Shown: one piece after another, positions 1 through 64,000 of the stretch | How the letters are laid out: every line of letters begins with the position of its first letter | Position numbering within the stretch: the stretch's first letter is position 1 | Assembly: GCF_004310685.1 (NCBI RefSeq) | Contig: NZ_SISG01000001.1 | Coordinates: 62,001 to 126,000, forward strand | Reading direction: 5' to 3' | From: Glaciihabitans arcticus | GTDB lineage: Bacteria > Actinomycetota > Actinomycetes > Actinomycetales > Microbacteriaceae | DNA length: 64,000 bases | Program-made: the position numbers and the translations under genes | The notes under the pieces: generated by a model | What the model was told of the DNA's origin: nothing | The model's database searches: none | Seen by the model: the letters and a program-made list of their open reading frames with translations, nothing else

Positions 1-1392
1 TGTGTCGACAATCGCGCGACCTGCTCGCAGGTCTACACCAACGGAATGATCTACTGGACGCTCTCGGGTGGGCCGCTCGTCATCTCCGGTGCGATCGGAA
101 CCTACTTCCTTGCCAACGGAGGGATCAACGCGCTCGGAATCCCGACCGGTCCCGGCGCGGCCGTCACCGACCCGAACGGAAACGGAACCGTACAACCCTT
201 TGCGAAGGGCATGGTGCACTCGAGCTCCGCGGGAACGTTCTTCGTCTCCACGGCGGTGCTCACCGCCTATAGCGCCGCCGGATGGCTGCGCGGCACCCTC
301 GGCTGGCCCACGACCGACCGCGGGTGTGCGACCGCAACCTCCGGATGCGTGCAGACGTTCACGGGCGGCTACATCTACGCGCCCGCCACGGGTGCGGCGC
401 TCAGGTACAGCGCGGCCGTCGCCTCGGCCTATACCGCAGCCGGCGGACAGAAGGGTGCGATCGGACTGCCGCTCGCAGCCCCGTCGGCGGTCGTCGACAA
501 GGTGACCGGTAACGGCACGGCCCAGTCGTTCCAGGGCGGGTGGATCCACTCCTCCGTACGCGGAGCGTTCTCGAGCAGCACCAAGATGATGACGGCCTAT
601 AGCGCTCGAAAGTGGGTGCGCGGACCGCTCGGCTGGCCCATCGCCGCCGAGACCTGCGCCTCCGACGGCACCTGCTCGCAGCCGTTCGCGGGCGCGACGC
701 TGAACGTGCCGACGACGGGTGCGACCTTCCTCAGCTTCAGCGTGACCGATCCGAAGATCGCGACGCTCTACTCATCACTCGGTGGTGAGTCGGGCTCGCT
801 CGGCGAGCCCGTGGCCCAGTCCGGCCCTGTCGTCGAGAAGGTCAACGGCGACGGCGTGATGCAGAAGTTCGAGCAGGGCATCGTCCACTCGAGCGCCAAG
901 GGGACCTTCGCGGTGCCGGCGACGATCATGCCGACCTTCAGTGCGACAAAGTGGGTGCGCGGCCCCCTGGGCTGGCCGACCGGCCCGCAGGTGTGCGGGT
1001 CGGATGGATCCTGCGCGCAGCCGTTCGCCGGCGGCACCATCCAGGACCCGGCGTCGGGCGTTCCCTTCGCGACCTACACGGTCGTCAATACCAAGATCAA
1101 GGCGGCCTACACCGCCGCCGGTGGTGAGGCCGGATCTCTCGGAAAGGCGATCACCGTCGCCGCGAACGTGATCGAGAAGACGAACGGCAACGGCGTCTAC
1201 CAGTCCTTCGAGGGCGGCGCCATCCACTCCAGTGCTCTCGGGACCTTCGTCGTCAGCAAGGCGATGATGGCCAAGTACAGCGCAAAGAAGTGGGTGCGCG
1301 GCGTGCTCGGCTGGCCGAAGGCCAACGCGGTGTGCACAGCTGCGAACGTCTGCACGCAGGCGTTCAAGGGCGGCACGCTCACCACCCCCTAG
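1..1392 (+). CDS. LGFP-repeat surface/secreted protein, C-terminal part
   Basis: The frame is open from base 1, so this is the 3' part (about 463 residues) of a larger gene; the ATG at 46 lies inside a repeat and is not the start. The protein consists entirely of LGFP-type repeats with a period of about 110 residues. Each has a GGxxGxLGxP element, an NGxGxxQxFxxGxIHSS element, KWVRGxLGWP, and a Cys-x4-Cys pair before QxFxGG. Known role of the family: LGFP repeats occur in secreted actinobacterial envelope proteins, often beside a peptidoglycan-hydrolase or other catalytic domain. Any such domain here would lie upstream of the window. The gene ends 42 bases before legB, so it may be functionally linked to the glycan locus (inference). 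The repeat assignment is secure; the catalytic role is unknown. Confidence 0.85.
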   Translation, partial: CVDNRATCSQVYTNGMIYWTLSGGPLVISGAIGTYFLANGGINALGIPTGPGAAVTDPNGNGTVQPFAKGMVHSSSAGTFFVSTAVLTAYSAAGWLRGTLGWPTTDRGCATATSGCVQTFTGGYIYAPATGAALRYSAAVASAYTAAGGQKGAIGLPLAAPSAVVDKVTGNGTAQSFQGGWIHSSVRGAFSSSTKMMTAYSARKWVRGPLGWPIAAETCASDGTCSQPFAGATLNVPTTGATFLSFSVTDPKIATLYSSLGGESGSLGEPVAQSGPVVEKVNGDGVMQKFEQGIVHSSAKGTFAVPATIMPTFSATKWVRGPLGWPTGPQVCGSDGSCAQPFAGGTIQDPASGVPFATYTVVNTKIKAAYTAAGGEAGSLGKAITVAANVIEKTNGNGVYQSFEGGAIHSSALGTFVVSKAMMAKYSAKKWVRGVLGWPKANAVCTAANVCTQAFKGGTLTTP

Positions 1393-1422
1393 CGGCGTGC
1401 GGCCCTCGCCGCCCGACGACTG

Positions 1423-1428
1423 TACCCT
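1423..1428 (+). promoter_or_regulatory. Candidate -10 element of a leaderless legB transcript
   Basis: TACCCT fits the actinobacterial TANNNT -10 consensus and lies exactly at -12 to -7 from the legB ATG. No Shine-Dalgarno sequence precedes the ATG, so transcription may start at the start codon. No convincing -35 was found. Confidence 0.4.
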
Positions 1429-1434
1429 TGACGC

Positions 1435-2430
1435 ATGAAGGTTTTGCTAACCGGAGCCGATGGCTTCATCGGGTCCCATCTTGCCGAGCAGCTCGTCCGT
1501 GACGGACACGAGGTGCGCGCCATTGTCATCTACAACTCCCTCGACTCGTGGGGCTGGCTCGATACCGCCCCACGCGAGATCACCTCGCAGATCGAAATCA
1601 TCCCCGGCGATATCCGCGATCCAGCGCTCATGATGTCCGCTGTGGCCGGCTGTGACGCCGTGCTGCACCTCGCGGCACTCATCGCCATCCCATACTCCTA
1701 CGTCGCACCCGACCTGTACGTGCAGACCAACATTCAGGGCACCCTCAACCTGCTCAACGCGGCGAAGGCCGCGGGCGTGAGCCGCTTCATCCACACCTCG
1801 ACGAGCGAGGTCTACGGCACCGCACGCTACGTGCCGATGGACGAGGGCCACCCCCTGCAGGGCCAGTCGCCGTACTCGGCGAGCAAGATCGGCGCCGACC
1901 AGATGGTGAACTCGTTCTACACCTCGTTCGAGCTGCCGACGGTGACGATCCGCCCGTTCAACACGTTCGGTCCCCGCCAGTCGGCGCGTGCCGTCATCCC
2001 GACCATCATCAGCCAGCTCGCGGCCGGCAAGAAAGAGATCCAGCTCGGCTCCCTCACCCCTACCCGTGACTTCACCTACGTCGCCGACACGGTGAGTGGC
2101 TTCACCACGGCACTCACCTCCACGGCGGGCGTCGGCGAGACGATCAACCTCGGTGCGGGCTTCGAGGTGTCGATCGGCGAGACCTTCGCCAGCATCGCCC
2201 ACGTGATGGGCAGCGACGCCGTCGCCATCGAAGACCCGAACCGCCTCCGCCCCGCGAACTCCGAGGTCGAGCGCCTGTACTCCGACAACTCCAAGGCGAA
2301 GGAGCTGCTCGGCTGGGAGCCGTCGCTCAAGGGCCTCGACGGGTTCCGTGTCGGCCTCGGCCACACCGTGGACTGGTTCCTCGACCCTGCCAATCTCGCC
2401 CGCTACCGCACCGATTCGTACACCGTCTGA
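1435..2430 (+). CDS. legB: NAD-dependent 4,6-dehydratase LegB (legionaminic acid pathway)
   Basis: A 331-residue extended short-chain dehydrogenase. It has the Rossmann motif GADGFIG (7-13), the TSTSEVYG active-site segment (121-128) and YSASK (147-151), which supplies the catalytic Tyr and Lys. LegB removes water from an NDP-linked GlcNAc to give the 4-keto-6-deoxy intermediate, the first committed step to legionaminic acid. The TSEVYG plus SPYSASKIGAD pattern is typical of LegB rather than of RmlB or GalE. Its stop codon overlaps the ATG of legC by one base, and the next five genes are equally tight, so this is the head of the operon. The GDP-sugar context from ptmE suggests that the substrate may be GDP- rather than UDP-linked (inference). 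Confidence 0.88.
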   Translation: MKVLLTGADGFIGSHLAEQLVRDGHEVRAIVIYNSLDSWGWLDTAPREITSQIEIIPGDIRDPALMMSAVAGCDAVLHLAALIAIPYSYVAPDLYVQTNIQGTLNLLNAAKAAGVSRFIHTSTSEVYGTARYVPMDEGHPLQGQSPYSASKIGADQMVNSFYTSFELPTVTIRPFNTFGPRQSARAVIPTIISQLAAGKKEIQLGSLTPTRDFTYVADTVSGFTTALTSTAGVGETINLGAGFEVSIGETFASIAHVMGSDAVAIEDPNRLRPANSEVERLYSDNSKAKELLGWEPSLKGLDGFRVGLGHTVDWFLDPANLARYRTDSYTV

Positions 2431-3587
2431 TGACCCTCGCCACTGGTTTCGTCGACGCGATCCGCAGGGTCGTCGGCGACGCCCCGCAGGTCGGACTGCA
2501 CGTTCCCGACATCGGCGAGGCGGAGAAGCGCTTCGTGGCCGAGTGCCTCGACTCGACCTTCGTCTCCTCGGTCGGCCCGTTCGTCACGCGCTTCGAGGAG
2601 GAGATCGCCGCCTTCACCGGTGCCCGCCACGCGATCGCCGTCTCCAACGGCACCTCCGCGCTGCACGTATCGCTCGTGCTCGCGGGCGTACTGCCCGGCG
2701 ACGAGGTCATCGTGCCGAGCCTCTCGTTCATCGCCACCGCCAACGCCGTCTCGCACGCGGGAGCGACGCCCTACTTCATCGACTCCGATGAAGAGACGAT
2801 GGGGATGTCCCCAGCCGCCCTCGAGGTGGCCCTCTCGTCGCTGCGGCGCGACGCCAACGGACTCACCAATCCCGTCACCGGCAACCGGGTCAGCGCGATC
2901 GTGCCGATGCACACCCTCGGTCACCCGGCCGACATCCTCGGGCTCCTCACCGTCGCGGACGCCTGCGGCGTGCCCATCGTCGAGGATGCCGCCGAGTCGC
3001 TCGGCAGCTGGGTAGGCGAGAAGCACACCGGTACCTTCGGACTGCTCGGCGTGCTGAGCTTCAACGGCAACAAGATCGTCACCACGGGCGGCGGTGGAAT
3101 GATCCTGACCGACGATCCCGAGCTGGCCCGCCGTGCCAAGCACCTCACCACCACGGCCAAGCTGCCGCACGCGTGGGAGTTCGAGCACGATGAAGTGGCC
3201 TGGAACTACCGCATGCCCAACCTCAATGCCGCGATGGGTGTCGCCCAGCTCACGAAGCTCGACGGCTACCTCGCTGCGAAGCGGGAGATCGCCGCACGGT
3301 ATGCCGCGAACTTCGCCGACATCCCGGGCCTGACCTTCATGGGCGAGCCCGCGGGAACTACGAGCAACTACTGGTTGTGCGCGGTGCGCGTCGACGGCGC
3401 CGACCTCGAGCTGCGCGACGAGCTGCTGCGCGCGAGCAACGACGACGGCCTGCAGTGCCGCCCGTTCTGGAACCTGCTGAGCGAGCAGCGCATGTACAGC
3501 TCCTGCCCGAAGGGCGACCTGACCGTCGCGACCCGCCTGCACGCGAGCGTCATCTCCATCCCCAGTTCTCCGGCGATCCTCGGCTGA
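2430..3587 (+). CDS. legC: LegC-family PLP aminotransferase
   Basis: A 385-residue DegT/DnrJ/EryC1-type sugar aminotransferase. The cofactor-binding segment EDAAES (185-190) and the Schiff-base lysine K215 in SFNGNKI are present, followed by the GGGGM segment typical of the fold. Full-length for the family. It should convert the LegB 4-keto product to the 4-amino-4,6-dideoxy sugar using glutamate as donor. The ATG shares a base with the legB stop (TGATG), so translation is probably coupled. The N-terminal extension with the LHVPDIGEAE motif is typical of the LegC subgroup rather than PseC. Confidence 0.87.
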   Translation: MTLATGFVDAIRRVVGDAPQVGLHVPDIGEAEKRFVAECLDSTFVSSVGPFVTRFEEEIAAFTGARHAIAVSNGTSALHVSLVLAGVLPGDEVIVPSLSFIATANAVSHAGATPYFIDSDEETMGMSPAALEVALSSLRRDANGLTNPVTGNRVSAIVPMHTLGHPADILGLLTVADACGVPIVEDAAESLGSWVGEKHTGTFGLLGVLSFNGNKIVTTGGGGMILTDDPELARRAKHLTTTAKLPHAWEFEHDEVAWNYRMPNLNAAMGVAQLTKLDGYLAAKREIAARYAANFADIPGLTFMGEPAGTTSNYWLCAVRVDGADLELRDELLRASNDDGLQCRPFWNLLSEQRMYSSCPKGDLTVATRLHASVISIPSSPAILG

Positions 3588-3589
3588 TC

Positions 3590-4762
3590 GTGACGACCGC
3601 GCGCAGGATCTGCGTTCTCACCGGCACCCGCGCCGACTACGGTCTGCTGCGCGGGCTGGTGCGCGCGATCGAGGCGTCACCGCTCGCGGAGCTTCAGCTG
3701 CTCGTCACGGGCACCCACCTCTCCGGTGAGCATGGTGCGACGACCGCCGAGATCGCCGCGGACGGCATCGCGCCGGCGTCCTCCGTTCGGATCTGGTCGG
3801 GGGATGACTCGGCGCTCGGTGCCGCGGTCGACACGGGAGGCGCGATCACCGCGTTCTCCCGCGCTCTCGACGAGCTCGCCCCCGACGTGCTGGTGATCCT
3901 CGGAGACCGACTCGAGGCGCTGGCCGCGGCCACCGCTGCGACGATCCTCGGCATTCCGGTCGCGCACATCCACGGCGGCGAGATCACCGAGGGTGCCATG
4001 GATGACGCCCTGCGCCACGCCATCACCAAACTCGCCTTCCTGCACTTCACCTCCACCGAGGACCACCGCCGTCGCGTGATCCAGCTCGGGGAGTCGCCCG
4101 AGCGCGTGTTCTTCTTCGGTGCTCCCGTCGTCGACGCCCTCGCGGAGCTCGATCTGCTCGGCCGAGCCGCACTCGAGGAGCGCTTCGGCATCGACCTCTC
4201 CGGCCCGACAGTTCTGATGACCTTCCACCCGGCGGGCATGGACGTGCTTCCCGCGGACGAGCTCTTCGATGAACTGCTCGCCGCCCTTGAGGCCACCGAC
4301 CTGCACCTCATCTTCACGGGCACCAACTCCGACATCGGGAGCGCGGGCATCCGTGCGGCGATGGCCGCCTTCGTGGCCGCCCACCCCGACCGCGTCGACT
4401 TCGTCGAGTCGTTCGGCCAGCTCGGCTACCTCAGCACGATGGCCCTCGTCGATGTCGTGACCGGCAACTCGTCGAGCACGGTGCTCGAGGCGCCTGTGCT
4501 GGGCATCCCCTCCGTGCTCGTGGGGGACCGCCAGGCCGGGCGCCCCATCGGCGCGAGCGTGCTCGTTCCCGCGCCCGATCGCGAGGCGATCCGGGTCACG
4601 ATCGAACGGGCCGCCTCGGCGGAGTTCCGCGCGGAGAGCACCGGCAGCCCCTCGCCGTTCGGTGAACCGGGCTTCGCCCGACGCACCCTTGCAGAATTGC
4701 TGGCGCACGACATCCCGCGCCCGCCTCGAAAGAAGTTCCACGATCTAAAGGACAGTCAATGA
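3590..4762 (+). CDS. legG: Hydrolysing UDP-GlcNAc 2-epimerase family protein LegG/NeuC
   Basis: A GTG at 3590, two bases after legC, gives a 390-residue protein that begins directly before the family's N-terminal motif GTRADYG (12-18). The longer open frame back to 3377 lies inside legC and was rejected. It has the HIHGGEITEGAMDD region (about 126-139) and C-terminal GNSSS and PVLGIP segments of the NeuC/LegG GT-B fold. The enzyme inverts C2 and hydrolyses the nucleotide, releasing the free 2,4-diacetamido-2,4,6-trideoxymannose used by LegI. It ends in an ATGA overlap with legI. It is the only sugar-nucleotide hydrolase seen in the window, so it may also serve the second cassette (inference). 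Confidence 0.86.
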   Translation: MTTARRICVLTGTRADYGLLRGLVRAIEASPLAELQLLVTGTHLSGEHGATTAEIAADGIAPASSVRIWSGDDSALGAAVDTGGAITAFSRALDELAPDVLVILGDRLEALAAATAATILGIPVAHIHGGEITEGAMDDALRHAITKLAFLHFTSTEDHRRRVIQLGESPERVFFFGAPVVDALAELDLLGRAALEERFGIDLSGPTVLMTFHPAGMDVLPADELFDELLAALEATDLHLIFTGTNSDIGSAGIRAAMAAFVAAHPDRVDFVESFGQLGYLSTMALVDVVTGNSSSTVLEAPVLGIPSVLVGDRQAGRPIGASVLVPAPDREAIRVTIERAASAEFRAESTGSPSPFGEPGFARRTLAELLAHDIPRPPRKKFHDLKDSQ

Positions 4763-5853
4763 CCACCGACCTGCTCATCATCGCCGAGGCCGGCGTCAAC
4801 CACAACGGGTCGCTCGACCGCGCGCTGGAGATGGTCGACGTCGCGGCGGACGCCGGTGCCGACGTGATCAAGTTCCAGACCTTCTCGGCCGACAAGCTCG
4901 CCCGCAAGGACGCCCAACTCGCCGAGTACCAGAAGACCTCCGACGGTGACACCCGCAGCCAGTGGGACCTGCTCAAGGGTCTCGAGCTGAGCCACAGCGA
5001 CTTCCTCGCCATTCGCGAGCGGTGCGCCGAGCGCGGCATCGTGTTCCTCTCCACAGGGTTCGACCTCGATGAGCTTCGCTTCCTGGTGACCGAGATCGAG
5101 ATCCCGATGGTCAAGATCGCGTCGGGTGACCTGACCTTCGCGCCCATGCTGTTCGACGCCGGGCTCACCGGCCTGCCGGTGATCCTCTCGACCGGAATGG
5201 CCGACCTCGCCGAGATCGAGAAGGCACTCGGCTTCATCGCCGTGGGCTTCGGAGTGAAGCACGGACTTCTCGACGCTGATGCCGTTCCCACGGCAGCCAC
5301 GCGCGAACTCGCGTGGAACAACGACGCGATCCGCGCGCTTCTCGTGGGCAATGTGACGATCCTGCACTGCACGACCCAGTACCCGGCGCCGCTGGAGATC
5401 CTCAACCTGCGGGCCATGGTCACGATCTCCGAGGCCTTCGGCATTCCGGTCGGCTATTCCGACCACTCGCTCGGCGGTGTCGCCTCGACCATTGCCGTGT
5501 CTCTTGGCGCGACGGTCATCGAGAAGCACTTCACGCTCGACAAGGAACTCGAGGGACCGGATCACGCCGCCTCCCTCGACGTGCCCGAGCTGAACGCCTT
5601 CGTCGCCCGACTGCGTGAGGTGGGCGTGGCGCTCGGCAGCCCCGTCAAGGCGTGCCAGCCTGAGGAGGTGTCGAACCGTGCAGCGGTGCGCCGCAGCCTC
5701 GTCGCCCGCGTACCCATCGCGGCGGGGGAGACCATCACTGCGGACCACCTCGAGAGCCGCCGCCCCGGCGCCGGCCGCACCTCCTTCGACTTCTACGAGG
5801 TCGTCGGCACCGCAGCACAGCAGGATTATGCCGTCGGCGAGTACCTTGGCTGA
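4759..5853 (+). CDS. legI: N,N'-diacetyllegionaminate synthase LegI (NeuB family)
   Basis: A 364-residue NeuB-family synthase with an N-terminal TIM barrel and a C-terminal SAF (antifreeze-like) domain from about residue 310. The barrel has EAGVNHNG (10-17), KFQTF (38-42), IASGD and EKHFT with a GPDH segment, all conserved in NeuB/LegI. It condenses phosphoenolpyruvate with the six-carbon sugar released by LegG to give the nine-carbon acid. The ATG overlaps the legG stop by four bases. This copy keeps the standard NeuB motif, unlike the second synthase at 10342. Confidence 0.88.
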   Translation: MTTDLLIIAEAGVNHNGSLDRALEMVDVAADAGADVIKFQTFSADKLARKDAQLAEYQKTSDGDTRSQWDLLKGLELSHSDFLAIRERCAERGIVFLSTGFDLDELRFLVTEIEIPMVKIASGDLTFAPMLFDAGLTGLPVILSTGMADLAEIEKALGFIAVGFGVKHGLLDADAVPTAATRELAWNNDAIRALLVGNVTILHCTTQYPAPLEILNLRAMVTISEAFGIPVGYSDHSLGGVASTIAVSLGATVIEKHFTLDKELEGPDHAASLDVPELNAFVARLREVGVALGSPVKACQPEEVSNRAAVRRSLVARVPIAAGETITADHLESRRPGAGRTSFDFYEVVGTAAQQDYAVGEYLG

Positions 5854-5854
5854 G

Positions 5855-6490
5855 ATGAAGCCAACGGTGGTGATGCTCGGTGCGGGCGGGCACGCGGGCG
5901 TGCTCCTCGAGATCCTGCTCGAGCAGGGGATTCCGCTGGAGGGCTACATCGCGCCCTCCGCTGAGGGGAGCCGGCTCGGGAACGTGCCGTGGCTGGGACC
6001 CGACGCCGCCCTCGACGGGCTGGACGCGGCATCCGTCTCGCTCGTCAACGGCCTGGGGCTGGCGAAGGCCTCGACGGCGCGCGGCACGGTGTTCGAGAAC
6101 GCCCGCGCGCTCGGCTTCACATTTCTGACGATCGTGGATGCCACGGCGATCGTCAAGGCGAGTGCCGACCTCGGCGAGGGCGCCCAGGTGCTCGCCGGTG
6201 CCATCGTCGGCACGGGTGCCCGCATCGGCGCTGACACGATCATCAACACGGGGGCAATCGTCGACCACGACTGCGTGGTCGGACCGCACGCCCACATCGC
6301 GACGGGGGCAGCCCTTGCCGGCGGAGTCACCGTCGGCGCCGGCTCGCACATCGGGCTCGGCGCTCGGGTGATACAGGGCATCACGGTAGGCTCGGGAAGC
6401 ACAATCGGAGCAGGCGCAGTCGTCCTCTCGGATGTGGCCGACCGGTCCACGGCAGTGGGGGTTCCCGCCACCAGCCGCTCCAGCACCTGA
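5855..6490 (+). CDS. NeuD/PglD-type sugar O/N-acetyltransferase (LegH-like)
   Basis: A 211-residue protein starting at the ATG one base after legI. The open frame runs back to 5615 inside legI and was not used; an ATG at 5828 is an alternative. It has an N-terminal PglD_N-type Rossmann half with GAGGHAG (9-15), then from about residue 85 a left-handed beta-helix of hexapeptide repeats (GAxVGxGARIGADTIIN pattern, then VDHDCVVG). This is the NeuD/PglD architecture. In this position the likely job is acetyl-CoA-dependent N-acetylation of the 4-amino group made by LegC, the LegH step. O-acetylation of the finished nonulosonate, as for sialic-acid NeuD, is the alternative. Confidence 0.78.
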   Translation: MKPTVVMLGAGGHAGVLLEILLEQGIPLEGYIAPSAEGSRLGNVPWLGPDAALDGLDAASVSLVNGLGLAKASTARGTVFENARALGFTFLTIVDATAIVKASADLGEGAQVLAGAIVGTGARIGADTIINTGAIVDHDCVVGPHAHIATGAALAGGVTVGAGSHIGLGARVIQGITVGSGSTIGAGAVVLSDVADRSTAVGVPATSRSST

Positions 6491-6522
6491 CCGCACTCGT
6501 AGGAAAGTGAGATTCGCCCGGT

Positions 6523-7569
6523 ATGGACATCACTGCTGTGTCGGTGGCCCCCGAGGCCTCGGTCCGCGACGTCATCGCCGCCATCGACGCGAGCCGCCGC
6601 CAGATCGCGCTCATCGTTGACGCAGACAGCCGCCTGCAGGGCGTTGTCACCGACGGCGACGTGCGCCGGGGCATCCTGCGCGGAGTATCGCTCGAAGCTC
6701 CCGCCACCGAGATCATGAACCCGAAGCCGCACACCGCTACGGTGCTGGACGAGCACGACGACATGGTCGCGCTGATGAAGAAGTTCGAGATCCGTCACCT
6801 ACCGGTTCTGGATGTCGCGGGTCGACTGGTCGACCTGTTCGCGGGCGAGGACGGCCGCAGTCATGTCGTCTCCACGCCCGTGGTGCTCATGGCGGGCGGA
6901 CGAGGCCAACGCCTCTACCCGCTCACCAAGGATGTGCCGAAGCCGATGTTGCCCATCGGTGACGTTCCGCTGCTCGAGATCATCCTGCGCAACCTCGCGG
7001 CGCAGGGCTTCGTGAATGTCTACATCTCGGTCAACTACCTCGCCGAAGTCATCGAGCAGCATGTGGGCGACGGCAGCGCTCTGGGACTCAAGGTCACCTA
7101 CGTGCACGAGGACAAGCCGCTCGGCACTGCCGGGGCGCTCGCCCAGCTGCACGGCGTGATCGGTGAACCGTTCGTCGTGATGAACTCCGACCTCCTGACC
7201 CATGTGAACCTGCGACGCCTGCTGAACTTCCACCTGAAGCAGCGGGCGATCGGTACGGTCGGCGTTCGCGAGCACGTATTCGAGATCCCCTACGGAGTGG
7301 TCAACCTCGATGGCGCGCGTGTCGAGTCGATGGTGGAGAAGCCGCTGCACCGGTCGCTCGTCAATGCCGGGATCTACGCCCTCGACCCGTCGGCGCTGGC
7401 GCTGCTTCCCGAAGACGAGTACTGCGACATGCCCACCCTGCTCGGCCTCATCATGCAGCAGGGCGACACGGTGAGCGCCTTCCCGATCCACGAGCAGTGG
7501 CTCGATGTGGGACGCCCGGAAGACCTCAACCAGGCCCGGAGCGACTCCGAGAAGTGGACGAACTCGTGA
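6523..7569 (+). CDS. ptmE: CBS-domain sugar-1-phosphate nucleotidyltransferase (PtmE-like)
   Basis: A 348-residue fusion. Two CBS motifs occupy residues 1-115 (TDGDVRRGI at 43-51 and the RHLPVLD stretch). An NTP_transferase domain follows, with MAGGRGQRL (123-131), then PKPM and DVGRPEDL near the end. In Campylobacter the homologue PtmE makes the GDP-linked glucosamine precursor of legionaminic acid. Its place between the acetyltransferase and legF fits that role. The stop codon overlaps the GTG of legF. The CBS pair suggests feedback control by an adenine nucleotide or pathway ligand (inference). Confidence 0.8.
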   Translation: MDITAVSVAPEASVRDVIAAIDASRRQIALIVDADSRLQGVVTDGDVRRGILRGVSLEAPATEIMNPKPHTATVLDEHDDMVALMKKFEIRHLPVLDVAGRLVDLFAGEDGRSHVVSTPVVLMAGGRGQRLYPLTKDVPKPMLPIGDVPLLEIILRNLAAQGFVNVYISVNYLAEVIEQHVGDGSALGLKVTYVHEDKPLGTAGALAQLHGVIGEPFVVMNSDLLTHVNLRRLLNFHLKQRAIGTVGVREHVFEIPYGVVNLDGARVESMVEKPLHRSLVNAGIYALDPSALALLPEDEYCDMPTLLGLIMQQGDTVSAFPIHEQWLDVGRPEDLNQARSDSEKWTNS

Positions 7570-8267
7570 GAATCTGCACCATCACCGTGCGCGCCGGCTC
7601 CAAGGGTGTTCCGGGAAAGAACCTGCGCGTCATCGCCGGTGTTCCGCTCTTCGGTCACTCGGTGAGGCAGGCGGCCGAGTCCGGCCTCTTCGACGAGGTG
7701 GTCGTCACCACCGACTCGCAGGAGATCCTCGACCTCGCACCGAGCTTCGGCGCGACGGACATCGTCGTTCGCCCGCCGCACATGGCCACGGACACGGCCG
7801 GCAAGGTGCAGGCCATCGCTCACGCCGTGCTCGAGATCGAGGAGCGTCGCGGTGTGCGCTTCGACACCTCCGTCGACCTCGATGCCACGTCACCGCTGCG
7901 AACCGTGGACGATATCCGCGCTGCCGTCGCACTCTTCGACGCCTCCGACGTGGACTCCCTCATCACCGGGTCCGAAGCCCGTCGCAATCCTTATTTCAAC
8001 CTCGTCGAATTGCAGCCTGACGGCACCGTCGCCGTCTCCAAGACTCCGGATGCCGCCGTGCTGCGCCGCCAGGATGCACCGCGGTCGTTCGACATGAACG
8101 GCTCGATCTACGTCTGGAAGCGGAATTCGCTCATCGAGAATCCCGTGGTGTTCTTTCCCTCCACGATCATCTACGAGATGCCGCAGGAGCGCTCGCAGGA
8201 TATCGACAGCGAGCACGACTTCGACATCGTCAAGTGGCAGATGGAGTCCGCCCGACCGATTGCCTGA
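7566..8267 (+). CDS. legF: CMP-legionaminate cytidylyltransferase LegF (NeuA family)
   Basis: The GTG at 7566, overlapping the ptmE stop, gives a 233-residue protein that starts two residues before the conserved beta-strand and has the nucleotide-binding motif RAGSKGVPGKN (9-19). VVTTDS, LDATSPLR and DIDSEHDFD near the C-terminus are also NeuA/LegF features. It activates the nonulosonic acid with CTP to give the CMP-sugar donor. An earlier in-frame start at 7497 lies inside ptmE and was rejected. It closes the first cassette; a 133-base gap separates it from the next gene. Confidence 0.85.
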   Translation: MRICTITVRAGSKGVPGKNLRVIAGVPLFGHSVRQAAESGLFDEVVVTTDSQEILDLAPSFGATDIVVRPPHMATDTAGKVQAIAHAVLEIEERRGVRFDTSVDLDATSPLRTVDDIRAAVALFDASDVDSLITGSEARRNPYFNLVELQPDGTVAVSKTPDAAVLRRQDAPRSFDMNGSIYVWKRNSLIENPVVFFPSTIIYEMPQERSQDIDSEHDFDIVKWQMESARPIA

Positions 8268-8400
8268 TGCGCCGGAACTCCCGCGCGTTACAGGTTCGTG
8301 GCCTTTCTCTGCGAGAATGTCACGCAGCACAGATAACCCCACCCTCGAATATCGCGTTCGCACGCAGCAGTACGCTTCCGTGTGTCGCATGGAGTATTGA
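8268..8400 (+). promoter_or_regulatory. Intergenic region before the second cassette; possible promoter
   Basis: The only gap of more than 100 bases within the 12-gene glycan block. TTACAG (8288-8293) and GAGAAT (8313-8318), spaced by 19 bases, are weak -35/-10 candidates. A GGAG at 8391-8394 is well placed as ribosome binding site for the next ATG. The break suggests that the second cassette has its own transcription unit (inference). Confidence 0.3.
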
Positions 8401-9381
8401 ATGAGCATCCTTTCCGGATCCGACGTACTGATCACGGGCGGCACTGGCTCGCTGGGCAAGGCTCTCACCCGCGAAATCCTCGACAACCACGATGTTCGTC
8501 GGTTGATCATCTTCAGCCGCGACGAGCTCAAGCAGCTCGAGATGCGCCGCCTGTTCGAGGATGACCCGCGCCTCCGTTTCTTCATCGGCGACATTCGCGA
8601 CCTCAAGCGCCTGCAGCGTGCGTTCCACGGTGTGGACTACGTCATCCACGCCGCCGCCCTGAAGCAGGTCGACACGGCGGAGTACAACCCGTTCGAGTAC
8701 ATCGAGACGAACGTTCGCGGCTCGCAGAACGTCATCGACGCGTCGATCGACAGCGGCGTCAAGAAGGTCGTCGCGCTGTCCACCGACAAGGCGTCGAGCC
8801 CCATCAACCTCTACGGTGCCACCAAGCTGTGCGCGGACCGCCTCTTCATCAGCGGCAACCACTACGCGGCCTCCTATGAGACCCGTTTCTGCGTGGTCCG
8901 CTACGGCAACGTGAGCGGCTCCCGCGGCAGCATCGTTCCGATCTGGCGCCAGCTCGCCGCCGAGGGCAAGTCCCTGCCGCTCACCGACACGCGCATGACC
9001 CGTTTCTGGATCACGCTTCCCCAGGCAGTCAAGTTCGTGCTCGACTCCTTCGAGTCGATGGAGGGCGGCGAGCTATATGTTCCCCGCATCCCGTCGATCC
9101 GCATCACCGATCTCGCCGAGGCGATCGCGCCCGGTGCCGCAACCCACGAAATCGGCATCCGCCCCGGTGAGAAGCTGCACGAAGAGATGATCGCCGCCGA
9201 CGATTCGCGTCGCACGGTCTCCCTCGGCAGCCGCTATGTCGTCAAGCCGCACCTCGCCGGCTGGGGTTACGTAGACCCCGAAGGTGACGCGGTGGAGGAC
9301 GGCTTCTCCTACCAGTCCGACTCGAACGACCAGTGGCTCTCCGTCGAGGAGATCCGCGAAATTCTCTCCGCGGACCTCTAA
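8401..9381 (+). CDS. PseB/FlaA1-type UDP-GlcNAc 4,6-dehydratase (inverting)
   Basis: A 326-residue SDR enzyme with GGTGSLGK (13-20), the catalytic STDK (127-130) and YGATK (138-142), and the RYGNVSGSRGS segment. This set is diagnostic for the C5-inverting 4,6-dehydratases (PseB, FlaA1, CapE) rather than the retaining LegB type. It should turn UDP-GlcNAc into UDP-2-acetamido-2,6-dideoxy-L-arabino-hexos-4-ulose. A GGAG ribosome site lies six bases before the ATG. The usual partner PseC aminotransferase is absent; the next gene is a reductase. Confidence 0.85.
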   Translation: MSILSGSDVLITGGTGSLGKALTREILDNHDVRRLIIFSRDELKQLEMRRLFEDDPRLRFFIGDIRDLKRLQRAFHGVDYVIHAAALKQVDTAEYNPFEYIETNVRGSQNVIDASIDSGVKKVVALSTDKASSPINLYGATKLCADRLFISGNHYAASYETRFCVVRYGNVSGSRGSIVPIWRQLAAEGKSLPLTDTRMTRFWITLPQAVKFVLDSFESMEGGELYVPRIPSIRITDLAEAIAPGAATHEIGIRPGEKLHEEMIAADDSRRTVSLGSRYVVKPHLAGWGYVDPEGDAVEDGFSYQSDSNDQWLSVEEIREILSADL

Positions 9382-9416
9382 ATCCGCGTGACGATGATCG
9401 AGGGATCGGTGAACCG

Positions 9417-10340
9417 GTGACCCGCTGGCTGGTGACCGGAACCACGGGGCTGCTCGGCAGCAACGCCGCGATCTCGCTCGCCGAGGCGAACGACGTGACC
9501 GGCGTCTCCCGCACTGCCCCGATGGGTGCGCCAGTGCCCTTCGTGGAGACCGACATCAGCTCGGCTGCCGGACGCTCGGGTCTCGTCGACCGCGCCGAGG
9601 CCGATGTTGTGCTGCACGCCGCCGCCATCGCCTCGATCGAGGAGGCCGAGCAGAAGCCCGAGCTCGCCTGGCGACTCAACGTCGAGGCGTCCGCGGACCT
9701 CGCCGCGCAGGCCGCAGAAAACGGGTCGCGTTTCGTATACATCTCGACGGACGCGGTCTTCGACGGCGAGAACGGCCCCTACGACGAGGGCTCCGAGCCG
9801 AGCCCGACCAACGAGTACGGTCGCACGAAGCTCGCCGGCGAGCGAGCCGTTCTCGAGGCCAACCCCGAGGCGCTCGTCGCCCGGGTCAACTTCTACGGCT
9901 GGAGCCCGAGCGGCACCCGCAGTCTCGCCGAGTTCTTCCACACTCGACTCGCGCTCGGTGAGACGGTTCGCGGATTCACCGACACCGTCGTCAGCACGCT
10001 CTATGTCGGTCACCTCGTCGATGCGATCGCGGCGCTCGTCGCGGCGGGAGCGAGCGGCGTGACCCATGTCGTGAGCAGCGAGGCGACATCGAAGTTCGAC
10101 TTCGGCCGACGTATCGCGGCCGGCTTCGGTTTCGACCCCCAGCTCGTGCAGCCCGCGCTCTCCACCGACGTGCTCGCCGTCAAGCGCGGCTCCGACATCA
10201 GCCTGTCGACCGGGCGTGCGTCCGGGATGCTCGGCGCGCCTCTCGCAGGCCAGCAGGCCGGCATCGATCGGCTCGTTACAGAATTCACCTCAGGCAGGCC
10301 GGCAGCGGTCCGCCAGTTCGCCCCACAGAAAGCAGTGTGA
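9417..10340 (+). CDS. RmlD-like NAD(P)-dependent sugar-nucleotide reductase
   Basis: A GTG start at 9417 gives 307 residues beginning just before the Rossmann motif GTTGLLG (8-14); upstream in-frame starts overlap the previous gene. STDAVFDG (110-117), then PxPTNEYGRTK with the YxxxK pair Y134/K138, match RmlD (dTDP-4-dehydrorhamnose reductase) and related 4-ketoreductases. Placed after an inverting 4,6-dehydratase, it probably reduces the 4-keto group to a hydroxyl, in the way CapF-type enzymes do. No rmlA, rmlB or rmlC is nearby, so a rhamnose role is unlikely. Substrate is inferred. Confidence 0.75.
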   Translation: MTRWLVTGTTGLLGSNAAISLAEANDVTGVSRTAPMGAPVPFVETDISSAAGRSGLVDRAEADVVLHAAAIASIEEAEQKPELAWRLNVEASADLAAQAAENGSRFVYISTDAVFDGENGPYDEGSEPSPTNEYGRTKLAGERAVLEANPEALVARVNFYGWSPSGTRSLAEFFHTRLALGETVRGFTDTVVSTLYVGHLVDAIAALVAAGASGVTHVVSSEATSKFDFGRRIAAGFGFDPQLVQPALSTDVLAVKRGSDISLSTGRASGMLGAPLAGQQAGIDRLVTEFTSGRPAAVRQFAPQKAV

Positions 10341-10341
10341 C

Positions 10342-11415
10342 ATGACCTTCAGCATCGGAAAGCACCAGATCGGGCTCGAGCACCCAACCTACTTCGTCGC
10401 CGACATCGCGGCCAGCCACGACGGGTCACTCGACCGCGCCGTCGAGCTCATCCACCTCTCCGCCGAGGCCGGCGCGGACGCAGCGAAGTTCCAGAACTTC
10501 ACCGCTGACGAGATCGTGTCCGACCGGGGATTCCGCGAGCTCGGCGCCAAGCTCAGCCACCAGGCGAAGTGGACCAAGCCCGTGAGCGAGGTCTACGGCG
10601 ATGCCTCGATTCCGCACGCCTGGACACCCATCCTCAAGCAGGCCTGCGACGAGGCGGGCATCGACTACTTCTCGGCCGCCTATGACTTCGCGGCGATCGA
10701 CATGCTCGAGCCCTACGTTCCCGCCTACAAGATCGGCAGCGGCGACGTGAACTGGCTCGAGGCGGTCGAGTACACCGCGGCGAAGGGCAAGCCCATGCTC
10801 GTCGCGACGGGTGCGACGACCCTCGGCGAGGTCATCGACGTCGTCGGTGCGGTGCAGAAGTACACCCGTGACCTCGTGCTGATGCAGTGCAACACGAACT
10901 ACACCGCGTCCCTCGACAACTTCCAGCACCTGAACCTCAACGTTCTCAAGACCTACTCGACGCTGTTCCCCGACGTAATCCTCGGCCTCTCCGACCACAC
11001 CCCCGGCCACGCGTCCACCCTGGGCGCGATTGCGCTCGGCGCGCGTGTCATCGAGAAGCACTTCACCGATGACGTCACCCGCGAGGGACCGGACCACGCC
11101 TTCTCCATGGACCCGACGTCCTGGCGCGACATGGTCGACCGCTCGCGCGAGCTGGAGTCCGCTCTCGGCTCTACCCTCAAGGAGGTCGCGCCGAACGAGT
11201 CCGAGACCGTCGTTGTACAGCGTCGTGCTGTTCGCGCGCGTTACGACCTGCCCGCCGGGCATGTCATCACCCGCGAAGACCTCACCGTGCTGCGTCCCGC
11301 CACGGTGGGTGCCGTGGGTGCCGCACACGTTGCCGAGCTCCTCGGACGCACCACGACGCGCCCGCTCGAGACCGCCGAAACGGTCAGCTGGGCAGACGTC
11401 TCCGGACCGGCCTGA
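10342..11415 (+). CDS. Second NeuB/SpsE-family nonulosonate synthase (divergent)
   Basis: A 357-residue NeuB-family protein starting one base after the reductase stop (TGACATG). TIM barrel with KFQNF, KIGSGDVN, GLSDHTPG and EKHFT plus GPDHAFSMDP; C-terminal SAF domain from about residue 293. It should condense PEP with a 2-acetamido sugar. The N-terminal motif, AEAGVNHNG in LegI, reads ADIAASHDG (20-28), so the conserved Glu is Asp and the Asn of NH is Ser. That suggests a different sugar substrate from LegI (inference). A PseI-like or SpsE-like role is possible. Confidence 0.78.
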   Translation: MTFSIGKHQIGLEHPTYFVADIAASHDGSLDRAVELIHLSAEAGADAAKFQNFTADEIVSDRGFRELGAKLSHQAKWTKPVSEVYGDASIPHAWTPILKQACDEAGIDYFSAAYDFAAIDMLEPYVPAYKIGSGDVNWLEAVEYTAAKGKPMLVATGATTLGEVIDVVGAVQKYTRDLVLMQCNTNYTASLDNFQHLNLNVLKTYSTLFPDVILGLSDHTPGHASTLGAIALGARVIEKHFTDDVTREGPDHAFSMDPTSWRDMVDRSRELESALGSTLKEVAPNESETVVVQRRAVRARYDLPAGHVITREDLTVLRPATVGAVGAAHVAELLGRTTTRPLETAETVSWADVSGPA

Positions 11416-12462
11416 GTGCGAATCCTCTACGCGTCGCGCTGGTGGTCGGAGCACGACCGCCGTTTCGTCGCGGCCTGGCGTGGGCAGGGCGTAGAGGTGA
11501 TTGCGCTCGCGGTCGACTGCACATCGCCCGATGACGCCGCCTACCCGGGCGCTGAATTCGCCGAGCGACTGAGCGCGGCCATCGAGGGCTTCTCGCCCGA
11601 CGTGGTGCACGCCGGACCCCTCACGGACGTCGCGCGCACCGTGCGCGACGTGTGGCAGGGCCCGCTCATCGCCATGTCATGGGGCTTCGATCTCATGGAC
11701 GAGGTCGACAACTCGGGGGAGGCGCTCGAGGCGGCGCGCTACGTCATCCAGAGCGCCGACCTGCTGGTGGTGGACAACAACGCACCGCGCGATCGTGCGC
11801 TCGAGCTGGGGGCCACGGCCGAGCAGATCGTGCAGTTCCCGTGGGGTGTCGACCTGTCGTTCTGGGCGCCCGGTGATTCGCCCGTGCGCGAGCAGCTCGG
11901 CTGGGGCGACGACGCGTTTCTCGTGCTCTGCACACGCTCCCATGAGGCGATGTACGGCGTCGAGGTGCTCGCTGAGGCGTTCACACTCGCCGCAGCCGTC
12001 GAGCCGCGCCTGCACCTCGTGCTCGTGGGCAGCGGCTCCGAGACGGAGAATCTCGCGGCCCTCGTTGCACCGGTCTCCGAGCGGGTCGCCTTCCTCGGTC
12101 GCCTCGACCAGAAGGCGCTTCGGGATGCGCATCGCGCCGCCGACCTCTACGTCAGCTCGAGCTTCGTCGACGGCACTTCCATCTCCCTACTGGAGGCGAT
12201 GGCGTGCGGCACCCCCGCGTGTGTCTCCGCGATCCCCGGCAACGCGGAGTGGATCGATGAGTCGACCGGGTTGTCGTTCGCTTCGGGTGACGCGTCCGCC
12301 CTCGCCGACCTGCTGGTGAGCGCCGCCTCCGATCCGACGCGCCTGGCCACTCTTGCGGAAGCCGCGACCCGGCGGGTGCACGACCGCGCCGACTGGGACG
12401 TTACCGCTGCTCGCCTGCCCGACATCGCGCGTCGAGCGCTCGGTACGCTGGAAGCCTCATGA
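11416..12462 (+). CDS. Glycosyltransferase family 4-like protein
   Basis: A 348-residue GT-B glycosyltransferase whose GTG follows the synthase stop directly. The N-terminal acceptor half begins MRILYASRWWSEHD. The C-terminal half has the GT4 donor-binding region with LVGSGSE, VAFLGRLDQ and the EAMACGTP segment with its upstream SSFVDGTSISLL stretch. Its embedding between a synthase and a cytidylyltransferase suggests that it transfers the nonulosonic acid made by this cassette or builds the acceptor glycan. Most known CMP-nonulosonate transferases are in other families, so the donor is uncertain. ATGA overlap with the next gene. Confidence 0.72.
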   Translation: MRILYASRWWSEHDRRFVAAWRGQGVEVIALAVDCTSPDDAAYPGAEFAERLSAAIEGFSPDVVHAGPLTDVARTVRDVWQGPLIAMSWGFDLMDEVDNSGEALEAARYVIQSADLLVVDNNAPRDRALELGATAEQIVQFPWGVDLSFWAPGDSPVREQLGWGDDAFLVLCTRSHEAMYGVEVLAEAFTLAAAVEPRLHLVLVGSGSETENLAALVAPVSERVAFLGRLDQKALRDAHRAADLYVSSSFVDGTSISLLEAMACGTPACVSAIPGNAEWIDESTGLSFASGDASALADLLVSAASDPTRLATLAEAATRRVHDRADWDVTAARLPDIARRALGTLEAS

Positions 12463-13232
12463 GCACCGTGTGCGTCGTCCAGGCGCGATATTCGTCCAGT
12501 CGCCTGCCCGGCAAGGTGCTCGAGCGCATCGGCGACTCCTCCATGATCGAGCGCGTGCTCGAGCGGCTGAGCCGGTCGTCTCAACTGGACGAGATCGTGG
12601 TCGCCACGACCGACCAGCCCGCCGACGTCGCGGTCGCGGCGGCCGTCGAAGCCGCCGGCTTCCGGGTCATTCGGGGCGCGCAGTACGACGTGCTCGAACG
12701 CTATCTACAGGCCGTGTCCGATCGGGATGACGCCGACGTCGTGGTGCGCGTGACGGCCGACTGCCCGTTCATCGACCCGGACATCGTCGACCGAGTCATC
12801 GCCTTTCGCACTGAGGGCGACCTCGACTTCGCGGCCAACCGGCTCCCGCCGCCCCACGCTCGCACCTACCCGGTCGGCCTCGACGTCGAAGTGGCGACCG
12901 TCGTGGCACTGCGCCGGGCGGGCGCCGAGGCGACGGCTCCCCACCACCGCGAGCACGTGATGCCGTACCTGTACGAGAGTGGGGACCGATTCCGGTTCGG
13001 AGTGGTTCAGCTTGACGAGGACCTGTCGGGCTACCGCTGGACCGTAGACACCCCCGAGGATCTCGCGGCGGCACGGGCGATCGCCGAACTCGTGGGTCCC
13101 GAGCCGTTCGGCTGGCGCGACGTGCTCGAGGTTGCGCGGATGCATCCCGAAATCGCACGGATCAACGGATCTCTCGCCCAGAAGGATGTCACCGTGGTCG
13201 ACACCCGCTGGACAACGGGGCCGACCGCCTAG
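12459..13232 (+). CDS. SpsF-like cytidylyltransferase
   Basis: A 257-residue nucleotidyltransferase-fold protein with the N-terminal motif QARYSSSRLPGK (8-19), then VVRVTADCPFIDP and RWTVDTPEDL. This is the SpsF/FlmC-like CTP:sugar cytidylyltransferase family, related to KdsB and NeuA. In Bacillus and in flagellar glycan loci spsF sits with the NeuB-like spsE, as here. It probably makes the CMP-donor from the second synthase's product. It overlaps the GT4 gene by four bases and converges on the next gene, the two stop codons sharing CTAG at 13229-13232. Confidence 0.75.
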   Translation: MSTVCVVQARYSSSRLPGKVLERIGDSSMIERVLERLSRSSQLDEIVVATTDQPADVAVAAAVEAAGFRVIRGAQYDVLERYLQAVSDRDDADVVVRVTADCPFIDPDIVDRVIAFRTEGDLDFAANRLPPPHARTYPVGLDVEVATVVALRRAGAEATAPHHREHVMPYLYESGDRFRFGVVQLDEDLSGYRWTVDTPEDLAAARAIAELVGPEPFGWRDVLEVARMHPEIARINGSLAQKDVTVVDTRWTTGPTA

Positions 13233-14542
13233 TTATCGGGCAGCGTGCCGTCGGACTTCGCGGCATCGAAGGCGTTGCGCCAGCTGAGCTCCCGTGCGGC
13301 CTTGACCGAGCAGACCACGAAGGCGAGCCAGCCGAACTCGATGAGGATCGAGCTCTCGGAGAGCCCGCTGATGAGCAGCACCACGAGCACGAGGGCCGGC
13401 CAGGCGAACACGATGCTGCGGCGTCGGGATGCGAGCAGCCAGGACCGCACGAAGGTGAGACCGAGCAGACCCACGAAGATCACGACGCCCACGAGCCCGA
13501 GCTGGAACCAGACATCGAGGTAGGCGTTGAGGGCCGCGGTGGGAACGCGCGGGGAGAACGTATCGAAGACGAGGAACGGTGGCACCTCGGTGCGCCAGAT
13601 GCCGATCCAGCCCCAGCCCTCGAGGCTGTGCACCGGCACGAGGTCCCAGACGCGCTGCCACACGTTGAGGCGGTAGTTGAGCTCGCCGCCGGCGTTGAAC
13701 GCCGCGACGATCTGGCCGCGCAGCCCCCAGGCGACGCCCGCGACGACCAGGAACAAGGCGAGTGTCGCCACCTGCCAGTACCGCCGCTGGCCGGAGGGCA
13801 CACGACGCAGGCCGTAGAGCACGGCGCCGGCGAGCAGCACGAGAAGCAGGATGCCCCACGCGATGGGCGACCGGGTGAAGAAGAGCATGATCGCGGCCAG
13901 GGCGAGCGAGCCGACGGAGAGCTGGCGGGACACGGAACGGGTGCGCAATTCGGTGCCGAAGGTAACCAGAGCGATGACGGACACGATGCCCAACTGGTTG
14001 CGCGTGCCGAGGAGTCCCTGGATCGGACCGCCGGCATCGAGATTCGCGGTGATGCCGAGCAGGTGGATCGGGGTGTCGATGAGCAGGCCGGCGACGATCT
14101 CGATGACGATCGAGGCGACGAGGATTCCGCGCAGCACGTCTCCGAAGGCGCGCACGATCTGGATCGTGTCACGCACGAGCGCGACGTACACGCCAAGGAT
14201 GGTGAACGCCGCGAGGTAGGCGAGTCCGCCGAGGGTCGCCCATTGGTACTCGCTCCACAGGATGGAGAGCCCCGCCCAGGCGGCGAACACGAGCAGCGAG
14301 ATCGGCAGCAGGGCACGCCAGCCGACCTCCTTCCACTGCGAGGCGAGGGAGGCGAGCGCGAGCACGACGAGGGAGCACAGCACGGCGAGAAAACCGGCCC
14401 AGCCGATGGTCTGCCGCACCGCGTAGGCGATCACCGCTAGCCCGACGGCAGCCATGGTGAGCGCAGAGGAGAATCGCGGGGAGCCGAGCATCGCTGAGGC
14501 GAGCTGGAGCGGTGCGGGTCGCGAAGGCCTGGTCATTGTCAC
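13229..14542 (-). CDS. O-antigen ligase/polymerase-family membrane protein, family His missing
   Basis: A 437-residue polytopic membrane protein with about ten hydrophobic segments. A GTG at 14542 and an ATG at 14536 are alternative starts. The Wzy_C/WaaL loop is recognisable from GWGWIGIWRTEVPP to LNAYLDVWFQLG. The two paralogues nearby read HNAWLDLW here with His342; this protein has Leu338 (codon CTC). The conserved periplasmic-loop His is considered important in WaaL ligases, so the protein may be inactive as ligase, be a polymerase variant, or have a changed function. It is the last gene of a four-gene minus-strand run. Confidence 0.75.
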   Translation of the reverse strand: MTMTRPSRPAPLQLASAMLGSPRFSSALTMAAVGLAVIAYAVRQTIGWAGFLAVLCSLVVLALASLASQWKEVGWRALLPISLLVFAAWAGLSILWSEYQWATLGGLAYLAAFTILGVYVALVRDTIQIVRAFGDVLRGILVASIVIEIVAGLLIDTPIHLLGITANLDAGGPIQGLLGTRNQLGIVSVIALVTFGTELRTRSVSRQLSVGSLALAAIMLFFTRSPIAWGILLLVLLAGAVLYGLRRVPSGQRRYWQVATLALFLVVAGVAWGLRGQIVAAFNAGGELNYRLNVWQRVWDLVPVHSLEGWGWIGIWRTEVPPFLVFDTFSPRVPTAALNAYLDVWFQLGLVGVVIFVGLLGLTFVRSWLLASRRRSIVFAWPALVLVVLLISGLSESSILIEFGWLAFVVCSVKAARELSWRNAFDAAKSDGTLPDN

Positions 14543-14548
14543 TACAGG

Positions 14549-16630
14549 TTACGGCGCATCCGGCAGCACCGCGTCGATCTCGTCGGCAAGGTAGGGGGCG
14601 AGTGTGGTGCTGAAGGTCGCGCTCACATGGATGGCGTCGAAGTAGACGAGTACTCCTCCGATCACGCTGTAGCAGGTCTTGTCGTCGCAGAATCGGTCGC
14701 TGAAGTCGGCGAGGGTTAGAGTGTCGCTCGCGACGCGCTCGGCGGCCTTGACGAGCGGGTCGGGGGTGAGCCAGTCGGCCCGCGGGCCGTCGCACTCGGT
14801 GAGATCGGTGGGGTTGAGCGCCACGCAGTCGGGCACGTTGAAGCCGGCGATCGGGGTGTCGCGAATGAGGAGGACCTCGGTTCCCGCGTCGGACCAGGCC
14901 TGAAGCGGTTCGACGTAGCCCTCGACCGAAGCGTCGAAGAAGTCCTCGTTGGGCACGCCGACGAGTTCACCGTTCGAGGCGGCCGTGAGCACCACGAGGT
15001 CGAAGGAATCGCCCTCCGTGGCCTCGACGACGGCCTGGCCCCACTCGCGGCAACTCTCCGCGATCGCCGCGGTGTCGAATTCGATGAGAGCGGATGACGG
15101 TCGACAGGCGGACCCGAGGAAGGTAATGACCCGAGCGTCGTGGCTGCGGGCGTACTCCTGCATCGCGGGCAGCCACTGTCCGGCGTGCGAATTGCCGACG
15201 AGCGCGATGCGCGTCGTCGCGTCCTTGTCTCCATAGCTGCAGGTCGCGACATCGTCAAACGGCGGGAACGCGAAGCAATCGTCGGAGTAGGCGTCCGACT
15301 CGTCGTCGATGGCCACGGCCGGGGCGGGGACGATGCCGGTGCCGCGCAGGTCGCAGTCGTCGGTTCCCAGGGTGGCTGCTCCGAAACAGCGGGCGTTGGC
15401 TTCTTCGATCTGCTCGAGCTCCGCCTGGGCGGCTGCGGAGACCGCGGCGACCTGGGCAACCGGGATCACCGCGACCGAGACCGCGAGCACCATCCCCACC
15501 GCGGCGAGGGCGTACGTGCGGGAGAGTCGCGCACTGAGCCAGCGCGCTCGCCGAACCGGGTCCTCGACGAACAGCTTCGTCGCGGTCGCGAGCAGCACTC
15601 CAGCGATGATGATGCCGAGCTTCCAAGGCAGGGTCAGTTCGCCGCCGATCGCGAACGGCAGCAGCACGATGAGCGGCCAGTGCCACAGGTAGAGCGAGTA
15701 GGAGACGTCGCCGAGGTGCTGGATCGGGCGGATTCCCAGAGCCTGCGAGGGCGATCCGACACCGTCGCTGTTCGCGGCGATCACGAGCACGGCGCCGGTG
15801 ATCGGCAGCAGCGCGGCGAAGCCGGGGAACGGGGTCGCCGAGGTGAAGACGACGGCTGACACTCCGATGAGCAGCAGGCCGAGCCAGGCGGTCGTCGTCC
15901 GTATCGCCCGGGATACCGGGGCGACCGGACCGCGCGCGGCGATTACCGCGGCGAGGATGCCGCCCGCTCCGAGTTCCCACAGCCGCGTGGGCGTCACGAA
16001 GTATGCCGACGCCGGCGCGATGCTGGTCCAGGCGATGGATGTCGCGAGCGAGGCCCCCGCGAAAACCGAGATGACCGCCACGAGTCCCCAGCTTCCCGGG
16101 TCGTTCACGCGACGGCCACTATTCTTCGTGCGTGACCGCAGCCAGAGCGCGCCGGCGATGAGCAGAGGCCAGACGAAGTAGAACTGCTCCTCGACCGAGA
16201 GGGACCAGTAGTGCTGCAGCGGGGAGGGCGCGCTCTCGGCCCCCAGGTAGTCGACCGAGCTCGCGGCGAGCACCCAGTTGACGAAATACAGGGTGGCGGC
16301 CCCGGCGTCCCGGCCGAGGTCGAGCAGCCGGGTGGGCGGGAGCACGAGGCATCCCGCAATCACCGTCGCGACGATGACCAGCAGGCTCGCCGGAAGCAGC
16401 CGCCGGAGCCGGCGACCCCAGAAGTCGGCGACATCGCGCAGGCTGCGCGGAGGAGACCGCAACAGGTGGCTCGTGATCAGGTAGCCGGAGATCACCAGGA
16501 AGACGTCGACGCCGACGTATCCGCCGGTGAGCTGATCGGGCCACAGGTGGAAGCCGAGCACCAGGAGCACGGCAATCGCGCGCAGGCCCTGAATGTCAGA
16601 ACGGACCGCGCTTGTGGTGGAAGCGGTCAC
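14549..16630 (-). CDS. OafA/YrhL-type membrane acyltransferase with C-terminal SGNH domain
   Basis: A 693-residue protein with two parts. Residues 1 to about 370 form an Acyl_transf_3 membrane domain with the GFHLW histidine (H28) and a FLVISGYLIT segment. The C-terminal 300 residues form a SGNH hydrolase-like domain with GNSH at about residue 478 and DAIH at about 665. This is the architecture of OafA-like enzymes that move acetyl groups across the membrane onto extracytoplasmic polysaccharides. Next to ligase/polymerase genes it probably O-acetylates the same glycan. The ATG overlaps the stop of the upstream ligase gene by four bases, so it belongs to that operon. Confidence 0.85.
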   Translation of the reverse strand: MTASTTSAVRSDIQGLRAIAVLLVLGFHLWPDQLTGGYVGVDVFLVISGYLITSHLLRSPPRSLRDVADFWGRRLRRLLPASLLVIVATVIAGCLVLPPTRLLDLGRDAGAATLYFVNWVLAASSVDYLGAESAPSPLQHYWSLSVEEQFYFVWPLLIAGALWLRSRTKNSGRRVNDPGSWGLVAVISVFAGASLATSIAWTSIAPASAYFVTPTRLWELGAGGILAAVIAARGPVAPVSRAIRTTTAWLGLLLIGVSAVVFTSATPFPGFAALLPITGAVLVIAANSDGVGSPSQALGIRPIQHLGDVSYSLYLWHWPLIVLLPFAIGGELTLPWKLGIIIAGVLLATATKLFVEDPVRRARWLSARLSRTYALAAVGMVLAVSVAVIPVAQVAAVSAAAQAELEQIEEANARCFGAATLGTDDCDLRGTGIVPAPAVAIDDESDAYSDDCFAFPPFDDVATCSYGDKDATTRIALVGNSHAGQWLPAMQEYARSHDARVITFLGSACRPSSALIEFDTAAIAESCREWGQAVVEATEGDSFDLVVLTAASNGELVGVPNEDFFDASVEGYVEPLQAWSDAGTEVLLIRDTPIAGFNVPDCVALNPTDLTECDGPRADWLTPDPLVKAAERVASDTLTLADFSDRFCDDKTCYSVIGGVLVYFDAIHVSATFSTTLAPYLADEIDAVLPDAP

Positions 16631-17937
16631 GCCACGGGCTCATCACGTTTGGTCTTGACCGCCGCGATCACGAGCAGCACCATTCCGTACTCGATGAGCA
16701 GTCGGCTCTCGGCGAAGCTCTGCACGATGAGGGCAACGAGCAACAGTAGGGGCAGCAGGGACTGCACGGTGAAGTGACCGGTGTCGGCGGGGCTGGTGAT
16801 CACGCGATCGGTGGCGAGCAGCCAGGACCGCACGAGCGAGCTCAGCACCAGAAGGGCGAAGATCACGGCGCCGATGACGCCGACCTGCAGCCAGAGGTCG
16901 AGCCACGCGTTGTGCGCGTGCAACTGGCGCACGCCCGAGTTGAAGGCGAGATCGTTGAACGGTGCGACCCATGGCGCCCAGAAGCTCACCCAGCCCCAGC
17001 CGAACCCGGGGCGCTCCTGCGCGAGGGTGATGACCGCCTCCCAGATGCCGGTGCGGTGCGTGAGGGTGTCGTTCTTGCCGAGCAGGCCGAGCAGTGGCGA
17101 GCGGAACATGATCGCGAGAGTCGAGCCCGCGATGGCCACTAGCGTGAGGCTCGCGTAGGCGAGCCCGCGTGTGCCGCGAGCCGTCGCGCGGCGAATGAGC
17201 CAGACGGCGCCGACCACAACCGCGAGCACGACGATGGCGACGATGATGGTGGCCGAGCGCGTGAGGTAGACGGTGAGCGCCGCGAGCAGCAGGGCTGCGA
17301 TTCCGGATGCCCGGCTCACCGTGCGCGCGACGAGCTGGATCCCGAACACTATGAGGCCGAGCAGCGCGACGAAGCCGAGCAGGCTCGAGTTGCCCACGAC
17401 GCCCTGGATCTTGTCGCCTTCGAGCAGCAGGTTGCGCGACCAGTAGAGCAGCTGGGGGATCTTGTCGAGCGAGTCGTAGTCCACGCCGGGGGAGGGGAAG
17501 ATCGGCAGCACGGGCCTGCGGATGAGCAGCGAGACGACGAGCTCGAACACGATCGAGAGGCCGAGCACGGCACGCAGCGCCCAGCCGAGGGTGCGCAGAA
17601 TGTCGGCCCAGTCGAGGCATATCGCGATGGCCAGGCCGAGCGCGACGGTCATCCAGGTGGCGAGCAGGCCGACGGCCGTCGCGCCCGGGTAGTACGACCA
17701 GGTGATGGACAGGGTCGCGAGGGCGAGGAAGGCGATCAACGGGTAGGGCAGTCCGCCGACGGTCCAGCGATGACGGTCGCGCACGAGCAGCAGCACCGAG
17801 ATCACGGCGAGCACCACGGCGACGGCCCCGAAGCCGTACCAGGAGATCGAGTAGCGTATCGAGTCACCCGCAAGCACGGTGTACAGGGCGACGACCGCGA
17901 ACCCCATGCGGAATCGGCGGTCGTCAAGGAACTTCAT
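16627..17937 (-). CDS. O-antigen ligase/polymerase-family membrane protein
   Basis: A 436-residue polytopic membrane protein of the Wzy/WaaL family, with the loop GWGWVSFW followed by RQLHAHNAWLDLW (His342). It is a close paralogue of the next gene upstream (17969-19333): long stretches such as YWSRNLLL and SLLGFVALLGLIVFGIQLV are nearly the same, and the family His falls at the same residue number in both. Role inferred from the family: polymerising or ligating undecaprenyl-linked saccharides outside the membrane. No Shine-Dalgarno sequence precedes the ATG; TAGTCT lies at -13 to -8. Confidence 0.8.
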   Translation of the reverse strand: MKFLDDRRFRMGFAVVALYTVLAGDSIRYSISWYGFGAVAVVLAVISVLLLVRDRHRWTVGGLPYPLIAFLALATLSITWSYYPGATAVGLLATWMTVALGLAIAICLDWADILRTLGWALRAVLGLSIVFELVVSLLIRRPVLPIFPSPGVDYDSLDKIPQLLYWSRNLLLEGDKIQGVVGNSSLLGFVALLGLIVFGIQLVARTVSRASGIAALLLAALTVYLTRSATIIVAIVVLAVVVGAVWLIRRATARGTRGLAYASLTLVAIAGSTLAIMFRSPLLGLLGKNDTLTHRTGIWEAVITLAQERPGFGWGWVSFWAPWVAPFNDLAFNSGVRQLHAHNAWLDLWLQVGVIGAVIFALLVLSSLVRSWLLATDRVITSPADTGHFTVQSLLPLLLLVALIVQSFAESRLLIEYGMVLLVIAAVKTKRDEPVA

Positions 17938-17944
17938 ACGCTCA

Positions 17945-17950
17945 AGACTA
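17945..17950 (-). promoter_or_regulatory. Candidate -10 (TAGTCT) directly before the ligase ATG
   Basis: On the minus strand TAGTCT lies at -13 to -8 from the ATG at 17937, fits TANNNT, and no ribosome binding site is present. This suggests a leaderless transcript, but the element could be chance. Confidence 0.3.
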
Positions 17951-17968
17951 CCGAGGGGCGCCTTGCGG

Positions 17969-19333
17969 TTAAACGAATGCGGCCCGGCCGCTGAGGGCGC
18001 GCTTCACGACCAGCGCCGGATCGGGTTGTTCGGCGGCCACGTGGTGCGTCTTGACCGCGGCGATCACGAGCAGCACGATGCCGTACTCGACCAGCAGCCG
18101 GCTCTCGGCAAAGGTCTGCACCACGAGGGCCGTGAGCAGCAGCAGCGGCAGGAAGGAGAGCGCGGTGAATCGCGCGGGTCCCGCGGCGCCCGGCGTCATC
18201 CTGTTCGTGGCGAAGACCCACGATCGCACGAGAGCGGCGAGTACTACGAGAGCGACGATCACGGCACCGACGATGCCGAGCTGCAGCCACAGGTCGAGCC
18301 AGGCGTTGTGCGCGTGCAGCTGACGCACGCCGTGGGCGGTGTGCAGGGTGTCGAAGGGTGAGACCCAGGGGATCCAGAAGCTCACCCAGCCCCAGCCGAG
18401 CACCGGCCGCTGCTGGGCGAGATCGATGACGTCCGCCCAGATGCTCGTGCGGTCGGTGAGCGTGTCGTCCTTGCCGAGCAGGCCCAGCAAAGAGGAGCGG
18501 AAGGTCAGCGCGGTCAGGATGCCGCTCACGACCACCGTGAGGAGGCCGGCGTACCCGAATCCGCGGTGCTGGCCGGTGCGGGCGAGCCGCAGCAGCACCA
18601 CCGCGACGACCACGGCGGCCAGCACGACGATCGCGACGGTGATGGTCGCCGAGCGGGTGAGCAGCACGGTGAGGGTGGCAAGCGAGAGCGACGCGATGCC
18701 GAGTGGCTTCGACACGGAGGCCGAGACCAGCTGGATGCCGAACACGATGAGCCCGAGCAGCGCGACGAAGCCGAGAAGCGCGGAGTTGCCCACGATGCCC
18801 TGGATCTTGTCGCCGGCGAGAAGCAGGTTGCGCGACCAGTAGTACAGGTCCGGCACCTCGTCGAGGGTGGAGTAGTCCATGCCGGGGGCGGGTACGAGCG
18901 GGAAGATCGGTTTGCCGACGAATATCGACACCCAGAGCTCGAACAGGATCGACGAGACGAGGATGGTGCGGATCGCCCAGCCGAGCGCGCGCAGGATCCC
19001 GGGCCAGTCGAGGCTGACGGCGATACCCAGGCCGACGGCAGCCGTCATCCATGTCACGAGGGTGCCGAGGGCGGTGGCGCCCGGATAGTACGACCAGACG
19101 ATGGAGGCCGTGGCGAACGCGAGGAAGGCGAGCAGCAGAAAGGGCAGGCCGCCGATGCTCCAGCGGTCGCGATGCCTCCAGAGCAGCAGCACCGAAACGA
19201 CAGTGATCGCAATGGCAGCGGCCCCGAAGCCCCACCAGCCGACCGAGTAGCGCACGGCGTCACCCGCGAGCACGGTGAAGAGTGAGACGATCGCGTAGCC
19301 CAGGCGGAATCGGCGCTCGTCGAGAAGCTTCAT
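17969..19333 (-). CDS. O-antigen ligase/polymerase-family membrane protein (tandem paralogue)
   Basis: A 454-residue polytopic membrane protein, the duplicate partner of 16627-17937; the two begin alike (MKLLDERRFRLGY against MKFLDDRRFRMGF) and stay colinear to the loop HAHNAWLDLWLQ with His342. The C-terminus has about 15 extra residues. In plain terms it is a probable glycan ligase or polymerase of the cytoplasmic membrane. A 7-bp inverted repeat (19334-19340 and 19348-19354) ends one base before the ATG and could either end transcription from the acyl-CoA dehydrogenase gene or fold over the start region. Confidence 0.8.
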   Translation of the reverse strand: MKLLDERRFRLGYAIVSLFTVLAGDAVRYSVGWWGFGAAAIAITVVSVLLLWRHRDRWSIGGLPFLLLAFLAFATASIVWSYYPGATALGTLVTWMTAAVGLGIAVSLDWPGILRALGWAIRTILVSSILFELWVSIFVGKPIFPLVPAPGMDYSTLDEVPDLYYWSRNLLLAGDKIQGIVGNSALLGFVALLGLIVFGIQLVSASVSKPLGIASLSLATLTVLLTRSATITVAIVVLAAVVVAVVLLRLARTGQHRGFGYAGLLTVVVSGILTALTFRSSLLGLLGKDDTLTDRTSIWADVIDLAQQRPVLGWGWVSFWIPWVSPFDTLHTAHGVRQLHAHNAWLDLWLQLGIVGAVIVALVVLAALVRSWVFATNRMTPGAAGPARFTALSFLPLLLLTALVVQTFAESRLLVEYGIVLLVIAAVKTHHVAAEQPDPALVVKRALSGRAAFV

Positions 19334-19354
19334 CCGCTCATGGTCGCTGAGCGG
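19334..19354 (-). other. Small hairpin upstream of the ligase start codon
   Basis: CCGCTCA (19334-19340) and TGAGCGG (19348-19354) can form a 7-bp stem with a 7-base loop. It lies between the stop of the acyl-CoA dehydrogenase gene and the ATG at 19333. No T-run follows, so a terminator function is uncertain. Confidence 0.3.
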
Positions 19355-19362
19355 GGTTTACG

Positions 19363-20541
19363 TCAGATGAACGCAGCCTTACCGGTAATGGCCCGTCCGA
19401 CGATCAACGTGTTCATCTCGCGGGTGCCCTCGTAGCTGTAGAGCGCCTCCGCGTCGGCGAAGAAGCGTGCCACGTCGTAATCCACGACGATGCCGTTGCC
19501 GCCGAGCACCTCGCGGCACCATGCGACGGTCTCGCGCATGCGGCTCGTGGTGAAGGACTTGGCGAGAGCCGAGTGCTCATCCTTCTGGATACCGTCATCC
19601 AGCATCTGGGAGACGCGCATGCACATGGCAAGCGACGCGGTGATGTTGCCGAGGCTCTTGGCGAGCAGGTCCTGCACGAGCTGGTGGCTGTCGATGGTCT
19701 TGCCGAACTGCACGCGCTCTGAGGTGTACTTCACCGCGGCCTCGTAGGCGCCGATCGACGTGGCGACGGCACCCCACGCGACCTCGGCGCGGGTCTGGCG
19801 CAGCACCTTCGCGGTGTCGCGGAACGAGTTGGCGTTCTCGAGCTTGAGCGAGTGAGGGATGACCACGTTCTCGAGGGTGATGTCGGCGTTCTGCACGATG
19901 CGCAGCGAGATCTTGTTCTCGATCCTGGTGGCGGTGTAGCCGGGGGTGTCGGCCGGCACGATGAAGCCCTTGACCTGGCCGTCCTCGACGTCCTTCGCCC
20001 AGATGACGGTGATGTCGCTGAAGGTGGCGTTGCCGATCCAGCGCTTCGAGCCGTTGAGGATCCAGGTGTCGCCGTCGCGCTTCGCCGTGGTGCGGAGGCC
20101 CTGGGCGCTGTCGCTGCCGCTGAGCGGCTCCGTGAGGCCGAAAGCGCCGACGATCTCGCCGGAGTTCATGCGCGGCAGCCATTCGACGCGCTGCTCGGCG
20201 CTGCCGCAGGTGGCGATCGATCCCATGGCGAGGCCGTTCTGCACACCGATGTAGGTGCACACGCTCGCGTCGATGCGACCGAGCTCGATGGCCATCCAGC
20301 CGCGGAACACCGCCGAGTTGTAGAACGGGCGGGTCTCCTCCCAGCTGAGTCCGGTCGCGCCGTGGGCGGCGAGGCCCTTCACGATCTCGGTCGGGAACTC
20401 GCCCCGGTTCCAGTAGTCGTTGACGATCGGCTTCACCTCGGACTCGAGGTAGGCGCGCAACTTCATAATGTGGTCTTTCTCCACCTCGGTGAGGGTGTTC
20501 TCGAAACCGTAGAAGTCGCTGCTGAGTTGCTCGAAGGCCAT
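19363..20541 (-). CDS. Acyl-CoA dehydrogenase (glutaryl-CoA dehydrogenase-like)
   Basis: A 392-residue flavoprotein of the acyl-CoA dehydrogenase family. It has the FAD/substrate segments FGLTEPLSGSDS and KRWIGNATF, a conserved RxxFGKxIxxxQLVQ segment, and the C-terminal YEGTREMNTLIVGRAITG with the presumed catalytic Glu371. These features resemble glutaryl-CoA dehydrogenase and its relatives. It oxidises an acyl-CoA at the alpha-beta position, passing electrons to ETF. I chose the ATG at 20541 because GGAG lies seven bases before it; the ATG at 20553 has no such site. There is no beta-oxidation gene nearby, so the true acyl-CoA is unknown. Confidence 0.85.
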   Translation of the reverse strand: MAFEQLSSDFYGFENTLTEVEKDHIMKLRAYLESEVKPIVNDYWNRGEFPTEIVKGLAAHGATGLSWEETRPFYNSAVFRGWMAIELGRIDASVCTYIGVQNGLAMGSIATCGSAEQRVEWLPRMNSGEIVGAFGLTEPLSGSDSAQGLRTTAKRDGDTWILNGSKRWIGNATFSDITVIWAKDVEDGQVKGFIVPADTPGYTATRIENKISLRIVQNADITLENVVIPHSLKLENANSFRDTAKVLRQTRAEVAWGAVATSIGAYEAAVKYTSERVQFGKTIDSHQLVQDLLAKSLGNITASLAMCMRVSQMLDDGIQKDEHSALAKSFTTSRMRETVAWCREVLGGNGIVVDYDVARFFADAEALYSYEGTREMNTLIVGRAITGKAAFI

Positions 20542-20649
20542 CGGGTGCTCCATTGCTCGAAAGGAAATCCCCCGCAGCCTAAGGCACCGGATCGGGCGAA
20601 TCCCGAGGGGTTGGTACTTTGGTCTTATCCATCAAGGGGGCAGGACTCA

Positions 20650-21756
20650 ATGTTTGTAGGGATCACCAATACGCCGCGCGACTACGCGTGGGGCTCGACG
20701 ACGGCCATCTCCGGTCTGCTTGGCACTCCGGCCTCCGGTTCCCCCGAGGCCGAGCTGTGGCTCGGCACCCACCCGGGTTCGCCGAGTGCGCTGACCGATG
20801 GCTCGGGTGACCTGCGGGGGCTCGTGGGCGAGCTGCCCTTCCTGCTCAAGGTGCTCGCCGCGGCGCATCCGCTCTCCCTGCAGGCGCACCCGACGATCGA
20901 GCAGGCCGTGGTGGGCTTCGCGCGCGAGAATGCGCTCGGCATCGCCGTCGATGCTCCGAACCGCAACTACCGCGACGAACTGCACAAGCCCGAGCTGATC
21001 CTCGCGCTCTCGGATGACTTCCGGGCGTTGTGCGGTTTCCGTCCGGTGACTGAGACGCGGGCATCCCTCGAGCGACTGCTGCAGGTCTCGCCGGGCGACG
21101 CGGCCCTCTCGGGGTTGCTGGCGCGGTTGTCGACGGATGACGCGATCCGTCCGACCTTCGAATGGCTCGTGTCGCGCGGCGAGGGTGTCGCCGAGCTCGT
21201 TGCGGCCGTTGTACAGGGCGCATCCCGAACCGACAGCCCGCACTTCACCCTCGTCACCGAACTGCACGCCGAGTACCCGGGTGATCCCGGTGTGGTCGTG
21301 TCGCTGCTGCTGAACCTGGTCACGCTTCGCCGCGGGGAGGTGCTGTACCTGCCGGCCGGCAACATTCACGCCTACGTCGAGGGGCTGGGGATCGAGCTGA
21401 TGGCCGCGTCCGACAACGTACTGCGCGGCGGCCTCACTCCCAAGCACGTGGACGTGCCGGAACTGCTCTCCGTGCTCGACTTCACCCCGGTGCCCGTGCC
21501 CTACCTTGCAGGAATCTCGCAGTCGCCCGGGCTCACCGTCTTCCGCCCGCCGGTCCCCGACTTCGAGCTGCTGCACGTGACCGGCGACACGGTTCTGCCG
21601 CTGCGCGCCGGTGCCATCGCGCTGTGCACGGAGGGGGCATTCACGCTCGGGTCATTCGAGCTCGCGCGCGGCGAATCGGTGTACATCTCGGCCGACGAGG
21701 CTCCGGTCGTTGTGACCGGCCAGGGCGAGCTGTTCGTGGCGACGTCGCGCGGGTAG
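20650..21756 (+). CDS. manA: Mannose-6-phosphate isomerase, class I
   Basis: A 368-residue type I phosphomannose isomerase. The zinc and active-site motifs are visible: LQAHPT (77-82), ELHKPE with Glu115, PAGNIHAY with a histidine at about 239, and NVLRGGLTPKHVD. The ATG at 20650 follows a GGGGG-type ribosome site; the open frame back to 19852 is antisense to the dehydrogenase and was rejected. It interconverts fructose-6-phosphate and mannose-6-phosphate, feeding manB (32107) and GDP-mannose for envelope glycans. In many actinobacteria manA lies just after manB; here it lies about 11 kb away. Confidence 0.92.
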   Translation: MFVGITNTPRDYAWGSTTAISGLLGTPASGSPEAELWLGTHPGSPSALTDGSGDLRGLVGELPFLLKVLAAAHPLSLQAHPTIEQAVVGFARENALGIAVDAPNRNYRDELHKPELILALSDDFRALCGFRPVTETRASLERLLQVSPGDAALSGLLARLSTDDAIRPTFEWLVSRGEGVAELVAAVVQGASRTDSPHFTLVTELHAEYPGDPGVVVSLLLNLVTLRRGEVLYLPAGNIHAYVEGLGIELMAASDNVLRGGLTPKHVDVPELLSVLDFTPVPVPYLAGISQSPGLTVFRPPVPDFELLHVTGDTVLPLRAGAIALCTEGAFTLGSFELARGESVYISADEAPVVVTGQGELFVATSRG

Positions 21757-21812
21757 ACCGACTCGTTGCGAGAACGTGATCTGGCGCTACAGACGCGCAT
21801 TCCGCGGCGCGA

Positions 21813-21818
21813 TACGGT
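21813..21818 (+). promoter_or_regulatory. Candidate -10 (TACGGT) of a leaderless lipoprotein transcript
   Basis: TACGGT lies exactly at -12 to -7 from the ATG at 21825 and no Shine-Dalgarno sequence is present. The same hexamer at the same distance precedes the paralogue at 24054. Confidence 0.45.
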
Positions 21819-21824
21819 TTCGAC

Positions 21825-22832
21825 ATGACCTCACCTTTGCGGCTTCTCGCCGCCGCCGCCGCAGTAGTTCTCCTCGCCGGGTGCGCGCAGCCCGCGCCGG
21901 CAGCTCCGGTCGGCGCACCGTCCGTTCCCCCGAGCGTCACCCCCACTCCGACAGCCACCGCCGTTGCCAACGCGCAGCCGGACCAGCTCTTCGGTGGCGA
22001 CTGCGCCGCGGTCGCCACCGACGCCCAGATGTCGAAGATCTTCGGTGAGGCGGTTGTCGCTCGCAAGGCATTCGACTCGGTGGAGAACCCGAAGGCCGCC
22101 TATGAGGAACAGCGGGGCGCGCTGGAGTGCTCGTGGATGACGGCCAAGCAGGGCTGGGGCGCGGTGGTTCTGGTTCTGCCCGAAGCGGCGGCGCCCGTGG
22201 GTGCGAGTGCCTGTCGCAACAGCGGGATCGAGGCGGGCGGCCAGTACAGCTGCGCGATCGAGACCGTGCTTTCCGGTGTGCAGGTTTCCGGCCTCCTGTG
22301 GGGCAGCGGTTCATCGAACAAGGCGACCGTCGCGGCCACCAAGGCCTTCACTGCGGTTCTGGCCGCAAGCGCGGCTGCAACATCCGCCGTCGCCCTACCA
22401 GTGCTGCCGGAGGGCAGCTGGTCGCACCCCATGAACTGTGAGGCGACGCTCATTCCGCTGGACTTCACGGCCATCTACGGCGCGGGAACCGCTGCTTGGG
22501 AAGACGGCGTCAACGACGGTTACTATCCGCCCGCACTCCGCGCGCTCTGGGGCGGCAGCAGCGGCTCCTGCGTGGTGTTCAAGGAGTCCGAGATGCTGTC
22601 CGTTCAGTGGCTGGGCGGCGGGCGCTGGGCCGAGAGCACGGTACGGGCCCGCGAGGATGCCGAAGTGATCGAGCTCGAAGGCATCGAGTTGGCCATCACT
22701 TCGCCCGCGGCGTACGGCGGAGTGCGCCTGGACGTATTCGACGGACCGAACTGGCTGAGCGCCGTGTTCTTCGACGATGACGCGGATGTCGAGGCGGTCC
22801 AGCTCATCGTGTCCACACTCGACCACAAGTAG
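21825..22832 (+). CDS. Predicted lipoprotein of unknown function, copy 1 of 3
   Basis: A 335-residue secreted lipoprotein with a hydrophobic signal ending in the lipobox LLAGC (Cys20), then a Pro/Ala/Thr linker. I do not recognise a named family; the Cys pattern is reminiscent of DUF3558-type actinobacterial lipoproteins. The mature part is a twofold repeat. Half 1 runs from GGDCAAVATDAQM to LECSW and half 2 from MNCEATLIPLDF to GSCVVF. Each has a Cys near an acidic/Ala-rich start and a second Cys before an aromatic strand, so two disulfides are likely. It is followed after five bases by copy 2. Confidence 0.8.
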   Translation: MTSPLRLLAAAAAVVLLAGCAQPAPAAPVGAPSVPPSVTPTPTATAVANAQPDQLFGGDCAAVATDAQMSKIFGEAVVARKAFDSVENPKAAYEEQRGALECSWMTAKQGWGAVVLVLPEAAAPVGASACRNSGIEAGGQYSCAIETVLSGVQVSGLLWGSGSSNKATVAATKAFTAVLAASAAATSAVALPVLPEGSWSHPMNCEATLIPLDFTAIYGAGTAAWEDGVNDGYYPPALRALWGGSSGSCVVFKESEMLSVQWLGGGRWAESTVRAREDAEVIELEGIELAITSPAAYGGVRLDVFDGPNWLSAVFFDDDADVEAVQLIVSTLDHK

Positions 22833-22837
22833 GCCTC

Positions 22838-23950
22838 ATGTTGAGGCTGCGCTCCACACTGGCTGGCGGAAGCATCGCCATTCTCCTGCTCGCCGGCTGC
22901 GCGACGGATGCACCGGCACCGGTCGCCGAGCCGCCGTCGACCACTCCTTCGTCAACACCGGTGGAGACGCCCGTTGTGACCGCCGCCCCCGACACGCTGA
23001 CTCCTTTCTCGTGCGACGATCTCGTGCCGACAGCGGCGCTGGTCGGTACGGCGGCCGCGAGCCTTGTTTTCTCGCCGCAACCGGAGGCGAGGTTCGATAA
23101 CGCCGTTCGCAGGCAGGACGGCAGAATGTTCTGCGCGTGGACAGGCATCGATATCAGGCTGTATGTGCAGGTTTCTCGCGGCGGACGTGAACTTATCCAG
23201 GAATACGACCTGCTGGGAAGTCCCTACGCCGACGAGGAGAACACATTGGGGCCCGGGGAATCCGCGCTGCTGTGCGGAGAGGAAGGCGAGCCCATTGGGT
23301 GCAGCTTCATGGCCGTCACCGACGGCTATGTCATGCGGGGATCGCTGTCCGGCAAAAAAGCGGATCTCTCGAGAGTAGAGCGGATCGCGCTGACGAGGAA
23401 GATCGGATCGATGGCGGTGGCGTCGATCAGCGTCGACCCGCCACCAGCTTTGTGGGAACCGCCGGCTGGGTCCTGGCCGCTCGTGGCCGACTGTGAGGCG
23501 ATATTCGCTGCCGGGACTGCGCGGATGCTGGGCAACGAGGCAAGCCTGGCCTTCCGAGCGAGTGGCGCCGACAGCCCGGCGCCAGCCGAGCACATCGACG
23601 CGATCGGCGGCTCGACTCTCTGCTGGTGGAACAACAAGGACGACAGTCGCGTGCCGGGCGCCGTGTCTCATGTCGCATTGCAGACTCTGGCCGGAGGTGC
23701 CTGGTACTGGGACGACGAAACGGACTACCCGGTCACAGTCGAGGTTGTCGACGTCGCGGGTGCCGACGACGCTGCCCTGCGGTGCACCGACTTTGGCTGC
23801 TCCCTCGACGGGAGAATGGGGAACAATGCCTTCTCGTTCTCCGGGCTTGTGGACGGAAGCTACAGCGAATCCATGTCGAAGGCGCAACTGTTGGCTGCGG
23901 CGCCCGTGCTGGTCGAGGGGCTTCGTGCATGGTGGCAGGCGGCGGGGTAG
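22838..23950 (+). CDS. Predicted lipoprotein of unknown function, copy 2 of 3
   Basis: A 370-residue paralogue of its neighbours, with signal peptide and lipobox LLAGC (Cys21), and a Pro/Thr/Val linker. Half 1 has FSCDDLVPTAAL and MFCAWTG; half 2 has VADCEAIFAAG and STLCWW. The C-terminus ends with SKAQLLAAAPVLVEGL, which matches the orphan tail at 25133-25201. It starts five bases after copy 1, so both are probably co-transcribed. Codon choice is slightly less G/C-biased than in neighbours (for example AAAAAAG and several AGA/GGA codons), which could reflect faster divergence. Confidence 0.78.
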   Translation: MLRLRSTLAGGSIAILLLAGCATDAPAPVAEPPSTTPSSTPVETPVVTAAPDTLTPFSCDDLVPTAALVGTAAASLVFSPQPEARFDNAVRRQDGRMFCAWTGIDIRLYVQVSRGGRELIQEYDLLGSPYADEENTLGPGESALLCGEEGEPIGCSFMAVTDGYVMRGSLSGKKADLSRVERIALTRKIGSMAVASISVDPPPALWEPPAGSWPLVADCEAIFAAGTARMLGNEASLAFRASGADSPAPAEHIDAIGGSTLCWWNNKDDSRVPGAVSHVALQTLAGGAWYWDDETDYPVTVEVVDVAGADDAALRCTDFGCSLDGRMGNNAFSFSGLVDGSYSESMSKAQLLAAAPVLVEGLRAWWQAAG

Positions 23951-24041
23951 CTCGCGACGGAGACTCGAGCCGCGCCTTGACATCGCCGGCGTGCCGGGCC
24001 TGGCCGCGTCACGAGGGTAGACCGGGCGGTCCACGAGAAGG

Positions 24042-24047
24042 TACGGT
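24042..24047 (+). promoter_or_regulatory. Candidate -10 (TACGGT) of a leaderless lipoprotein transcript
   Basis: TACGGT lies at -12 to -7 from the ATG at 24054, as before copy 1. TAGACC at 24018-24023, 18 bases upstream, could be a -35. Confidence 0.45.
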
Positions 24048-24053
24048 TCGCTC

Positions 24054-25130
24054 ATGAAACAGCGCGCGGTACCCATCCTTGTCGCCGTCGCAATTCTCGG
24101 GATGACGGCGTGCGCGCCGTCGGCGCCCGACCGAGTGGTCAAAAAGCCCACCGTTCCGGTCGTCGTTCCGGCCCCCACGCCGACTCCCTTCGACTTCGAC
24201 CCGGCGACCGTTCCTGACATCGCTTTCGGTGGCGACTGCGCGGCGCTCTTCACCGGTGCCGAGTTGTCGGCGCTCATCGGCGCAACGGTGCCGGATCCGA
24301 AGGGCGGCCTGGCAGACCTCGCCGGCGCGTCGCGGATCCTCACCCAGAACGGCGGCATGGATTGCGCGTGGGGGGATCTCGCAGCATCAGACGAGGCGCT
24401 GCGTGTGTACGCCACAGTAATCCCGCACGCGGCGATCCCGGAGGCGGCTGCAGCCAGTGACTGTCGTCTCGAGGGGCTGCCCGAGGAGCGATACGGCACC
24501 TGCGACTTCACGATTCTCTCCGGCGGATTGGCTCTCGCCAGGAAGCTGACGCTCGATGTCGGGTCCACCAAATCGAAGGCGATCTCGGCGCTCGCCGAGA
24601 TGTCTGATGCCTTTGCCGCAAAGACGGCCGCGGTTACGGTGCCCGGTGTGCGGATGCCGACGGCGGGCGCCTGGCCCCTCTCCGTCGACTGTGACGACCT
24701 CGAGGCCAGCGTGAATCTCACCGCGCTGTTCGACATGGGCTCGCCAGTGGTCACCACCGGCGGAAATGCACCGCTCACCTTCTCGGCGACGGATTCGCTC
24801 GCCGAGGGCCACGGCTGGACGTCCTGTACCTGGGACACCGTAAGGCCCGCAGGATCGAGGAACGGCGTCGACATCGTCGGTGTGCAGGTGTTCGCGGACT
24901 CGGCGTGGATCGCGAAATACCTCACTTCTTATGGCGCAGTGTCGGAGCTGAAGTTTGCCGGAGCGGATCGCGCCGTTCTCCTCTCGCGGCCATCGGTCGA
25001 GGGCAACGCCGATCGCATCTGGGTCTTCAGCGGGTCGAACGCGATGGAGATCGGCACCGACGAGGGGCCGCTCAGCGAGCTCTATCCGGCGGTGCCGAAG
25101 TTGTTGGCCGCGCTGAACGAACTGCGGTAG
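24054..25130 (+). CDS. Predicted lipoprotein of unknown function, copy 3 of 3
   Basis: A 358-residue lipoprotein with lipobox GMTAC (Cys20) and a Pro/Thr linker. It resembles copy 1 most: GGDCAALFTGAELSALIG against GGDCAAVATDAQMSKIFG. The second half begins SVDCDDLEASVNL and has WTSCTW. It ends with PAVPKLLAALNELR. It is separated from copy 2 by 103 bases and seems to have its own promoter. Function is unknown; a substrate-binding or cell-wall-associated role outside the membrane is all the sequence supports. Confidence 0.78.
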   Translation: MKQRAVPILVAVAILGMTACAPSAPDRVVKKPTVPVVVPAPTPTPFDFDPATVPDIAFGGDCAALFTGAELSALIGATVPDPKGGLADLAGASRILTQNGGMDCAWGDLAASDEALRVYATVIPHAAIPEAAAASDCRLEGLPEERYGTCDFTILSGGLALARKLTLDVGSTKSKAISALAEMSDAFAAKTAAVTVPGVRMPTAGAWPLSVDCDDLEASVNLTALFDMGSPVVTTGGNAPLTFSATDSLAEGHGWTSCTWDTVRPAGSRNGVDIVGVQVFADSAWIAKYLTSYGAVSELKFAGADRAVLLSRPSVEGNADRIWVFSGSNAMEIGTDEGPLSELYPAVPKLLAALNELR

Positions 25131-25132
25131 TC

Positions 25133-25201
25133 AGACTCGAGGCCCAGTTGCTCGCTGCAGCGCCCGCCGTGGTCGCGGGACTCGCAACCGCGCTCGACTA
25201 G
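25133..25201 (+). pseudogene. Orphan C-terminal remnant of a fourth lipoprotein copy
   Basis: Directly after the copy 3 stop, in another frame, 22 codons read RLEAQLLAAAPAVVAGLATALD and stop. AQLLAAAP followed by V-x-x-GL matches the C-terminus of copy 2 (AQLLAAAPVLVEGL). No start or body precedes it. The likely reading is that a fourth tandem copy lost everything but its last codons by recombination or replacement. The remnant's TAG overlaps the stop codon of the converging glxA-type gene. Confidence 0.6.
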
Positions 25202-26151
25202 CCCGCGAGCAGCGCCCCGAACGTGCGGCGATAGGCGGTCGGGGTGGTCTGCAGCACCTTGAGGAAGTGGTGTCGCATGACCGCCGCGGTTCCGAAACCG
25301 GTGTCCTGAGCCACGGTCTCGAGCGAGTAATCCGTGGACTCGAGCAGCAACTGCGCGCGCATGATGCGCTGGCGGTTGAGCCAGGCGGCGGGTGTTGTGC
25401 CCATCTCCGCCCGGAAGCGCCGGGCGAAGGTGCGAGACGACATCAGCGCCTTGCGGGCGAGCTGGTCGACGGTGAGGTCCTCGTCGAGGTGCTCGAGCAT
25501 CCACTCGGCGACGAGGGCGAAGGAGTCGCTCGTGCACTCCTGCACGGGGGAGTCGATGTACTGCGACTGGCCGCCGTCGCGCTGCGGGGGAACGACCATG
25601 CGCCGGGCGATGACGTTGGTGGCTGCGGCCCCCAGCTCCTTGCGCACGATATGCAGCGCGGCGTCGATGCCTGCCGCCGTGCCCGCACTCGTGACGACGC
25701 GGCGGTCCTCGACGAACAGCACGTCGGGGTCGACGGTCGTGCCGGGGAACTCCGCTGCGAGGCGGTCAGTGTGCATCCAGTGGGTGGTGGCGCGGCGACC
25801 CTCGAGGATTCCGGCCTGCGCGAGCGCGAAGGCCCCGCTGCAGACGCTCAGCACCCACGCTCCACGCGCCTCGGCCGCACGGATCACGTCGAAGTAGCGG
25901 GGATCGATGTTCGACGTGTCGTGCGCGGGCACGGCGATGAGGTCGGCGTGCGCCGCGGCATCCAGGCCCTCGGTGATCATCATGTCGTAGCCCAGGCTCG
26001 TCCTGACGGGGCCGGAGTCTGCGGTGGCGATCGTGAACTCGAAGCAGGGTCCGCCCGACTCGCTGCGGTCGATGCCGAAGACCTCGCAGACCACGCCGAA
26101 TTCGAAGGGCGCGACGCCGGGCAGGGCGAGCAGGACGACGTTCTTCAACAT
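25198..26151 (-). CDS. GlxA-family transcriptional regulator (DJ-1/PfpI plus AraC HTH)
   Basis: A 317-residue protein. Residues 1 to about 190 form a DJ-1/PfpI amidase-like domain with the nucleophile-elbow cysteine in SVCSGAF (Cys104). The C-terminal 100 residues form an AraC-type double helix-turn-helix, with the conserved TPAAWLNRQR and DTGFGTAAVMRHHF segments. The ATG at 26151 has AAGGGG six bases upstream; the longer frame to 26247 covers the intergenic operator region and was rejected. The sensor half in this family usually binds a small molecule rather than acting as amidase. Its target may be the divergent small gene at 26234 (inference). Confidence 0.85.
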   Translation of the reverse strand: MLKNVVLLALPGVAPFEFGVVCEVFGIDRSESGGPCFEFTIATADSGPVRTSLGYDMMITEGLDAAAHADLIAVPAHDTSNIDPRYFDVIRAAEARGAWVLSVCSGAFALAQAGILEGRRATTHWMHTDRLAAEFPGTTVDPDVLFVEDRRVVTSAGTAAGIDAALHIVRKELGAAATNVIARRMVVPPQRDGGQSQYIDSPVQECTSDSFALVAEWMLEHLDEDLTVDQLARKALMSSRTFARRFRAEMGTTPAAWLNRQRIMRAQLLLESTDYSLETVAQDTGFGTAAVMRHHFLKVLQTTPTAYRRTFGALLAG

Positions 26152-26162
26152 AGAAACCCCTT

Positions 26163-26233
26163 GGCAGTAATGAGCCGATATGTGGCTAGTCTGCCACTGT
26201 CGGCAGTTTTTGCCAAGTCGTAGATTTACTGCC
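26163..26233. promoter_or_regulatory. Divergent operator region with inverted GGCAGTAA sites
   Basis: GGCAGTAA (26163-26170) and its exact reverse complement TTACTGCC (26226-26233) flank the gap between the regulator start and the small divergent gene. A shorter palindrome, CTGCCActgtCGGCAG-like, lies between. TAGATT (26221-26226) at -13 to -8 of the small gene overlaps the second site. This is the layout expected for binding of an AraC-type dimer and autoregulation. Confidence 0.4.
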
Positions 26234-26347
26234 ATGACCATTCTCATTGCAGCAATAATCCTGACGGCAGTCGCGGGAATCGCGGCGACAATTCGACAGA
26301 CGGTGCGGGATGGGTACCACCAGCAGCCCGTTCGCCCTCGGCGCTAG
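26234..26347 (+). CDS. Small single-pass membrane protein, 37 residues
   Basis: A short open frame, ATG at 26234 to TAG at 26345-26347. It encodes an N-terminal hydrophobic helix (ILIAAIILTAVAGIAATI) followed by a basic, polar tail (RQTVRDGYHQQPVRPRR). The one-helix-plus-VRDGY pattern looks like tiny hypothetical proteins I recall from Microbacteriaceae. No function is known to me. There is no Shine-Dalgarno site, but TAGATT at -13 to -8 could drive a leaderless message. It is divergent from the GlxA-type regulator and ends 147 bases before whiB. Confidence 0.5.
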   Translation: MTILIAAIILTAVAGIAATIRQTVRDGYHQQPVRPRR

Positions 26348-26412
26348 CGGTACCGCAACACGCCGCGCGTCGCAACCCTGATTAACCGGTCGAGGGTTTT
26401 ATCATCCACGAC

Positions 26413-26441
26413 TTGACTCTGGGGAACTACACCGGTGTAAT
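26413..26441 (+). promoter_or_regulatory. whiB promoter with overlapping palindromic operator
   Basis: TTGACT (26413-26418), a 17-base spacer and TGTAAT (26436-26441) form a good sigma-A-type promoter. The perfect 12-bp palindrome TACACCGGTGTA (26428-26439) covers the spacer end and most of the -10, a typical repressor position. A GGGGAG ribosome site precedes the ATG at 26495. Confidence 0.6.
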
Positions 26442-26494
26442 TATCTCTAACGCATCTCCGGCCACTCTCGGCCCCGGCGTGAAGGGGAGTCACC

Positions 26495-26857
26495 ATGGCG
26501 AACAGCGAGTACCGCTCCGCTACTGACGACGTCCCCGTTTCCGGTCCTCCGCGTGCGGCTGTACCCGACAACTGGTTCGTCGATCCCATACGCCTCGGCG
26601 TACCGGGCGTGCGCCAGCGGGTCGCCGAAGACGAGGACGAGGCTCTCGCCTGGCAGTCCGACTCACTCTGCGCGCAGACCGACCCCGAGGCGTTCTTCCC
26701 CGAAAAAGGCGGATCGACCCGCGAGGCCAAGAAGATCTGCGGCACCTGCGAGGTGCGCACCCAGTGCCTCGAGTATGCACTCGAGAACGACGAGCGCTTC
26801 GGCATCTGGGGCGGCCTCTCCGAGCGCGAGCGTCGCAAGCTTCGCAAGCGCGCCTGA
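26495..26857 (+). CDS. whiB2: WhiB-family iron-sulfur transcriptional regulator (WhiB2-like)
   Basis: A 120-residue Wbl protein. The four cluster-binding cysteines are Cys59, Cys82, Cys85 and Cys91 (C-x22-C-x2-C-x5-C), followed by the GIWGG turn (103-107) and a basic tail ERERRKLRKR. Wbl proteins bind a 4Fe-4S cluster and control transcription through the primary sigma factor. Position ahead of a glycosyltransferase, DUF3499 and manB matches whiB2/whmD/whiB of other actinobacteria, where it controls septation and cell division. The N-terminal 50 residues are longer than the Wbl core. The symbol rests on synteny and sequence pattern. Confidence 0.85.
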   Translation: MANSEYRSATDDVPVSGPPRAAVPDNWFVDPIRLGVPGVRQRVAEDEDEALAWQSDSLCAQTDPEAFFPEKGGSTREAKKICGTCEVRTQCLEYALENDERFGIWGGLSERERRKLRKRA

Positions 26858-26867
26858 ACTTATTTAA

Positions 26868-26942
26868 GGCCTGAAGGAAAAACTTCTTCAAGGCCTGAAG
26901 GTCTATTTATGGCCTGAGGGAAAAGCTTTGAGGGCCTGAAGG
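26868..26942 (+). repeat. Four short direct repeats GGCCTGAAGG downstream of whiB
   Basis: The core GGCCTGAAGG (third copy GGCCTGAGGG) occurs at 26868, 26892, 26911 and 26933, with spacings of 24, 19 and 22 bases. Three copies continue GGAAAA. Copies 1 and 2 can pair: GGCCTGAAG (26868-26876) with CTTC plus AGGCC (26886-26895), giving a 9-bp stem with one bulged A. It may act as terminator, attenuator or binding array after whiB. Confidence 0.6.
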
Positions 26943-27017
26943 AAAAGCATCGCCCCCAGTTCGCGGCGCATCCCGCACTCCGGAGCGTGTCAGGGCCCGC
27001 TAACAGGCTGGGCGACT

Positions 27018-27023
27018 TAGGCT
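27018..27023 (+). promoter_or_regulatory. Candidate -10 (TAGGCT) close to the glycosyltransferase start
   Basis: TAGGCT lies at -13 to -8 from the ATG at 27031. The AAGG touching the ATG is too close to serve as a ribosome site. This is consistent with a leaderless transcript. Confidence 0.3.
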
Positions 27024-27030
27024 CGCAAGG

Positions 27031-29874
27031 ATGCAACCCAGAGTCACAGTGATCCTCGTTGCCCGAAACGGCGCGCAGTATCTCGAACGCACCCTCGCTG
27101 CCCTAGCGCAGCAGACGCGTCGCCCCGACTCACTAGTCGTGGTGGACGCGGGTTCGAGCGACTCATCCGCAGCCCTTCTCACCGAAGCGCACCCCACCCA
27201 ATTCGTGGCGAGCGCAGGCCGCCCCACGTTCGGCGACTCGGTCATCCAGGGCCTGAAGGCTGCGGCCCCGACCGATTCGAACGACGACTGGCTCTGGCTC
27301 CTCGGTCACGACAACGCGCCGGCGCCACGAGCCCTGGCCGCCCTGCTCGGTGCCGTTGAGATCGCACCGTCGGTCGCGGTTGCCGGCCCGAAGCTGATGC
27401 GCTGGGATGCCCCCGACACCATCTCGTCGTACGGCGAGTCGATCACCGGCCTCGGCACGACCGTCGATCTCGTCTCGAACGAGCTGGACCAGGCCCAGCA
27501 CGATCGGCGCAGCGACCTGCTCGCCGTCGCCGCGGCAGGCATGCTCGTGCGCCGCCGGGTGTGGAACGAACTCGCCGGATTCGATCCCGCCCTCCCGCAC
27601 GTCGACGCGGCGCTCGACTTCTGCGTGCGCGTGCGCCTCGCCGGCCACCGCATCGTCGGTGTGCCCGCCGCGCATGTCGCGAGCGCCGGTGCGCCCGACC
27701 TGTTCGGCTCCCGGAGCGACGTGTCGAAGAGCGCCACCGCACGCCACGCGCGCGCAGCCCAGCTGCACCGCCGCCTGGTCTACGCCCCGGGCGCCGCGGT
27801 TCCGCTGCACTGGCTCACCCTGCTTCCCCTGGCCATCACGCGCTCGATCGCCCACCTGCTCACCAAGAACCCGGCGGCCATCGGCGGCGAGTTCTCCGCA
27901 GCCTTCGCTGCCCTGTTCGGTGCGGGTGTCGCGCCCGCCCGCCGCAACCTCCGTCGAACGCGCACGCTCGGCTGGGGCGCCATCACACCGCTCCGGATGC
28001 CCGCCGCCGAGGCCCGCGAACTGCGCGTCAATCGGCGCGAGGCCCTCGCGGTCGCGGAGGAGGGGGAAGCCCTGCGCCCCCGTGCCGGATTCCTCTCCGG
28101 CGGCGGCGCCTGGATCACCCTCGCCCTCGCCGCGGTCGGTGTGGTCATGTTCGGGCCGTACCTCAATGCGACCTCGCTCACCGGTGGCGGCCTGCTCCCG
28201 CTGAGCGCGACCGTGTCCGACCTGTGGACGAATGTGACCTATGGCTGGCACGAGATCGCGGGCGGCTTCACGGGAGCCGCTGACCCGTTTGCGTGGGTGC
28301 TCGCGGTGCTCGGCAGCCTCACCTTCTGGGCTCCCTCACTCAGCGTCGTGGCGCTCTATCTGGTCGCGCTTCCGCTCGCCGGCCTCGCGGCCTGGTGGTG
28401 CGCGGCCCGCATCACGGAGCGGGCCTGGGCTCCTGCCGTCGCCGCGATCGCGTGGGCGCTCGCCCCTCCCTTCCTCGCGGGCCTCATGGACGGCCGCCTC
28501 GGCGCGGTGATCGCCCACCTGCTGCTGCCGTGGTTCGTTCTCGCCCTGCTCGGGTCGACCCGTCGCTGGTCGAGTGCGGGAGCCGCTGCCCTGCTGTTCG
28601 CCGCGATCGTGGCGAGCGCGCCCATCCTCGCCCCTGCCATGGTGCTCGGCTGGATCGCCTGGGCCGCCGCGCACACCACGAGCATCCCGCGGCTGTTCGC
28701 GGTGCCGCTTCCCGCGGTGCTCCTCTTCGTCCCGCTCGTGGTGCAGCAGGTCGCGCGCGGCAACCCCCTCGCGATCCTCGCCGACCCCGGCGTGAGCGTG
28801 CTCAGCGGCTCGACGGTCGGCTGGCAGCTCGCCCTCGGAGCCCCCGCCGGGCAGCTGAACGGCTGGGCGGGCCTCGGGGCCCTGCTCGGCCTGCCGTCGC
28901 TCGTCGCGCCGATCGCCGTGGCAGTGCTGCTGCTCCCGCTCGCGGGACTCGCCGGCCTCGCGCTGTTCCTTCCGGGCCTGCGCCGTTCCATCCCGTCGCT
29001 CGCCGTCGCGCTCGTCGGCTTCGTCACAGCGGTCTTCTCGACGCACCTCTCGGTCGCCTTCGCCGGCTCGGACAGCGTCACGGTGTGGGCGGGTTCCGGC
29101 CTCAGCGTGTACTGGCTCGGGCTCGTCGGAGCCGCGGCCGTCGCCCTCGACACCCTGCGTCGCGCCGCCGTCGCCCCCGCACTCGCCGCGAGCTTCGCCC
29201 TGCTCGTCCTTGCGGTGCCACTGCTCGTCGCGCCACTGCAGGGCACCACCGTGGTGACCAAGGGCAACGGGCGCATCCTGCCCGCGCTGGTCACGGCGGA
29301 GGCCGCCGCTCGTCCGACGCTCGGCACCCTCGAACTCGTGCCGCAGGCCGACGGCTCGCTCGCCGCCACCCTGCACCGCGGCGCCGGCGCCACCCTCGAC
29401 GACTACTCGACCCTCGCCTCGACGGCCACCGATGCGGGCGCGGCGCGCGAACGCATCGCTGTGCTCGCCGGCAACCTCGCCTCGCGCAGCGGCTACGACT
29501 CGATCGCAGAGCTCGACGCCCTCGGCATCGGCTTCATCCTCGCCCCCGATACCGCGCCGGGCGACAGCACCGAGGCCCGCACCGTGCGCAGCCGAGCCGG
29601 CGAGGCACTCGACGCCAACCCGATCTTCACCGCGGTGGGGGAGTCGTCGAACGGATTCCTCTGGCGCTACGACGGGGCGGCGACCGACGCCGAGCGGCAG
29701 CCCGAGCAGGGGGCGACGACCCCCGTCGGGCTCGCGATCCTGCTCACCCAGTCGATTGTTCTCGTCATGGCGCTGCTTCTCGCCGTGCCCACCTCGCGTC
29801 GCCGTCGCTCCACCTCGACCACAGACGACGAGCCCGACACTGACGCCGAGTTCGAGGAGGACGACAATGTCTGA
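27031..29874 (+). CDS. Large GT2 glycosyltransferase with C-terminal multi-pass membrane region
   Basis: A 947-residue protein. Residues 1 to about 250 form a GT-A family 2 domain: VTVILVARNG, VVVDAGSSDSS, and an LLGHDNAP segment where many GT2 enzymes have a DxD. The rest has about ten membrane helices, then a periplasmic domain around residues 750-890, one more helix and an acidic tail. This architecture and its place between whiB and a DUF5719 protein are common in actinobacteria. It probably transfers a sugar from a nucleotide or polyprenyl donor onto an envelope polymer. Its substrate is not known. Its stop overlaps the next start by eight bases. Confidence 0.8.
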   Translation: MQPRVTVILVARNGAQYLERTLAALAQQTRRPDSLVVVDAGSSDSSAALLTEAHPTQFVASAGRPTFGDSVIQGLKAAAPTDSNDDWLWLLGHDNAPAPRALAALLGAVEIAPSVAVAGPKLMRWDAPDTISSYGESITGLGTTVDLVSNELDQAQHDRRSDLLAVAAAGMLVRRRVWNELAGFDPALPHVDAALDFCVRVRLAGHRIVGVPAAHVASAGAPDLFGSRSDVSKSATARHARAAQLHRRLVYAPGAAVPLHWLTLLPLAITRSIAHLLTKNPAAIGGEFSAAFAALFGAGVAPARRNLRRTRTLGWGAITPLRMPAAEARELRVNRREALAVAEEGEALRPRAGFLSGGGAWITLALAAVGVVMFGPYLNATSLTGGGLLPLSATVSDLWTNVTYGWHEIAGGFTGAADPFAWVLAVLGSLTFWAPSLSVVALYLVALPLAGLAAWWCAARITERAWAPAVAAIAWALAPPFLAGLMDGRLGAVIAHLLLPWFVLALLGSTRRWSSAGAAALLFAAIVASAPILAPAMVLGWIAWAAAHTTSIPRLFAVPLPAVLLFVPLVVQQVARGNPLAILADPGVSVLSGSTVGWQLALGAPAGQLNGWAGLGALLGLPSLVAPIAVAVLLLPLAGLAGLALFLPGLRRSIPSLAVALVGFVTAVFSTHLSVAFAGSDSVTVWAGSGLSVYWLGLVGAAAVALDTLRRAAVAPALAASFALLVLAVPLLVAPLQGTTVVTKGNGRILPALVTAEAAARPTLGTLELVPQADGSLAATLHRGAGATLDDYSTLASTATDAGAARERIAVLAGNLASRSGYDSIAELDALGIGFILAPDTAPGDSTEARTVRSRAGEALDANPIFTAVGESSNGFLWRYDGAATDAERQPEQGATTPVGLAILLTQSIVLVMALLLAVPTSRRRRSTSTTDDEPDTDAEFEEDDNV

Positions 29875-31405
29875 GATCGAGCCCGTGCAAGAAACCGTCG
29901 TGGAACCCGCCGTGGAGACCACGAGCCCGCCCTCCGCTCGAGCCGGGCGCGGAGCAGCCCTCGTCGGCGCGCGCATCGTCTCGGGCACGGTCGGCCTGGC
30001 CGTTGCCGCGGTGGCGATACTCGGGGCGACGTTCATCTCGCTGCCGGGCATCCAGTCGACAGCGCCCTCGGTCGACGTGATTCCGGTGCCCACGGCGCAG
30101 CTGCGCGTGTGCGCGGGCGGAGTGTTGCGACTCGGGGACGAGTCGGGCCAGGACGCCACCAACGCGACGGCGATCGGCCGCCCCGTTGTAGAGTTCCGTT
30201 CGACCGGCGACGTGGACACCGCGGATCTCGCACAGTCCGACAGCCCGGAATCGTCATCCCGTGCCGCGCCGACCGTGCTGAGCGCCGCGCCTGGCGAGGC
30301 CGACCCGAACGCCGCAGTGCTGCTTGCCGGCAGCCAGTCGCAGCTCGTCAACAGTGGCGACTTCGTCGGCTTCGCAACGGCAGAGTGCACGGGTGCGGCG
30401 ACCGACTCCTGGCTCGTCGGCGGTTCTGCCGAGGTCGGTCGCACCACCCTCATCACCCTCGCCAACCCGACCGAGGTCGTCTCCGAGGTGACCCTCGAGA
30501 TCTTCGGCGCGGACGGCGCCATCGCCGCTCCCGGCGCCTCGGGCATCGTCGTCCAGCCGCAGTCACAGCGGGTGCTCTCGCTCGCGAGCTTCGCGCCCGG
30601 GCTCGCCTCGCCGGTCATCCACGTCACGGCGACAGGCGGTGCCGTGGTCGCCAACCTGCAGCAGTCGGTCGTGCGCGGCCTCACAACCGGCGGCGTCGAC
30701 ATCGTCGGTGCGACGGCCGCCCCGGCCAAGTCGCAGGTCATCCCCGGCCTCACTGTTCTCGGCTCGGAGGACCTCGAGAGCTCGCTCGCACAGGACGGCA
30801 ACGAGGACCTTGCGACGAGCCTGCGGGTCTACGTTCCCGGCGACGACGCCATCGACGAGGGTTCGGTCGGCGCCACCGTCAACATCGTCTCCTCCGACGG
30901 CGTGGGCACAGGTGCGTCGTTCACGGCCGACGTCGAGATCGGCCGCGTCACCGAGGTGCCGGTCGAGGGGCTGCTCGACGGCACCTACACGGTCACCGTC
31001 TCGTCGAGCGTGCCGATCGTCGCCGGCCTCCGCGCCTCGACCGTCGCTCCCGCGCAGGGGCTCTTGCCTGCGACATCCGACTTCGCCTGGCTGGGCGCGA
31101 CCACCAGGCTCGGCGGCGACACGCTCCTCACCGTCGCCGACGGCCCGCAGCCGGTTCTGCACCTGTCCAACCCGGGCGCATCCACGATCACCGTCGACGT
31201 CGCTGAATTGGATGGCACGAGCTCGACCGTCACGGTGAGCGCACGGTCATCGGCCACCACGCCGGTGAACCCGGGCAGCGCGTACCGTCTCTCGGGATTC
31301 AGCGCGCTCTACGCTGCGGTGAGCTTCGCGGCACCGGGGCAGTTGGGCGGCTACGGGGTTCAGCCGCCGGCGCTGTCCTCGAGCGCGGTCACGATCTTCC
31401 CGTAA
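29867..31405 (+). CDS. DUF5719 family secreted/membrane-anchored protein
   Basis: The ATG at 29867, overlapping the glycosyltransferase stop, gives 512 residues; the open frame back to 29432 is out of frame inside that gene. A short acidic cytosolic start is followed by one membrane helix around residues 35-60 and a large extracytoplasmic part rich in beta-strand, Ser, Thr and Val. I assign DUF5719 from the repeated LxNPTxxxSEVTLEIFG-type strands and the gene order, not from a profile search. Overlap and shared position suggest that it works with the glycosyltransferase in the envelope. Confidence 0.7.
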   Translation: MSEIEPVQETVVEPAVETTSPPSARAGRGAALVGARIVSGTVGLAVAAVAILGATFISLPGIQSTAPSVDVIPVPTAQLRVCAGGVLRLGDESGQDATNATAIGRPVVEFRSTGDVDTADLAQSDSPESSSRAAPTVLSAAPGEADPNAAVLLAGSQSQLVNSGDFVGFATAECTGAATDSWLVGGSAEVGRTTLITLANPTEVVSEVTLEIFGADGAIAAPGASGIVVQPQSQRVLSLASFAPGLASPVIHVTATGGAVVANLQQSVVRGLTTGGVDIVGATAAPAKSQVIPGLTVLGSEDLESSLAQDGNEDLATSLRVYVPGDDAIDEGSVGATVNIVSSDGVGTGASFTADVEIGRVTEVPVEGLLDGTYTVTVSSSVPIVAGLRASTVAPAQGLLPATSDFAWLGATTRLGGDTLLTVADGPQPVLHLSNPGASTITVDVAELDGTSSTVTVSARSSATTPVNPGSAYRLSGFSALYAAVSFAAPGQLGGYGVQPPALSSSAVTIFP

Positions 31406-31840
31406 TTAGAAGTGGCGGAAGCGCTCGGGCGCAAGGTCCCACGGATCCTTGCCGAGCAGTTCGGCGACCGCCCGGAAGACGCACGACTCGATCATCATGC
31501 GGCGGTGCAGGTCGTCGTAGCGGTGCAGGCGCGAGAGGCGCTCGACCGGCAGGCGGTACAGGATCACCCGGCGCTCGTCGGCGAGCACCCGCCAGCGGTC
31601 CACACCGGATGAGCGGCCGAGGTCCGAGGGAAGACCCGCGACCTCGAACGAGACCCCCGAGAGCTCCTGGGGCCACAGATCCTTGAGGTATTCGGCGGTC
31701 GAGGCGACGGTCATGTCGAAGAGGTCGGCCCGGCTGCGCAAGAGCGGCAGCAGGGGGCCGGTCACGGCGGCGCGGATGCCGCGTCCGTGCCTGTCGCGGG
31801 CGAGACCCCGAGCGGAGCCGCTGCGCCTCGTCCTTACCAT
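31406..31840 (-). CDS. Metallopeptidase-family protein (zincin-like), HExxH motif absent
   Basis: A 144-residue protein whose pattern GPLLPLLRSRADLFD plus a VILYRLPVERL strand and a C-terminal helix (IESCVFRAVAELLG) resembles the small actinobacterial metallopeptidase-family protein encoded beside DUF3499 and manB. The helix that carries HExxH in catalytic members reads LHRRMMIESCVF here, so zinc catalysis is unlikely. It is transcribed against its neighbours, as in mycobacteria. The role is unknown; the family name is inherited. Confidence 0.6.
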   Translation of the reverse strand: MVRTRRSGSARGLARDRHGRGIRAAVTGPLLPLLRSRADLFDMTVASTAEYLKDLWPQELSGVSFEVAGLPSDLGRSSGVDRWRVLADERRVILYRLPVERLSRLHRYDDLHRRMMIESCVFRAVAELLGKDPWDLAPERFRHF

Positions 31841-31903
31841 GGGGCCAGTCTATTCGGCGAGGCTGCGCGCCCGCCGCCCGCGGAGTTCTAGGCTGGGGGC
31901 ACA

Positions 31904-32110
31904 ATGACCGGCAGACCCTGTAGCAAAGTCGCGTGCAACAACGACGCGGTGGCGACGCTCACCTACGTCTACGCCGACTCCATGGCCGTGCTCGGGCCGC
32001 TCAGCCGCAGCGCCGAACCGCACAGCTACGACCTGTGCACGAGGCACGCCGAGACCCTCAAGGTGCCGCAGGGGTGGCAGGTTATCCGTCATGTAGTTTT
32101 GGGGGCATGA
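31904..32110 (+). CDS. DUF3499 family small protein
   Basis: A 68-residue protein with the conserved start RPCSKVACNNDAVATLTYVY, Cys8/Cys12, and the C-terminal YDLCTRHAETL segment. The paired cysteines and final CxxH could bind a metal. DUF3499 proteins sit immediately before manB across actinobacteria, as here, with an ATGA overlap. Function is unknown. Confidence 0.85.
   Translation: MTGRPCSKVACNNDAVATLTYVYADSMAVLGPLSRSAEPHSYDLCTRHAETLKVPQGWQVIRHVVLGA
32094..32099 (+). promoter_or_regulatory. Possible internal -10 (TAGTTT) before manB
   Basis: TAGTTT lies at -13 to -8 from the manB ATG, inside the end of the DUF3499 gene. It could give manB its own leaderless transcript, but the ATGA overlap also allows simple translational coupling. 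Confidence 0.25.
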
Positions 32111-33528
32111 GCCCCACCCCGATCGACCTGAGCCAGTTCGTCAAAACATACGACGTTCGGGGGCTGGTCGGATCCCAGCTCACCGCGGAGGTCGTAGAGG
32201 CTCTCGCCGCCGCATTCGTCGACGAGGTAGACGGTGCGGGCTCCGACGTGATCGTCGGCCACGACATGCGCGACTCCTCACCCGAGTTCGCCGAAGCCTT
32301 CGCGCGCGGAGCCCAGGCGCGCGGCGCGAACGTCGTATCGATCGGCCTGTGCTCCACCGACGAGACCTACTTCGCCTCGGGCACGTTGAACGCCCCAGCC
32401 GCCATGTTCACCGCCTCGCACAACCCGGCCACCTACAACGGCATCAAGTTCAGCCGCGCTGGCGCACAGGGCATCAGCCTCGACACCGGGCTGGCGGCGA
32501 TCCGGGATGGGGCCTCGGCCTATCTCTCCACGGGTATCACCCCGGCTCCCGTCGCGGGTGGCTTTCGGCAGCTCGACGTGGTTGCCGGGTATGGCGAATA
32601 CCTGCGGGGAATGGTGGAGCTCGGTGACATCCGGCCCCTGAGAATCGTCGTGGACGCCGGCAACGGCATGGGCGGGCTCACCGTGCCGGCCGTGCTGGGC
32701 ACCGCCGCCGGGCTGCCCGCGCTGCCGCTCGAAATCATTCCGCTGTACTTCGACCTCGACGGGACCTTCCCGAACCACGAGGCCAACCCGCTCGAGCCCG
32801 CCAACCTCGTCGACCTGCAGAACGCCGTCGTGGAACACGGCGCCGACCTCGGGCTCGCCTTCGACGGCGACGCCGACCGCTGCTTCGTCGTCGACGAGCT
32901 CGGCCATCCGGTCGGCCCCTCTGCCGTCGCCGCGATCGTCGCGCTGCGCGAGATCACCCGCGTACGCGCTGCCACGCCGGATGCGGACATCGTCGTGCTG
33001 CACAACCTCATCACCTCGCGCATCGTCGCCGAGACGATCGAGGCCGCGGGTGCGACGGCCGTGCGCACCAAGGTCGGGCACTCGCTCATCAAGGACCAGA
33101 TGGCCGCGACCGGTGCGATCTTCGGCGGCGAGCACTCGGCGCACTACTACTTCCGTGACTTCTGGGGTGCGGACAACGGCATGCTCGCGGCGATGCACAT
33201 CATCGCCGAGTTCGGGCACTACGACGGTCCGCTCTCCGAACTGGGCACGAGATTCACGCCCTACGCGCTGAGCGGCGAGATCAACACAACGGTCGCCGAC
33301 GTGCCCTCCGCCTACTCGCGCATCGTGGAGGCGTTCGCATCCACCGCCGAGTTCGACGAGTTCGACGGGCTGACCGTGACCGGCAACCAGGTTCAGGATG
33401 ACGCGTTCTGGTGGTTCAGCGTGCGACCCTCCAATACCGAGCCCCTGTTGCGCCTCAACGTGGAAGCCGCGACACGCGCCGACATGGAGCGCATCCGCGA
33501 CCGGGTGCTCGCGCTCATCCGCGCCTGA
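32107..33528 (+). CDS. manB: Phosphomannomutase/phosphoglucomutase
   Basis: A 473-residue alpha-D-phosphohexomutase starting at the ATG at 32107, which overlaps the DUF3499 stop. The active-site phosphoserine is Ser104 in TASHNP (102-107). The metal loop DGDADR (about 253-258), a sugar-specificity GGEHSAHYYF segment and the phosphate-binding RPSNTEP near the end are all present. It interconverts mannose-6-phosphate and mannose-1-phosphate (or the glucose pair) for GDP-mannose. Together with manA (20650) it supplies mannosyl envelope glycans. Confidence 0.92.
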   Translation: MSPTPIDLSQFVKTYDVRGLVGSQLTAEVVEALAAAFVDEVDGAGSDVIVGHDMRDSSPEFAEAFARGAQARGANVVSIGLCSTDETYFASGTLNAPAAMFTASHNPATYNGIKFSRAGAQGISLDTGLAAIRDGASAYLSTGITPAPVAGGFRQLDVVAGYGEYLRGMVELGDIRPLRIVVDAGNGMGGLTVPAVLGTAAGLPALPLEIIPLYFDLDGTFPNHEANPLEPANLVDLQNAVVEHGADLGLAFDGDADRCFVVDELGHPVGPSAVAAIVALREITRVRAATPDADIVVLHNLITSRIVAETIEAAGATAVRTKVGHSLIKDQMAATGAIFGGEHSAHYYFRDFWGADNGMLAAMHIIAEFGHYDGPLSELGTRFTPYALSGEINTTVADVPSAYSRIVEAFASTAEFDEFDGLTVTGNQVQDDAFWWFSVRPSNTEPLLRLNVEAATRADMERIRDRVLALIRA

Positions 33529-33539
33529 GGCGGCCGGTC

Positions 33540-33589
33540 TTGACAGCGACGTTCTACTGTGGTGCTATTAAGTCCATAAGCTAATTAGC
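33540..33589 (+). promoter_or_regulatory. Promoter and palindromic operator of the arsR/SRPBCC pair
   Basis: TTGACA (33540-33545), a 17-base spacer and TGCTAT (33563-33568) form a good promoter. The perfect palindrome GCTAATTAGC (33580-33589) lies just past the expected transcription start and before the AGGGAG ribosome site, a position suited to autorepression by the ArsR-type product. It is AT-rich in a GC-rich context. Confidence 0.55.
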
Positions 33590-33602
33590 AGGGAGCGCAA
33601 CT

Positions 33603-33938
33603 ATGGACGACGAACTTGACGCGGTCTTCTTCGCTCTGGCCGACCCCACGCGGCGGGCCATGGTCGCCCAGCTTGCGCGGGGAGAGGCGACCGTGAACGA
33701 GCTTGCCGCTCCGCACGCCATGAGCCTGCCGTCCGCATCCCGACACGTCAAAGTGCTCGAGGCAGCCGGTCTCATCAGCAAGCGCCGCGATGCGCAGTTC
33801 CGGCCGTGCCGCCTCGAAGCCGATCAGTTGAAGCGCGCAGACGAGTGGATGGCGCCCTACCGCGACTTCTTCGAACCGCGACTCGATCGCCTCGAACAGC
33901 ACCTGAAAACACGAATGGCCGACAAGGAAGGCAACTGA
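33603..33938 (+). CDS. ArsR-family winged-helix transcriptional repressor
   Basis: A 111-residue winged-helix protein with the typical ArsR start DAVFFALADPTRRAMVAQLA and the recognition-helix region SLPSASRHVKVLEAAGLI, then a wing with KRRDAQFRPCRL. No metal-binding Cys pair is seen in the recognition helix, and the C-terminus DEWMAPYRDFFEPRLDRLE matches the non-metal ArsR subgroup that is paired with SRPBCC proteins. It is followed after one base by the SRPBCC gene, so both are co-transcribed and probably autoregulated. Confidence 0.88.
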   Translation: MDDELDAVFFALADPTRRAMVAQLARGEATVNELAAPHAMSLPSASRHVKVLEAAGLISKRRDAQFRPCRLEADQLKRADEWMAPYRDFFEPRLDRLEQHLKTRMADKEGN

Positions 33939-33939
33939 C

Positions 33940-34404
33940 ATGGAACGCACTCTCACCCTCACTCGCATCCTCGATGCTCCGCGCGAACTCGTCTTCGAAG
34001 CATGGACCGACCCGACCCAGCTCGACTGGTTCTACAGCGGCAACGGTGAGGTGACCCAGCCGATCCAGCTCGACCTGCATGTCGGTGGGGAGTGGCGGCA
34101 GCAGATGATCATCGATGAGGACACCGAGTACATCACGGGCGGGGTCTACCTCGAGATCGTTCCGCCCGAGCGGATCGTCTACCGCTTCGGTGCCGTCGGG
34201 GGCTGGCCGGACCTGGCCGTCGAGTCGGATGGGCCGATCATCACGGTGCAGCTGAACGAGCTGGTCGGCTCCACCGAGATGCTGGTCACGGTGTCGTTCC
34301 CCGATGGGGTCAGCGACGCGCGTGTGCAGCAGTGGTTCGACACGGGTATCCGCGACGGCCTTGGCCAGACGATCGACCGCCTCGTGGAGAAGTTCCGCGG
34401 CTAA
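33940..34404 (+). CDS. SRPBCC (AHSA1/START-like) domain protein
   Basis: A 154-residue single-domain protein starting RTLTLTRILDAPRELVFEAW and containing GGEWRQQM, PPERIVYRF and VTVSFPDG strands, the usual layout of the AHSA1/CalC-type START-like fold with a hydrophobic ligand pocket. It is cytosolic and lies in an operon with an ArsR-type repressor. This gene pair is widespread; the ligand is generally unknown. Confidence 0.85.
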   Translation: MERTLTLTRILDAPRELVFEAWTDPTQLDWFYSGNGEVTQPIQLDLHVGGEWRQQMIIDEDTEYITGGVYLEIVPPERIVYRFGAVGGWPDLAVESDGPIITVQLNELVGSTEMLVTVSFPDGVSDARVQQWFDTGIRDGLGQTIDRLVEKFRG

Positions 34405-34415
34405 TGGGCCGGCTC

Positions 34416-34668
34416 AATCGGCGCTGACTCGGGTGTTTTGGCTGCCAGGCCGCGCGTGAATCCGCGCGGTCGGGGCCGAGTTGCCCGCAAACGTCCCCTG
34501 CGGGGGCCGGGAGGCAGCAGAATCGGGCAACTCGGGCTCGAGTTGCGAGTTACGCATCCCGAACACGGTGGGAAGCTGCGCAACTCGCGAATCGGCGCTG
34601 ACTCGCTGCCTGGCCTCGCCCGGACCGACCCGAACGCGCGCGCGAGTTGCCCGGAGGGAGCAACTCGC
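34416..34668. repeat. Intergenic repeat cluster between convergent genes
   Basis: The 265-base gap has no gene. AATCGGCGCTGACTCG occurs twice (34416-34431 and 34590-34605). CGAGTTGCCCG occurs at 34477-34487 and 34643-34653, with its exact inverse at 34524-34534. A perfect 9-bp stem GCGAGTTGC/GCAACTCGC (34642-34650 and 34660-34668) ends at the stop codon of the ABC gene. No T-run follows. It may be a bidirectional terminator built from mobile short repeats. Confidence 0.6.
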
Positions 34669-34669
34669 C

Positions 34670-35371
34670 TCAGACGGCGTGCCGACCGCGGGCCTGCGGC
34701 ACCAGGTGTCCGTCGTGGATCTCGATCACGCCATCCGCCCGCTTCATGAGCAGCGGATCGTGTGTGGACACCACCGCCGCGACACCCTGCGAGGCGACGA
34801 GCGATCCGATGAGGTCCATCATGGCCTCGGCCGTGCCGCTGTCGAGCTGGCCGGTTGGCTCGTCCGCGAGCAGGATCGCCGGCCGCGCGACGAGTGCACG
34901 CGCAATGCCGACGCGCTGCTGCTGGCCGCCTGAGAGTTCGTAGGGTCGCTGCCCGGACTGGCCGGAGAGCCCCACGAGATCGAGCACCTCCGCCACGCGG
35001 GTAGCGCGCGATGCCGGATCAACGCCTTGGATCCGCAGCGGCAGCTCCACGTTCTCCGCCGCCGACAGCACGGGGATGAGCCCGAAGTCCTGGAACACGT
35101 AGCCGAGCCGTCGTCGCCGCGCCTCCACGAGCTCCGCCTCGCCGAGCGCCGTGAGCTCCTGGTCGCCGTACCAGACACTGCCGGTCGTGGGGGTGTCGAG
35201 CCCGCCGAGAATTGAGAGGAGCGTCGTCTTTCCCGACCCGCTCGGCCCGCGCAGCACGATCAGCTCGCCCGCGTGAACCTCGAAGCTGACGTCGCTGAGC
35301 GCGTGCAGCGGGCCCGCCCCGGTCGCGAAGGTGCGTCCGACGCCCCGTGCGCTGAGTACAGCGTCGCTCAT
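34670..35371 (-). CDS. ABC transporter ATP-binding protein (LolD/MacB-type)
   Basis: A 233-residue ATPase with Walker A GPSGSGKT (42-49), the Q-loop FQDFG, signature LSGGQ (146-150) and Walker B ILLADE (166-171). It belongs to the LolD/MacB-like group that serves FtsX-type permeases. It is the last gene of a four-gene operon (permease, permease, ATPase, ATPase) linked by ATGA overlaps. Energy from ATP probably drives an envelope transport or mechanotransmission cycle. Substrate unknown. Confidence 0.9.
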   Translation of the reverse strand: MSDAVLSARGVGRTFATGAGPLHALSDVSFEVHAGELIVLRGPSGSGKTTLLSILGGLDTPTTGSVWYGDQELTALGEAELVEARRRRLGYVFQDFGLIPVLSAAENVELPLRIQGVDPASRATRVAEVLDLVGLSGQSGQRPYELSGGQQQRVGIARALVARPAILLADEPTGQLDSGTAEAMMDLIGSLVASQGVAAVVSTHDPLLMKRADGVIEIHDGHLVPQARGRHAV

Positions 35372-36288
35372 GACTCCTCCTCCGTCGACGTTTCAGCCGG
35401 GGTTCCGGATGCCCGGCGCTCGCCCGGCCAGACGCCGATGTGATCCGGCTCGAGGGCCAGACGTACCCGGTCGCGAAGGTCGAGGCTGCCCACGAATTCG
35501 GTGGGGAGCTGCAGGCGGCCGACGCGGTCGAGCACGGCGAACTCCTCGGCGAGGTGGTGCTCTTCGCCGTGTTCGTCGGTGTGGGTGCTGCGCAGGACCT
35601 CGGTGGAGGTACGGCCATCCCGAATCTGTACGGTTCTTCGCACGTGGTCGGAGACGGTCGGATCGTGCGTGACGATGAGCGTGGTGACGCCGAGTTCGAT
35701 ATTGACCCGTTCCATCGACTCGAGCACCTCGGCCGAGGTGGCCTCGTCGAGCTCGCCGGTCGGTTCGTCGGCGAGCAGCACCCTGGGGGAGTTGGCGAGG
35801 GCCACGGCGATGGCGACGCGCTGCTGCTGGCCGCCCGAGAGCTCCTCGGGGCGGCGGTCGCGCAGCTCGCTCACTCCGAGCAGGTCGAGGAGTTCGCCGA
35901 TGCGCTCGGTGCGCTTCGAACTGCCGGCGACCGCCATGGCGAGCGCGATATTCTCGCCCGCGCTCAGGTAGGGCAGCAGGTTGCGCGCGGTCTGCTGCCA
36001 GACGAAGCCGACCGAGTGGCGTTGGTACTGCACGCGCTGCTTCGGGGTCATCGAGGGCAGGTCGCTTCCGGCAACGACCGCGCTTCCGGCAGTGGGTGCG
36101 TCGAGCCCCGAGAGGATCGACAGCAGCGTCGACTTGCCGGAGCCGGAGGCGCCGACCAGCGCGACGAGCTCGCCCTTCTCGACCCGCAGGTTGAGCCCCT
36201 GCAGTGCCTGCACCTCGATGCCCTGCACCGCGAAGATGCGCACGAGGTCGAGGCAGAGGATGTCCGGCTCGGTTGTCATGGACATCAT
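35368..36288 (-). CDS. ABC transporter ATP-binding protein with AbrB-like C-terminal tail
   Basis: A 306-residue ATPase with Walker A GASGSGKS, the FVWQQ Q-loop, LSGGQQQR and VLLADEPTGELD. The ATG at 36288 overlaps the permease stop (ATGA); ATGs at 36285 and 36279 are alternatives. The nucleotide domain ends near residue 235. Residues 250-288 read like a SpoVT/AbrB swapped-hairpin: VLDRVGRLQLPTEF, a short linker, then RDRVRLALEPDHIGVWP. An acidic tail follows. The extension could give dimer contacts, hold a partner or sense a ligand. The partner ATPase (34670) lacks it. The open frame further upstream to 38265 is antisense-like shadow. Confidence 0.82.
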   Translation of the reverse strand: MMSMTTEPDILCLDLVRIFAVQGIEVQALQGLNLRVEKGELVALVGASGSGKSTLLSILSGLDAPTAGSAVVAGSDLPSMTPKQRVQYQRHSVGFVWQQTARNLLPYLSAGENIALAMAVAGSSKRTERIGELLDLLGVSELRDRRPEELSGGQQQRVAIAVALANSPRVLLADEPTGELDEATSAEVLESMERVNIELGVTTLIVTHDPTVSDHVRRTVQIRDGRTSTEVLRSTHTDEHGEEHHLAEEFAVLDRVGRLQLPTEFVGSLDLRDRVRLALEPDHIGVWPGERRASGTPAETSTEEES

Positions 36289-39071
36289 TCTTCTCCCGAT
36301 TTCAGTGCTGCGGCCAGGGTGGTGGTACGGGATCCGAGCGCGGCGAGCAGGCTCGCGACGGCGACGATGAGGGCGAATCCGCCCAGCACGGCGGCGGTGA
36401 GCAGCGGATCGATGACGAGTGCGGGCTGGGCCGCGCCACCCGTGAAGGGGCGCAGGTCGATTCCGGCGAGCACGATGAGCGGCAGCGCGACGCCGAGCAG
36501 GGCACCGCCGACGAAGGCCGTGACGGCGATCGGGGCCAGCTCCCACGCGATCAGCTGCCCGGTCTGCCGGCGCGACAGGCCGAGGGTGCGCAGCACGGCG
36601 AGCAGCCGGGACCGCGAGCGGTTGTTGATGGTCGAGACGAGGATGATCGCGACGGCGGTGAGCAGCGCGACGAGCACGAGCACCGCCGCGAGCGCGAGCT
36701 GCAGTCCGCTGACGAAGGCCGAGGAGCGAATGTCGGCCGCAGCCTGCGCGCGGGTCGAGACCGAGAAGGTTGAGGTGGTGGCGTCTTCGATCGCCTCGGC
36801 GACGGCCGTGGCATCCGCCCCCGCATCGAGGGAGACAATCAGGATTCGGGGGACGAAGCCGCCGGTGACGACCGTCTCGGTGAACGCGCGGTCGAGGTAG
36901 ATCCAGTTGTCGGCGACACCCGACCCGGCAATGCGGTCGGCCGTCGCGACGATCGCGAGCTTCTGGCCGTTCATCGTGAGGCCCTCGTCGACCTCGGCGC
37001 CGAGCTGCGCCGCGAGATCCTTCGACATCACGATCGGCACGGCGTCGCCGTCGAGCTCGGCAAGCGCGGCCCGGTCGGGTGCGGCGTCGGCGAGCCCGGA
37101 CTGCAGGGCGGCGAGGGCGGCCGTGTCGGCGAGCAGCACCGTGACCGGGGCACTCGACCGACCGACCGTGAGAGAGGATGTCCCGGCATCCTGCAGTGCG
37201 ACAGCCTCGCGTACGCCGGCCACTCCGTTCGCCGCCGCAACCCCCTCGTCGAAGAAGATCGGCCCGCGCGCGCGGAGGTCGCCGCCCACTGTCGACTCCG
37301 CGGCGCTGTCTACGCCCACGGTCAGCGTGGCGAACATTGCACCCGAGAACACCGCGACCGAGACGGCGACGACCATAGCGAGCACCGGGGCGAGTCCGGC
37401 GACCGGGTCGCGCAGCGCGCGAGCGGCGCCGACGAAGCCGACGACCCCCTTGCGTGCCCGCAGCCGCCTCTCGAGCGCGGCGAGCGGCAGCGGGAAGACA
37501 CGCAGCACCACAACACACGCCGCGAGCGAGAGCAGCAGGGGAGTGGCGACGAGCAGCGGGTCGACCCCGGCGGTCTCCGAAGCCTGCGTGCCGCGCAGCA
37601 GGAGCAGCGTGAGGGATGCCACGGCGAGCACGATCGCGACGAGCTCGACGATCACCCGCCGCCGTCCGCTGCCGCGTTGACCGAGGTCGCTGCGCACCTG
37701 CCGCAGGGATCCGGGAGCGGCGGCCAGCGCGAACAGGGCGGCGGGGGCGAGCCCGACGAGGATCGGCAGCAGGTAGCTCCCGGGCGCTGCGCGGGCCGGG
37801 ATGAGCAGCACGGCCGCGAAGATCCCGAGCACGGCGACGGGCAGCCCGAGCACGAGCCCTTCGAGCGCGAGCACGGAGCGCAGTTGCGCGTTGGAGCCGC
37901 CGCGCGCGGCGATGAGGGCGAGGGTGGGGCGCCGGCGGTCCGCGACGAGGCGCGCGGCGAGGGCGAGCACGGCGATCGATACCCCGAGTGGCCCGGCGGT
38001 GGCCATCAGCAGCACGGAGGTGGTGGCGGTGGAGCGCGCGATGATCGTGGAGAGCGCGTCGACGACGCCCGTGGAGAATTTGACCCGCGTCGGCATCTCG
38101 ACGTCGGCGGTGATGGCGACGGCCTTGCTCGTGACCTGGCGCAGCTGTCCGAGCACCCGCTCGGCGCTCGCCCCCTCGATCGTGCCGCCGTTGAGCGGGA
38201 ACCATATGCGGGTCTGCAGGATCACGCCGTTGGTCGAGGTGGTGAGGGAGTAGACGGCGTCCCAACCGGCCGGATTCACAAAGGCACCCCCGGTGATGGT
38301 GGCGCGGCGATTGCCGTCATCGAAGACGTCGGGGGTCAGCGTGGTCGGGGTGAGCTGCCAGTAATCGCTCTCCGCGTCGACGGCCTCGAAGGTGCCGGAC
38401 AGCCGCACGGCCTGCAGCCCGGGCGGGGCGAGCTTCAGGGAGCGCACGGCGCCGACCGGCCACCCCATCCGCTCCGCTGTCTCCACCGACAGCACGAACT
38501 CGAGCGGTTCTCCCGGGCGGGGCTCGTCGTCGGCGAACACCGTGTCCCGGTCGAAGTCGTAGATGGCCGGGTCGGGCACGGCGGGCAGCGCACCCTCGAC
38601 GATCTCGATCTGCTCCGCCATCAGCGGGTCGGCGAGCAGCACGAGTTTGTTGAACGGGTCGTCGCCGAGGTCGTAGCCCTCCGCCTGCAGCGCGGTGGTG
38701 TTGACGGCGAACCGCGGGTCGCCGAGCAGGGAGCGCGCGGGCTCCGGGACGTCGGCGCGCACCGCGCGGAGGCCGTCATCCAGCACGCCCCAGATCGGGT
38801 CGAGCTCGCCGTCGAACGCGTCGCCCGCGGCGGAGGGACCGATCGGGGGACCGTCGAACAGGCTGGATCGCAGGTCGCGGGTCGTCGGGGGAATCGACGA
38901 GACGGTGCCCGCGAGTTCGGCGCTCGTCATCACCTCGAGGGCGCGCGGGGCCGCCGCGCAGAGGAATGACACGACCAGCACCACGCCGGCGATCGCCACC
39001 GACGCCCCGCGCTCCGAGCCGAACTGCCGCCAGAGCAGCGGCAGCAGTCCCTTGCGTCTCGACCGGCTCAT
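36285..39071 (-). CDS. FtsX-like ABC transporter permease
   Basis: A 928-residue permease with an N-terminal helix, a large extracytoplasmic domain (about 40-330), three helices, further helices in the middle, a second extracytoplasmic domain (about 590-770) and a last group of three helices. The double FtsX arrangement resembles long actinobacterial FtsX-like permeases. No signal peptide is cleaved. It overlaps both neighbours by four bases (39068-39071 and 36285-36288), so the operon order is fixed. Probable partner: the other permease, forming a heterodimer. Confidence 0.82.
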
Positions 39072-41809
39072 CGCGTCACCGGCCCGCGCGTTGCGGAGGT
39101 TCCGGCGACCGCTGCGACGGCGGAGAGAACCACAAGGGCCGCTCCCGCGAGGATCGCGAGTGGCATGAGGTCGAAGAGCAGCGGAACCGGCAGGCTGAGC
39201 GGCAGGCCGAGCGTGGCCGAGCGGGCGAGGTCACTGATCGTGAGCAGTGCGGCCAGGTATCCGGATGCCCCGCCGAGCAGCACCCCGAACAGCACGACCA
39301 CACCGACCTCGAGTCTCCTCGCGGCTCCGATCTCCCGTCGCGTCATGCCGAGGGCGTGCAGCACACGCAGCTCGCCCCGTCGCGCACGGGAGACCATCAC
39401 GTTGCCCGAGTACACCGTCGCGGCGGCCAGCAGCAACGCTCCGAGGGCACCGAGCCAGAGGGCGATGGTCGTGGAGGTAGGGGCGTCGTCGCCCGGGGTC
39501 GCCACGGTCACCTCGGCCGCGTCGCCCAGGTTCAGGGCGGCGGCGGTCGCCGCGGGGTCGTCGCTCGCCAGCCAGTACTGATTGCTCGCTGCTGTGCCCT
39601 CAGAGTCCGGCGTCGCCGAGAGCGCTGCGGTCGCGGTCGCGAGGTCGGCCACAAAGCCGAGCGCGTTGGTTGTGCCCGGAACGGCGGGCACCGTGCCGAC
39701 GATCACGACGTCAAATGCTTCACCGAGGAGGGGCGAGCGCAGCGAGACGGTGTCGCCGACCTCGAGGGAGAGCCGGGTCGCGACCGCCTCGCTCGCGACG
39801 ACCGGCACCCCCGTGCCGACTCCGACGCCGGGCGCGATGAGGCGCACCGACGACAGGAAGTTGTAGCCCGTGAACTCGACTCCGACACCGGTCGTCGCGA
39901 CGGCGGGCAAGTACTCGGCAGGGAGCTCCTCTTCGGTGCCGAACTCGGCGCCCCACTCGGTGAGAGCGAGTTCCGGAACACCGGTGAGCGCATCGAGGGT
40001 GACCGTGTGCCGGCGCACGACGCGGTCGGGGCCGACCGAGACGCCGATGGTGAGCAGTCGGTGCTCTCCCGCGGGCAGCTCGACGATGCGGGTGACGGTG
40101 GCCGAGGCATCCGGAGCCGGGGCTTCGATCGGATCGAGGGTGGAGGTCGTCACCGTGCCCGACTCGTCGAGGGTCACGAGCGTGACGGTGATCGTGGCGG
40201 GGCCGCGCTCCGCCTCGGGGAAGTCGGCCTCGATCTCGGCACCGACATCCACGGTCAGGGTCGCCTCGAGCTCATTCGACCCGAGCCCGATGCCGCCCGG
40301 GTCGGCGGCCAGCAGCTCACTGATGCGCGCCGTATCGAGGGATCCGTCGAGGTCGTTCATCACCTCGGCGATGCGGGCGGCGGGGATGGCCACGAGCTCG
40401 GCGCTGTCGCCTCCGAGCTGGGCGGAAGTCGCGAGCACCGGCGCGACAGCCGTCACGCTGGGTGCATCGGCGAGCTCGTCGAGCGAAGGAAGGCCATCGC
40501 CCACCACTCGCAGGTCACCGCCTGCTCGCAGGGCGGGTGGGAGACCGCTCACCCGGGCGAGCGTCCCCGAGTAGCCGGTCGCGAGCAGCATCGACCCGAT
40601 CGCCAGGGCGACGACGGTGACCGAAACCGCGTGCAGTCCGACCCGCCGCGCGACCTGGCGCAGCGGCAAGGATGGCCGGGCGCCGCGACCGCGGGCGGTG
40701 GACAGCTCGGCGAGACGGACGAGCGGGGCGAACAGCGCGAGACCCACAACAACCGAGGCGAGCAGCAGCAGCGCGGGGGCTGCGGCGATGAACGGCTCCA
40801 CGCGGGTCTGCCCACTGTCGGTGACGACGAGCGGGGAACCGTAGACGCGGAACTGCAGGAAGGAGACCCCCGCGATAACCAGCACCAGCACGATCGACAC
40901 GGCGCCGATCGCCGTGCGTCCGCGCGACCCGAAGGCTGGGGCGCTGAGCGAGGCCGTGCGCGCGGTGCTCACCGTCGAGGCGGCGACGATCCCTGCCGTA
41001 GCGAGCGCTGTCGCGAGCGGCACGATCCAGAGGGACGGGTTCACCGCGATCGCGGGATAGACCAGGGTGAACGCGAGCAGTACGGTGCCGGTGCCGAGCA
41101 GCGCGGCGGGCAGCGCGACAGCGAGCGCCTCGAGAGCCGCCCCCAGTCCCAACCGGCGCAGCGTCGCTCCGCGCGAGCGGATCAGCCCGAGCTCCGGGCC
41201 GCGGGCACCCGCGAGCAGTCGGGCGACCTGCCCCAGCGCGACCAGCCCGATGATGCCGATGAGGGCGAGCGGCACGAGGCTCGCGCCCTGCTCTGCGCCG
41301 ATGCGCCGCTGGATGTCGTTCAGGGTGGTGGTCAGGCTCCCGTCTACCGTGACACCGCCCGCGCCGATCGCGGGGTCGTCGCCGAACGCGCGCTGCAGGT
41401 CGTCCACCCGTTCGATGATTCCGGGGATCGCCGCGGCCGTGAAACCGGTGGGGTGCGGCACGATGGTCCACCGCACGTAGTCCTGCCCACCCTCGGAGCG
41501 GTCCTCCACGGTGACCTCGATCGCCGCGCGGTCGAGCCCGAGCCCGATGACCGCGTCTGCTGCGGTTCGTTGGGTGGCGGGGTCATCCGCTCGCCGCGCC
41601 TGAATGGTGAAGCTGCGCTGCGAGTCGCCGACCGAATCGAGAGTGGATGTCGCAGCGCTCGTCGCCGAGACCGCGAGATACCCGCCCAGCCCCGCCAACA
41701 GCAGCGCGACCCCGAACACCAGGGCGCCCAGCGCACCGAGCAGGCCCGAGTGCGACACCGCACCGCGCGCCGAGAGCCCCAGCCAGCCGGTTCTCGATCG
41801 GGAGCGCAT
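39068..41809 (-). CDS. FtsX-like ABC transporter permease
   Basis: A 913-residue permease with the same helix and domain layout as the downstream one: first helix at about 24-50, an extracytoplasmic domain, a three-helix FtsX unit, a second domain with many acidic and Thr residues, and a final helix group ending [10 protein letters not shown]. It is the first gene of the operon. Its start lies 84 bases from the divergent ahcY start, so the short gap must hold both promoters. Confidence 0.82.
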
Positions 41810-41893
41810 AGTGGGTCGAGCCTATCGACTGGGAGTCTGGCGGTCGGGGTCATTTTCGACGACCCGGCGCGTGAGCCATGGGAGAATACAGGC

Positions 41894-43354
<1,461 letters not shown>

Positions 43355-43360
43355 TCACGA

Positions 43361-43398
43361 GCCGGTCGAGTAGGCCCGCCAGGGCCGTATCGAGACCC
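43361..43398. repeat. REP-like palindromic element after ahcY
   Basis: The stretch begins GCCGGTCGAGTAGG and ends CCGTATCGAGACCC, around a small stem GGCCC-gcca-GGGCC (43373-43386). I recognise the GGTCGAGTAG...CGTATCGAGACC outline as a frequent intergenic repeat of Micrococcales genomes (from memory, no search). It is the only clear copy in this window. Confidence 0.5.
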
Positions 43399-43430
43399 GT
43401 GTTGGCGGGTCTACCCCCGGTTGCGGGGGT
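43393..43430 (+). terminator. Twin hairpins downstream of ahcY
   Basis: AGACCCG/CGGGTCT (43393-43399 and 43406-43412) and ACCCCCG/CGGGGGT (43413-43419 and 43424-43430) form two adjacent 7-bp stems, the second with a GTTG loop. A T-containing stretch (GTGATGTTTCG) follows. They probably terminate ahcY transcription. Confidence 0.5.
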
Positions 43431-43505
43431 GTGATGTTTCGTCGCGTTTACTAGCCTGAAGTCATCCGTCGAGGGCCGTCGGATGCACCCGACGCTAGGC
43501 ATCCC

Positions 43506-46500
43506 GTGACAACTGTTCGTCCCCTTCTGAGCGCGGTTCTCGCGTTTGCCCTCGTCACCGCATCGTTCAGCGTTCCCCTTGTAGCGCTCGCCGATGAGGC
43601 ACCGACCGCAGCCCCCGAAGTCTCCGTCGTCGAGACGCCCGCGGCAGAGCCGACGGCCGAGCCCGAACCCTCTCCGGCACCCGTGGTCGAGACGCCCGTG
43701 GCCGAGCCGTCGCCTGCCGCACCCGTGGAACCTACGGCTGCGCCCACCGTCATCCCGAGCCCGGAAGCGACCGCTCCGCCCACAATCGGCAAGCTGCCCG
43801 CGAAGGTGGCCAAGGGCGCGACAGCGCTCGCTGCCCAAGCCGCGGCGCTCGCTGACGGCGTTCGGCTCTACACGGTTCCCTCAGGTGTCCACGCTGTCGA
43901 GATCGTCGCGTGGGGTGCCGGCGCGCAGAAGCCCCAGTACGGCAACGGCGCCACCGGCAAGGGCGGTGGCGTACGGTCGACCCTCGCGGTGGTACCCGGG
44001 CAGGTGCTGCAGATCACCGAGGGCGCCATTGGTGGCGGTGGCGCGAGCGGTGCCTCATATTACGTTGCCGCCGGTGCGGGCGGAGGCGCGACGGACGTGC
44101 GCGTTGGTGCCTGTGCCGCGACAGGCGAATGTGGGCTCGCTGACCGTGTCATCGTCGCGGGCGCCGGTGGTGGCCCCGGTGCAGTGACCGGCACCGACCC
44201 GAACAACTCGCACTGCGGCGGTAACGGAGGCGCAAACGCCGATGGCTCTGGCAACCGCGGTTGCTCGTACACCGAGGCCAACGGCTGGCCGGGTGCCGGT
44301 GGTGGCGCGACGGCGACCGCGGCCGGCGGTGGAGGTGGCGGCGGTTCCGGCAGTGGTGCCCGGGTCGGTTCCGCCGGAGCGCTCGGCGTCGGCGGCAACG
44401 CCGGTGGCAGCGGCTCCTCCGGTTCCGGTGGCGGTGGCGGCGGCGCTGGCTACTACGGCGGCGGTGGTGGCGGTGGCGGCGATGCAGGCGGCGGTGGAGG
44501 TGGCGGCTCCAGCTGGTTCAGCCCCACGACCCTCAGCGGATCCTTCCTCGGCTCGAGCAACGGCGGCGCCGGCTCGGTGACTGTCACGGCCCTGACTCCC
44601 ACCGTCTCCTCGGCGACGGTACTCGCGGTGGCGCCCACCACGGGAACGGCATCCCAGCCGATCACCCTCAAGGCGACGGTCACTCCGAACGGATCAGAGG
44701 GAACCGTCTCCTTCGTACAGAACCAGGCGCCCATTCTCGACTGCCAGGCCGTGCCGGTCGTCTCCGGCGTCGCCAGCTGTGCGACCACCTCCTTCCGCAC
44801 CCTCGGCGACCGGGTCATCCGTGCGACTTTCTCCGGTACCACGACTGTGCTCGCCAGTCAGTCCTCTACCGTGACCAGCACGACCACCCGCGCTACGTCG
44901 ACGACGGCAGTCACCTCGAGCGCCAATCCCCAGTCGGCGGGCGCGCAGGTCGTCTATTCCGCGAAGACCACGCCTGCGGCCACCGGTGGCACCGTGAACT
45001 TCCTCGAGGGCGCTACGGCGATTCCGGGATGTACCGGCGTGGGCATCGACTCGACCACCGGTATTGCGACCTGTTCCTTCACCAACGTCACGGCGGGAAC
45101 CCGTTCGATCACCGCGCAGTACAGCGGCAACGCGGACTACACGGCGAGCACCTCTCCCGCATTCTCCCAGCAGGTGACGGGTGCCTCGACGGTGACCAGC
45201 CTTCGCACGGATGCCACGCCGACCGGTCTCGGCGGCGGGGTCACCTTCACGTCCACGACCCTCCCCGCGCCCACGGCCGGAACCGTGAGGTTCAGCTCCA
45301 ACGGCACGACCATCCCCGGCTGCGCGACGGTAGCGGTGAGCGCCGCGAACGGTGAGGCCGTCTGCGGCACGACCTTCACGAGCACGGGCGGCTATGCGAT
45401 CATCGCCGTCTACTCCGGATCCGTCGACTACGCGGCAAGCACCTCGGGGACGGTGACCCAGACGGTCACCTCCGACCCCGCCGGGTACAACTCTTCCAAG
45501 CGGTATACGGTGCCCGCGGGCGTGTACGGAATCCGTATCGAGGCGTGGGGTGCGGCGGGTCAGAAGCCGCAGTATGGCAACGGCGCTCCGGGGACGGGTG
45601 GTGGCGTGAGCTCGGTTCTCGCTGTAACGCCCGGCCAGGTGTTGCAGGTGACCGTCGGTGGTGTCGGTGGTGGTGGCTCGAGCGGCGCGTCTTATTACGT
45701 TCCGGCGGGTGCCGGTGGTGGCGCATCGGATATCCGTATCGGTGACTGTGCAGCCACGAGCTCCTGCGCCCTTGCCGACCGCGTGGTGGTCGCGGGTGCG
45801 GGTGCTGGACCGGGTGCTGTCACGGGCCAGGATCCGCGGACCTCGCACTGCGGTGGCAACGGTGGCGCGAACGCCGATGGATCGGGCACCCGCGGTTGCT
45901 CGTACACGGAGGCCAATGGCTGGCCGGGTGCCGGTGGGGGAGCGACGGCGACCACAGCAGGCGGCGGTGGTGGTGGTGGCTTCGGCAGCGGTGCCCGGGT
46001 CGGTTCCGCCGGTGCGCTCGGGGTCGGCGGTAACGGCGGTGGCAGCGGATCGTCCGGTTCCGGTGGTGGTGGCGGCGGCGCCGGCTACTACGGCGGCGGT
46101 GGTGGCGGCGGCGGCGACATGGGCGGCGGTGGTGGAGGCGGCTCCAGCTGGTTCAGCCCCACGAACCTCAGCGGATCCTTCCTCGGCTCGAGCAACGGCG
46201 GAGACGGTCGCGTGACCATCACCGCACTGCCGGCGACCGCGGTCACGACCACCACGGTCACCTCCTCGCCCACCACCAACGCTGCTGGCAACGCCGTGGT
46301 ACTCACAGCGACCGTCGCGACAGGAACGCACACCGGAACCGTCGGCTTCACGATGAACGGTGCGCCGATCACGGGATGCACCGCCGCGCCCGTCACGTCC
46401 GGCACCGCAACCTGTTCGACCCTGTCGTTCCGCTCCGTCGGGACCAGCACGGTGCGCGCGGTCTATTCCGGCTCCGCCACCTCGCTGCCCAGCCAGTCGG

Positions 46501-49500
46501 CCGCGATCACGCAGACCACGACCAAGGCATCCACGGTCACCGTCGTCACGTCGGGCGCGGCGACGGTTCCGGCCGGCACACAGCTGGTCTACACCGCCAC
46601 CGTCAACCCGGCACCGACCGGCGGCAGCGTCACGTTCCGTGAGGGCGGCGTCGCCGTCGCCGACTGCACCAACGTCGGTCTAAACACCACCACGGGCGTT
46701 GCGACCTGTTCCCGCACCTACACCTCATCCGGAACCCGTACCGTCACGGCCGTGTTCGGAGGCAACGACGACTACACGACCAGCACCTCGGCCGCGTTCT
46801 CGCAGCCCGTCACGGCCGCTCCGACCACCACGACCCTGGTCTCCGACCTCAACCCGAGCGCGGTCGGTGTCGGTGTGGAGTTCACTGCGACGGTCAGCCC
46901 CGCGCCCACCGCGGGCACGGTGGCATTCACCGACAACGGTGTGACCCTGGTCGGTTGTGGCGCGATTGCCGTTGACCCGGCGAACGGAATCGCCCGCTGC
47001 CTGGCCAAGCCGACCTCGGTCGGAGCGAACGCGATCGTCGCGCGGTACTCGGGCGCGGACGACTACGTGACCAGTTCTTCGGCGAGCCTCTCGCAGGTCG
47101 TTTCCGCGATCACCGCGAATTTCGCGAACCCCGGCACGCGGTCCTTCACCGTTCCGCAGGGCTGGTCGAGCATCCGCGTCGAGGCGTGGGGTGCGGCGGG
47201 TCAGAAGCCGACCTATGGCAACGGCGCACCCGGCACGGGCGGCGGGGTGAGCTCGGTTCTCGCCGTGACGCCCGGCCAGGTGCTGCAGGTGACGGTTGGT
47301 GGTGTCGGTGGCGGTGGCTCGAGCGGAGCCTCCTATTACGTTCCGGCGGGTGCCGGTGGTGGGGCGTCAGATATCCGTGTCGGTGCCTGTGCAGCCACGA
47401 GCTCCTGCGCCCTTACCGACCGCGTGGTGGTCGCGGGTGCCGGTGCTGGACCGGGTGCTGTCACGGGCCAGGATCCGCGGACCTCGCACTGCGGTGGCAA
47501 CGGTGGCGCGAACGCCGATGGTTCGGGCACCCGCGGTTGCTCGTACACGGAGGCCAATGGCTGGCCGGGTGCCGGTGGGGGAGCGACGGCGACCACAGCA
47601 GGCGGCGGTGGTGGTGGTGGATCGGGCAGTGGTGCCCGGGTCGGTTCCGCCGGTGCGCTCGGGGTCGGCGGTAACGGCGGTGGCAGCGGCTCCTCCGGTT
47701 CCGGTGGCGGTGGCGGCGGCGCCGGCTACTACGGCGGCGGTGGTGGCGGCGGCGGCGACATGGGCGGCGGTGGTGGTGGCGGCTCCAGCTGGTTCAGCCC
47801 CACGAACCTCAGCGGATCCTTCCTCGGCTCGAGCAACGGCGGCAACGGCCGCATCACGATCACCCACGCGGCCACGAAACTCGTACTCACTCAGTCGCAG
47901 ACCGGCGACCTCGGAATCGGCAGCACCCGCGTCATCTCGGGAGTCATCACCGACAGCGCGGGCAACACCGTGACGACCGGTCCCGACTCGACCCGCCTCG
48001 TCAGCTTCGGCCAGAACAGCGGCCCCGGCGACGTGACCGGCTACCTCGAGAACGTAGCGGCGGTCGCCGGTGTCGCCTCGATCACCGTGACGGGTTCGGC
48101 GTTGGGCAATCTCAACATCACCGGCTACATGCCCGGATTCCCCTACACGCTGACGAACTTCACGATCGTGAAGGGCGCGCAGACCATCACGTTCCCGCAG
48201 CCGACCACATCGGGCGTCTACGGCACGACCTTCTCCGTGGCTCCTACGGCGAGCTCCGGTCTGCCCGTCACCGTGACCGCGACCGGGGGCTGCACGATCA
48301 CCGGCACGACGGTCACCGTCACGAGTGGCACCACTCCGTGCGCGCTCAGCGCGAGCCAGGCGGGCAGCGAGACCTTCCTGGCCGCACCGGACGCCGCAAT
48401 CAGCGTGACCACCGCCAAGGCGGCGCAGGCGGCGGTGACTGTCACCGGGCCCGCCTCGGCGGCCTTCGGGTCGACCGTGACGTTCACCGCTGGGGGCGGC
48501 TCCGGCTCGGGAACCTTCAGCTACGCGTGGGCCGGCCCATGCAGCTATGTGGGGCGGACGGATACCACGTTCAGCTACCGAGTCACAGAGGCGGGCAGTT
48601 CCTGCCCCGTCACGGTCCTCCGTTCGAGCGACGCGAACTACACAGCACGTTCCTTCACCGTGACGCTGGCCACGGTCAAGCACGTGGCGAGTGTCGACGC
48701 AGCACCGCGCACCGTCGTCTACGGCGAGGCCGACCCCTCACTCGGCTTCAACCTGTCGAACCTTCCCACCGGCACGGTCGGGAGCGAATTCACCCTCACA
48801 GGCTCCGCGGCATGCAGTCGTGCGGCGGGCACCAACGTGGGGTCATACACGATCACCTGCCTGCCGGGCACCCTCGCGAACGCGAACCTGAGATTCGTCG
48901 CGGGCAGCACCTCGAGCCTTTCCATCACCCCGGCGGCGGTCACCGTGACCGCACCGACCCAGGAGATCCGTTACGGACAGGCGCCGAGCCTGCAGCCGGC
49001 CTATTCGGGCCTCGTCTACGGTCAGACCGCGCCCTCGGGTGTCGCGACGTGTACGAGCGGCGCATCCTCGACGGCGCAGGTAGGCAGCTACCCGATCACC
49101 TGCTCCGGCGCGGTGAGCGGCAACTACACGTTCGGCTACGTGGCGGGCACGGTCACGATCACGAAGGCCGACCAGATGATCACCTTCGCACAGCCAGCCA
49201 GCCCGGCCGGATTCGGATCGAGCTTCGTCGTCGCCCCGACCGCGACGTCCGGCCTGCCGGTTACGGTCCATGCGGGTGGTGGATGCACCGTGTCCGACCT
49301 CACCGTCACGATGACCAGCGGCAGCGCGAGTTGTGTGCTCACCGCGTCGCAGTCGGGCGGAACCAACTACCTCGCCGCGACGAACGTCATCCGCACCGTC
49401 TCCGCGACGAAGGTCGCCCAGGCTGCGCTGTCGGTGACCGTCGATGCGTCAGCCACCTACGGTGACGAGGTCACTGCGGTCTTCGGTGGCGGCTCCGGCT

Positions 49501-51401
49501 CGGGAGGCTGGAGCCTCAGCACCTCGACCCCGGCGGTCTGTGTGATCAGCGCCTCGAGCGGCTCAGGGGTGACGCTCCTGATGGTCTCCGGAACCGGTTC
49601 GTGCGTCATCGGCGCGACGAAGGCGGGCGATGACGATTACGTCGTGGCGTCCCGCTCGGTCGTCATCCAGGCCGTACCGCGCGAGTTGCGCGTTGTCGCG
49701 ACTCCGAAGACGAAGACCTACGGTGATGCAGACCGGGCCTTCGCCTTCACCCTCGACAACTATGCACTCGGCGATGGTCGCGGCTCCATCATGGGTAACC
49801 CGGTGTGTACCCGCGAGACCGGGGAAGACGTGGGCGACTACGCGATCACCTGCGCACCCGGCACCCTCGCCAACTCGAACTACCGGATCGTGACCGGCGG
49901 GGCCGCCGACCTGACGATCGTCCAGCGCGACCTGCTCATCACCGCGTCCGGCGATGAGATGGTCTACGGAGAGACGGTCCCCGTGATCACGCCGAGCTAC
50001 GACGGTCTCGCGAACGGCGACACGGCCCCCGCAACTCCGCCCGTCTGCGAGACGGATGCCACGAGCACCGCGAACACCGGAGACTACGAGTCGCGCTGCT
50101 CGGGTGCGGTCGACCGCAACTACGACGTCAGCTACGCAACCGGCACCGTGGGAATCGTCAAAGCCCAGCAGGTCATCACCTTCGCTCAGCCCACGAGTCC
50201 TGCTCCGTTCGACAGCTCGTTCACCGTGACGCCGACCGTCGCCTCTGGACTCCCTGTGACCGTCGTCGCCGCCGGCGGCTGCTCGATCACGGGTGACACG
50301 GTCACCATGACCAGCGGAACGACCGATTGCGTGCTGACGGCGAGCCAGCCCGGCAACGGCAATCACGTCGCCGCGGACGACGTCGTGATCACCGTCATGG
50401 CCTCGAAGATCGCACAGGCGCTCGTCGCCCTCGCGGGCCAGGCGAACGCCGTGTACGGCACGTCGATCACGGTCACGGCCAGCGGTGGATCGGGAGTGGG
50501 CGTCTGGTCCTTCGATTCGGTCGATCCTGCGGTCTGCGCGATCACCGGTACCGACGCGACGACGGCAACCCTCGAGCTCGTGGCGGGTGCGGGCGACTGC
50601 TCGGTCTCGGCGACGCGCGCGGGCGATGCGGACTACGAGCCGGCGACGGCCGGCTCGGTCACGGTGGCGCAGAAAGCCACGCTTGCGATCGACGCCGTCG
50701 ACGCCACCCGTACCTACGGCGACGCCGACCCCGCCTTCGACTGGACGACCTCGGGCTACGTGCGCTCAGACCGCTCGGAAACCGTGGCGCTCAGCGGAGA
50801 CGCGGACTGCTCTCGGACGACCGGCGAGAACGTAGGCGACCGCACGATCACCTGCTCTCCCGGCTCCCTGTCGAGTGCGAACTACGCGTTCGCGACCGGA
50901 AGCACCGCAGAGCTGTCGATCACGAAGCGCGCGCTCACCATCACGGCCTCCGACGCCGGGATGGTCGAGGGTGACGTCGTCCCGACCATCAACCCGTCGT
51001 ACGCCGGGCTGGCCGCCCGTGACACGTCGCCGTCGACTCCGCCGAACTGCCTCGTGGATGCCAGTCCCTCATCGACCGCGGGTGACTATGCGACCGAGTG
51101 TGTGGGCGCGGCTGACGGCAATTACACCATCAGCTACGTTCCGGGAACCCTCACGATCAACCCCGCCGCCGCCGTCGTCGACGACGAGGATGACGCGTCT
51201 GGCGGCTCGACGACGGGAACCGACCCCGACACGGGCACCGGCGGCAGCGATCCCGACACCGATGGCACGGTCAGGGCCGCATCGACCTTGGGCGACGGTG
51301 TTCCGGTCTACGCCTGGGTCGTCGGCGGGCTGCTGCTCCTGTTTCTCGCCGGGGGAGCGATCCTGTTCGCGATCCGGCGCCGGGCACTGATCGCCGAGTA
51401 G
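43506..51401 (+). CDS. Giant secreted modular protein: glycine-rich, Ig-like and MBG domains, C-terminal anchor
   Basis: A 2631-residue protein from a GTG start. A signal peptide (about 1-29, ending VALA) is followed by a Pro/Ala/Glu/Thr linker to about 95. Then come glycine-rich domain A (122-363), three Ig-like domains with Cys pairs, domain B, three more Ig-like domains and domain C. After one unpaired Ig-like domain follow three units of about 330 residues. Each has a QxITFxQP segment, a GGSGSG segment and two MBG-type domains. The end is an acidic DxDTG linker, one helix and the tail RRRALIAE, without an LPxTG motif. The glycine-rich domain resembles the ALK/LTK-type glycine-rich fold. 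Role inferred: surface adhesion or a cell-surface stalk. No ribosome site is seen. Confidence 0.85.
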   Translation: MTTVRPLLSAVLAFALVTASFSVPLVALADEAPTAAPEVSVVETPAAEPTAEPEPSPAPVVETPVAEPSPAAPVEPTAAPTVIPSPEATAPPTIGKLPAKVAKGATALAAQAAALADGVRLYTVPSGVHAVEIVAWGAGAQKPQYGNGATGKGGGVRSTLAVVPGQVLQITEGAIGGGGASGASYYVAAGAGGGATDVRVGACAATGECGLADRVIVAGAGGGPGAVTGTDPNNSHCGGNGGANADGSGNRGCSYTEANGWPGAGGGATATAAGGGGGGGSGSGARVGSAGALGVGGNAGGSGSSGSGGGGGGAGYYGGGGGGGGDAGGGGGGGSSWFSPTTLSGSFLGSSNGGAGSVTVTALTPTVSSATVLAVAPTTGTASQPITLKATVTPNGSEGTVSFVQNQAPILDCQAVPVVSGVASCATTSFRTLGDRVIRATFSGTTTVLASQSSTVTSTTTRATSTTAVTSSANPQSAGAQVVYSAKTTPAATGGTVNFLEGATAIPGCTGVGIDSTTGIATCSFTNVTAGTRSITAQYSGNADYTASTSPAFSQQVTGASTVTSLRTDATPTGLGGGVTFTSTTLPAPTAGTVRFSSNGTTIPGCATVAVSAANGEAVCGTTFTSTGGYAIIAVYSGSVDYAASTSGTVTQTVTSDPAGYNSSKRYTVPAGVYGIRIEAWGAAGQKPQYGNGAPGTGGGVSSVLAVTPGQVLQVTVGGVGGGGSSGASYYVPAGAGGGASDIRIGDCAATSSCALADRVVVAGAGAGPGAVTGQDPRTSHCGGNGGANADGSGTRGCSYTEANGWPGAGGGATATTAGGGGGGGFGSGARVGSAGALGVGGNGGGSGSSGSGGGGGGAGYYGGGGGGGGDMGGGGGGGSSWFSPTNLSGSFLGSSNGGDGRVTITALPATAVTTTTVTSSPTTNAAGNAVVLTATVATGTHTGTVGFTMNGAPITGCTAAPVTSGTATCSTLSFRSVGTSTVRAVYSGSATSLPSQSAAITQTTTKASTVTVVTSGAATVPAGTQLVYTATVNPAPTGGSVTFREGGVAVADCTNVGLNTTTGVATCSRTYTSSGTRTVTAVFGGNDDYTTSTSAAFSQPVTAAPTTTTLVSDLNPSAVGVGVEFTATVSPAPTAGTVAFTDNGVTLVGCGAIAVDPANGIARCLAKPTSVGANAIVARYSGADDYVTSSSASLSQVVSAITANFANPGTRSFTVPQGWSSIRVEAWGAAGQKPTYGNGAPGTGGGVSSVLAVTPGQVLQVTVGGVGGGGSSGASYYVPAGAGGGASDIRVGACAATSSCALTDRVVVAGAGAGPGAVTGQDPRTSHCGGNGGANADGSGTRGCSYTEANGWPGAGGGATATTAGGGGGGGSGSGARVGSAGALGVGGNGGGSGSSGSGGGGGGAGYYGGGGGGGGDMGGGGGGGSSWFSPTNLSGSFLGSSNGGNGRITITHAATKLVLTQSQTGDLGIGSTRVISGVITDSAGNTVTTGPDSTRLVSFGQNSGPGDVTGYLENVAAVAGVASITVTGSALGNLNITGYMPGFPYTLTNFTIVKGAQTITFPQPTTSGVYGTTFSVAPTASSGLPVTVTATGGCTITGTTVTVTSGTTPCALSASQAGSETFLAAPDAAISVTTAKAAQAAVTVTGPASAAFGSTVTFTAGGGSGSGTFSYAWAGPCSYVGRTDTTFSYRVTEAGSSCPVTVLRSSDANYTARSFTVTLATVKHVASVDAAPRTVVYGEADPSLGFNLSNLPTGTVGSEFTLTGSAACSRAAGTNVGSYTITCLPGTLANANLRFVAGSTSSLSITPAAVTVTAPTQEIRYGQAPSLQPAYSGLVYGQTAPSGVATCTSGASSTAQVGSYPITCSGAVSGNYTFGYVAGTVTITKADQMITFAQPASPAGFGSSFVVAPTATSGLPVTVHAGGGCTVSDLTVTMTSGSASCVLTASQSGGTNYLAATNVIRTVSATKVAQAALSVTVDASATYGDEVTAVFGGGSGSGGWSLSTSTPAVCVISASSGSGVTLLMVSGTGSCVIGATKAGDDDYVVASRSVVIQAVPRELRVVATPKTKTYGDADRAFAFTLDNYALGDGRGSIMGNPVCTRETGEDVGDYAITCAPGTLANSNYRIVTGGAADLTIVQRDLLITASGDEMVYGETVPVITPSYDGLANGDTAPATPPVCETDATSTANTGDYESRCSGAVDRNYDVSYATGTVGIVKAQQVITFAQPTSPAPFDSSFTVTPTVASGLPVTVVAAGGCSITGDTVTMTSGTTDCVLTASQPGNGNHVAADDVVITVMASKIAQALVALAGQANAVYGTSITVTASGGSGVGVWSFDSVDPAVCAITGTDATTATLELVAGAGDCSVSATRAGDADYEPATAGSVTVAQKATLAIDAVDATRTYGDADPAFDWTTSGYVRSDRSETVALSGDADCSRTTGENVGDRTITCSPGSLSSANYAFATGSTAELSITKRALTITASDAGMVEGDVVPTINPSYAGLAARDTSPSTPPNCLVDASPSSTAGDYATECVGAADGNYTISYVPGTLTINPAAAVVDDEDDASGGSTTGTDPDTGTGGSDPDTDGTVRAASTLGDGVPVYAWVVGGLLLLFLAGGAILFAIRRRALIAE
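43869..44594 (+). repeat. Glycine-rich repeat A in the giant surface protein gene
   Basis: A 726-base copy starting at the codon for Tyr in YTVPSGV and ending in VTVTAL. It aligns with copy B at a constant offset of 1635 bases and without indels, but is the most diverged of the three. Long poly-Gly runs with GSGSGARVGSAGALG are shared. Confidence 0.85.
45504..46229 (+). repeat. Glycine-rich repeat B in the giant surface protein gene
   Basis: A 726-base copy, YTVPAGV to VTITAL. It differs from copy C at only about 15 of 242 residues and shares near-identical DNA for about 200 bases around 45763-45980, in contrast to synonymous divergence elsewhere. Confidence 0.88.
47145..47870 (+). repeat. 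Glycine-rich repeat C in the giant surface protein gene
   Basis: A 726-base copy, FTVPQGW to ITITHA, offset 1641 bases from copy B. B and C with their Ig-like cassettes look like the product of recent duplication or gene conversion. Confidence 0.88.
48177..49166 (+). repeat. MBG-type unit 1 of the giant protein
   Basis: A 990-base unit starting AQTITFPQP. It has a small two-Cys domain, a GGGSGSG stretch and two MBG-like domains (VYGEADPSLGFN and IRYGQAPSLQPAYSG). The period to unit 2 is 330 codons. Confidence 0.75.
49167..50162 (+). repeat. MBG-type unit 2 of the giant protein
   Basis: Starts ADQMITFAQP; the MBG-like domains begin TYGDADRAFAF and VYGETVPVITPSYDG. The period to unit 3 is 332 codons. 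The repeats are old: only motif residues are shared. Confidence 0.75.
50163..51164 (+). repeat. MBG-type unit 3 of the giant protein
   Basis: Starts AQQVITFAQP; the MBG-like domains begin TYGDADPAFDW and VEGDVVPTINPSYAG. It is followed by an acidic linker and the C-terminal membrane helix. Confidence 0.75.
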
Positions 51402-51406
51402 CACGC

Positions 51407-52255
51407 CTAGCGGTTCGGAAAACCGTGCGGCTGGCCCTCGAGCACGGGGGCCAGTCGGGCGAGACCCTGCTGCTCGAGCTGCAGGGCGGTGAGCTCCCGG
51501 TCGCGACGCAGTGACGCGACGGCGGCCAGGAACAATTCAGCCTGCACCTGCGGGATGGGGGAGACGAACACCGACGCTTCCGCGGCGAGTTCGCGACTGA
51601 GGCGGTCCCGCGTGATCGGGGTGAGCCCGGACGCGTGGCCGAGGAACTGGGCGATGCGGCGAACCAGGCGGTCGGGCATCCGGGCTATATCGGCGGTGAG
51701 CGCCCACTGCTGAAGCTCGACGGGAACACCGAAGACCTGCGCCTTCGCACCCGAGATGCGCTCGTACTGGCTGTAGGTGCCCGCAATGTAGTCGCCGAGG
51801 CGCTTGGAGCGCGGCGACAGCAGCGCGGTGAGCGTCGCGAATCCGCCGAACGAGGTGAAGATCTCGAGCACACCGACGAGCGCGCGAATGAACGCGTGCC
51901 GGAAGCCCGCCGCACCGCCATCGTCGCGCACGATCCGGGTGCCGAGGGCGAGGCGGCCGAGTGACCTTCCGTGGCTCATCGTCTCCACCGTGGTCGGGAT
52001 GACGACGAGGCACAGCACGAGTGTCGACACGAGCAGCGCCTGCACCGTCGCGTCATCGAGCCCGAACGCCCCCGTGGCGAGCGGGATCGCGAGCGCGAGG
52101 TAGCTGCCGAGGTAGACCACGAAGTCGATGGCGGAGCCCGCCGCGCGGATCACGAAGCTCGCGGGACGCAGGTCGAGGGCGACTGCCTCGCCCGTCATCA
52201 GCTCGTTCTGCAGCTCGTAGTGAGCAACGGCGTCGACACGGGAGGGGGTGACCAT
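51407..52255 (-). CDS. RDD family membrane protein
   Basis: A 282-residue protein with the RDD signature ASFVIRAAGSAIDFVVYL, a hydrophobic pair of helices to about residue 110, and LGRLALGTRIVRDDGG. The C-terminal 130 residues are cytosolic. The ATG at 52255 overlaps the SpoIIM start codon; the ATG at 52198 (MTGEAVALDLRP) is an alternative start. TTAAAT lies at -12 to -7 from 52255 and could be a leaderless -10. It is divergent from the SpoIIM gene, and the gene's 3' end converges on the giant protein's with a gap of five bases. Confidence 0.82.
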   Translation of the reverse strand: MVTPSRVDAVAHYELQNELMTGEAVALDLRPASFVIRAAGSAIDFVVYLGSYLALAIPLATGAFGLDDATVQALLVSTLVLCLVVIPTTVETMSHGRSLGRLALGTRIVRDDGGAAGFRHAFIRALVGVLEIFTSFGGFATLTALLSPRSKRLGDYIAGTYSQYERISGAKAQVFGVPVELQQWALTADIARMPDRLVRRIAQFLGHASGLTPITRDRLSRELAAEASVFVSPIPQVQAELFLAAVASLRRDRELTALQLEQQGLARLAPVLEGQPHGFPNR

Positions 52256-53267
52256 GGCATCATTTAAGCAGATGGATCTCGACGCCTACTCGACCGCGCA
52301 CAGCGATGAGTGGCAACGCCTTGCCGAATTGGGCAAAAAGCGCACTGTTTCGGGCACCGAAGCCGACGAATTGATCGAGCGCTACCAGTCGGGTGCGAGC
52401 AATCTCTCGGCCATCAAGACGACGACGGCGGGCTCGATCGAGGGCGAACGGCTCTCGCTGAGCCTCTCCCGCGCGCGACTCCGCTTCACCGGCACGACCA
52501 CCAACGTGCTGAGCCGCATTCCCGAGTTCTTCGTCTACCAACTACCGGCCGCGCTGTTCCGCATCCGCTGGCTGTGCTTCGCGATCGCGCTCGGCACGCT
52601 GTTCGTGGGCTTCCTCTACGGCTGGTGGGCGATGTCCGACCCGCGCGTGATCGCGACGATGGGCGAGGCGAGCGCCCTCGAGCAGTACGCGAAGGAGGAC
52701 TTCGTCGACTACTACTCGAACAACTCGGGCCAGGCCTTCACCGGCTTCGTCTGGACCAACAACGCCTGGCTCGCGGCGCAGTGCATCGCCTACGGCATCG
52801 TCGGCCTGTACACGCCCTATCTGCTGTTCAGCAACGCGCAGCAGCTGGGTCTCACCGCCGGCATCATGGCCGAGTACGACCGTCTCGACGTGTTCTTCCT
52901 CTACATCGCCCCGCACGGCCAGCTTGAGCTGTACGCGATCTTCGTGGCGGGCGCCGGTGGCATGCGCATCTTCTGGACGCTGATCGCCCCCGGCAACCGC
53001 ACCCGCGTGCGCGCCCTCGCCGAGGACGGCCGGGCATTCTTCGCCGTCGTCATCGGGCTGATACTCGCGCTGCTCGTCTCGGGCGTCATCGAGGGCTTCG
53101 TCACGCGCCAGGACTGGCCGTGGCCGATCAAGATCGGTATCGGCACCGTGGCGCTCGTCTCGTTCCTGCTCTACCAGTGGGTGGTGGGTCGGCGCGCGGT
53201 GCGTGCGGGACAGACCGGTGACCTCGACGAGTTCGAGGCCGGCGCGCGCGAGCTCGTCGCGGGCTGA
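52254..53267 (+). CDS. Stage II sporulation protein M-like membrane protein (SpoIIM family)
   Basis: A 337-residue protein with a soluble N-terminal 95 residues (DLDAYSTAHSDEWQRLAEL, ELIERYQSGASNLS) and about five to six helices. A conserved FVWTNN motif lies in the middle, with NAQQLGLTAGIMAEY after it, as in SpoIIM/DUF95 proteins. GGAGG eight bases upstream sets the ATG at 52254 rather than the GTG at 52248. In non-sporulating actinobacteria the protein is found with RDD, DUF58, MoxR and DUF4129 genes, as here; its role is probably in envelope or peptidoglycan work. A terminator follows. Confidence 0.85.
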   Translation: MASFKQMDLDAYSTAHSDEWQRLAELGKKRTVSGTEADELIERYQSGASNLSAIKTTTAGSIEGERLSLSLSRARLRFTGTTTNVLSRIPEFFVYQLPAALFRIRWLCFAIALGTLFVGFLYGWWAMSDPRVIATMGEASALEQYAKEDFVDYYSNNSGQAFTGFVWTNNAWLAAQCIAYGIVGLYTPYLLFSNAQQLGLTAGIMAEYDRLDVFFLYIAPHGQLELYAIFVAGAGGMRIFWTLIAPGNRTRVRALAEDGRAFFAVVIGLILALLVSGVIEGFVTRQDWPWPIKIGIGTVALVSFLLYQWVVGRRAVRAGQTGDLDEFEAGARELVAG

Positions 53268-53286
53268 CACTGGCCGATTAAACGCG

Positions 53287-53316
53287 GGATGCCCCGGGCC
53301 TGAGCCCGGGGCATCC
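53287..53316. terminator. Strong bidirectional terminator hairpin
   Basis: A perfect 13-bp stem, GGATGCCCCGGGC (53287-53299) with GCCCGGGGCATCC (53304-53316), loop CTGA, lies between the converging SpoIIM and aquaporin genes. TCTCGTTAT follows on the plus strand. Confidence 0.8.
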
Positions 53317-53330
53317 TCTCGTTATCAGGC

Positions 53331-54065
53331 TCAGGCCTTGCGGCTCTCGAACAGCGGGCTGTAGCTGAAGCCGGCGATGAGAGCACCGACGACGGGTGCC
53401 ACGAGGAAGACCCAGAGCTGGCCCATTGCGTCCCCGCCGCCGTAGATCGCCGTCGCGATCGAGCGTGCCGGGTTGATCGACGCGTTGCTGATCGGGATCG
53501 CGACGAGGTGGATCAGGGTGAGGGTGAGGCCGATCGCGAGCGGGGCGAAGCCGCTCGGCGCGCGACGGTCGGTGACACCGAGAATCACGAACAGGAAGAT
53601 CGCGGTGAGGATCACCTCGGCGACGATCACGCCGACGAGGGTGAAGTTGCCGGGGGAGTGCAGCCCGAATCCGTTGGAGACATCGCCGAAGGTGCCGAGG
53701 TTCGCCGGACCGTTCGAGCGCACGACCGACAGGAGCGTGGTAGCGAGGATGCCGCCGAGCACCTGCGCGAGGATGTACGGCACCACGTCCTTCCAGGCGA
53801 AACGGCCGGCGGCTGCCGCACCGAGCGTCACGGCGGGGTTGAAGTGCCCGCCGGAGATGTGGCCCACCGCGTAGGCCGCGCCGATCACCGTGAGTCCGAC
53901 CGCGAGGGCGACGCCGAGCAGGCCGGTGTTGCCGGAGGCGAACAGGGCGGTACCGATCACGCCGAAGACGAGCACGAAGGTACCGAAGGCTTCGGCGGCG
54001 ATGCGGTGGTGGAGTCCGGGTGTCTCGTCGAGTTCGACGTCGGCGTTCACTACGGGAGTGGTCAT
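53331..54065 (-). CDS. aqpZ: Aquaporin (AqpZ-like, MIP family)
   Basis: A 244-residue six-helix channel with both NPA boxes, HFNPAVTL and ASINPARS. The ATG at 54065 has AGGAAG upstream; the open frame to 54197 runs through the gap to DUF58. Of the AqpZ selectivity-filter positions the helix-5 His (TLIHL) and the Arg of NPARS are present, and the Thr equivalent two residues before the second NPA box reads Ala. It is a water channel, or possibly a wider one. It interrupts the order SpoIIM-DUF58 that I would expect, so it may be a recent insertion (inference). Confidence 0.88.
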   Translation of the reverse strand: MTTPVVNADVELDETPGLHHRIAAEAFGTFVLVFGVIGTALFASGNTGLLGVALAVGLTVIGAAYAVGHISGGHFNPAVTLGAAAAGRFAWKDVVPYILAQVLGGILATTLLSVVRSNGPANLGTFGDVSNGFGLHSPGNFTLVGVIVAEVILTAIFLFVILGVTDRRAPSGFAPLAIGLTLTLIHLVAIPISNASINPARSIATAIYGGGDAMGQLWVFLVAPVVGALIAGFSYSPLFESRKA

Positions 54066-54108
54066 GGGGGTGCTGCTTCCTGTGATGGGTGTGGGGTGAT
54101 GCAGAAAG

Positions 54109-55425
54109 CTAGAGCCGGCCGGCGGCCTTGAGCGCGATGTACGCGTCGGCGAGGGCGGGCGGAAGATCGGCGGGGGCCGCGGTGACGACCTCGCCACCGA
54201 GCTGGCGCACGGCCGCCGACACCCGGGCCACGTCGAGCAGGGCGCGTTCGGCGGCGGCGGCCTCGTAGACCTCCGCGCGGTTGCCGCGGTGCAGGGTCGA
54301 CTCGAGCACGTCGGGGTCGGTGACCGAGGAGACGATGACCGTGTGGCGGCGGGTCAGCTGCGGCAGCACCGAGAGCAGGCCACGCGAGGCGCCGGCGGCG
54401 TCGATGGATGTCGCGAGCACGACCAGCGCGCGCTGCGACGTCACCGACCGCACGAGCCCGGGTACCGCACTCCAGTCCATCTCGATCAGCTCGGGGTCGA
54501 TGGGAGCCATCGTCGACACCATTCGACTCATGAGCTCGGCGCCCGTGGTGCCCTGCACGCGCCCGCGCACCCGACGGTCGAAGACCACGAGGTCGACGCG
54601 GTCGCCCGCCTTGCTCGCGAGAGCGGCGAGCAGCAGTGCCGACTCGAAGGCCGTGTCGATGCGGGGTTCGTTATCGATACGGGCGGCGGAGGTGCGTCCG
54701 CTGTCGACGATGATGACGACACGGCGGTCGCGCTCGGGGCGCCAGGTGCGCACCACGAGGCGCTGTCCGGCAGCACCGGTCGGATCGGTGCGGCGTGCTG
54801 TGGCGCGCCAGTCGATCGAGCGCACGTCGTCGCCGCGCACGTAGTCGCGCAGGCTGTCGAATTCGGTGCCCTGTCCGCGCACCATCACACTCGTCATGCC
54901 GTCGAGCTCGCGCAGGCGGGCGAGCCGCGAGGGGAGGTGCTTGCGGGCGTTGAACGGCGGCAACACGGTGATCGCGCCACCGAGTCGGATCGTGGCCTGC
55001 CGGGCGGCGAGGTGCAGCGGCCCGAACGAGCGCACCGTGACGTGCTCGGCGTGCCGCTCGCCGCGACGGAAGGGCGTGAGCAGCGTCTCCAGCGCGCGCC
55101 GCTCACCGCTCGGGAGGGACACGGCCTGCCGGGTGCGGCCGGCGCCAGCAGACGGCGGCCATCCATCGCGCACCAGGCCACGCACGGTACGGCGGCCGGT
55201 GTTCGTCAGCAGCAGTCGCGCCGTGGCCGTCTCGCCGAGTCGGATCGCCGCTGGCAGCTCGCGGGAGAGGCGCACCGCGCGCGGTGAGCCGGCGATCGAG
55301 AGGTCGATCACGAGCAGCACGATGCACACGATCACCCAGAGCAGCAGCCAGAGGGGCTGGCCCGTCACGATGATCGGCACCACGCCGAGGGCGACGAGTG
55401 CGACGAAGATTCCGGAGATGGCCAT
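54109..55425 (-). CDS. DUF58 domain-containing protein
   Basis: A 438-residue protein with two N-terminal helices (about 5-45) and the DUF58 core FDSLRDYVRGDDVRSIDWRAT, followed by a vWA-like domain with VVIIVDSGRTS. DUF58 proteins accompany MoxR ATPases and are thought to act as client or scaffold partners in envelope assembly. It starts four bases after the MoxR stop. Function beyond this is inferred. Confidence 0.88.
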   Translation of the reverse strand: MAISGIFVALVALGVVPIIVTGQPLWLLLWVIVCIVLLVIDLSIAGSPRAVRLSRELPAAIRLGETATARLLLTNTGRRTVRGLVRDGWPPSAGAGRTRQAVSLPSGERRALETLLTPFRRGERHAEHVTVRSFGPLHLAARQATIRLGGAITVLPPFNARKHLPSRLARLRELDGMTSVMVRGQGTEFDSLRDYVRGDDVRSIDWRATARRTDPTGAAGQRLVVRTWRPERDRRVVIIVDSGRTSAARIDNEPRIDTAFESALLLAALASKAGDRVDLVVFDRRVRGRVQGTTGAELMSRMVSTMAPIDPELIEMDWSAVPGLVRSVTSQRALVVLATSIDAAGASRGLLSVLPQLTRRHTVIVSSVTDPDVLESTLHRGNRAEVYEAAAAERALLDVARVSAAVRQLGGEVVTAAPADLPPALADAYIALKAAGRL

Positions 55426-55428
55426 CGG

Positions 55429-56385
55429 CTAGATCGGAACCTGCACCTGCTGGAGGATCGAGCGCAGGATGGCGTCGGCGGAGACGCCCTCGAGTTCGGC
55501 CTCGGGGCGCAGCTGCAGGCGGTGGCGCAGCACGGGCAGCGCCATGGCCTGCACGTGGTCGGGGGTGATGGCACTTGAGCCGTTGAGCCAGGCCCAGGCC
55601 TTGGCCGCGGCGAGCAGGGCGGTCGTTCCGCGGGGGCTCACGCCGAGTTTGACGGAGGGGCTCTGGCGCGTGGCACGCGCGAGGTCGACGGCGTAGGCGA
55701 TCACGTCGGCGCTCGCACCGACCTGCTGCACCTCGGCCTGCGCGGCGGCGAGCTGGCTCGCGTCGAGCACCGGGGTCACGCCCGCGGCGGCCAGGTCGCG
55801 CGGGTTGAAGCCCGCGGCGTGGCGGGTGAGCACCTCGATCTCGGTGTCCCGCTCCGGAACGTCGAGCACGAGCTTGAGCAGGAAGCGGTCGAGCTGCGCC
55901 TCGGGCAACGTGTAGGTGCCCTCGTACTCGATCGGGTTCATCGTCGCGGCGACCATAAACGGAACGGGTAGCTTTCGGCTATCGCCGTCCACCGAGACCT
56001 GGCGCTCCTCCATGGCCTCGAGCAGGGCCGACTGCGTCTTCGGGGGCGTGCGGTTGATCTCGTCGGCGAGCAGGATGTTGGTGAACACCGGGCCCTCGCG
56101 GAAGACGAACTCGCCGGCCTTCGCGTCGTAGACGAGGGATCCGGTGACGTCGCCGGGCATGAGGTCGGGCGTGAACTGCACACGCGTGGTCTCGAGCTTG
56201 AGGGTGTGGCTGAGGGTGCGCACGAGCAGCGTCTTGGCGACACCGGGCACACCCTCGAGCAGCACGTGGCCGCCCGCGAGCAGCGCGATCATCAGGCCGG
56301 TCACGGCGGCGTCCTGTCCGACGACGGACTTGCCGACCTCGGTGCGCACTGCCGCAAAGGATTCGCGCAGGTGGTATTCAGTCAT
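55429..56385 (-). CDS. MoxR-family AAA+ ATPase
   Basis: A 318-residue AAA+ protein with Walker A GVPGVAKT, Walker B ILLADEINR, the sensor 1 region MNPIEYEGTY, and the C-terminal helical lid with VSPRGTTALL. MoxR proteins act as chaperones with vWA/DUF58 partners, which is the gene directly downstream here. Only four bases separate them, so co-translation is likely. Confidence 0.9.
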   Translation of the reverse strand: MTEYHLRESFAAVRTEVGKSVVGQDAAVTGLMIALLAGGHVLLEGVPGVAKTLLVRTLSHTLKLETTRVQFTPDLMPGDVTGSLVYDAKAGEFVFREGPVFTNILLADEINRTPPKTQSALLEAMEERQVSVDGDSRKLPVPFMVAATMNPIEYEGTYTLPEAQLDRFLLKLVLDVPERDTEIEVLTRHAAGFNPRDLAAAGVTPVLDASQLAAAQAEVQQVGASADVIAYAVDLARATRQSPSVKLGVSPRGTTALLAAAKAWAWLNGSSAITPDHVQAMALPVLRHRLQLRPEAELEGVSADAILRSILQQVQVPI

Positions 56386-56425
56386 TCGCCCATTCTTTCA
56401 GTTGCGGAGCATTGCTCGTGCGTGG

Positions 56426-57607
56426 TCAGCTCGGCCGGATGTTCTCGGCGATGCTGCGTTCGAGGTCGAGAAGGTCGTCGGAGAGGGCGATGAGCTCGCG
56501 ATCGTTCGCGGGCTCCGCCTCGAGCAGCAGGTGCCGAACCTCGGCGATCGGCCGACGGGATGCCACGGCCGCCGCCCCCACGATCTCCTCGACGGTCGCG
56601 GCGCGCGGCAGGCCGCACAGCGCACCGATCCGGGTGACACTGCCGATGCGCAGGGAATCGAGCGCGCGGAGGCGCGCCGAGATCGAGGCGTAGAGGCGTG
56701 CGCGACCCATCATGGTCTCGCTGGCCCGCACCGTGACCGGCAGGTTCTCGACGATGAGCGGACCGAAGCGGCGGCCACGCCAGAACGCCGCGGCGAGCAC
56801 GGCGAGCCCCACGACGCCGATCGCGGGCAGCACCCACGGCGGGCTCAGCTGGCCGAGGGTCGCGGTGGACGAGTCGACGTCGCCGGGTCCGGGGATGTAC
56901 CAGATGAGGGTGTCGTTCTCGCCGAGCAGGCCGAGTGCGAGCGCGGCGTTGCCGACCTCGCCGATGTGCTCGTTGGTGAGCGCGGCGGCGGCGCCGAGCA
57001 CCGAGATCGTGCGGTCGTCGTTGTCGAGCTGCAGCAGGGAGGACACGTCGCCGTCGGTGAAGCACTCCGTGACGCCCTCCGCGTCGTCGAGCAGGCGGTA
57101 GCCGTCACCCTCTGCGCTGATCGTCTCCGCGCGCTCGGCGACCGGCAGCGCGCAGCCCGCGTCGAGGGTGTCTGCGTCGGTCGCGCCCGCGAGCGTGACG
57201 CCTGGGGCAAGAGCGTCGACCGACGAGAATCCCGGAGTCACGAGGACCACCGAGGAGCCGAGCTCGAGCGCGGCCTCGCGCTTCGTGTCGTCGAGGAACA
57301 CGTCGCGTTCGAAGAACAGCAGGGTCGCGTCATCCTCGCCCTCGAATGCGGCGAGAGTGCCGGCAAGGCTGTCGGTCACCACTACATCCACCCCGCGGTC
57401 GCGCAGCACCTCGACGAGCGCCTGCGTGCCCGAGGGGCCGGGGTTGGTGGCCGAGAAGAACTCCTGCTCGGTCGCAGCGCCCTGCACGAGAATCCCACCG
57501 AGCACGATCAGCACGGCGAGCACCGCCGCGCCCACCCAGAACAGCCAGCGGCGAATGGTCGCGAACACCGTCGGCGTGATCACCCGCCCGTCGAGCGTCG
57601 TGGTCAT
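56426..57607 (-). CDS. DUF4350 domain-containing membrane protein
   Basis: A 393-residue protein with one N-terminal helix (about 20-45), a DUF4350 extracytoplasmic-type domain (GTQALVEVLRDRGVDVVVTDS), a second helix at about 260-285 and a cytosolic tail. It overlaps the DUF4129 stop by four bases and belongs to the MoxR cluster. The exact role is unknown. Confidence 0.82.
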   Translation of the reverse strand: MTTTLDGRVITPTVFATIRRWLFWVGAAVLAVLIVLGGILVQGAATEQEFFSATNPGPSGTQALVEVLRDRGVDVVVTDSLAGTLAAFEGEDDATLLFFERDVFLDDTKREAALELGSSVVLVTPGFSSVDALAPGVTLAGATDADTLDAGCALPVAERAETISAEGDGYRLLDDAEGVTECFTDGDVSSLLQLDNDDRTISVLGAAAALTNEHIGEVGNAALALGLLGENDTLIWYIPGPGDVDSSTATLGQLSPPWVLPAIGVVGLAVLAAAFWRGRRFGPLIVENLPVTVRASETMMGRARLYASISARLRALDSLRIGSVTRIGALCGLPRAATVEEIVGAAAVASRRPIAEVRHLLLEAEPANDRELIALSDDLLDLERSIAENIRPS

Positions 57608-58257
57608 GCGTCGACCGTGTCGAATTGGGGACGCACCGAGCGCAGCTGGATCTCGAGTGCGGAGACCGCGGAATACTGCTCGGCGGTGCCGTCCTGCCCG
57701 AGATAGCGCACGCCGTCGAACGCTGCGGAGGCTGCGGAGAGTGCTGTGGCCTCGGCGGGGAAGGCCCGGCCCGCCTGCGTCGCGAACTCGTGGGCGGTGG
57801 TGCCCGGGCTCGTCGTCAGCACGGTGCGTTCGGCGAGGCCGCGGGCTATGGAGCGGAACATCTCGGCGATCGCGAGCGAATAGTCACCCGAACGCGCGGC
57901 GCTCTCCGCGCTGCGGCGGATGGCGGCGGCATCCCTATCGTCATCCGAACCGAACAGGCTGCCGGTCACGCGGCTGCGACGGCCGAGGCGCGGCACGCCG
58001 AAGATGAGGAAGGCGAGCACCAGCCCGATGACCGCGATGCCCAGCACCACGAGCAGTACCAGCCCGGGCGGACCGGAGACGCCGAAGACCTCGAGCGAGG
58101 TGATCCAGTCCATGACCGCGCGCGCGGCGAGGTCGAACCAGGTAGGTCGGGCGGCCTGGTACTCGGGCTTGGCGAGCTCGTCGAGCAGCCACTGCTGCGC
58201 CTCGGGGCGATCGGGATCGACGGGAACGCTCGCGAGAACGGTCTGGTGGGGCCTCAT
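57604..58257 (-). CDS. DUF4129 domain-containing protein
   Basis: A 217-residue protein starting at ATG 58257 in an ATGA overlap with the upstream gene; the open frame beyond that is not used. It has one helix (about 65-90, LVLLVVLGIAVIGLVLAFLIFG) and a C-terminal cytosolic domain with RGLAERTVLTTSPGTTAHEF, the DUF4129 pattern. It lies with DUF4350 and MoxR. Role inferred: membrane partner of the MoxR/DUF58 system. Confidence 0.82.
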   Translation of the reverse strand: MRPHQTVLASVPVDPDRPEAQQWLLDELAKPEYQAARPTWFDLAARAVMDWITSLEVFGVSGPPGLVLLVVLGIAVIGLVLAFLIFGVPRLGRRSRVTGSLFGSDDDRDAAAIRRSAESAARSGDYSLAIAEMFRSIARGLAERTVLTTSPGTTAHEFATQAGRAFPAEATALSAASAAFDGVRYLGQDGTAEQYSAVSALEIQLRSVRPQFDTVDA

Positions 58258-59546
58258 GCCCAGGGCGACTGGTCGGTCGGCGGGATGGGCGTGGTGGTCG
58301 GCGGGCCGTATCCAGGAGGTGTCGCCGATGGTGGCGGGTACTGCGCGGTCGTGGGTGGCGGGTACTGCGCCGTGGAGGGGGCGGGGTAGCCCGCATTCTG
58401 GGCCAGCCGCTCGTAGGGGTTCAGCGCGTTCGTGTCGCCGTCGTGGCGGGCCTCGACGAAGCGGGACAGCTCGAGGTCGAGCCCCTCCTTGCGCATGCGG
58501 ATATCGACGTAGATGAGTGCAGTGACCGCTGACAGCACCACCGCGGCGATGACGCCGAAGATGAGCCCGATGATCGACGAGAGGCCGTAGGTCACGGCGA
58601 GCAGTGCGATGGCCGCCGACTCGTCGCCGTTCGGGTTGGTGAGCGCGGTCGCGAAGCCGGCGAGGATCGACACCGGCACCGAGACCACCTGGGCGGCGGC
58701 ATTGACGATGACGTTGACGAGCAGCTGGGTGCCGAAGGTCTTCCAGAAGAAGCCGTTGGTGAGGGTCCACGACCGGCGGATGGACTGCATCAGCGTGATC
58801 CGCTCGAGCATCAGGATGCTCGGCACGAGCGAGAGTTTCGTGCCGATCCACGCGGAGATGACCGCACCGCCCAGTCCGAGCAGCAGGCCGAGCACGATTG
58901 CGACCCCGACACCGAGGTCACCGCCGAGGGCCGCGATGAGTCCGAGCAGCAGCGCGGCCACGATGATCGCCACGAGCAGCACACCGGTGAGGATCGACGA
59001 CCAGCCGATGAGCGCGCCGAGGCGGCCGCGGGCAAGACGCCACAGTCCGCCGAAGGTCAGCTTCTCGCCGAGTGTCGCGCGCGCCACCTCGAGCGAGACG
59101 ATGCCCTGGATGATCGCGCTCACCACGAGGGACAGCACGAGTGGTACGAGGCTCGCGAGCAGCCCGGTGCCGAGGCCGCCCGCGATGATGGTGTCCTGGT
59201 CGGAGACGCTCGCGGCCTGAATGCGGTTGAAGGTGAAGTAGGCGATCACGCCGACGACCGCAGCAAACAGCAGGGTCACGCCGCCGTTGAGCAGCAGGCC
59301 GACACCGAAGGTGGGTCGGGGGTTGCGGCGCAGCACCTGGAACGAGGCGCCGAGCAGAGTGCCGAAGTTCAGCGGCCGCAGCGGGATGAGACCCGGGCGC
59401 GGCGGCGGGGTCCAGCCGGGCTGCCCGATCGGGGCGGCGTAGGCGGCGGGCGGTCCGAATCCGGGGGCGACCGGCGGTGCGAACGGCTGGTCCGGGGAAG
59501 GCACGGGTGCGCCCCCTGGTGCGTGCCATTCTGTGTTGTCAGTCAC
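58254..59546 (-). CDS. Membrane protein with glycerophosphoryl diester phosphodiesterase-type membrane domain
   Basis: A 430-residue protein. A Pro/Gly/Ala-rich start (about 1-60) is followed by RPLNFGTLLGASFQVLRRNP and six to seven hydrophobic segments, the pattern of GDPD-associated membrane domains; no catalytic phosphodiesterase part is seen. I chose the GTG at 59546, with AGGGGG nine bases upstream, over the ATG at 59594, which has no ribosome site. It is the first gene of the cluster that ends with DUF58 and is divergent from mtrA. Confidence 0.72.
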   Translation of the reverse strand: MTDNTEWHAPGGAPVPSPDQPFAPPVAPGFGPPAAYAAPIGQPGWTPPPRPGLIPLRPLNFGTLLGASFQVLRRNPRPTFGVGLLLNGGVTLLFAAVVGVIAYFTFNRIQAASVSDQDTIIAGGLGTGLLASLVPLVLSLVVSAIIQGIVSLEVARATLGEKLTFGGLWRLARGRLGALIGWSSILTGVLLVAIIVAALLLGLIAALGGDLGVGVAIVLGLLLGLGGAVISAWIGTKLSLVPSILMLERITLMQSIRRSWTLTNGFFWKTFGTQLLVNVIVNAAAQVVSVPVSILAGFATALTNPNGDESAAIALLAVTYGLSSIIGLIFGVIAAVVLSAVTALIYVDIRMRKEGLDLELSRFVEARHDGDTNALNPYERLAQNAGYPAPSTAQYPPPTTAQYPPPSATPPGYGPPTTTPIPPTDQSPWA

Positions 59547-59668
59547 TGTGCTGTGCCCCCTGGTGACGCCGATGACGGTGTACTCGTTATTCATGCTTTC
59601 ACACTCGGCTACTCTTGTGCGAAAGCTCCCGCATGCCCGACATGCCGGTCCGATCAATGATGAGGGCT

Positions 59669-60355
59669 ATGAACGCCAAAATTCTTGTAGTCGATGACGA
59701 CACCGCTCTCGCGGAGATGATCGGCATTGTGCTGCGCACCGAAGGTTTCGAACCGTTCTTCTGCGCGGACGGCACGGGTGCGGTCGACGCCTTCCACGCC
59801 GCAAAGCCCGACCTCGTGCTGCTCGACCTCATGCTGCCGGGCATCGACGGCATCGAGGTCTGTGCGCGCATCCGCGAGGTGTCGGGGGTGCCGATCATCA
59901 TGCTCACCGCAAAGAGCGACACGTCCGATGTCGTGCGCGGGCTCGAGAGCGGTGCCGATGACTACGTCGTCAAGCCGTTCAATCCCAAGGAGCTGGTGGC
60001 GCGCATCCGCACCCGCCTGCGTCCGACGCCCGATTCGCCCACCGGTTCGCTCACTGTCGGTGACCTGCTTCTGGATGTCGCGGGGCACGAGGTGCGCCGC
60101 GGCGACGAGCGCATCAACCTCACGCCTCTCGAATTCGAACTCCTGCTCGCCCTCGCGCTCAAGCCGCAGCAGGTGTTCACGCGCGAGATGCTGCTGGAGC
60201 AGGTCTGGGGCTACCACTACAAGGCCGACACCCGGCTGGTGAACGTGCACGTGCAGCGACTGCGGGCGAAGGTCGAACTCGACCCCGACAACCCAAAGAT
60301 CGTGATGACCGTGCGCGGTGTCGGCTATCGCGCCGGCGGCCCCACCCCAGCCTGA
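59669..60355 (+). CDS. mtrA: Response regulator MtrA
   Basis: A 228-residue OmpR-type regulator. The receiver domain has acidic residues 9-11, phospho-acceptor Asp53 in LLDLMLPG, Thr80 and Lys102. The winged helix has LTPLEFELLLALALKP and the final TVRGVGYRAG. It is close to mycobacterial MtrA throughout. Start: ATG 59669 (MNAKILVVDD); ATGs at 59657 and 59660 would add three to four residues. It pairs with mtrB, seven bases downstream, and governs cell-wall and division genes in actinobacteria. TACTCT at 59610-59615 could be its -10. Confidence 0.95.
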   Translation: MNAKILVVDDDTALAEMIGIVLRTEGFEPFFCADGTGAVDAFHAAKPDLVLLDLMLPGIDGIEVCARIREVSGVPIIMLTAKSDTSDVVRGLESGADDYVVKPFNPKELVARIRTRLRPTPDSPTGSLTVGDLLLDVAGHEVRRGDERINLTPLEFELLLALALKPQQVFTREMLLEQVWGYHYKADTRLVNVHVQRLRAKVELDPDNPKIVMTVRGVGYRAGGPTPA

Positions 60356-60362
60356 GCAGACC

Positions 60363-61964
60363 ATGCGTGACTTCGACTGGCGAGCGTGGCTCCGCGGCCT
60401 CGCAGGCCTGTGGCGGTCATCCCTACAACTGCGCACCGTGGCGATCACCGTGCTGCTCTCGGCGATCGCCGTGGGTGTGATCGGCACTTATATGTCCTTC
60501 AGCGTGGGCAACAACGCCTTCGAGTCGCGGCTCGACCAGGTGCTCGCGAGTTCGGCGCGCTCCAACGTGGCGGCGCAGTTCCGTTTCGACGGATCGGAGC
60601 AGAACCAGGACATCGACCTCGAGCGCGCCATGAGCCTCGCGTCGCAGGGCGCGCTGCAGGCCTCGTCCAGTCCGGAACCGGGGGACACGCTCATAGCCAT
60701 CCTGCGCACGGAAGGGCAGCCGGGCGCCAACCTGCCGATCGACCAGGTGAGCGAGGCCATCAACGTGGAGCGCGACATCTCGCCGGAGCTGCGCGCGCTC
60801 GTCGCCGACTCCACCGAGCGTCGGTTGTACTGGCAATCGATCCCGATGCCGCAGGCCGACGGGAGCACCGATCCCGGCGTCATCGTCGGCTCGGCTCTCG
60901 ACGTGCCCCGCTCGGGCCGGTACGAGATGTACCTGGTCTTCAACCTCAGCTCCACACAGGACCAGCTCACCTTCATCCAGCAGACGCTGTGGTTCGGCGG
61001 AGCCGCCCTGATCATCCTGATCGGCGGGGTGACCTACATCGTGGTGCGTCTCGTCGTCGGTCCCGTGCGCATGGCCGCCGAGACGAGTGAACGCCTGGCA
61101 GCCGGGCAGCTCGAGGTGCGCATCCCCGAGCGCGGCGAAGACGTGATCGCGACGCTCGCCCGATCGTTCAACGGCATGGCCGACAGCATGCAGCGGCAGA
61201 TCACCAAACTCGCCGCGCTGTCCCAGGTGCAGCAGCGGTTCGTGTCCGATGTATCGCACGAGCTGCGCACACCGCTCACCACGATCCGTCTCGCGGGCGA
61301 CGTGCTCTACGACCAGCGCGACACCTTCCCGCCGGCGACGGCCCGCACCGCCGAGCTGCTGCACACCCAGGTCGAGCGCTTCGAGCTGCTGCTCGCCGAC
61401 CTGCTCGAGATGAGCCGTTACGACGCGGGCGCCGTCGACATGGAGACCGAGCCCACGAGTCTGGTGCGCCTCGTTGAGGACGCGATCGAGTCGGTGGACA
61501 CCCTCGCCACCTCCAAGGGCTCCGAGCTGCGCCTCGAGGCGCCGGGCGGATACTTCGAGGCCGACGTTGACGCGCGCCGCATCCGCCGCATCCTGCAGAA
61601 CCTGCTGGGCAACGCGATCGACCACGGCGAGGGCAAGCCGATCGTGGTGTTCGTCGACAGCGACAAAGCCGCCGTCGCGATAGCCGTGCGCGATTACGGT
61701 GTCGGGATGACGCCCGCGGCCATGGAACGCGTCTTCGACCGGTTCTGGCGCGCCGACCCGTCCCGCCAGCGCGTCACCGGCGGCACCGGCCTCGGACTCG
61801 CGATCTCGCTCGAGGACGCCGCGCTGCACGGCGGCTGGCTCGAGGTCTGGTCCGCTCCGGGCGAGGGCTCCTGCTTCCGCCTGACCCTTCCGCGACAGCG
61901 TGGTGTCGAACTCGTGTCCTCACCACTCGAACTGCCGCCCGTGGAGGTGGGTCCCGATGAATAA
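60363..61964 (+). CDS. mtrB: Sensor histidine kinase MtrB
   Basis: A 533-residue kinase with helices at about 20-45 and 205-230 enclosing an extracytoplasmic domain, then a HAMP domain, the phospho-acceptor segment VSHELRTP with His299, and an HATPase domain with the N box (LLGNAIDHGEG), DYGVGM and GGTGLGLAIS. It phosphorylates MtrA. Start ATG 60363 lies seven bases after the mtrA stop. It overlaps the start of lpqB. Confidence 0.94.
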   Translation: MRDFDWRAWLRGLAGLWRSSLQLRTVAITVLLSAIAVGVIGTYMSFSVGNNAFESRLDQVLASSARSNVAAQFRFDGSEQNQDIDLERAMSLASQGALQASSSPEPGDTLIAILRTEGQPGANLPIDQVSEAINVERDISPELRALVADSTERRLYWQSIPMPQADGSTDPGVIVGSALDVPRSGRYEMYLVFNLSSTQDQLTFIQQTLWFGGAALIILIGGVTYIVVRLVVGPVRMAAETSERLAAGQLEVRIPERGEDVIATLARSFNGMADSMQRQITKLAALSQVQQRFVSDVSHELRTPLTTIRLAGDVLYDQRDTFPPATARTAELLHTQVERFELLLADLLEMSRYDAGAVDMETEPTSLVRLVEDAIESVDTLATSKGSELRLEAPGGYFEADVDARRIRRILQNLLGNAIDHGEGKPIVVFVDSDKAAVAIAVRDYGVGMTPAAMERVFDRFWRADPSRQRVTGGTGLGLAISLEDAALHGGWLEVWSAPGEGSCFRLTLPRQRGVELVSSPLELPPVEVGPDE

Positions 61965-63642
61965 GCCTGTCAGGCGCATGGCCTCGATTCTCGCGATGCT
62001 GGTCGGGATGTCCGCGCTCGCCGCATGCGGCGGCATCCCGCTTTCCAGCAGTCCCGTCGCCGGCCCCGAGATCACCGACGACGTCGATGTCACCATCGGG
62101 TTCTCCCCGCAGGGTCCGCGCGAGGGTGCGACGCAGGAGGAGATCGTCACCAACTTCGTGCTCGCCGCGACCAACCCGCAGAACGACTACGGGCTCTCGC
62201 GCAGCTTCCTCGCCGCCGACTTCGCCGAGGAGTGGGACCCCGATGCGGGCGTCTCGATCCGCACGGGTGCCGGCACGCCGGTCACCGTCTCCGAGACCCG
62301 GGTCGACTACTCGTTCCGCACCTCGGCCTCGGTCAACCGCGAGGGGCAGTACAAGCAGGAGCGCGAGTCCGCCAACGCGACCCTGCCCTTCACGTTCGTG
62401 CAGGAGGACGGCGAGTGGCGCATCGCGCAGGCGCCGCCCGGCATCGTTCTGCTCGAGGACAACTTCGCCCAGGTCTTCCGCGAGCACGCGCTCTACTTCT
62501 TCGACCCGAGCTTCAACTACCTCGTGCCGGATCTCCGCTGGTTCCCGAACCGTGCCGACATCTCATTCCGCGTTGTCGCCTCGCTGCTCACGGGGCCGTC
62601 GGCCTGGTACGCCAACGGCATCCTGCTCTCCGCCTTCCCGGCGGGAACGGTGGTGGGCGAGGGCAGGGTGAGCGTCGAGTCGGGTGTCGCGACGGTGGAC
62701 CTGAGCGACGTGGCATCCTCTGCCAACGAACGCGACAGGGAACGCATGCGGCAGCAGCTGTCTGCCAGCCTCTCGAGCCTCGCGAGCGTCACCAACGTCG
62801 CTCTCACCGTCGAGGGATCGCCGCTCGGCATTCCCGACTCGGGTGGCACCGCGGCGAGCTCCTCGCTGCAGGTCAACCCGTTGCCGCTTGTGCGTAAGGG
62901 CAACGACTTCGGCTTCATCACCAACGACGAGGTCACGCCGATCCGGCAGCTGAGTGCCAAGGTGATCGAGATCGACGGTTCGGGCGGAGCGCTATCCCGC
63001 GGCGGTTCGGCGATGGCCGTTCTCGCGAACGGCAACGTCTGGGCTGTGCGGCCCGGGCGCGTGGAGCCGCTGCGCGTCGACGAGCGCGGCGGCCTGGCCG
63101 TCCCCTCGATCGACACCTTCGGTTTCATCTGGTCGGCGCCCCGGTCGAGCGCTCGCGCCATCCAGGTGTTCAGCCTCGACGGCGAGCGCAAGGAAGTGCA
63201 GACCAACCTGCCCGCCGACGCCCGCGTTCTCTCGATCGACGTCTCCCGCGATGGAGCCCGCATCCTGCTCTACCTCTCCACGGCGGGCGGCCCGCGCCTG
63301 CTCATGGCGGGTATCAGCCGACTCGAGTCCATCCCGGTCTCGCTCGGCGAACTGGTCGACCTGCCGGTCGGCGGCGCGACGCCGATCGACGCGACCTGGG
63401 TGGACGACCGCACCGTAGCAACGCTCTCCGGCAGCGGCGACGACACCACGGTCTCGACCTGGATGATCGGCGGCCCGAGCGAGAACCTCGGCAACGTGCC
63501 CGACGGCAGCGCGATCGTCGGCGGCAACGGCGGCGAGGACGGCCTGCGGGTGCTCACCGACAGCGGGGAGCTGTTCTACCCGCGGGGAACGGTCTGGCAG
63601 GGCACCGGCAATTCCGGCTCCTTCGTCGCCACCCAGCAGTAG
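61957..63642 (+). CDS. lpqB: Lipoprotein LpqB (MtrB partner)
   Basis: A 561-residue lipoprotein with the lipobox SALAAC (Cys24), a GerMN-type domain (about 190-290, with VASLLTGPSAWYANG), and a C-terminal beta-propeller-like half. The ATG at 61957 overlaps the mtrB stop and has GGAGG upstream. In mycobacteria LpqB interacts with the outer domain of MtrB and modulates the MtrA response. Full-length for the family. Confidence 0.92.
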   Translation: MNKPVRRMASILAMLVGMSALAACGGIPLSSSPVAGPEITDDVDVTIGFSPQGPREGATQEEIVTNFVLAATNPQNDYGLSRSFLAADFAEEWDPDAGVSIRTGAGTPVTVSETRVDYSFRTSASVNREGQYKQERESANATLPFTFVQEDGEWRIAQAPPGIVLLEDNFAQVFREHALYFFDPSFNYLVPDLRWFPNRADISFRVVASLLTGPSAWYANGILLSAFPAGTVVGEGRVSVESGVATVDLSDVASSANERDRERMRQQLSASLSSLASVTNVALTVEGSPLGIPDSGGTAASSSLQVNPLPLVRKGNDFGFITNDEVTPIRQLSAKVIEIDGSGGALSRGGSAMAVLANGNVWAVRPGRVEPLRVDERGGLAVPSIDTFGFIWSAPRSSARAIQVFSLDGERKEVQTNLPADARVLSIDVSRDGARILLYLSTAGGPRLLMAGISRLESIPVSLGELVDLPVGGATPIDATWVDDRTVATLSGSGDDTTVSTWMIGGPSENLGNVPDGSAIVGGNGGEDGLRVLTDSGELFYPRGTVWQGTGNSGSFVATQQ

Positions 63643-63704
63643 CGGGTGTGCACAGATCGTCTCCCGGCGCGCCCTGCTGCCCGGAGCGCCGTCACGCTTG
63701 ACCC

Positions 63705-64000
63705 ATGTGGATCCGTGAGGCGCTGCTCGACGCGTGGGCCGTTGTGCAGCCGGTCGAGTGCGCCGGCTGCGGTGAGGCCGACCGTGCTCTGTGCGCGAGC
63801 TGTCGTCCGGCGTTCGTCGCCGAGCCCACCCGGCACCTCCTGCACGACGGAACGCGCGTGAGCGCCGCACTGCGTTACGAGGGGGTCGTGCGCAGGTGCA
63901 TCCTCTTCTTCAAGGAGCAGGGGCGAACGGATGTCGCGGCGCACCTCGCCCGCCCCCTCGCGGCCGCGATCACCGACGCCCTCGCGGCCCTGCCGCCCGA
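63705..64000 (+). CDS. comF: ComF family protein, N-terminal part
   Basis: An open frame from ATG 63705 that runs off the end of the window (98 residues seen). It starts MWIREALLDAWAVV and has a four-cysteine knuckle CAGC-x7-CASC (residues 19-33), followed by ALRYEGVVRRCILFFKEQGR, typical of ComF/amidophosphoribosyltransferase-like proteins. In mycobacteria a ComF-type gene follows lpqB in the same way. The phosphoribosyltransferase domain lies outside the window. Confidence 0.82.
   Translation, partial: MWIREALLDAWAVVQPVECAGCGEADRALCASCRPAFVAEPTRHLLHDGTRVSAALRYEGVVRRCILFFKEQGRTDVAAHLARPLAAAITDALAALPP

Follow-up and report, generated by a model that had tools for sequence, protein, structure and literature searches.

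We found that the Microbacteriaceae contain an old and fixed pair of Wzy_C proteins, one of which lacks the histidine of the family. In Glaciihabitans arcticus, the protein without the histidine, which we call A, has leucine at this position (residue 338). The histidine was lost long ago, in a single event and across the whole A clade, together with residues at other polar positions; A has its own distinct set of invariant residues, and its gene is regularly paired with that of a histidine-bearing paralogue (B). Because the histidine that defines the O-antigen ligases is absent, we class A as a Wzy_C protein with a WaaL-type fold and not as an O-antigen ligase. A may be a working transferase whose acceptor activation is altered, with Asp156 as the candidate residue; we prefer this reading tentatively, as its chances seem to fall a little short of even.

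Except where a locus name precedes them, coordinates refer to the window, by which we mean the whole 64,000-nt stretch of G. arcticus that was analyzed (GCF_004310685.1, NZ_SISG01000001.1 positions 62,001-126,000). The main features are:

13229..14542, minus strand: A, a 437-aa Wzy_C (PF04932) membrane protein, the paralogue without the histidine (from PF04932, orthologues, and fold)
13529..13531, minus strand: codon CTC, Leu338 of A, aligned with the Wzy_C / WaaL histidine (from the sequence and the column states)
14075..14077, minus strand: codon GAC, Asp156 of A, which follows TM5 in a loop; a candidate for the displaced base
13670..13672, minus strand: Arg291 of A, the same in all A, B, and outgroup proteins; its spacing makes it the putative second Und-PP arginine of WaaL
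13355..13357, minus strand: Glu396 of A, invariant in A; by spacing, the putative counterpart of the activity-linked Glu of PglL/PglS
14549..16630, minus strand: acyltransferase-3 plus SGNH (OafA-like) protein between B and A (PF01757, PF19040)
16627..17937, minus strand: B, the 436-aa Wzy_C partner, with the His342 codon at 16912-16914 (PF04932, fold model)
17969..19333, minus strand: C (454 aa), which arose as a tandem copy of B and is 65% identical to it; His342 codon at 18308-18310

All three paralogues pass the PF04932 cut-off of 31.7 bits (49.2 bits for A; 61.3 and 62.3 for the other two). Against the IctB model (TIGR00947), A scores just 14.9 bits, below the cut-off of 366.4. The original prediction had noticed the motif difference among the paralogues, and direct reading bears it out. 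The plus-strand letters at 13529-13531 are GAG, which gives CTC on the minus strand as residue 338 of the ORF 14542..13229, and the motif of A is LNAYLD (CTC AAC GCC TAC CTC GAT). The ORFs 17937..16627 (B) and 19333..17969 (C) both encode HNAWLD, with CAC at residue 342 in each. B and C are sisters on the tree (support 100) and represent a lineage-specific tandem duplication.

Leucine at this position is not peculiar to G. arcticus. Across 124 distinct A-type proteins, column 338 is Leu in 94, Val in 7, His in 7, Ser in 6, Ala in 6, Phe in 3, and Gly in 1, so that 117 of the 124 are not His. In contrast, the column is His in all 118 B-type proteins and in all 17 outgroup proteins from other families of the order. 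This split exceeds chance. (The counts are from 259 distinct rows, each 330 residues or longer, with A orthologues drawn from whole genomes and from named genomes. The MAG titles of a few named A loci point to other groups, such as Pseudonocardiales for L045 and Acidobacteria for L080; these are probably mis-titled bins and were kept.) In a first pass, 95 distinct full-length A proteins had Leu in 65, His in 7, Val in 7, Ser in 6, Ala in 6, Phe in 3, and Gly in 1, and all 86 full-length B proteins had His. The codons at this position are CTC (61), CTG (26), TTG (5), CAC (7), and others in A, and CAC (109) or CAT (9) in B. Aligning homologues had been proposed as the way to see if Leu is fixed, and Leu is the norm among the orthologues. 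Because it is found in 94 of 124, a sequencing error or a strain-specific mutation at 338 is ruled out. It had also been considered that His might be missing from the entire orthologous group without loss of function: His is indeed nearly missing (7 of 124 A-type proteins have it), but other active-site positions have changed as well.

Leu338 is a real departure from the Wzy_C family, as had been claimed. To survey other genomes of the phylum, we took the best 29 Wzy_C loci of a longer match list, a sample biased to high scores. The His motif of the family, searched as the regular expression H[NSDQT]...GxxG, is found in 26 of these 29 (in L195 and L197, the motif is only loose). Within A, the loop SAxNAYLDVWFQLG is strongly conserved around the variable residue 338 (alignment of 30 A proteins). 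B has 29 nearly invariant columns; in A, only three of them are more relaxed than 338, whose variability within A as a whole is mid-range (259th most variable of 423 columns). The residue that is now at 338 in A is only loosely constrained.

Our tree has 162 rows after identity filtering (98 A, 52 B, and 12 outgroup; 3 of the A rows have His), and the trait column was left out. All 98 A rows form one clade (SH-aLRT 100) on a stem of 1.69 changes per column. B as one group is weakly supported (33) and may be paraphyletic to A, which leaves the A clade unaffected; L170 and L041 are long branches. The label of His or not His needs two changes on the tree. The simplest history is one loss of His on the A stem followed by a single regain in the nearby Salinibacterium clade. 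The three His-bearing A rows (L049, L020, and L036) group with the A of the window (support 98). Therefore, near G. arcticus, Leu is the older state and His is the newer state, in a neighboring clade. The original prediction of a single base change is right at the level of the codon but not as history, given that A and B are about 35% identical and given the length of the stem; if anything, the single-base step ran from Leu to His in the neighboring clade. Nor was one paralogue mutated in the G. arcticus strain, as the orthologous group spans the family and has Leu as its older state. Similarly, the claim that the rest of the loop is kept holds from about residue 337 onward, but further upstream the loop differs. 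In the seven His-bearing A genes (L019, L020, L036, L037, L044, L049, and L050), the other A-type residues that were checked are unchanged, including Asp156, Ala284, and Ser398.

The A gene had been described as intact, and it is. Across 45 close pairs each (82-98.5% identical), the median dN/dS is 0.124 in A against 0.118 in B; the two proteins are equally constrained, and A is under purifying selection. This ratio and the full-length open frames in most orthologues rule out a decaying gene. Six A orthologue rows among the matches listed have one in-frame stop. At some A genes, the open frame is 850 to 960 aa long and resembles a fusion; in L010 and L013, this frame overlaps the B gene in another reading frame, so it is a stop-free extension rather than a demonstrated fusion.

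In 299 genomes of Microbacteriaceae, A has a match at 1e-20 in 251; 199 of these have matches at or under 1e-60 (A-type) and 52 have weaker matches only. A B-type match (B profile, E at or under about 1e-70) is present in 266 genomes, including every A-bearing genome. (We counted the 199, 52, and 266 genomes manually from match tables.) Thus, in this sample of the family, A is present only where B is present, and the reverse does not hold. Across the order as a whole (396 genomes), A-type matches (E < 1e-100) are confined to the Microbacteriaceae, and the best match elsewhere has E = 3e-53. The two genes are also neighbors: of 80 named loci, 74 have B on the same strand less than 170 bp upstream of A and 5 have it further upstream; in 1, the fetched flank has no B. 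(The last is L100, the sole named locus that has A without B in the 8 kb fetched upstream.) In the window, the acyltransferase-SGNH gene separates B and A, unlike the 74 of 80 other loci with B immediately upstream. The flanking genes of A vary between genomes, according to an all-against-all clustering of 63 stretches (62 of the 80 named loci and the window); this clustering is noisy, with a mechanical choice of frames, and was used solely for this statement.

A and B are both predicted to have a WaaL-type fold. The model of A has a mean pLDDT of 75, with residues 305-343, the region of most interest, below 50, and the model of B has a mean pLDDT of 88. Both models match ligand-bound WaaL (7TPG) best. 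For A, the match has Z = 16.4 (rmsd 5.7 over 335 aligned residues), versus 8.9 to 10.4 for FtsW/RodA and at most 6 for unrelated rows. For B, VIA-align gives Z = 17.4, versus 8.7 to 10.1 for FtsW/RodA. With Foldseek, the A model matches the WaaL fold (E = 1.4e-4); for the B model, FtsW is the top match (E = 4.6e-3), and 7TPG is not among the 36 matches listed. In the helices of the A model, Asp156 comes directly after TM5 (126-155), and residue 338 is at the start of the helix that follows the large loop. By analogy with WaaL, the side of the protein with Asp156 and 338 would be the outer one.

The sequence profiles of A and B matched PDB sequences by chance only, which makes residue-by-residue transfer from 7TPG impossible, so positions were assigned by spacing and motif. 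The distance from the arginine to the histidine is 48 residues in Cupriavidus metallidurans WaaL (Cm), 50 in E. coli WaaL, 51 in PglL, and 47 in both paralogues (from 295 to 342 in B, from 291 to 338 in A). By these spacings, we matched Arg291 and Leu338 of A to the Arg and the His of WaaL.

The histidine is not the only position at which A departs from B, which descends from a common ancestor with A. Lys or Arg is found at position 284 in 118 of 118 B and in 17 of 17 outgroup proteins, and A instead has Ala, Gly, Thr, or Val in 122 of 124. Thr289, like the column of His338, is invariant in B and lost in A. Arg398 is also lost in A; it is present in 98 of 118 B proteins and in all 17 of the outgroup. 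Asp156 is found in 124 of 124 A proteins, versus Arg at the same position in 101 of 118 B proteins. On the other hand, much is kept in A: Arg291, Trp295, Gly309, Gly311, Trp316, Asp343, Gln347, and Glu396 are found in 124 of 124, and Arg275 (123 of 124) and Arg181 (120 of 124) are nearly invariant. Some of these are common to A, B, and the outgroup (Glu148, Arg291, Trp295, Gly309, Gly311, and Trp316), and Asp343 and Gln347 are invariant in both A and B. Further residues that are invariant in A include Glu198, Arg124, and Gln128.

Several characterized systems can be compared to A. With WaaL (CAZy GT121; 7TPG is from Cupriavidus metallidurans), A shares the Wzy_C domain, the predicted fold, and, to judge by spacing, what may be one of the two diphosphate arginines. 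The acceptor-activating His of WaaL (Cm His313, E. coli His338) is replaced in 117 of 124 A orthologues. The second Und-PP arginine (Cm Arg265, E. coli Arg288) would correspond to Arg291 (spacing of 47 versus 48). The first one (Cm Arg191, E. coli Arg215) can be placed at Arg224 by motif only; this residue is found in 59 of 124 A proteins versus 90 of 118 B proteins, a pattern equally compatible with an enzyme that has weakened and with one that has changed. Gram-positive hosts also have no LPS core to serve as the acceptor, unlike WaaL systems.

The O-oligosaccharyltransferases PglL and PglS belong to the same superfamily. Passages of PMC3643930 match Arg288, His338, and Arg215 of E. coli WaaL to Arg298, His349, and Arg224 of PglL, and parts of PMC12800693 describe His324 of PglS as the proposed base, with His324Ala as an inactive control, and report that Glu404 of PglL matters for activity. 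(Wzy_C motifs are also covered in a portion of PMC12502699.) A lacks this His, and Glu396 of A would match PglL Glu404 by spacing. Among the polymerases, sections of PMC10920833 state that SEDS proteins have Asp at the position of the O-ligase His and that polymerases of the clan have Asp or Glu there, with the exception of GT127. That family has neither at this position, and its conserved Glu lies between TM5 and TM6. None of the 124 A rows has Asp or Glu at column 338, as the GT-C1 clan polymerases other than GT127 do. A resembles GT127 (also in clan GT-C1) in lacking these residues at the His position, and the invariant acid that the helices of the A model place after TM5 may be a counterpart of the GT127 Glu; in A it is Asp156. 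This is a likeness of described features.

Our preferred reading can be stated as a mechanism. B would be the canonical enzyme: at the outer face of the membrane, its His342 would activate an acceptor, to which B would move a glycan carried by undecaprenyl diphosphate. A would retain the binding of the undecaprenyl-diphosphate glycan via Arg291, and probably Arg181 and Arg275, would use no histidine at 338, and would act on a different acceptor or carry out a different step. The activation of the acceptor may have shifted to another acid, for which Asp156 in the TM5-TM6 loop is the best candidate, or may be needless. The placement of Asp156 resembles the arrangement proposed for CAZy family GT127.

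The three readings named at the outset (an inactive partner, a polymerase-type variant, or neofunctionalization) were well chosen, and each of them retains some probability. A could be a catalytically dead partner, which we consider rather unlikely; it would bind donor or acceptor and associate with B or control its activity, with no chemistry of its own. The joint loss of several polar residues is also the pattern of a pseudoenzyme (His338 is gone together with Lys/Arg284, Thr289, and Arg398), and the B-then-A gene pair and the restriction of A-type genes to genomes with B-type genes (199 versus 266 of 299) would fit such a partner. However, the conservation of Arg291, Arg275, Arg181, Asp343, Gln347, and Glu396 (120 to 124 of 124) and a dN/dS no higher than that of B suggest a working site, although a protein that only binds could look alike in both respects. 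At the opposite end, it is very improbable that nothing has changed, with the His dispensable in the A branch and A catalyzing the same reaction as B. The drift of 338 among hydrophobic or small residues and the single return of His would agree with this, but His is invariant in 118 B and 17 outgroup rows, other presumed active-site columns have shifted too, and the A clade has invariants of its own.

It is also unlikely, although less so, that A is the repeat-unit polymerase (the Wzy role) for the polysaccharide of the variable locus next to it, with B as the ligase. Wzy usually varies along with the polymer, and A, a paralogue of B, is kept across genomes with varying flanks. The cluster near A has two ABC transporters (upstream, along with glycosyltransferases) and no PF13440 flippase, so there is no clear need for a Wzy step in it, and the lack of Asp or Glu at column 338 sets A apart from clan polymerases other than GT127. 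Conversely, no PF14296 polymerase was found in the G. arcticus genome, and clan polymerases can do without the His, according to passages of PMC10920833. PF13425 matched nothing in the genome, but it matched nothing in the controls either, so this result carries no weight. The only other true Wzy_C protein of the genome also lacks the His (L174 6125-7411, at about 2.366 Mb; by sequence reading, it has GTQGQ there). It belongs to a separate exopolysaccharide locus, next to a sugar-phosphate transferase, a chain-length-like protein, and a Wzx-type protein. This appears to be an ordinary Wzx/Wzy locus, and GTQGQ might be how a polymerase would look at this position. The fifth PF04932 match of the genome (weak; L175 7188-8789) is a false positive inside a MalF-type ABC permease.

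Returning to the altered transferase, a broader proposal covers both it and the inactive partner. The Microbacteriaceae may have a two-protein unit for glycan transfer that combines a His-bearing Wzy_C protein with a His-less, charge-swapped paralogue (Arg to Asp156), which would have either a new activation site or the role of the non-catalytic half of a heteromeric ligase. We offer this as a possible but doubtful scheme. We know of no earlier pairing of this kind in the WaaL superfamily, and a literature search that covered few subscription journals found no such pair described for Microbacteriaceae; if the proposal is true in either form, this would be the first one known to us. How far the superfamily depends on the His is hard to judge, because natural His-less members resemble decayed ones. 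A and B provide a natural control set: over 100 His-less orthologues under strong purifying selection, a His-bearing paralogue in the same genomes, and a small clade in which the His alone returned. The pair also points to constant genes that may finish surface glycans across a Gram-positive family.

The G. arcticus genome has two matches to the LCP domain; LCP proteins are the usual wall-glycopolymer ligases of Gram-positives. Beside A, on the plus strand, the window encodes a legionaminic-acid type set (1435-8267), with LegB and LegC over their NCBIfam cut-offs, along with a UDP-GlcNAc 2-epimerase, NeuB, a CBS-nucleotidyl transferase, and a CMP-sugar transferase. A second set (8401-11415) is led by PseB (over its cut-off) and has its own NeuB-like synthase, so this one locus perhaps makes two nonulosonic acids. 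Elsewhere in the window, 38966-51401 contains two very long plus-strand ORFs of 1462 and 2631 aa.
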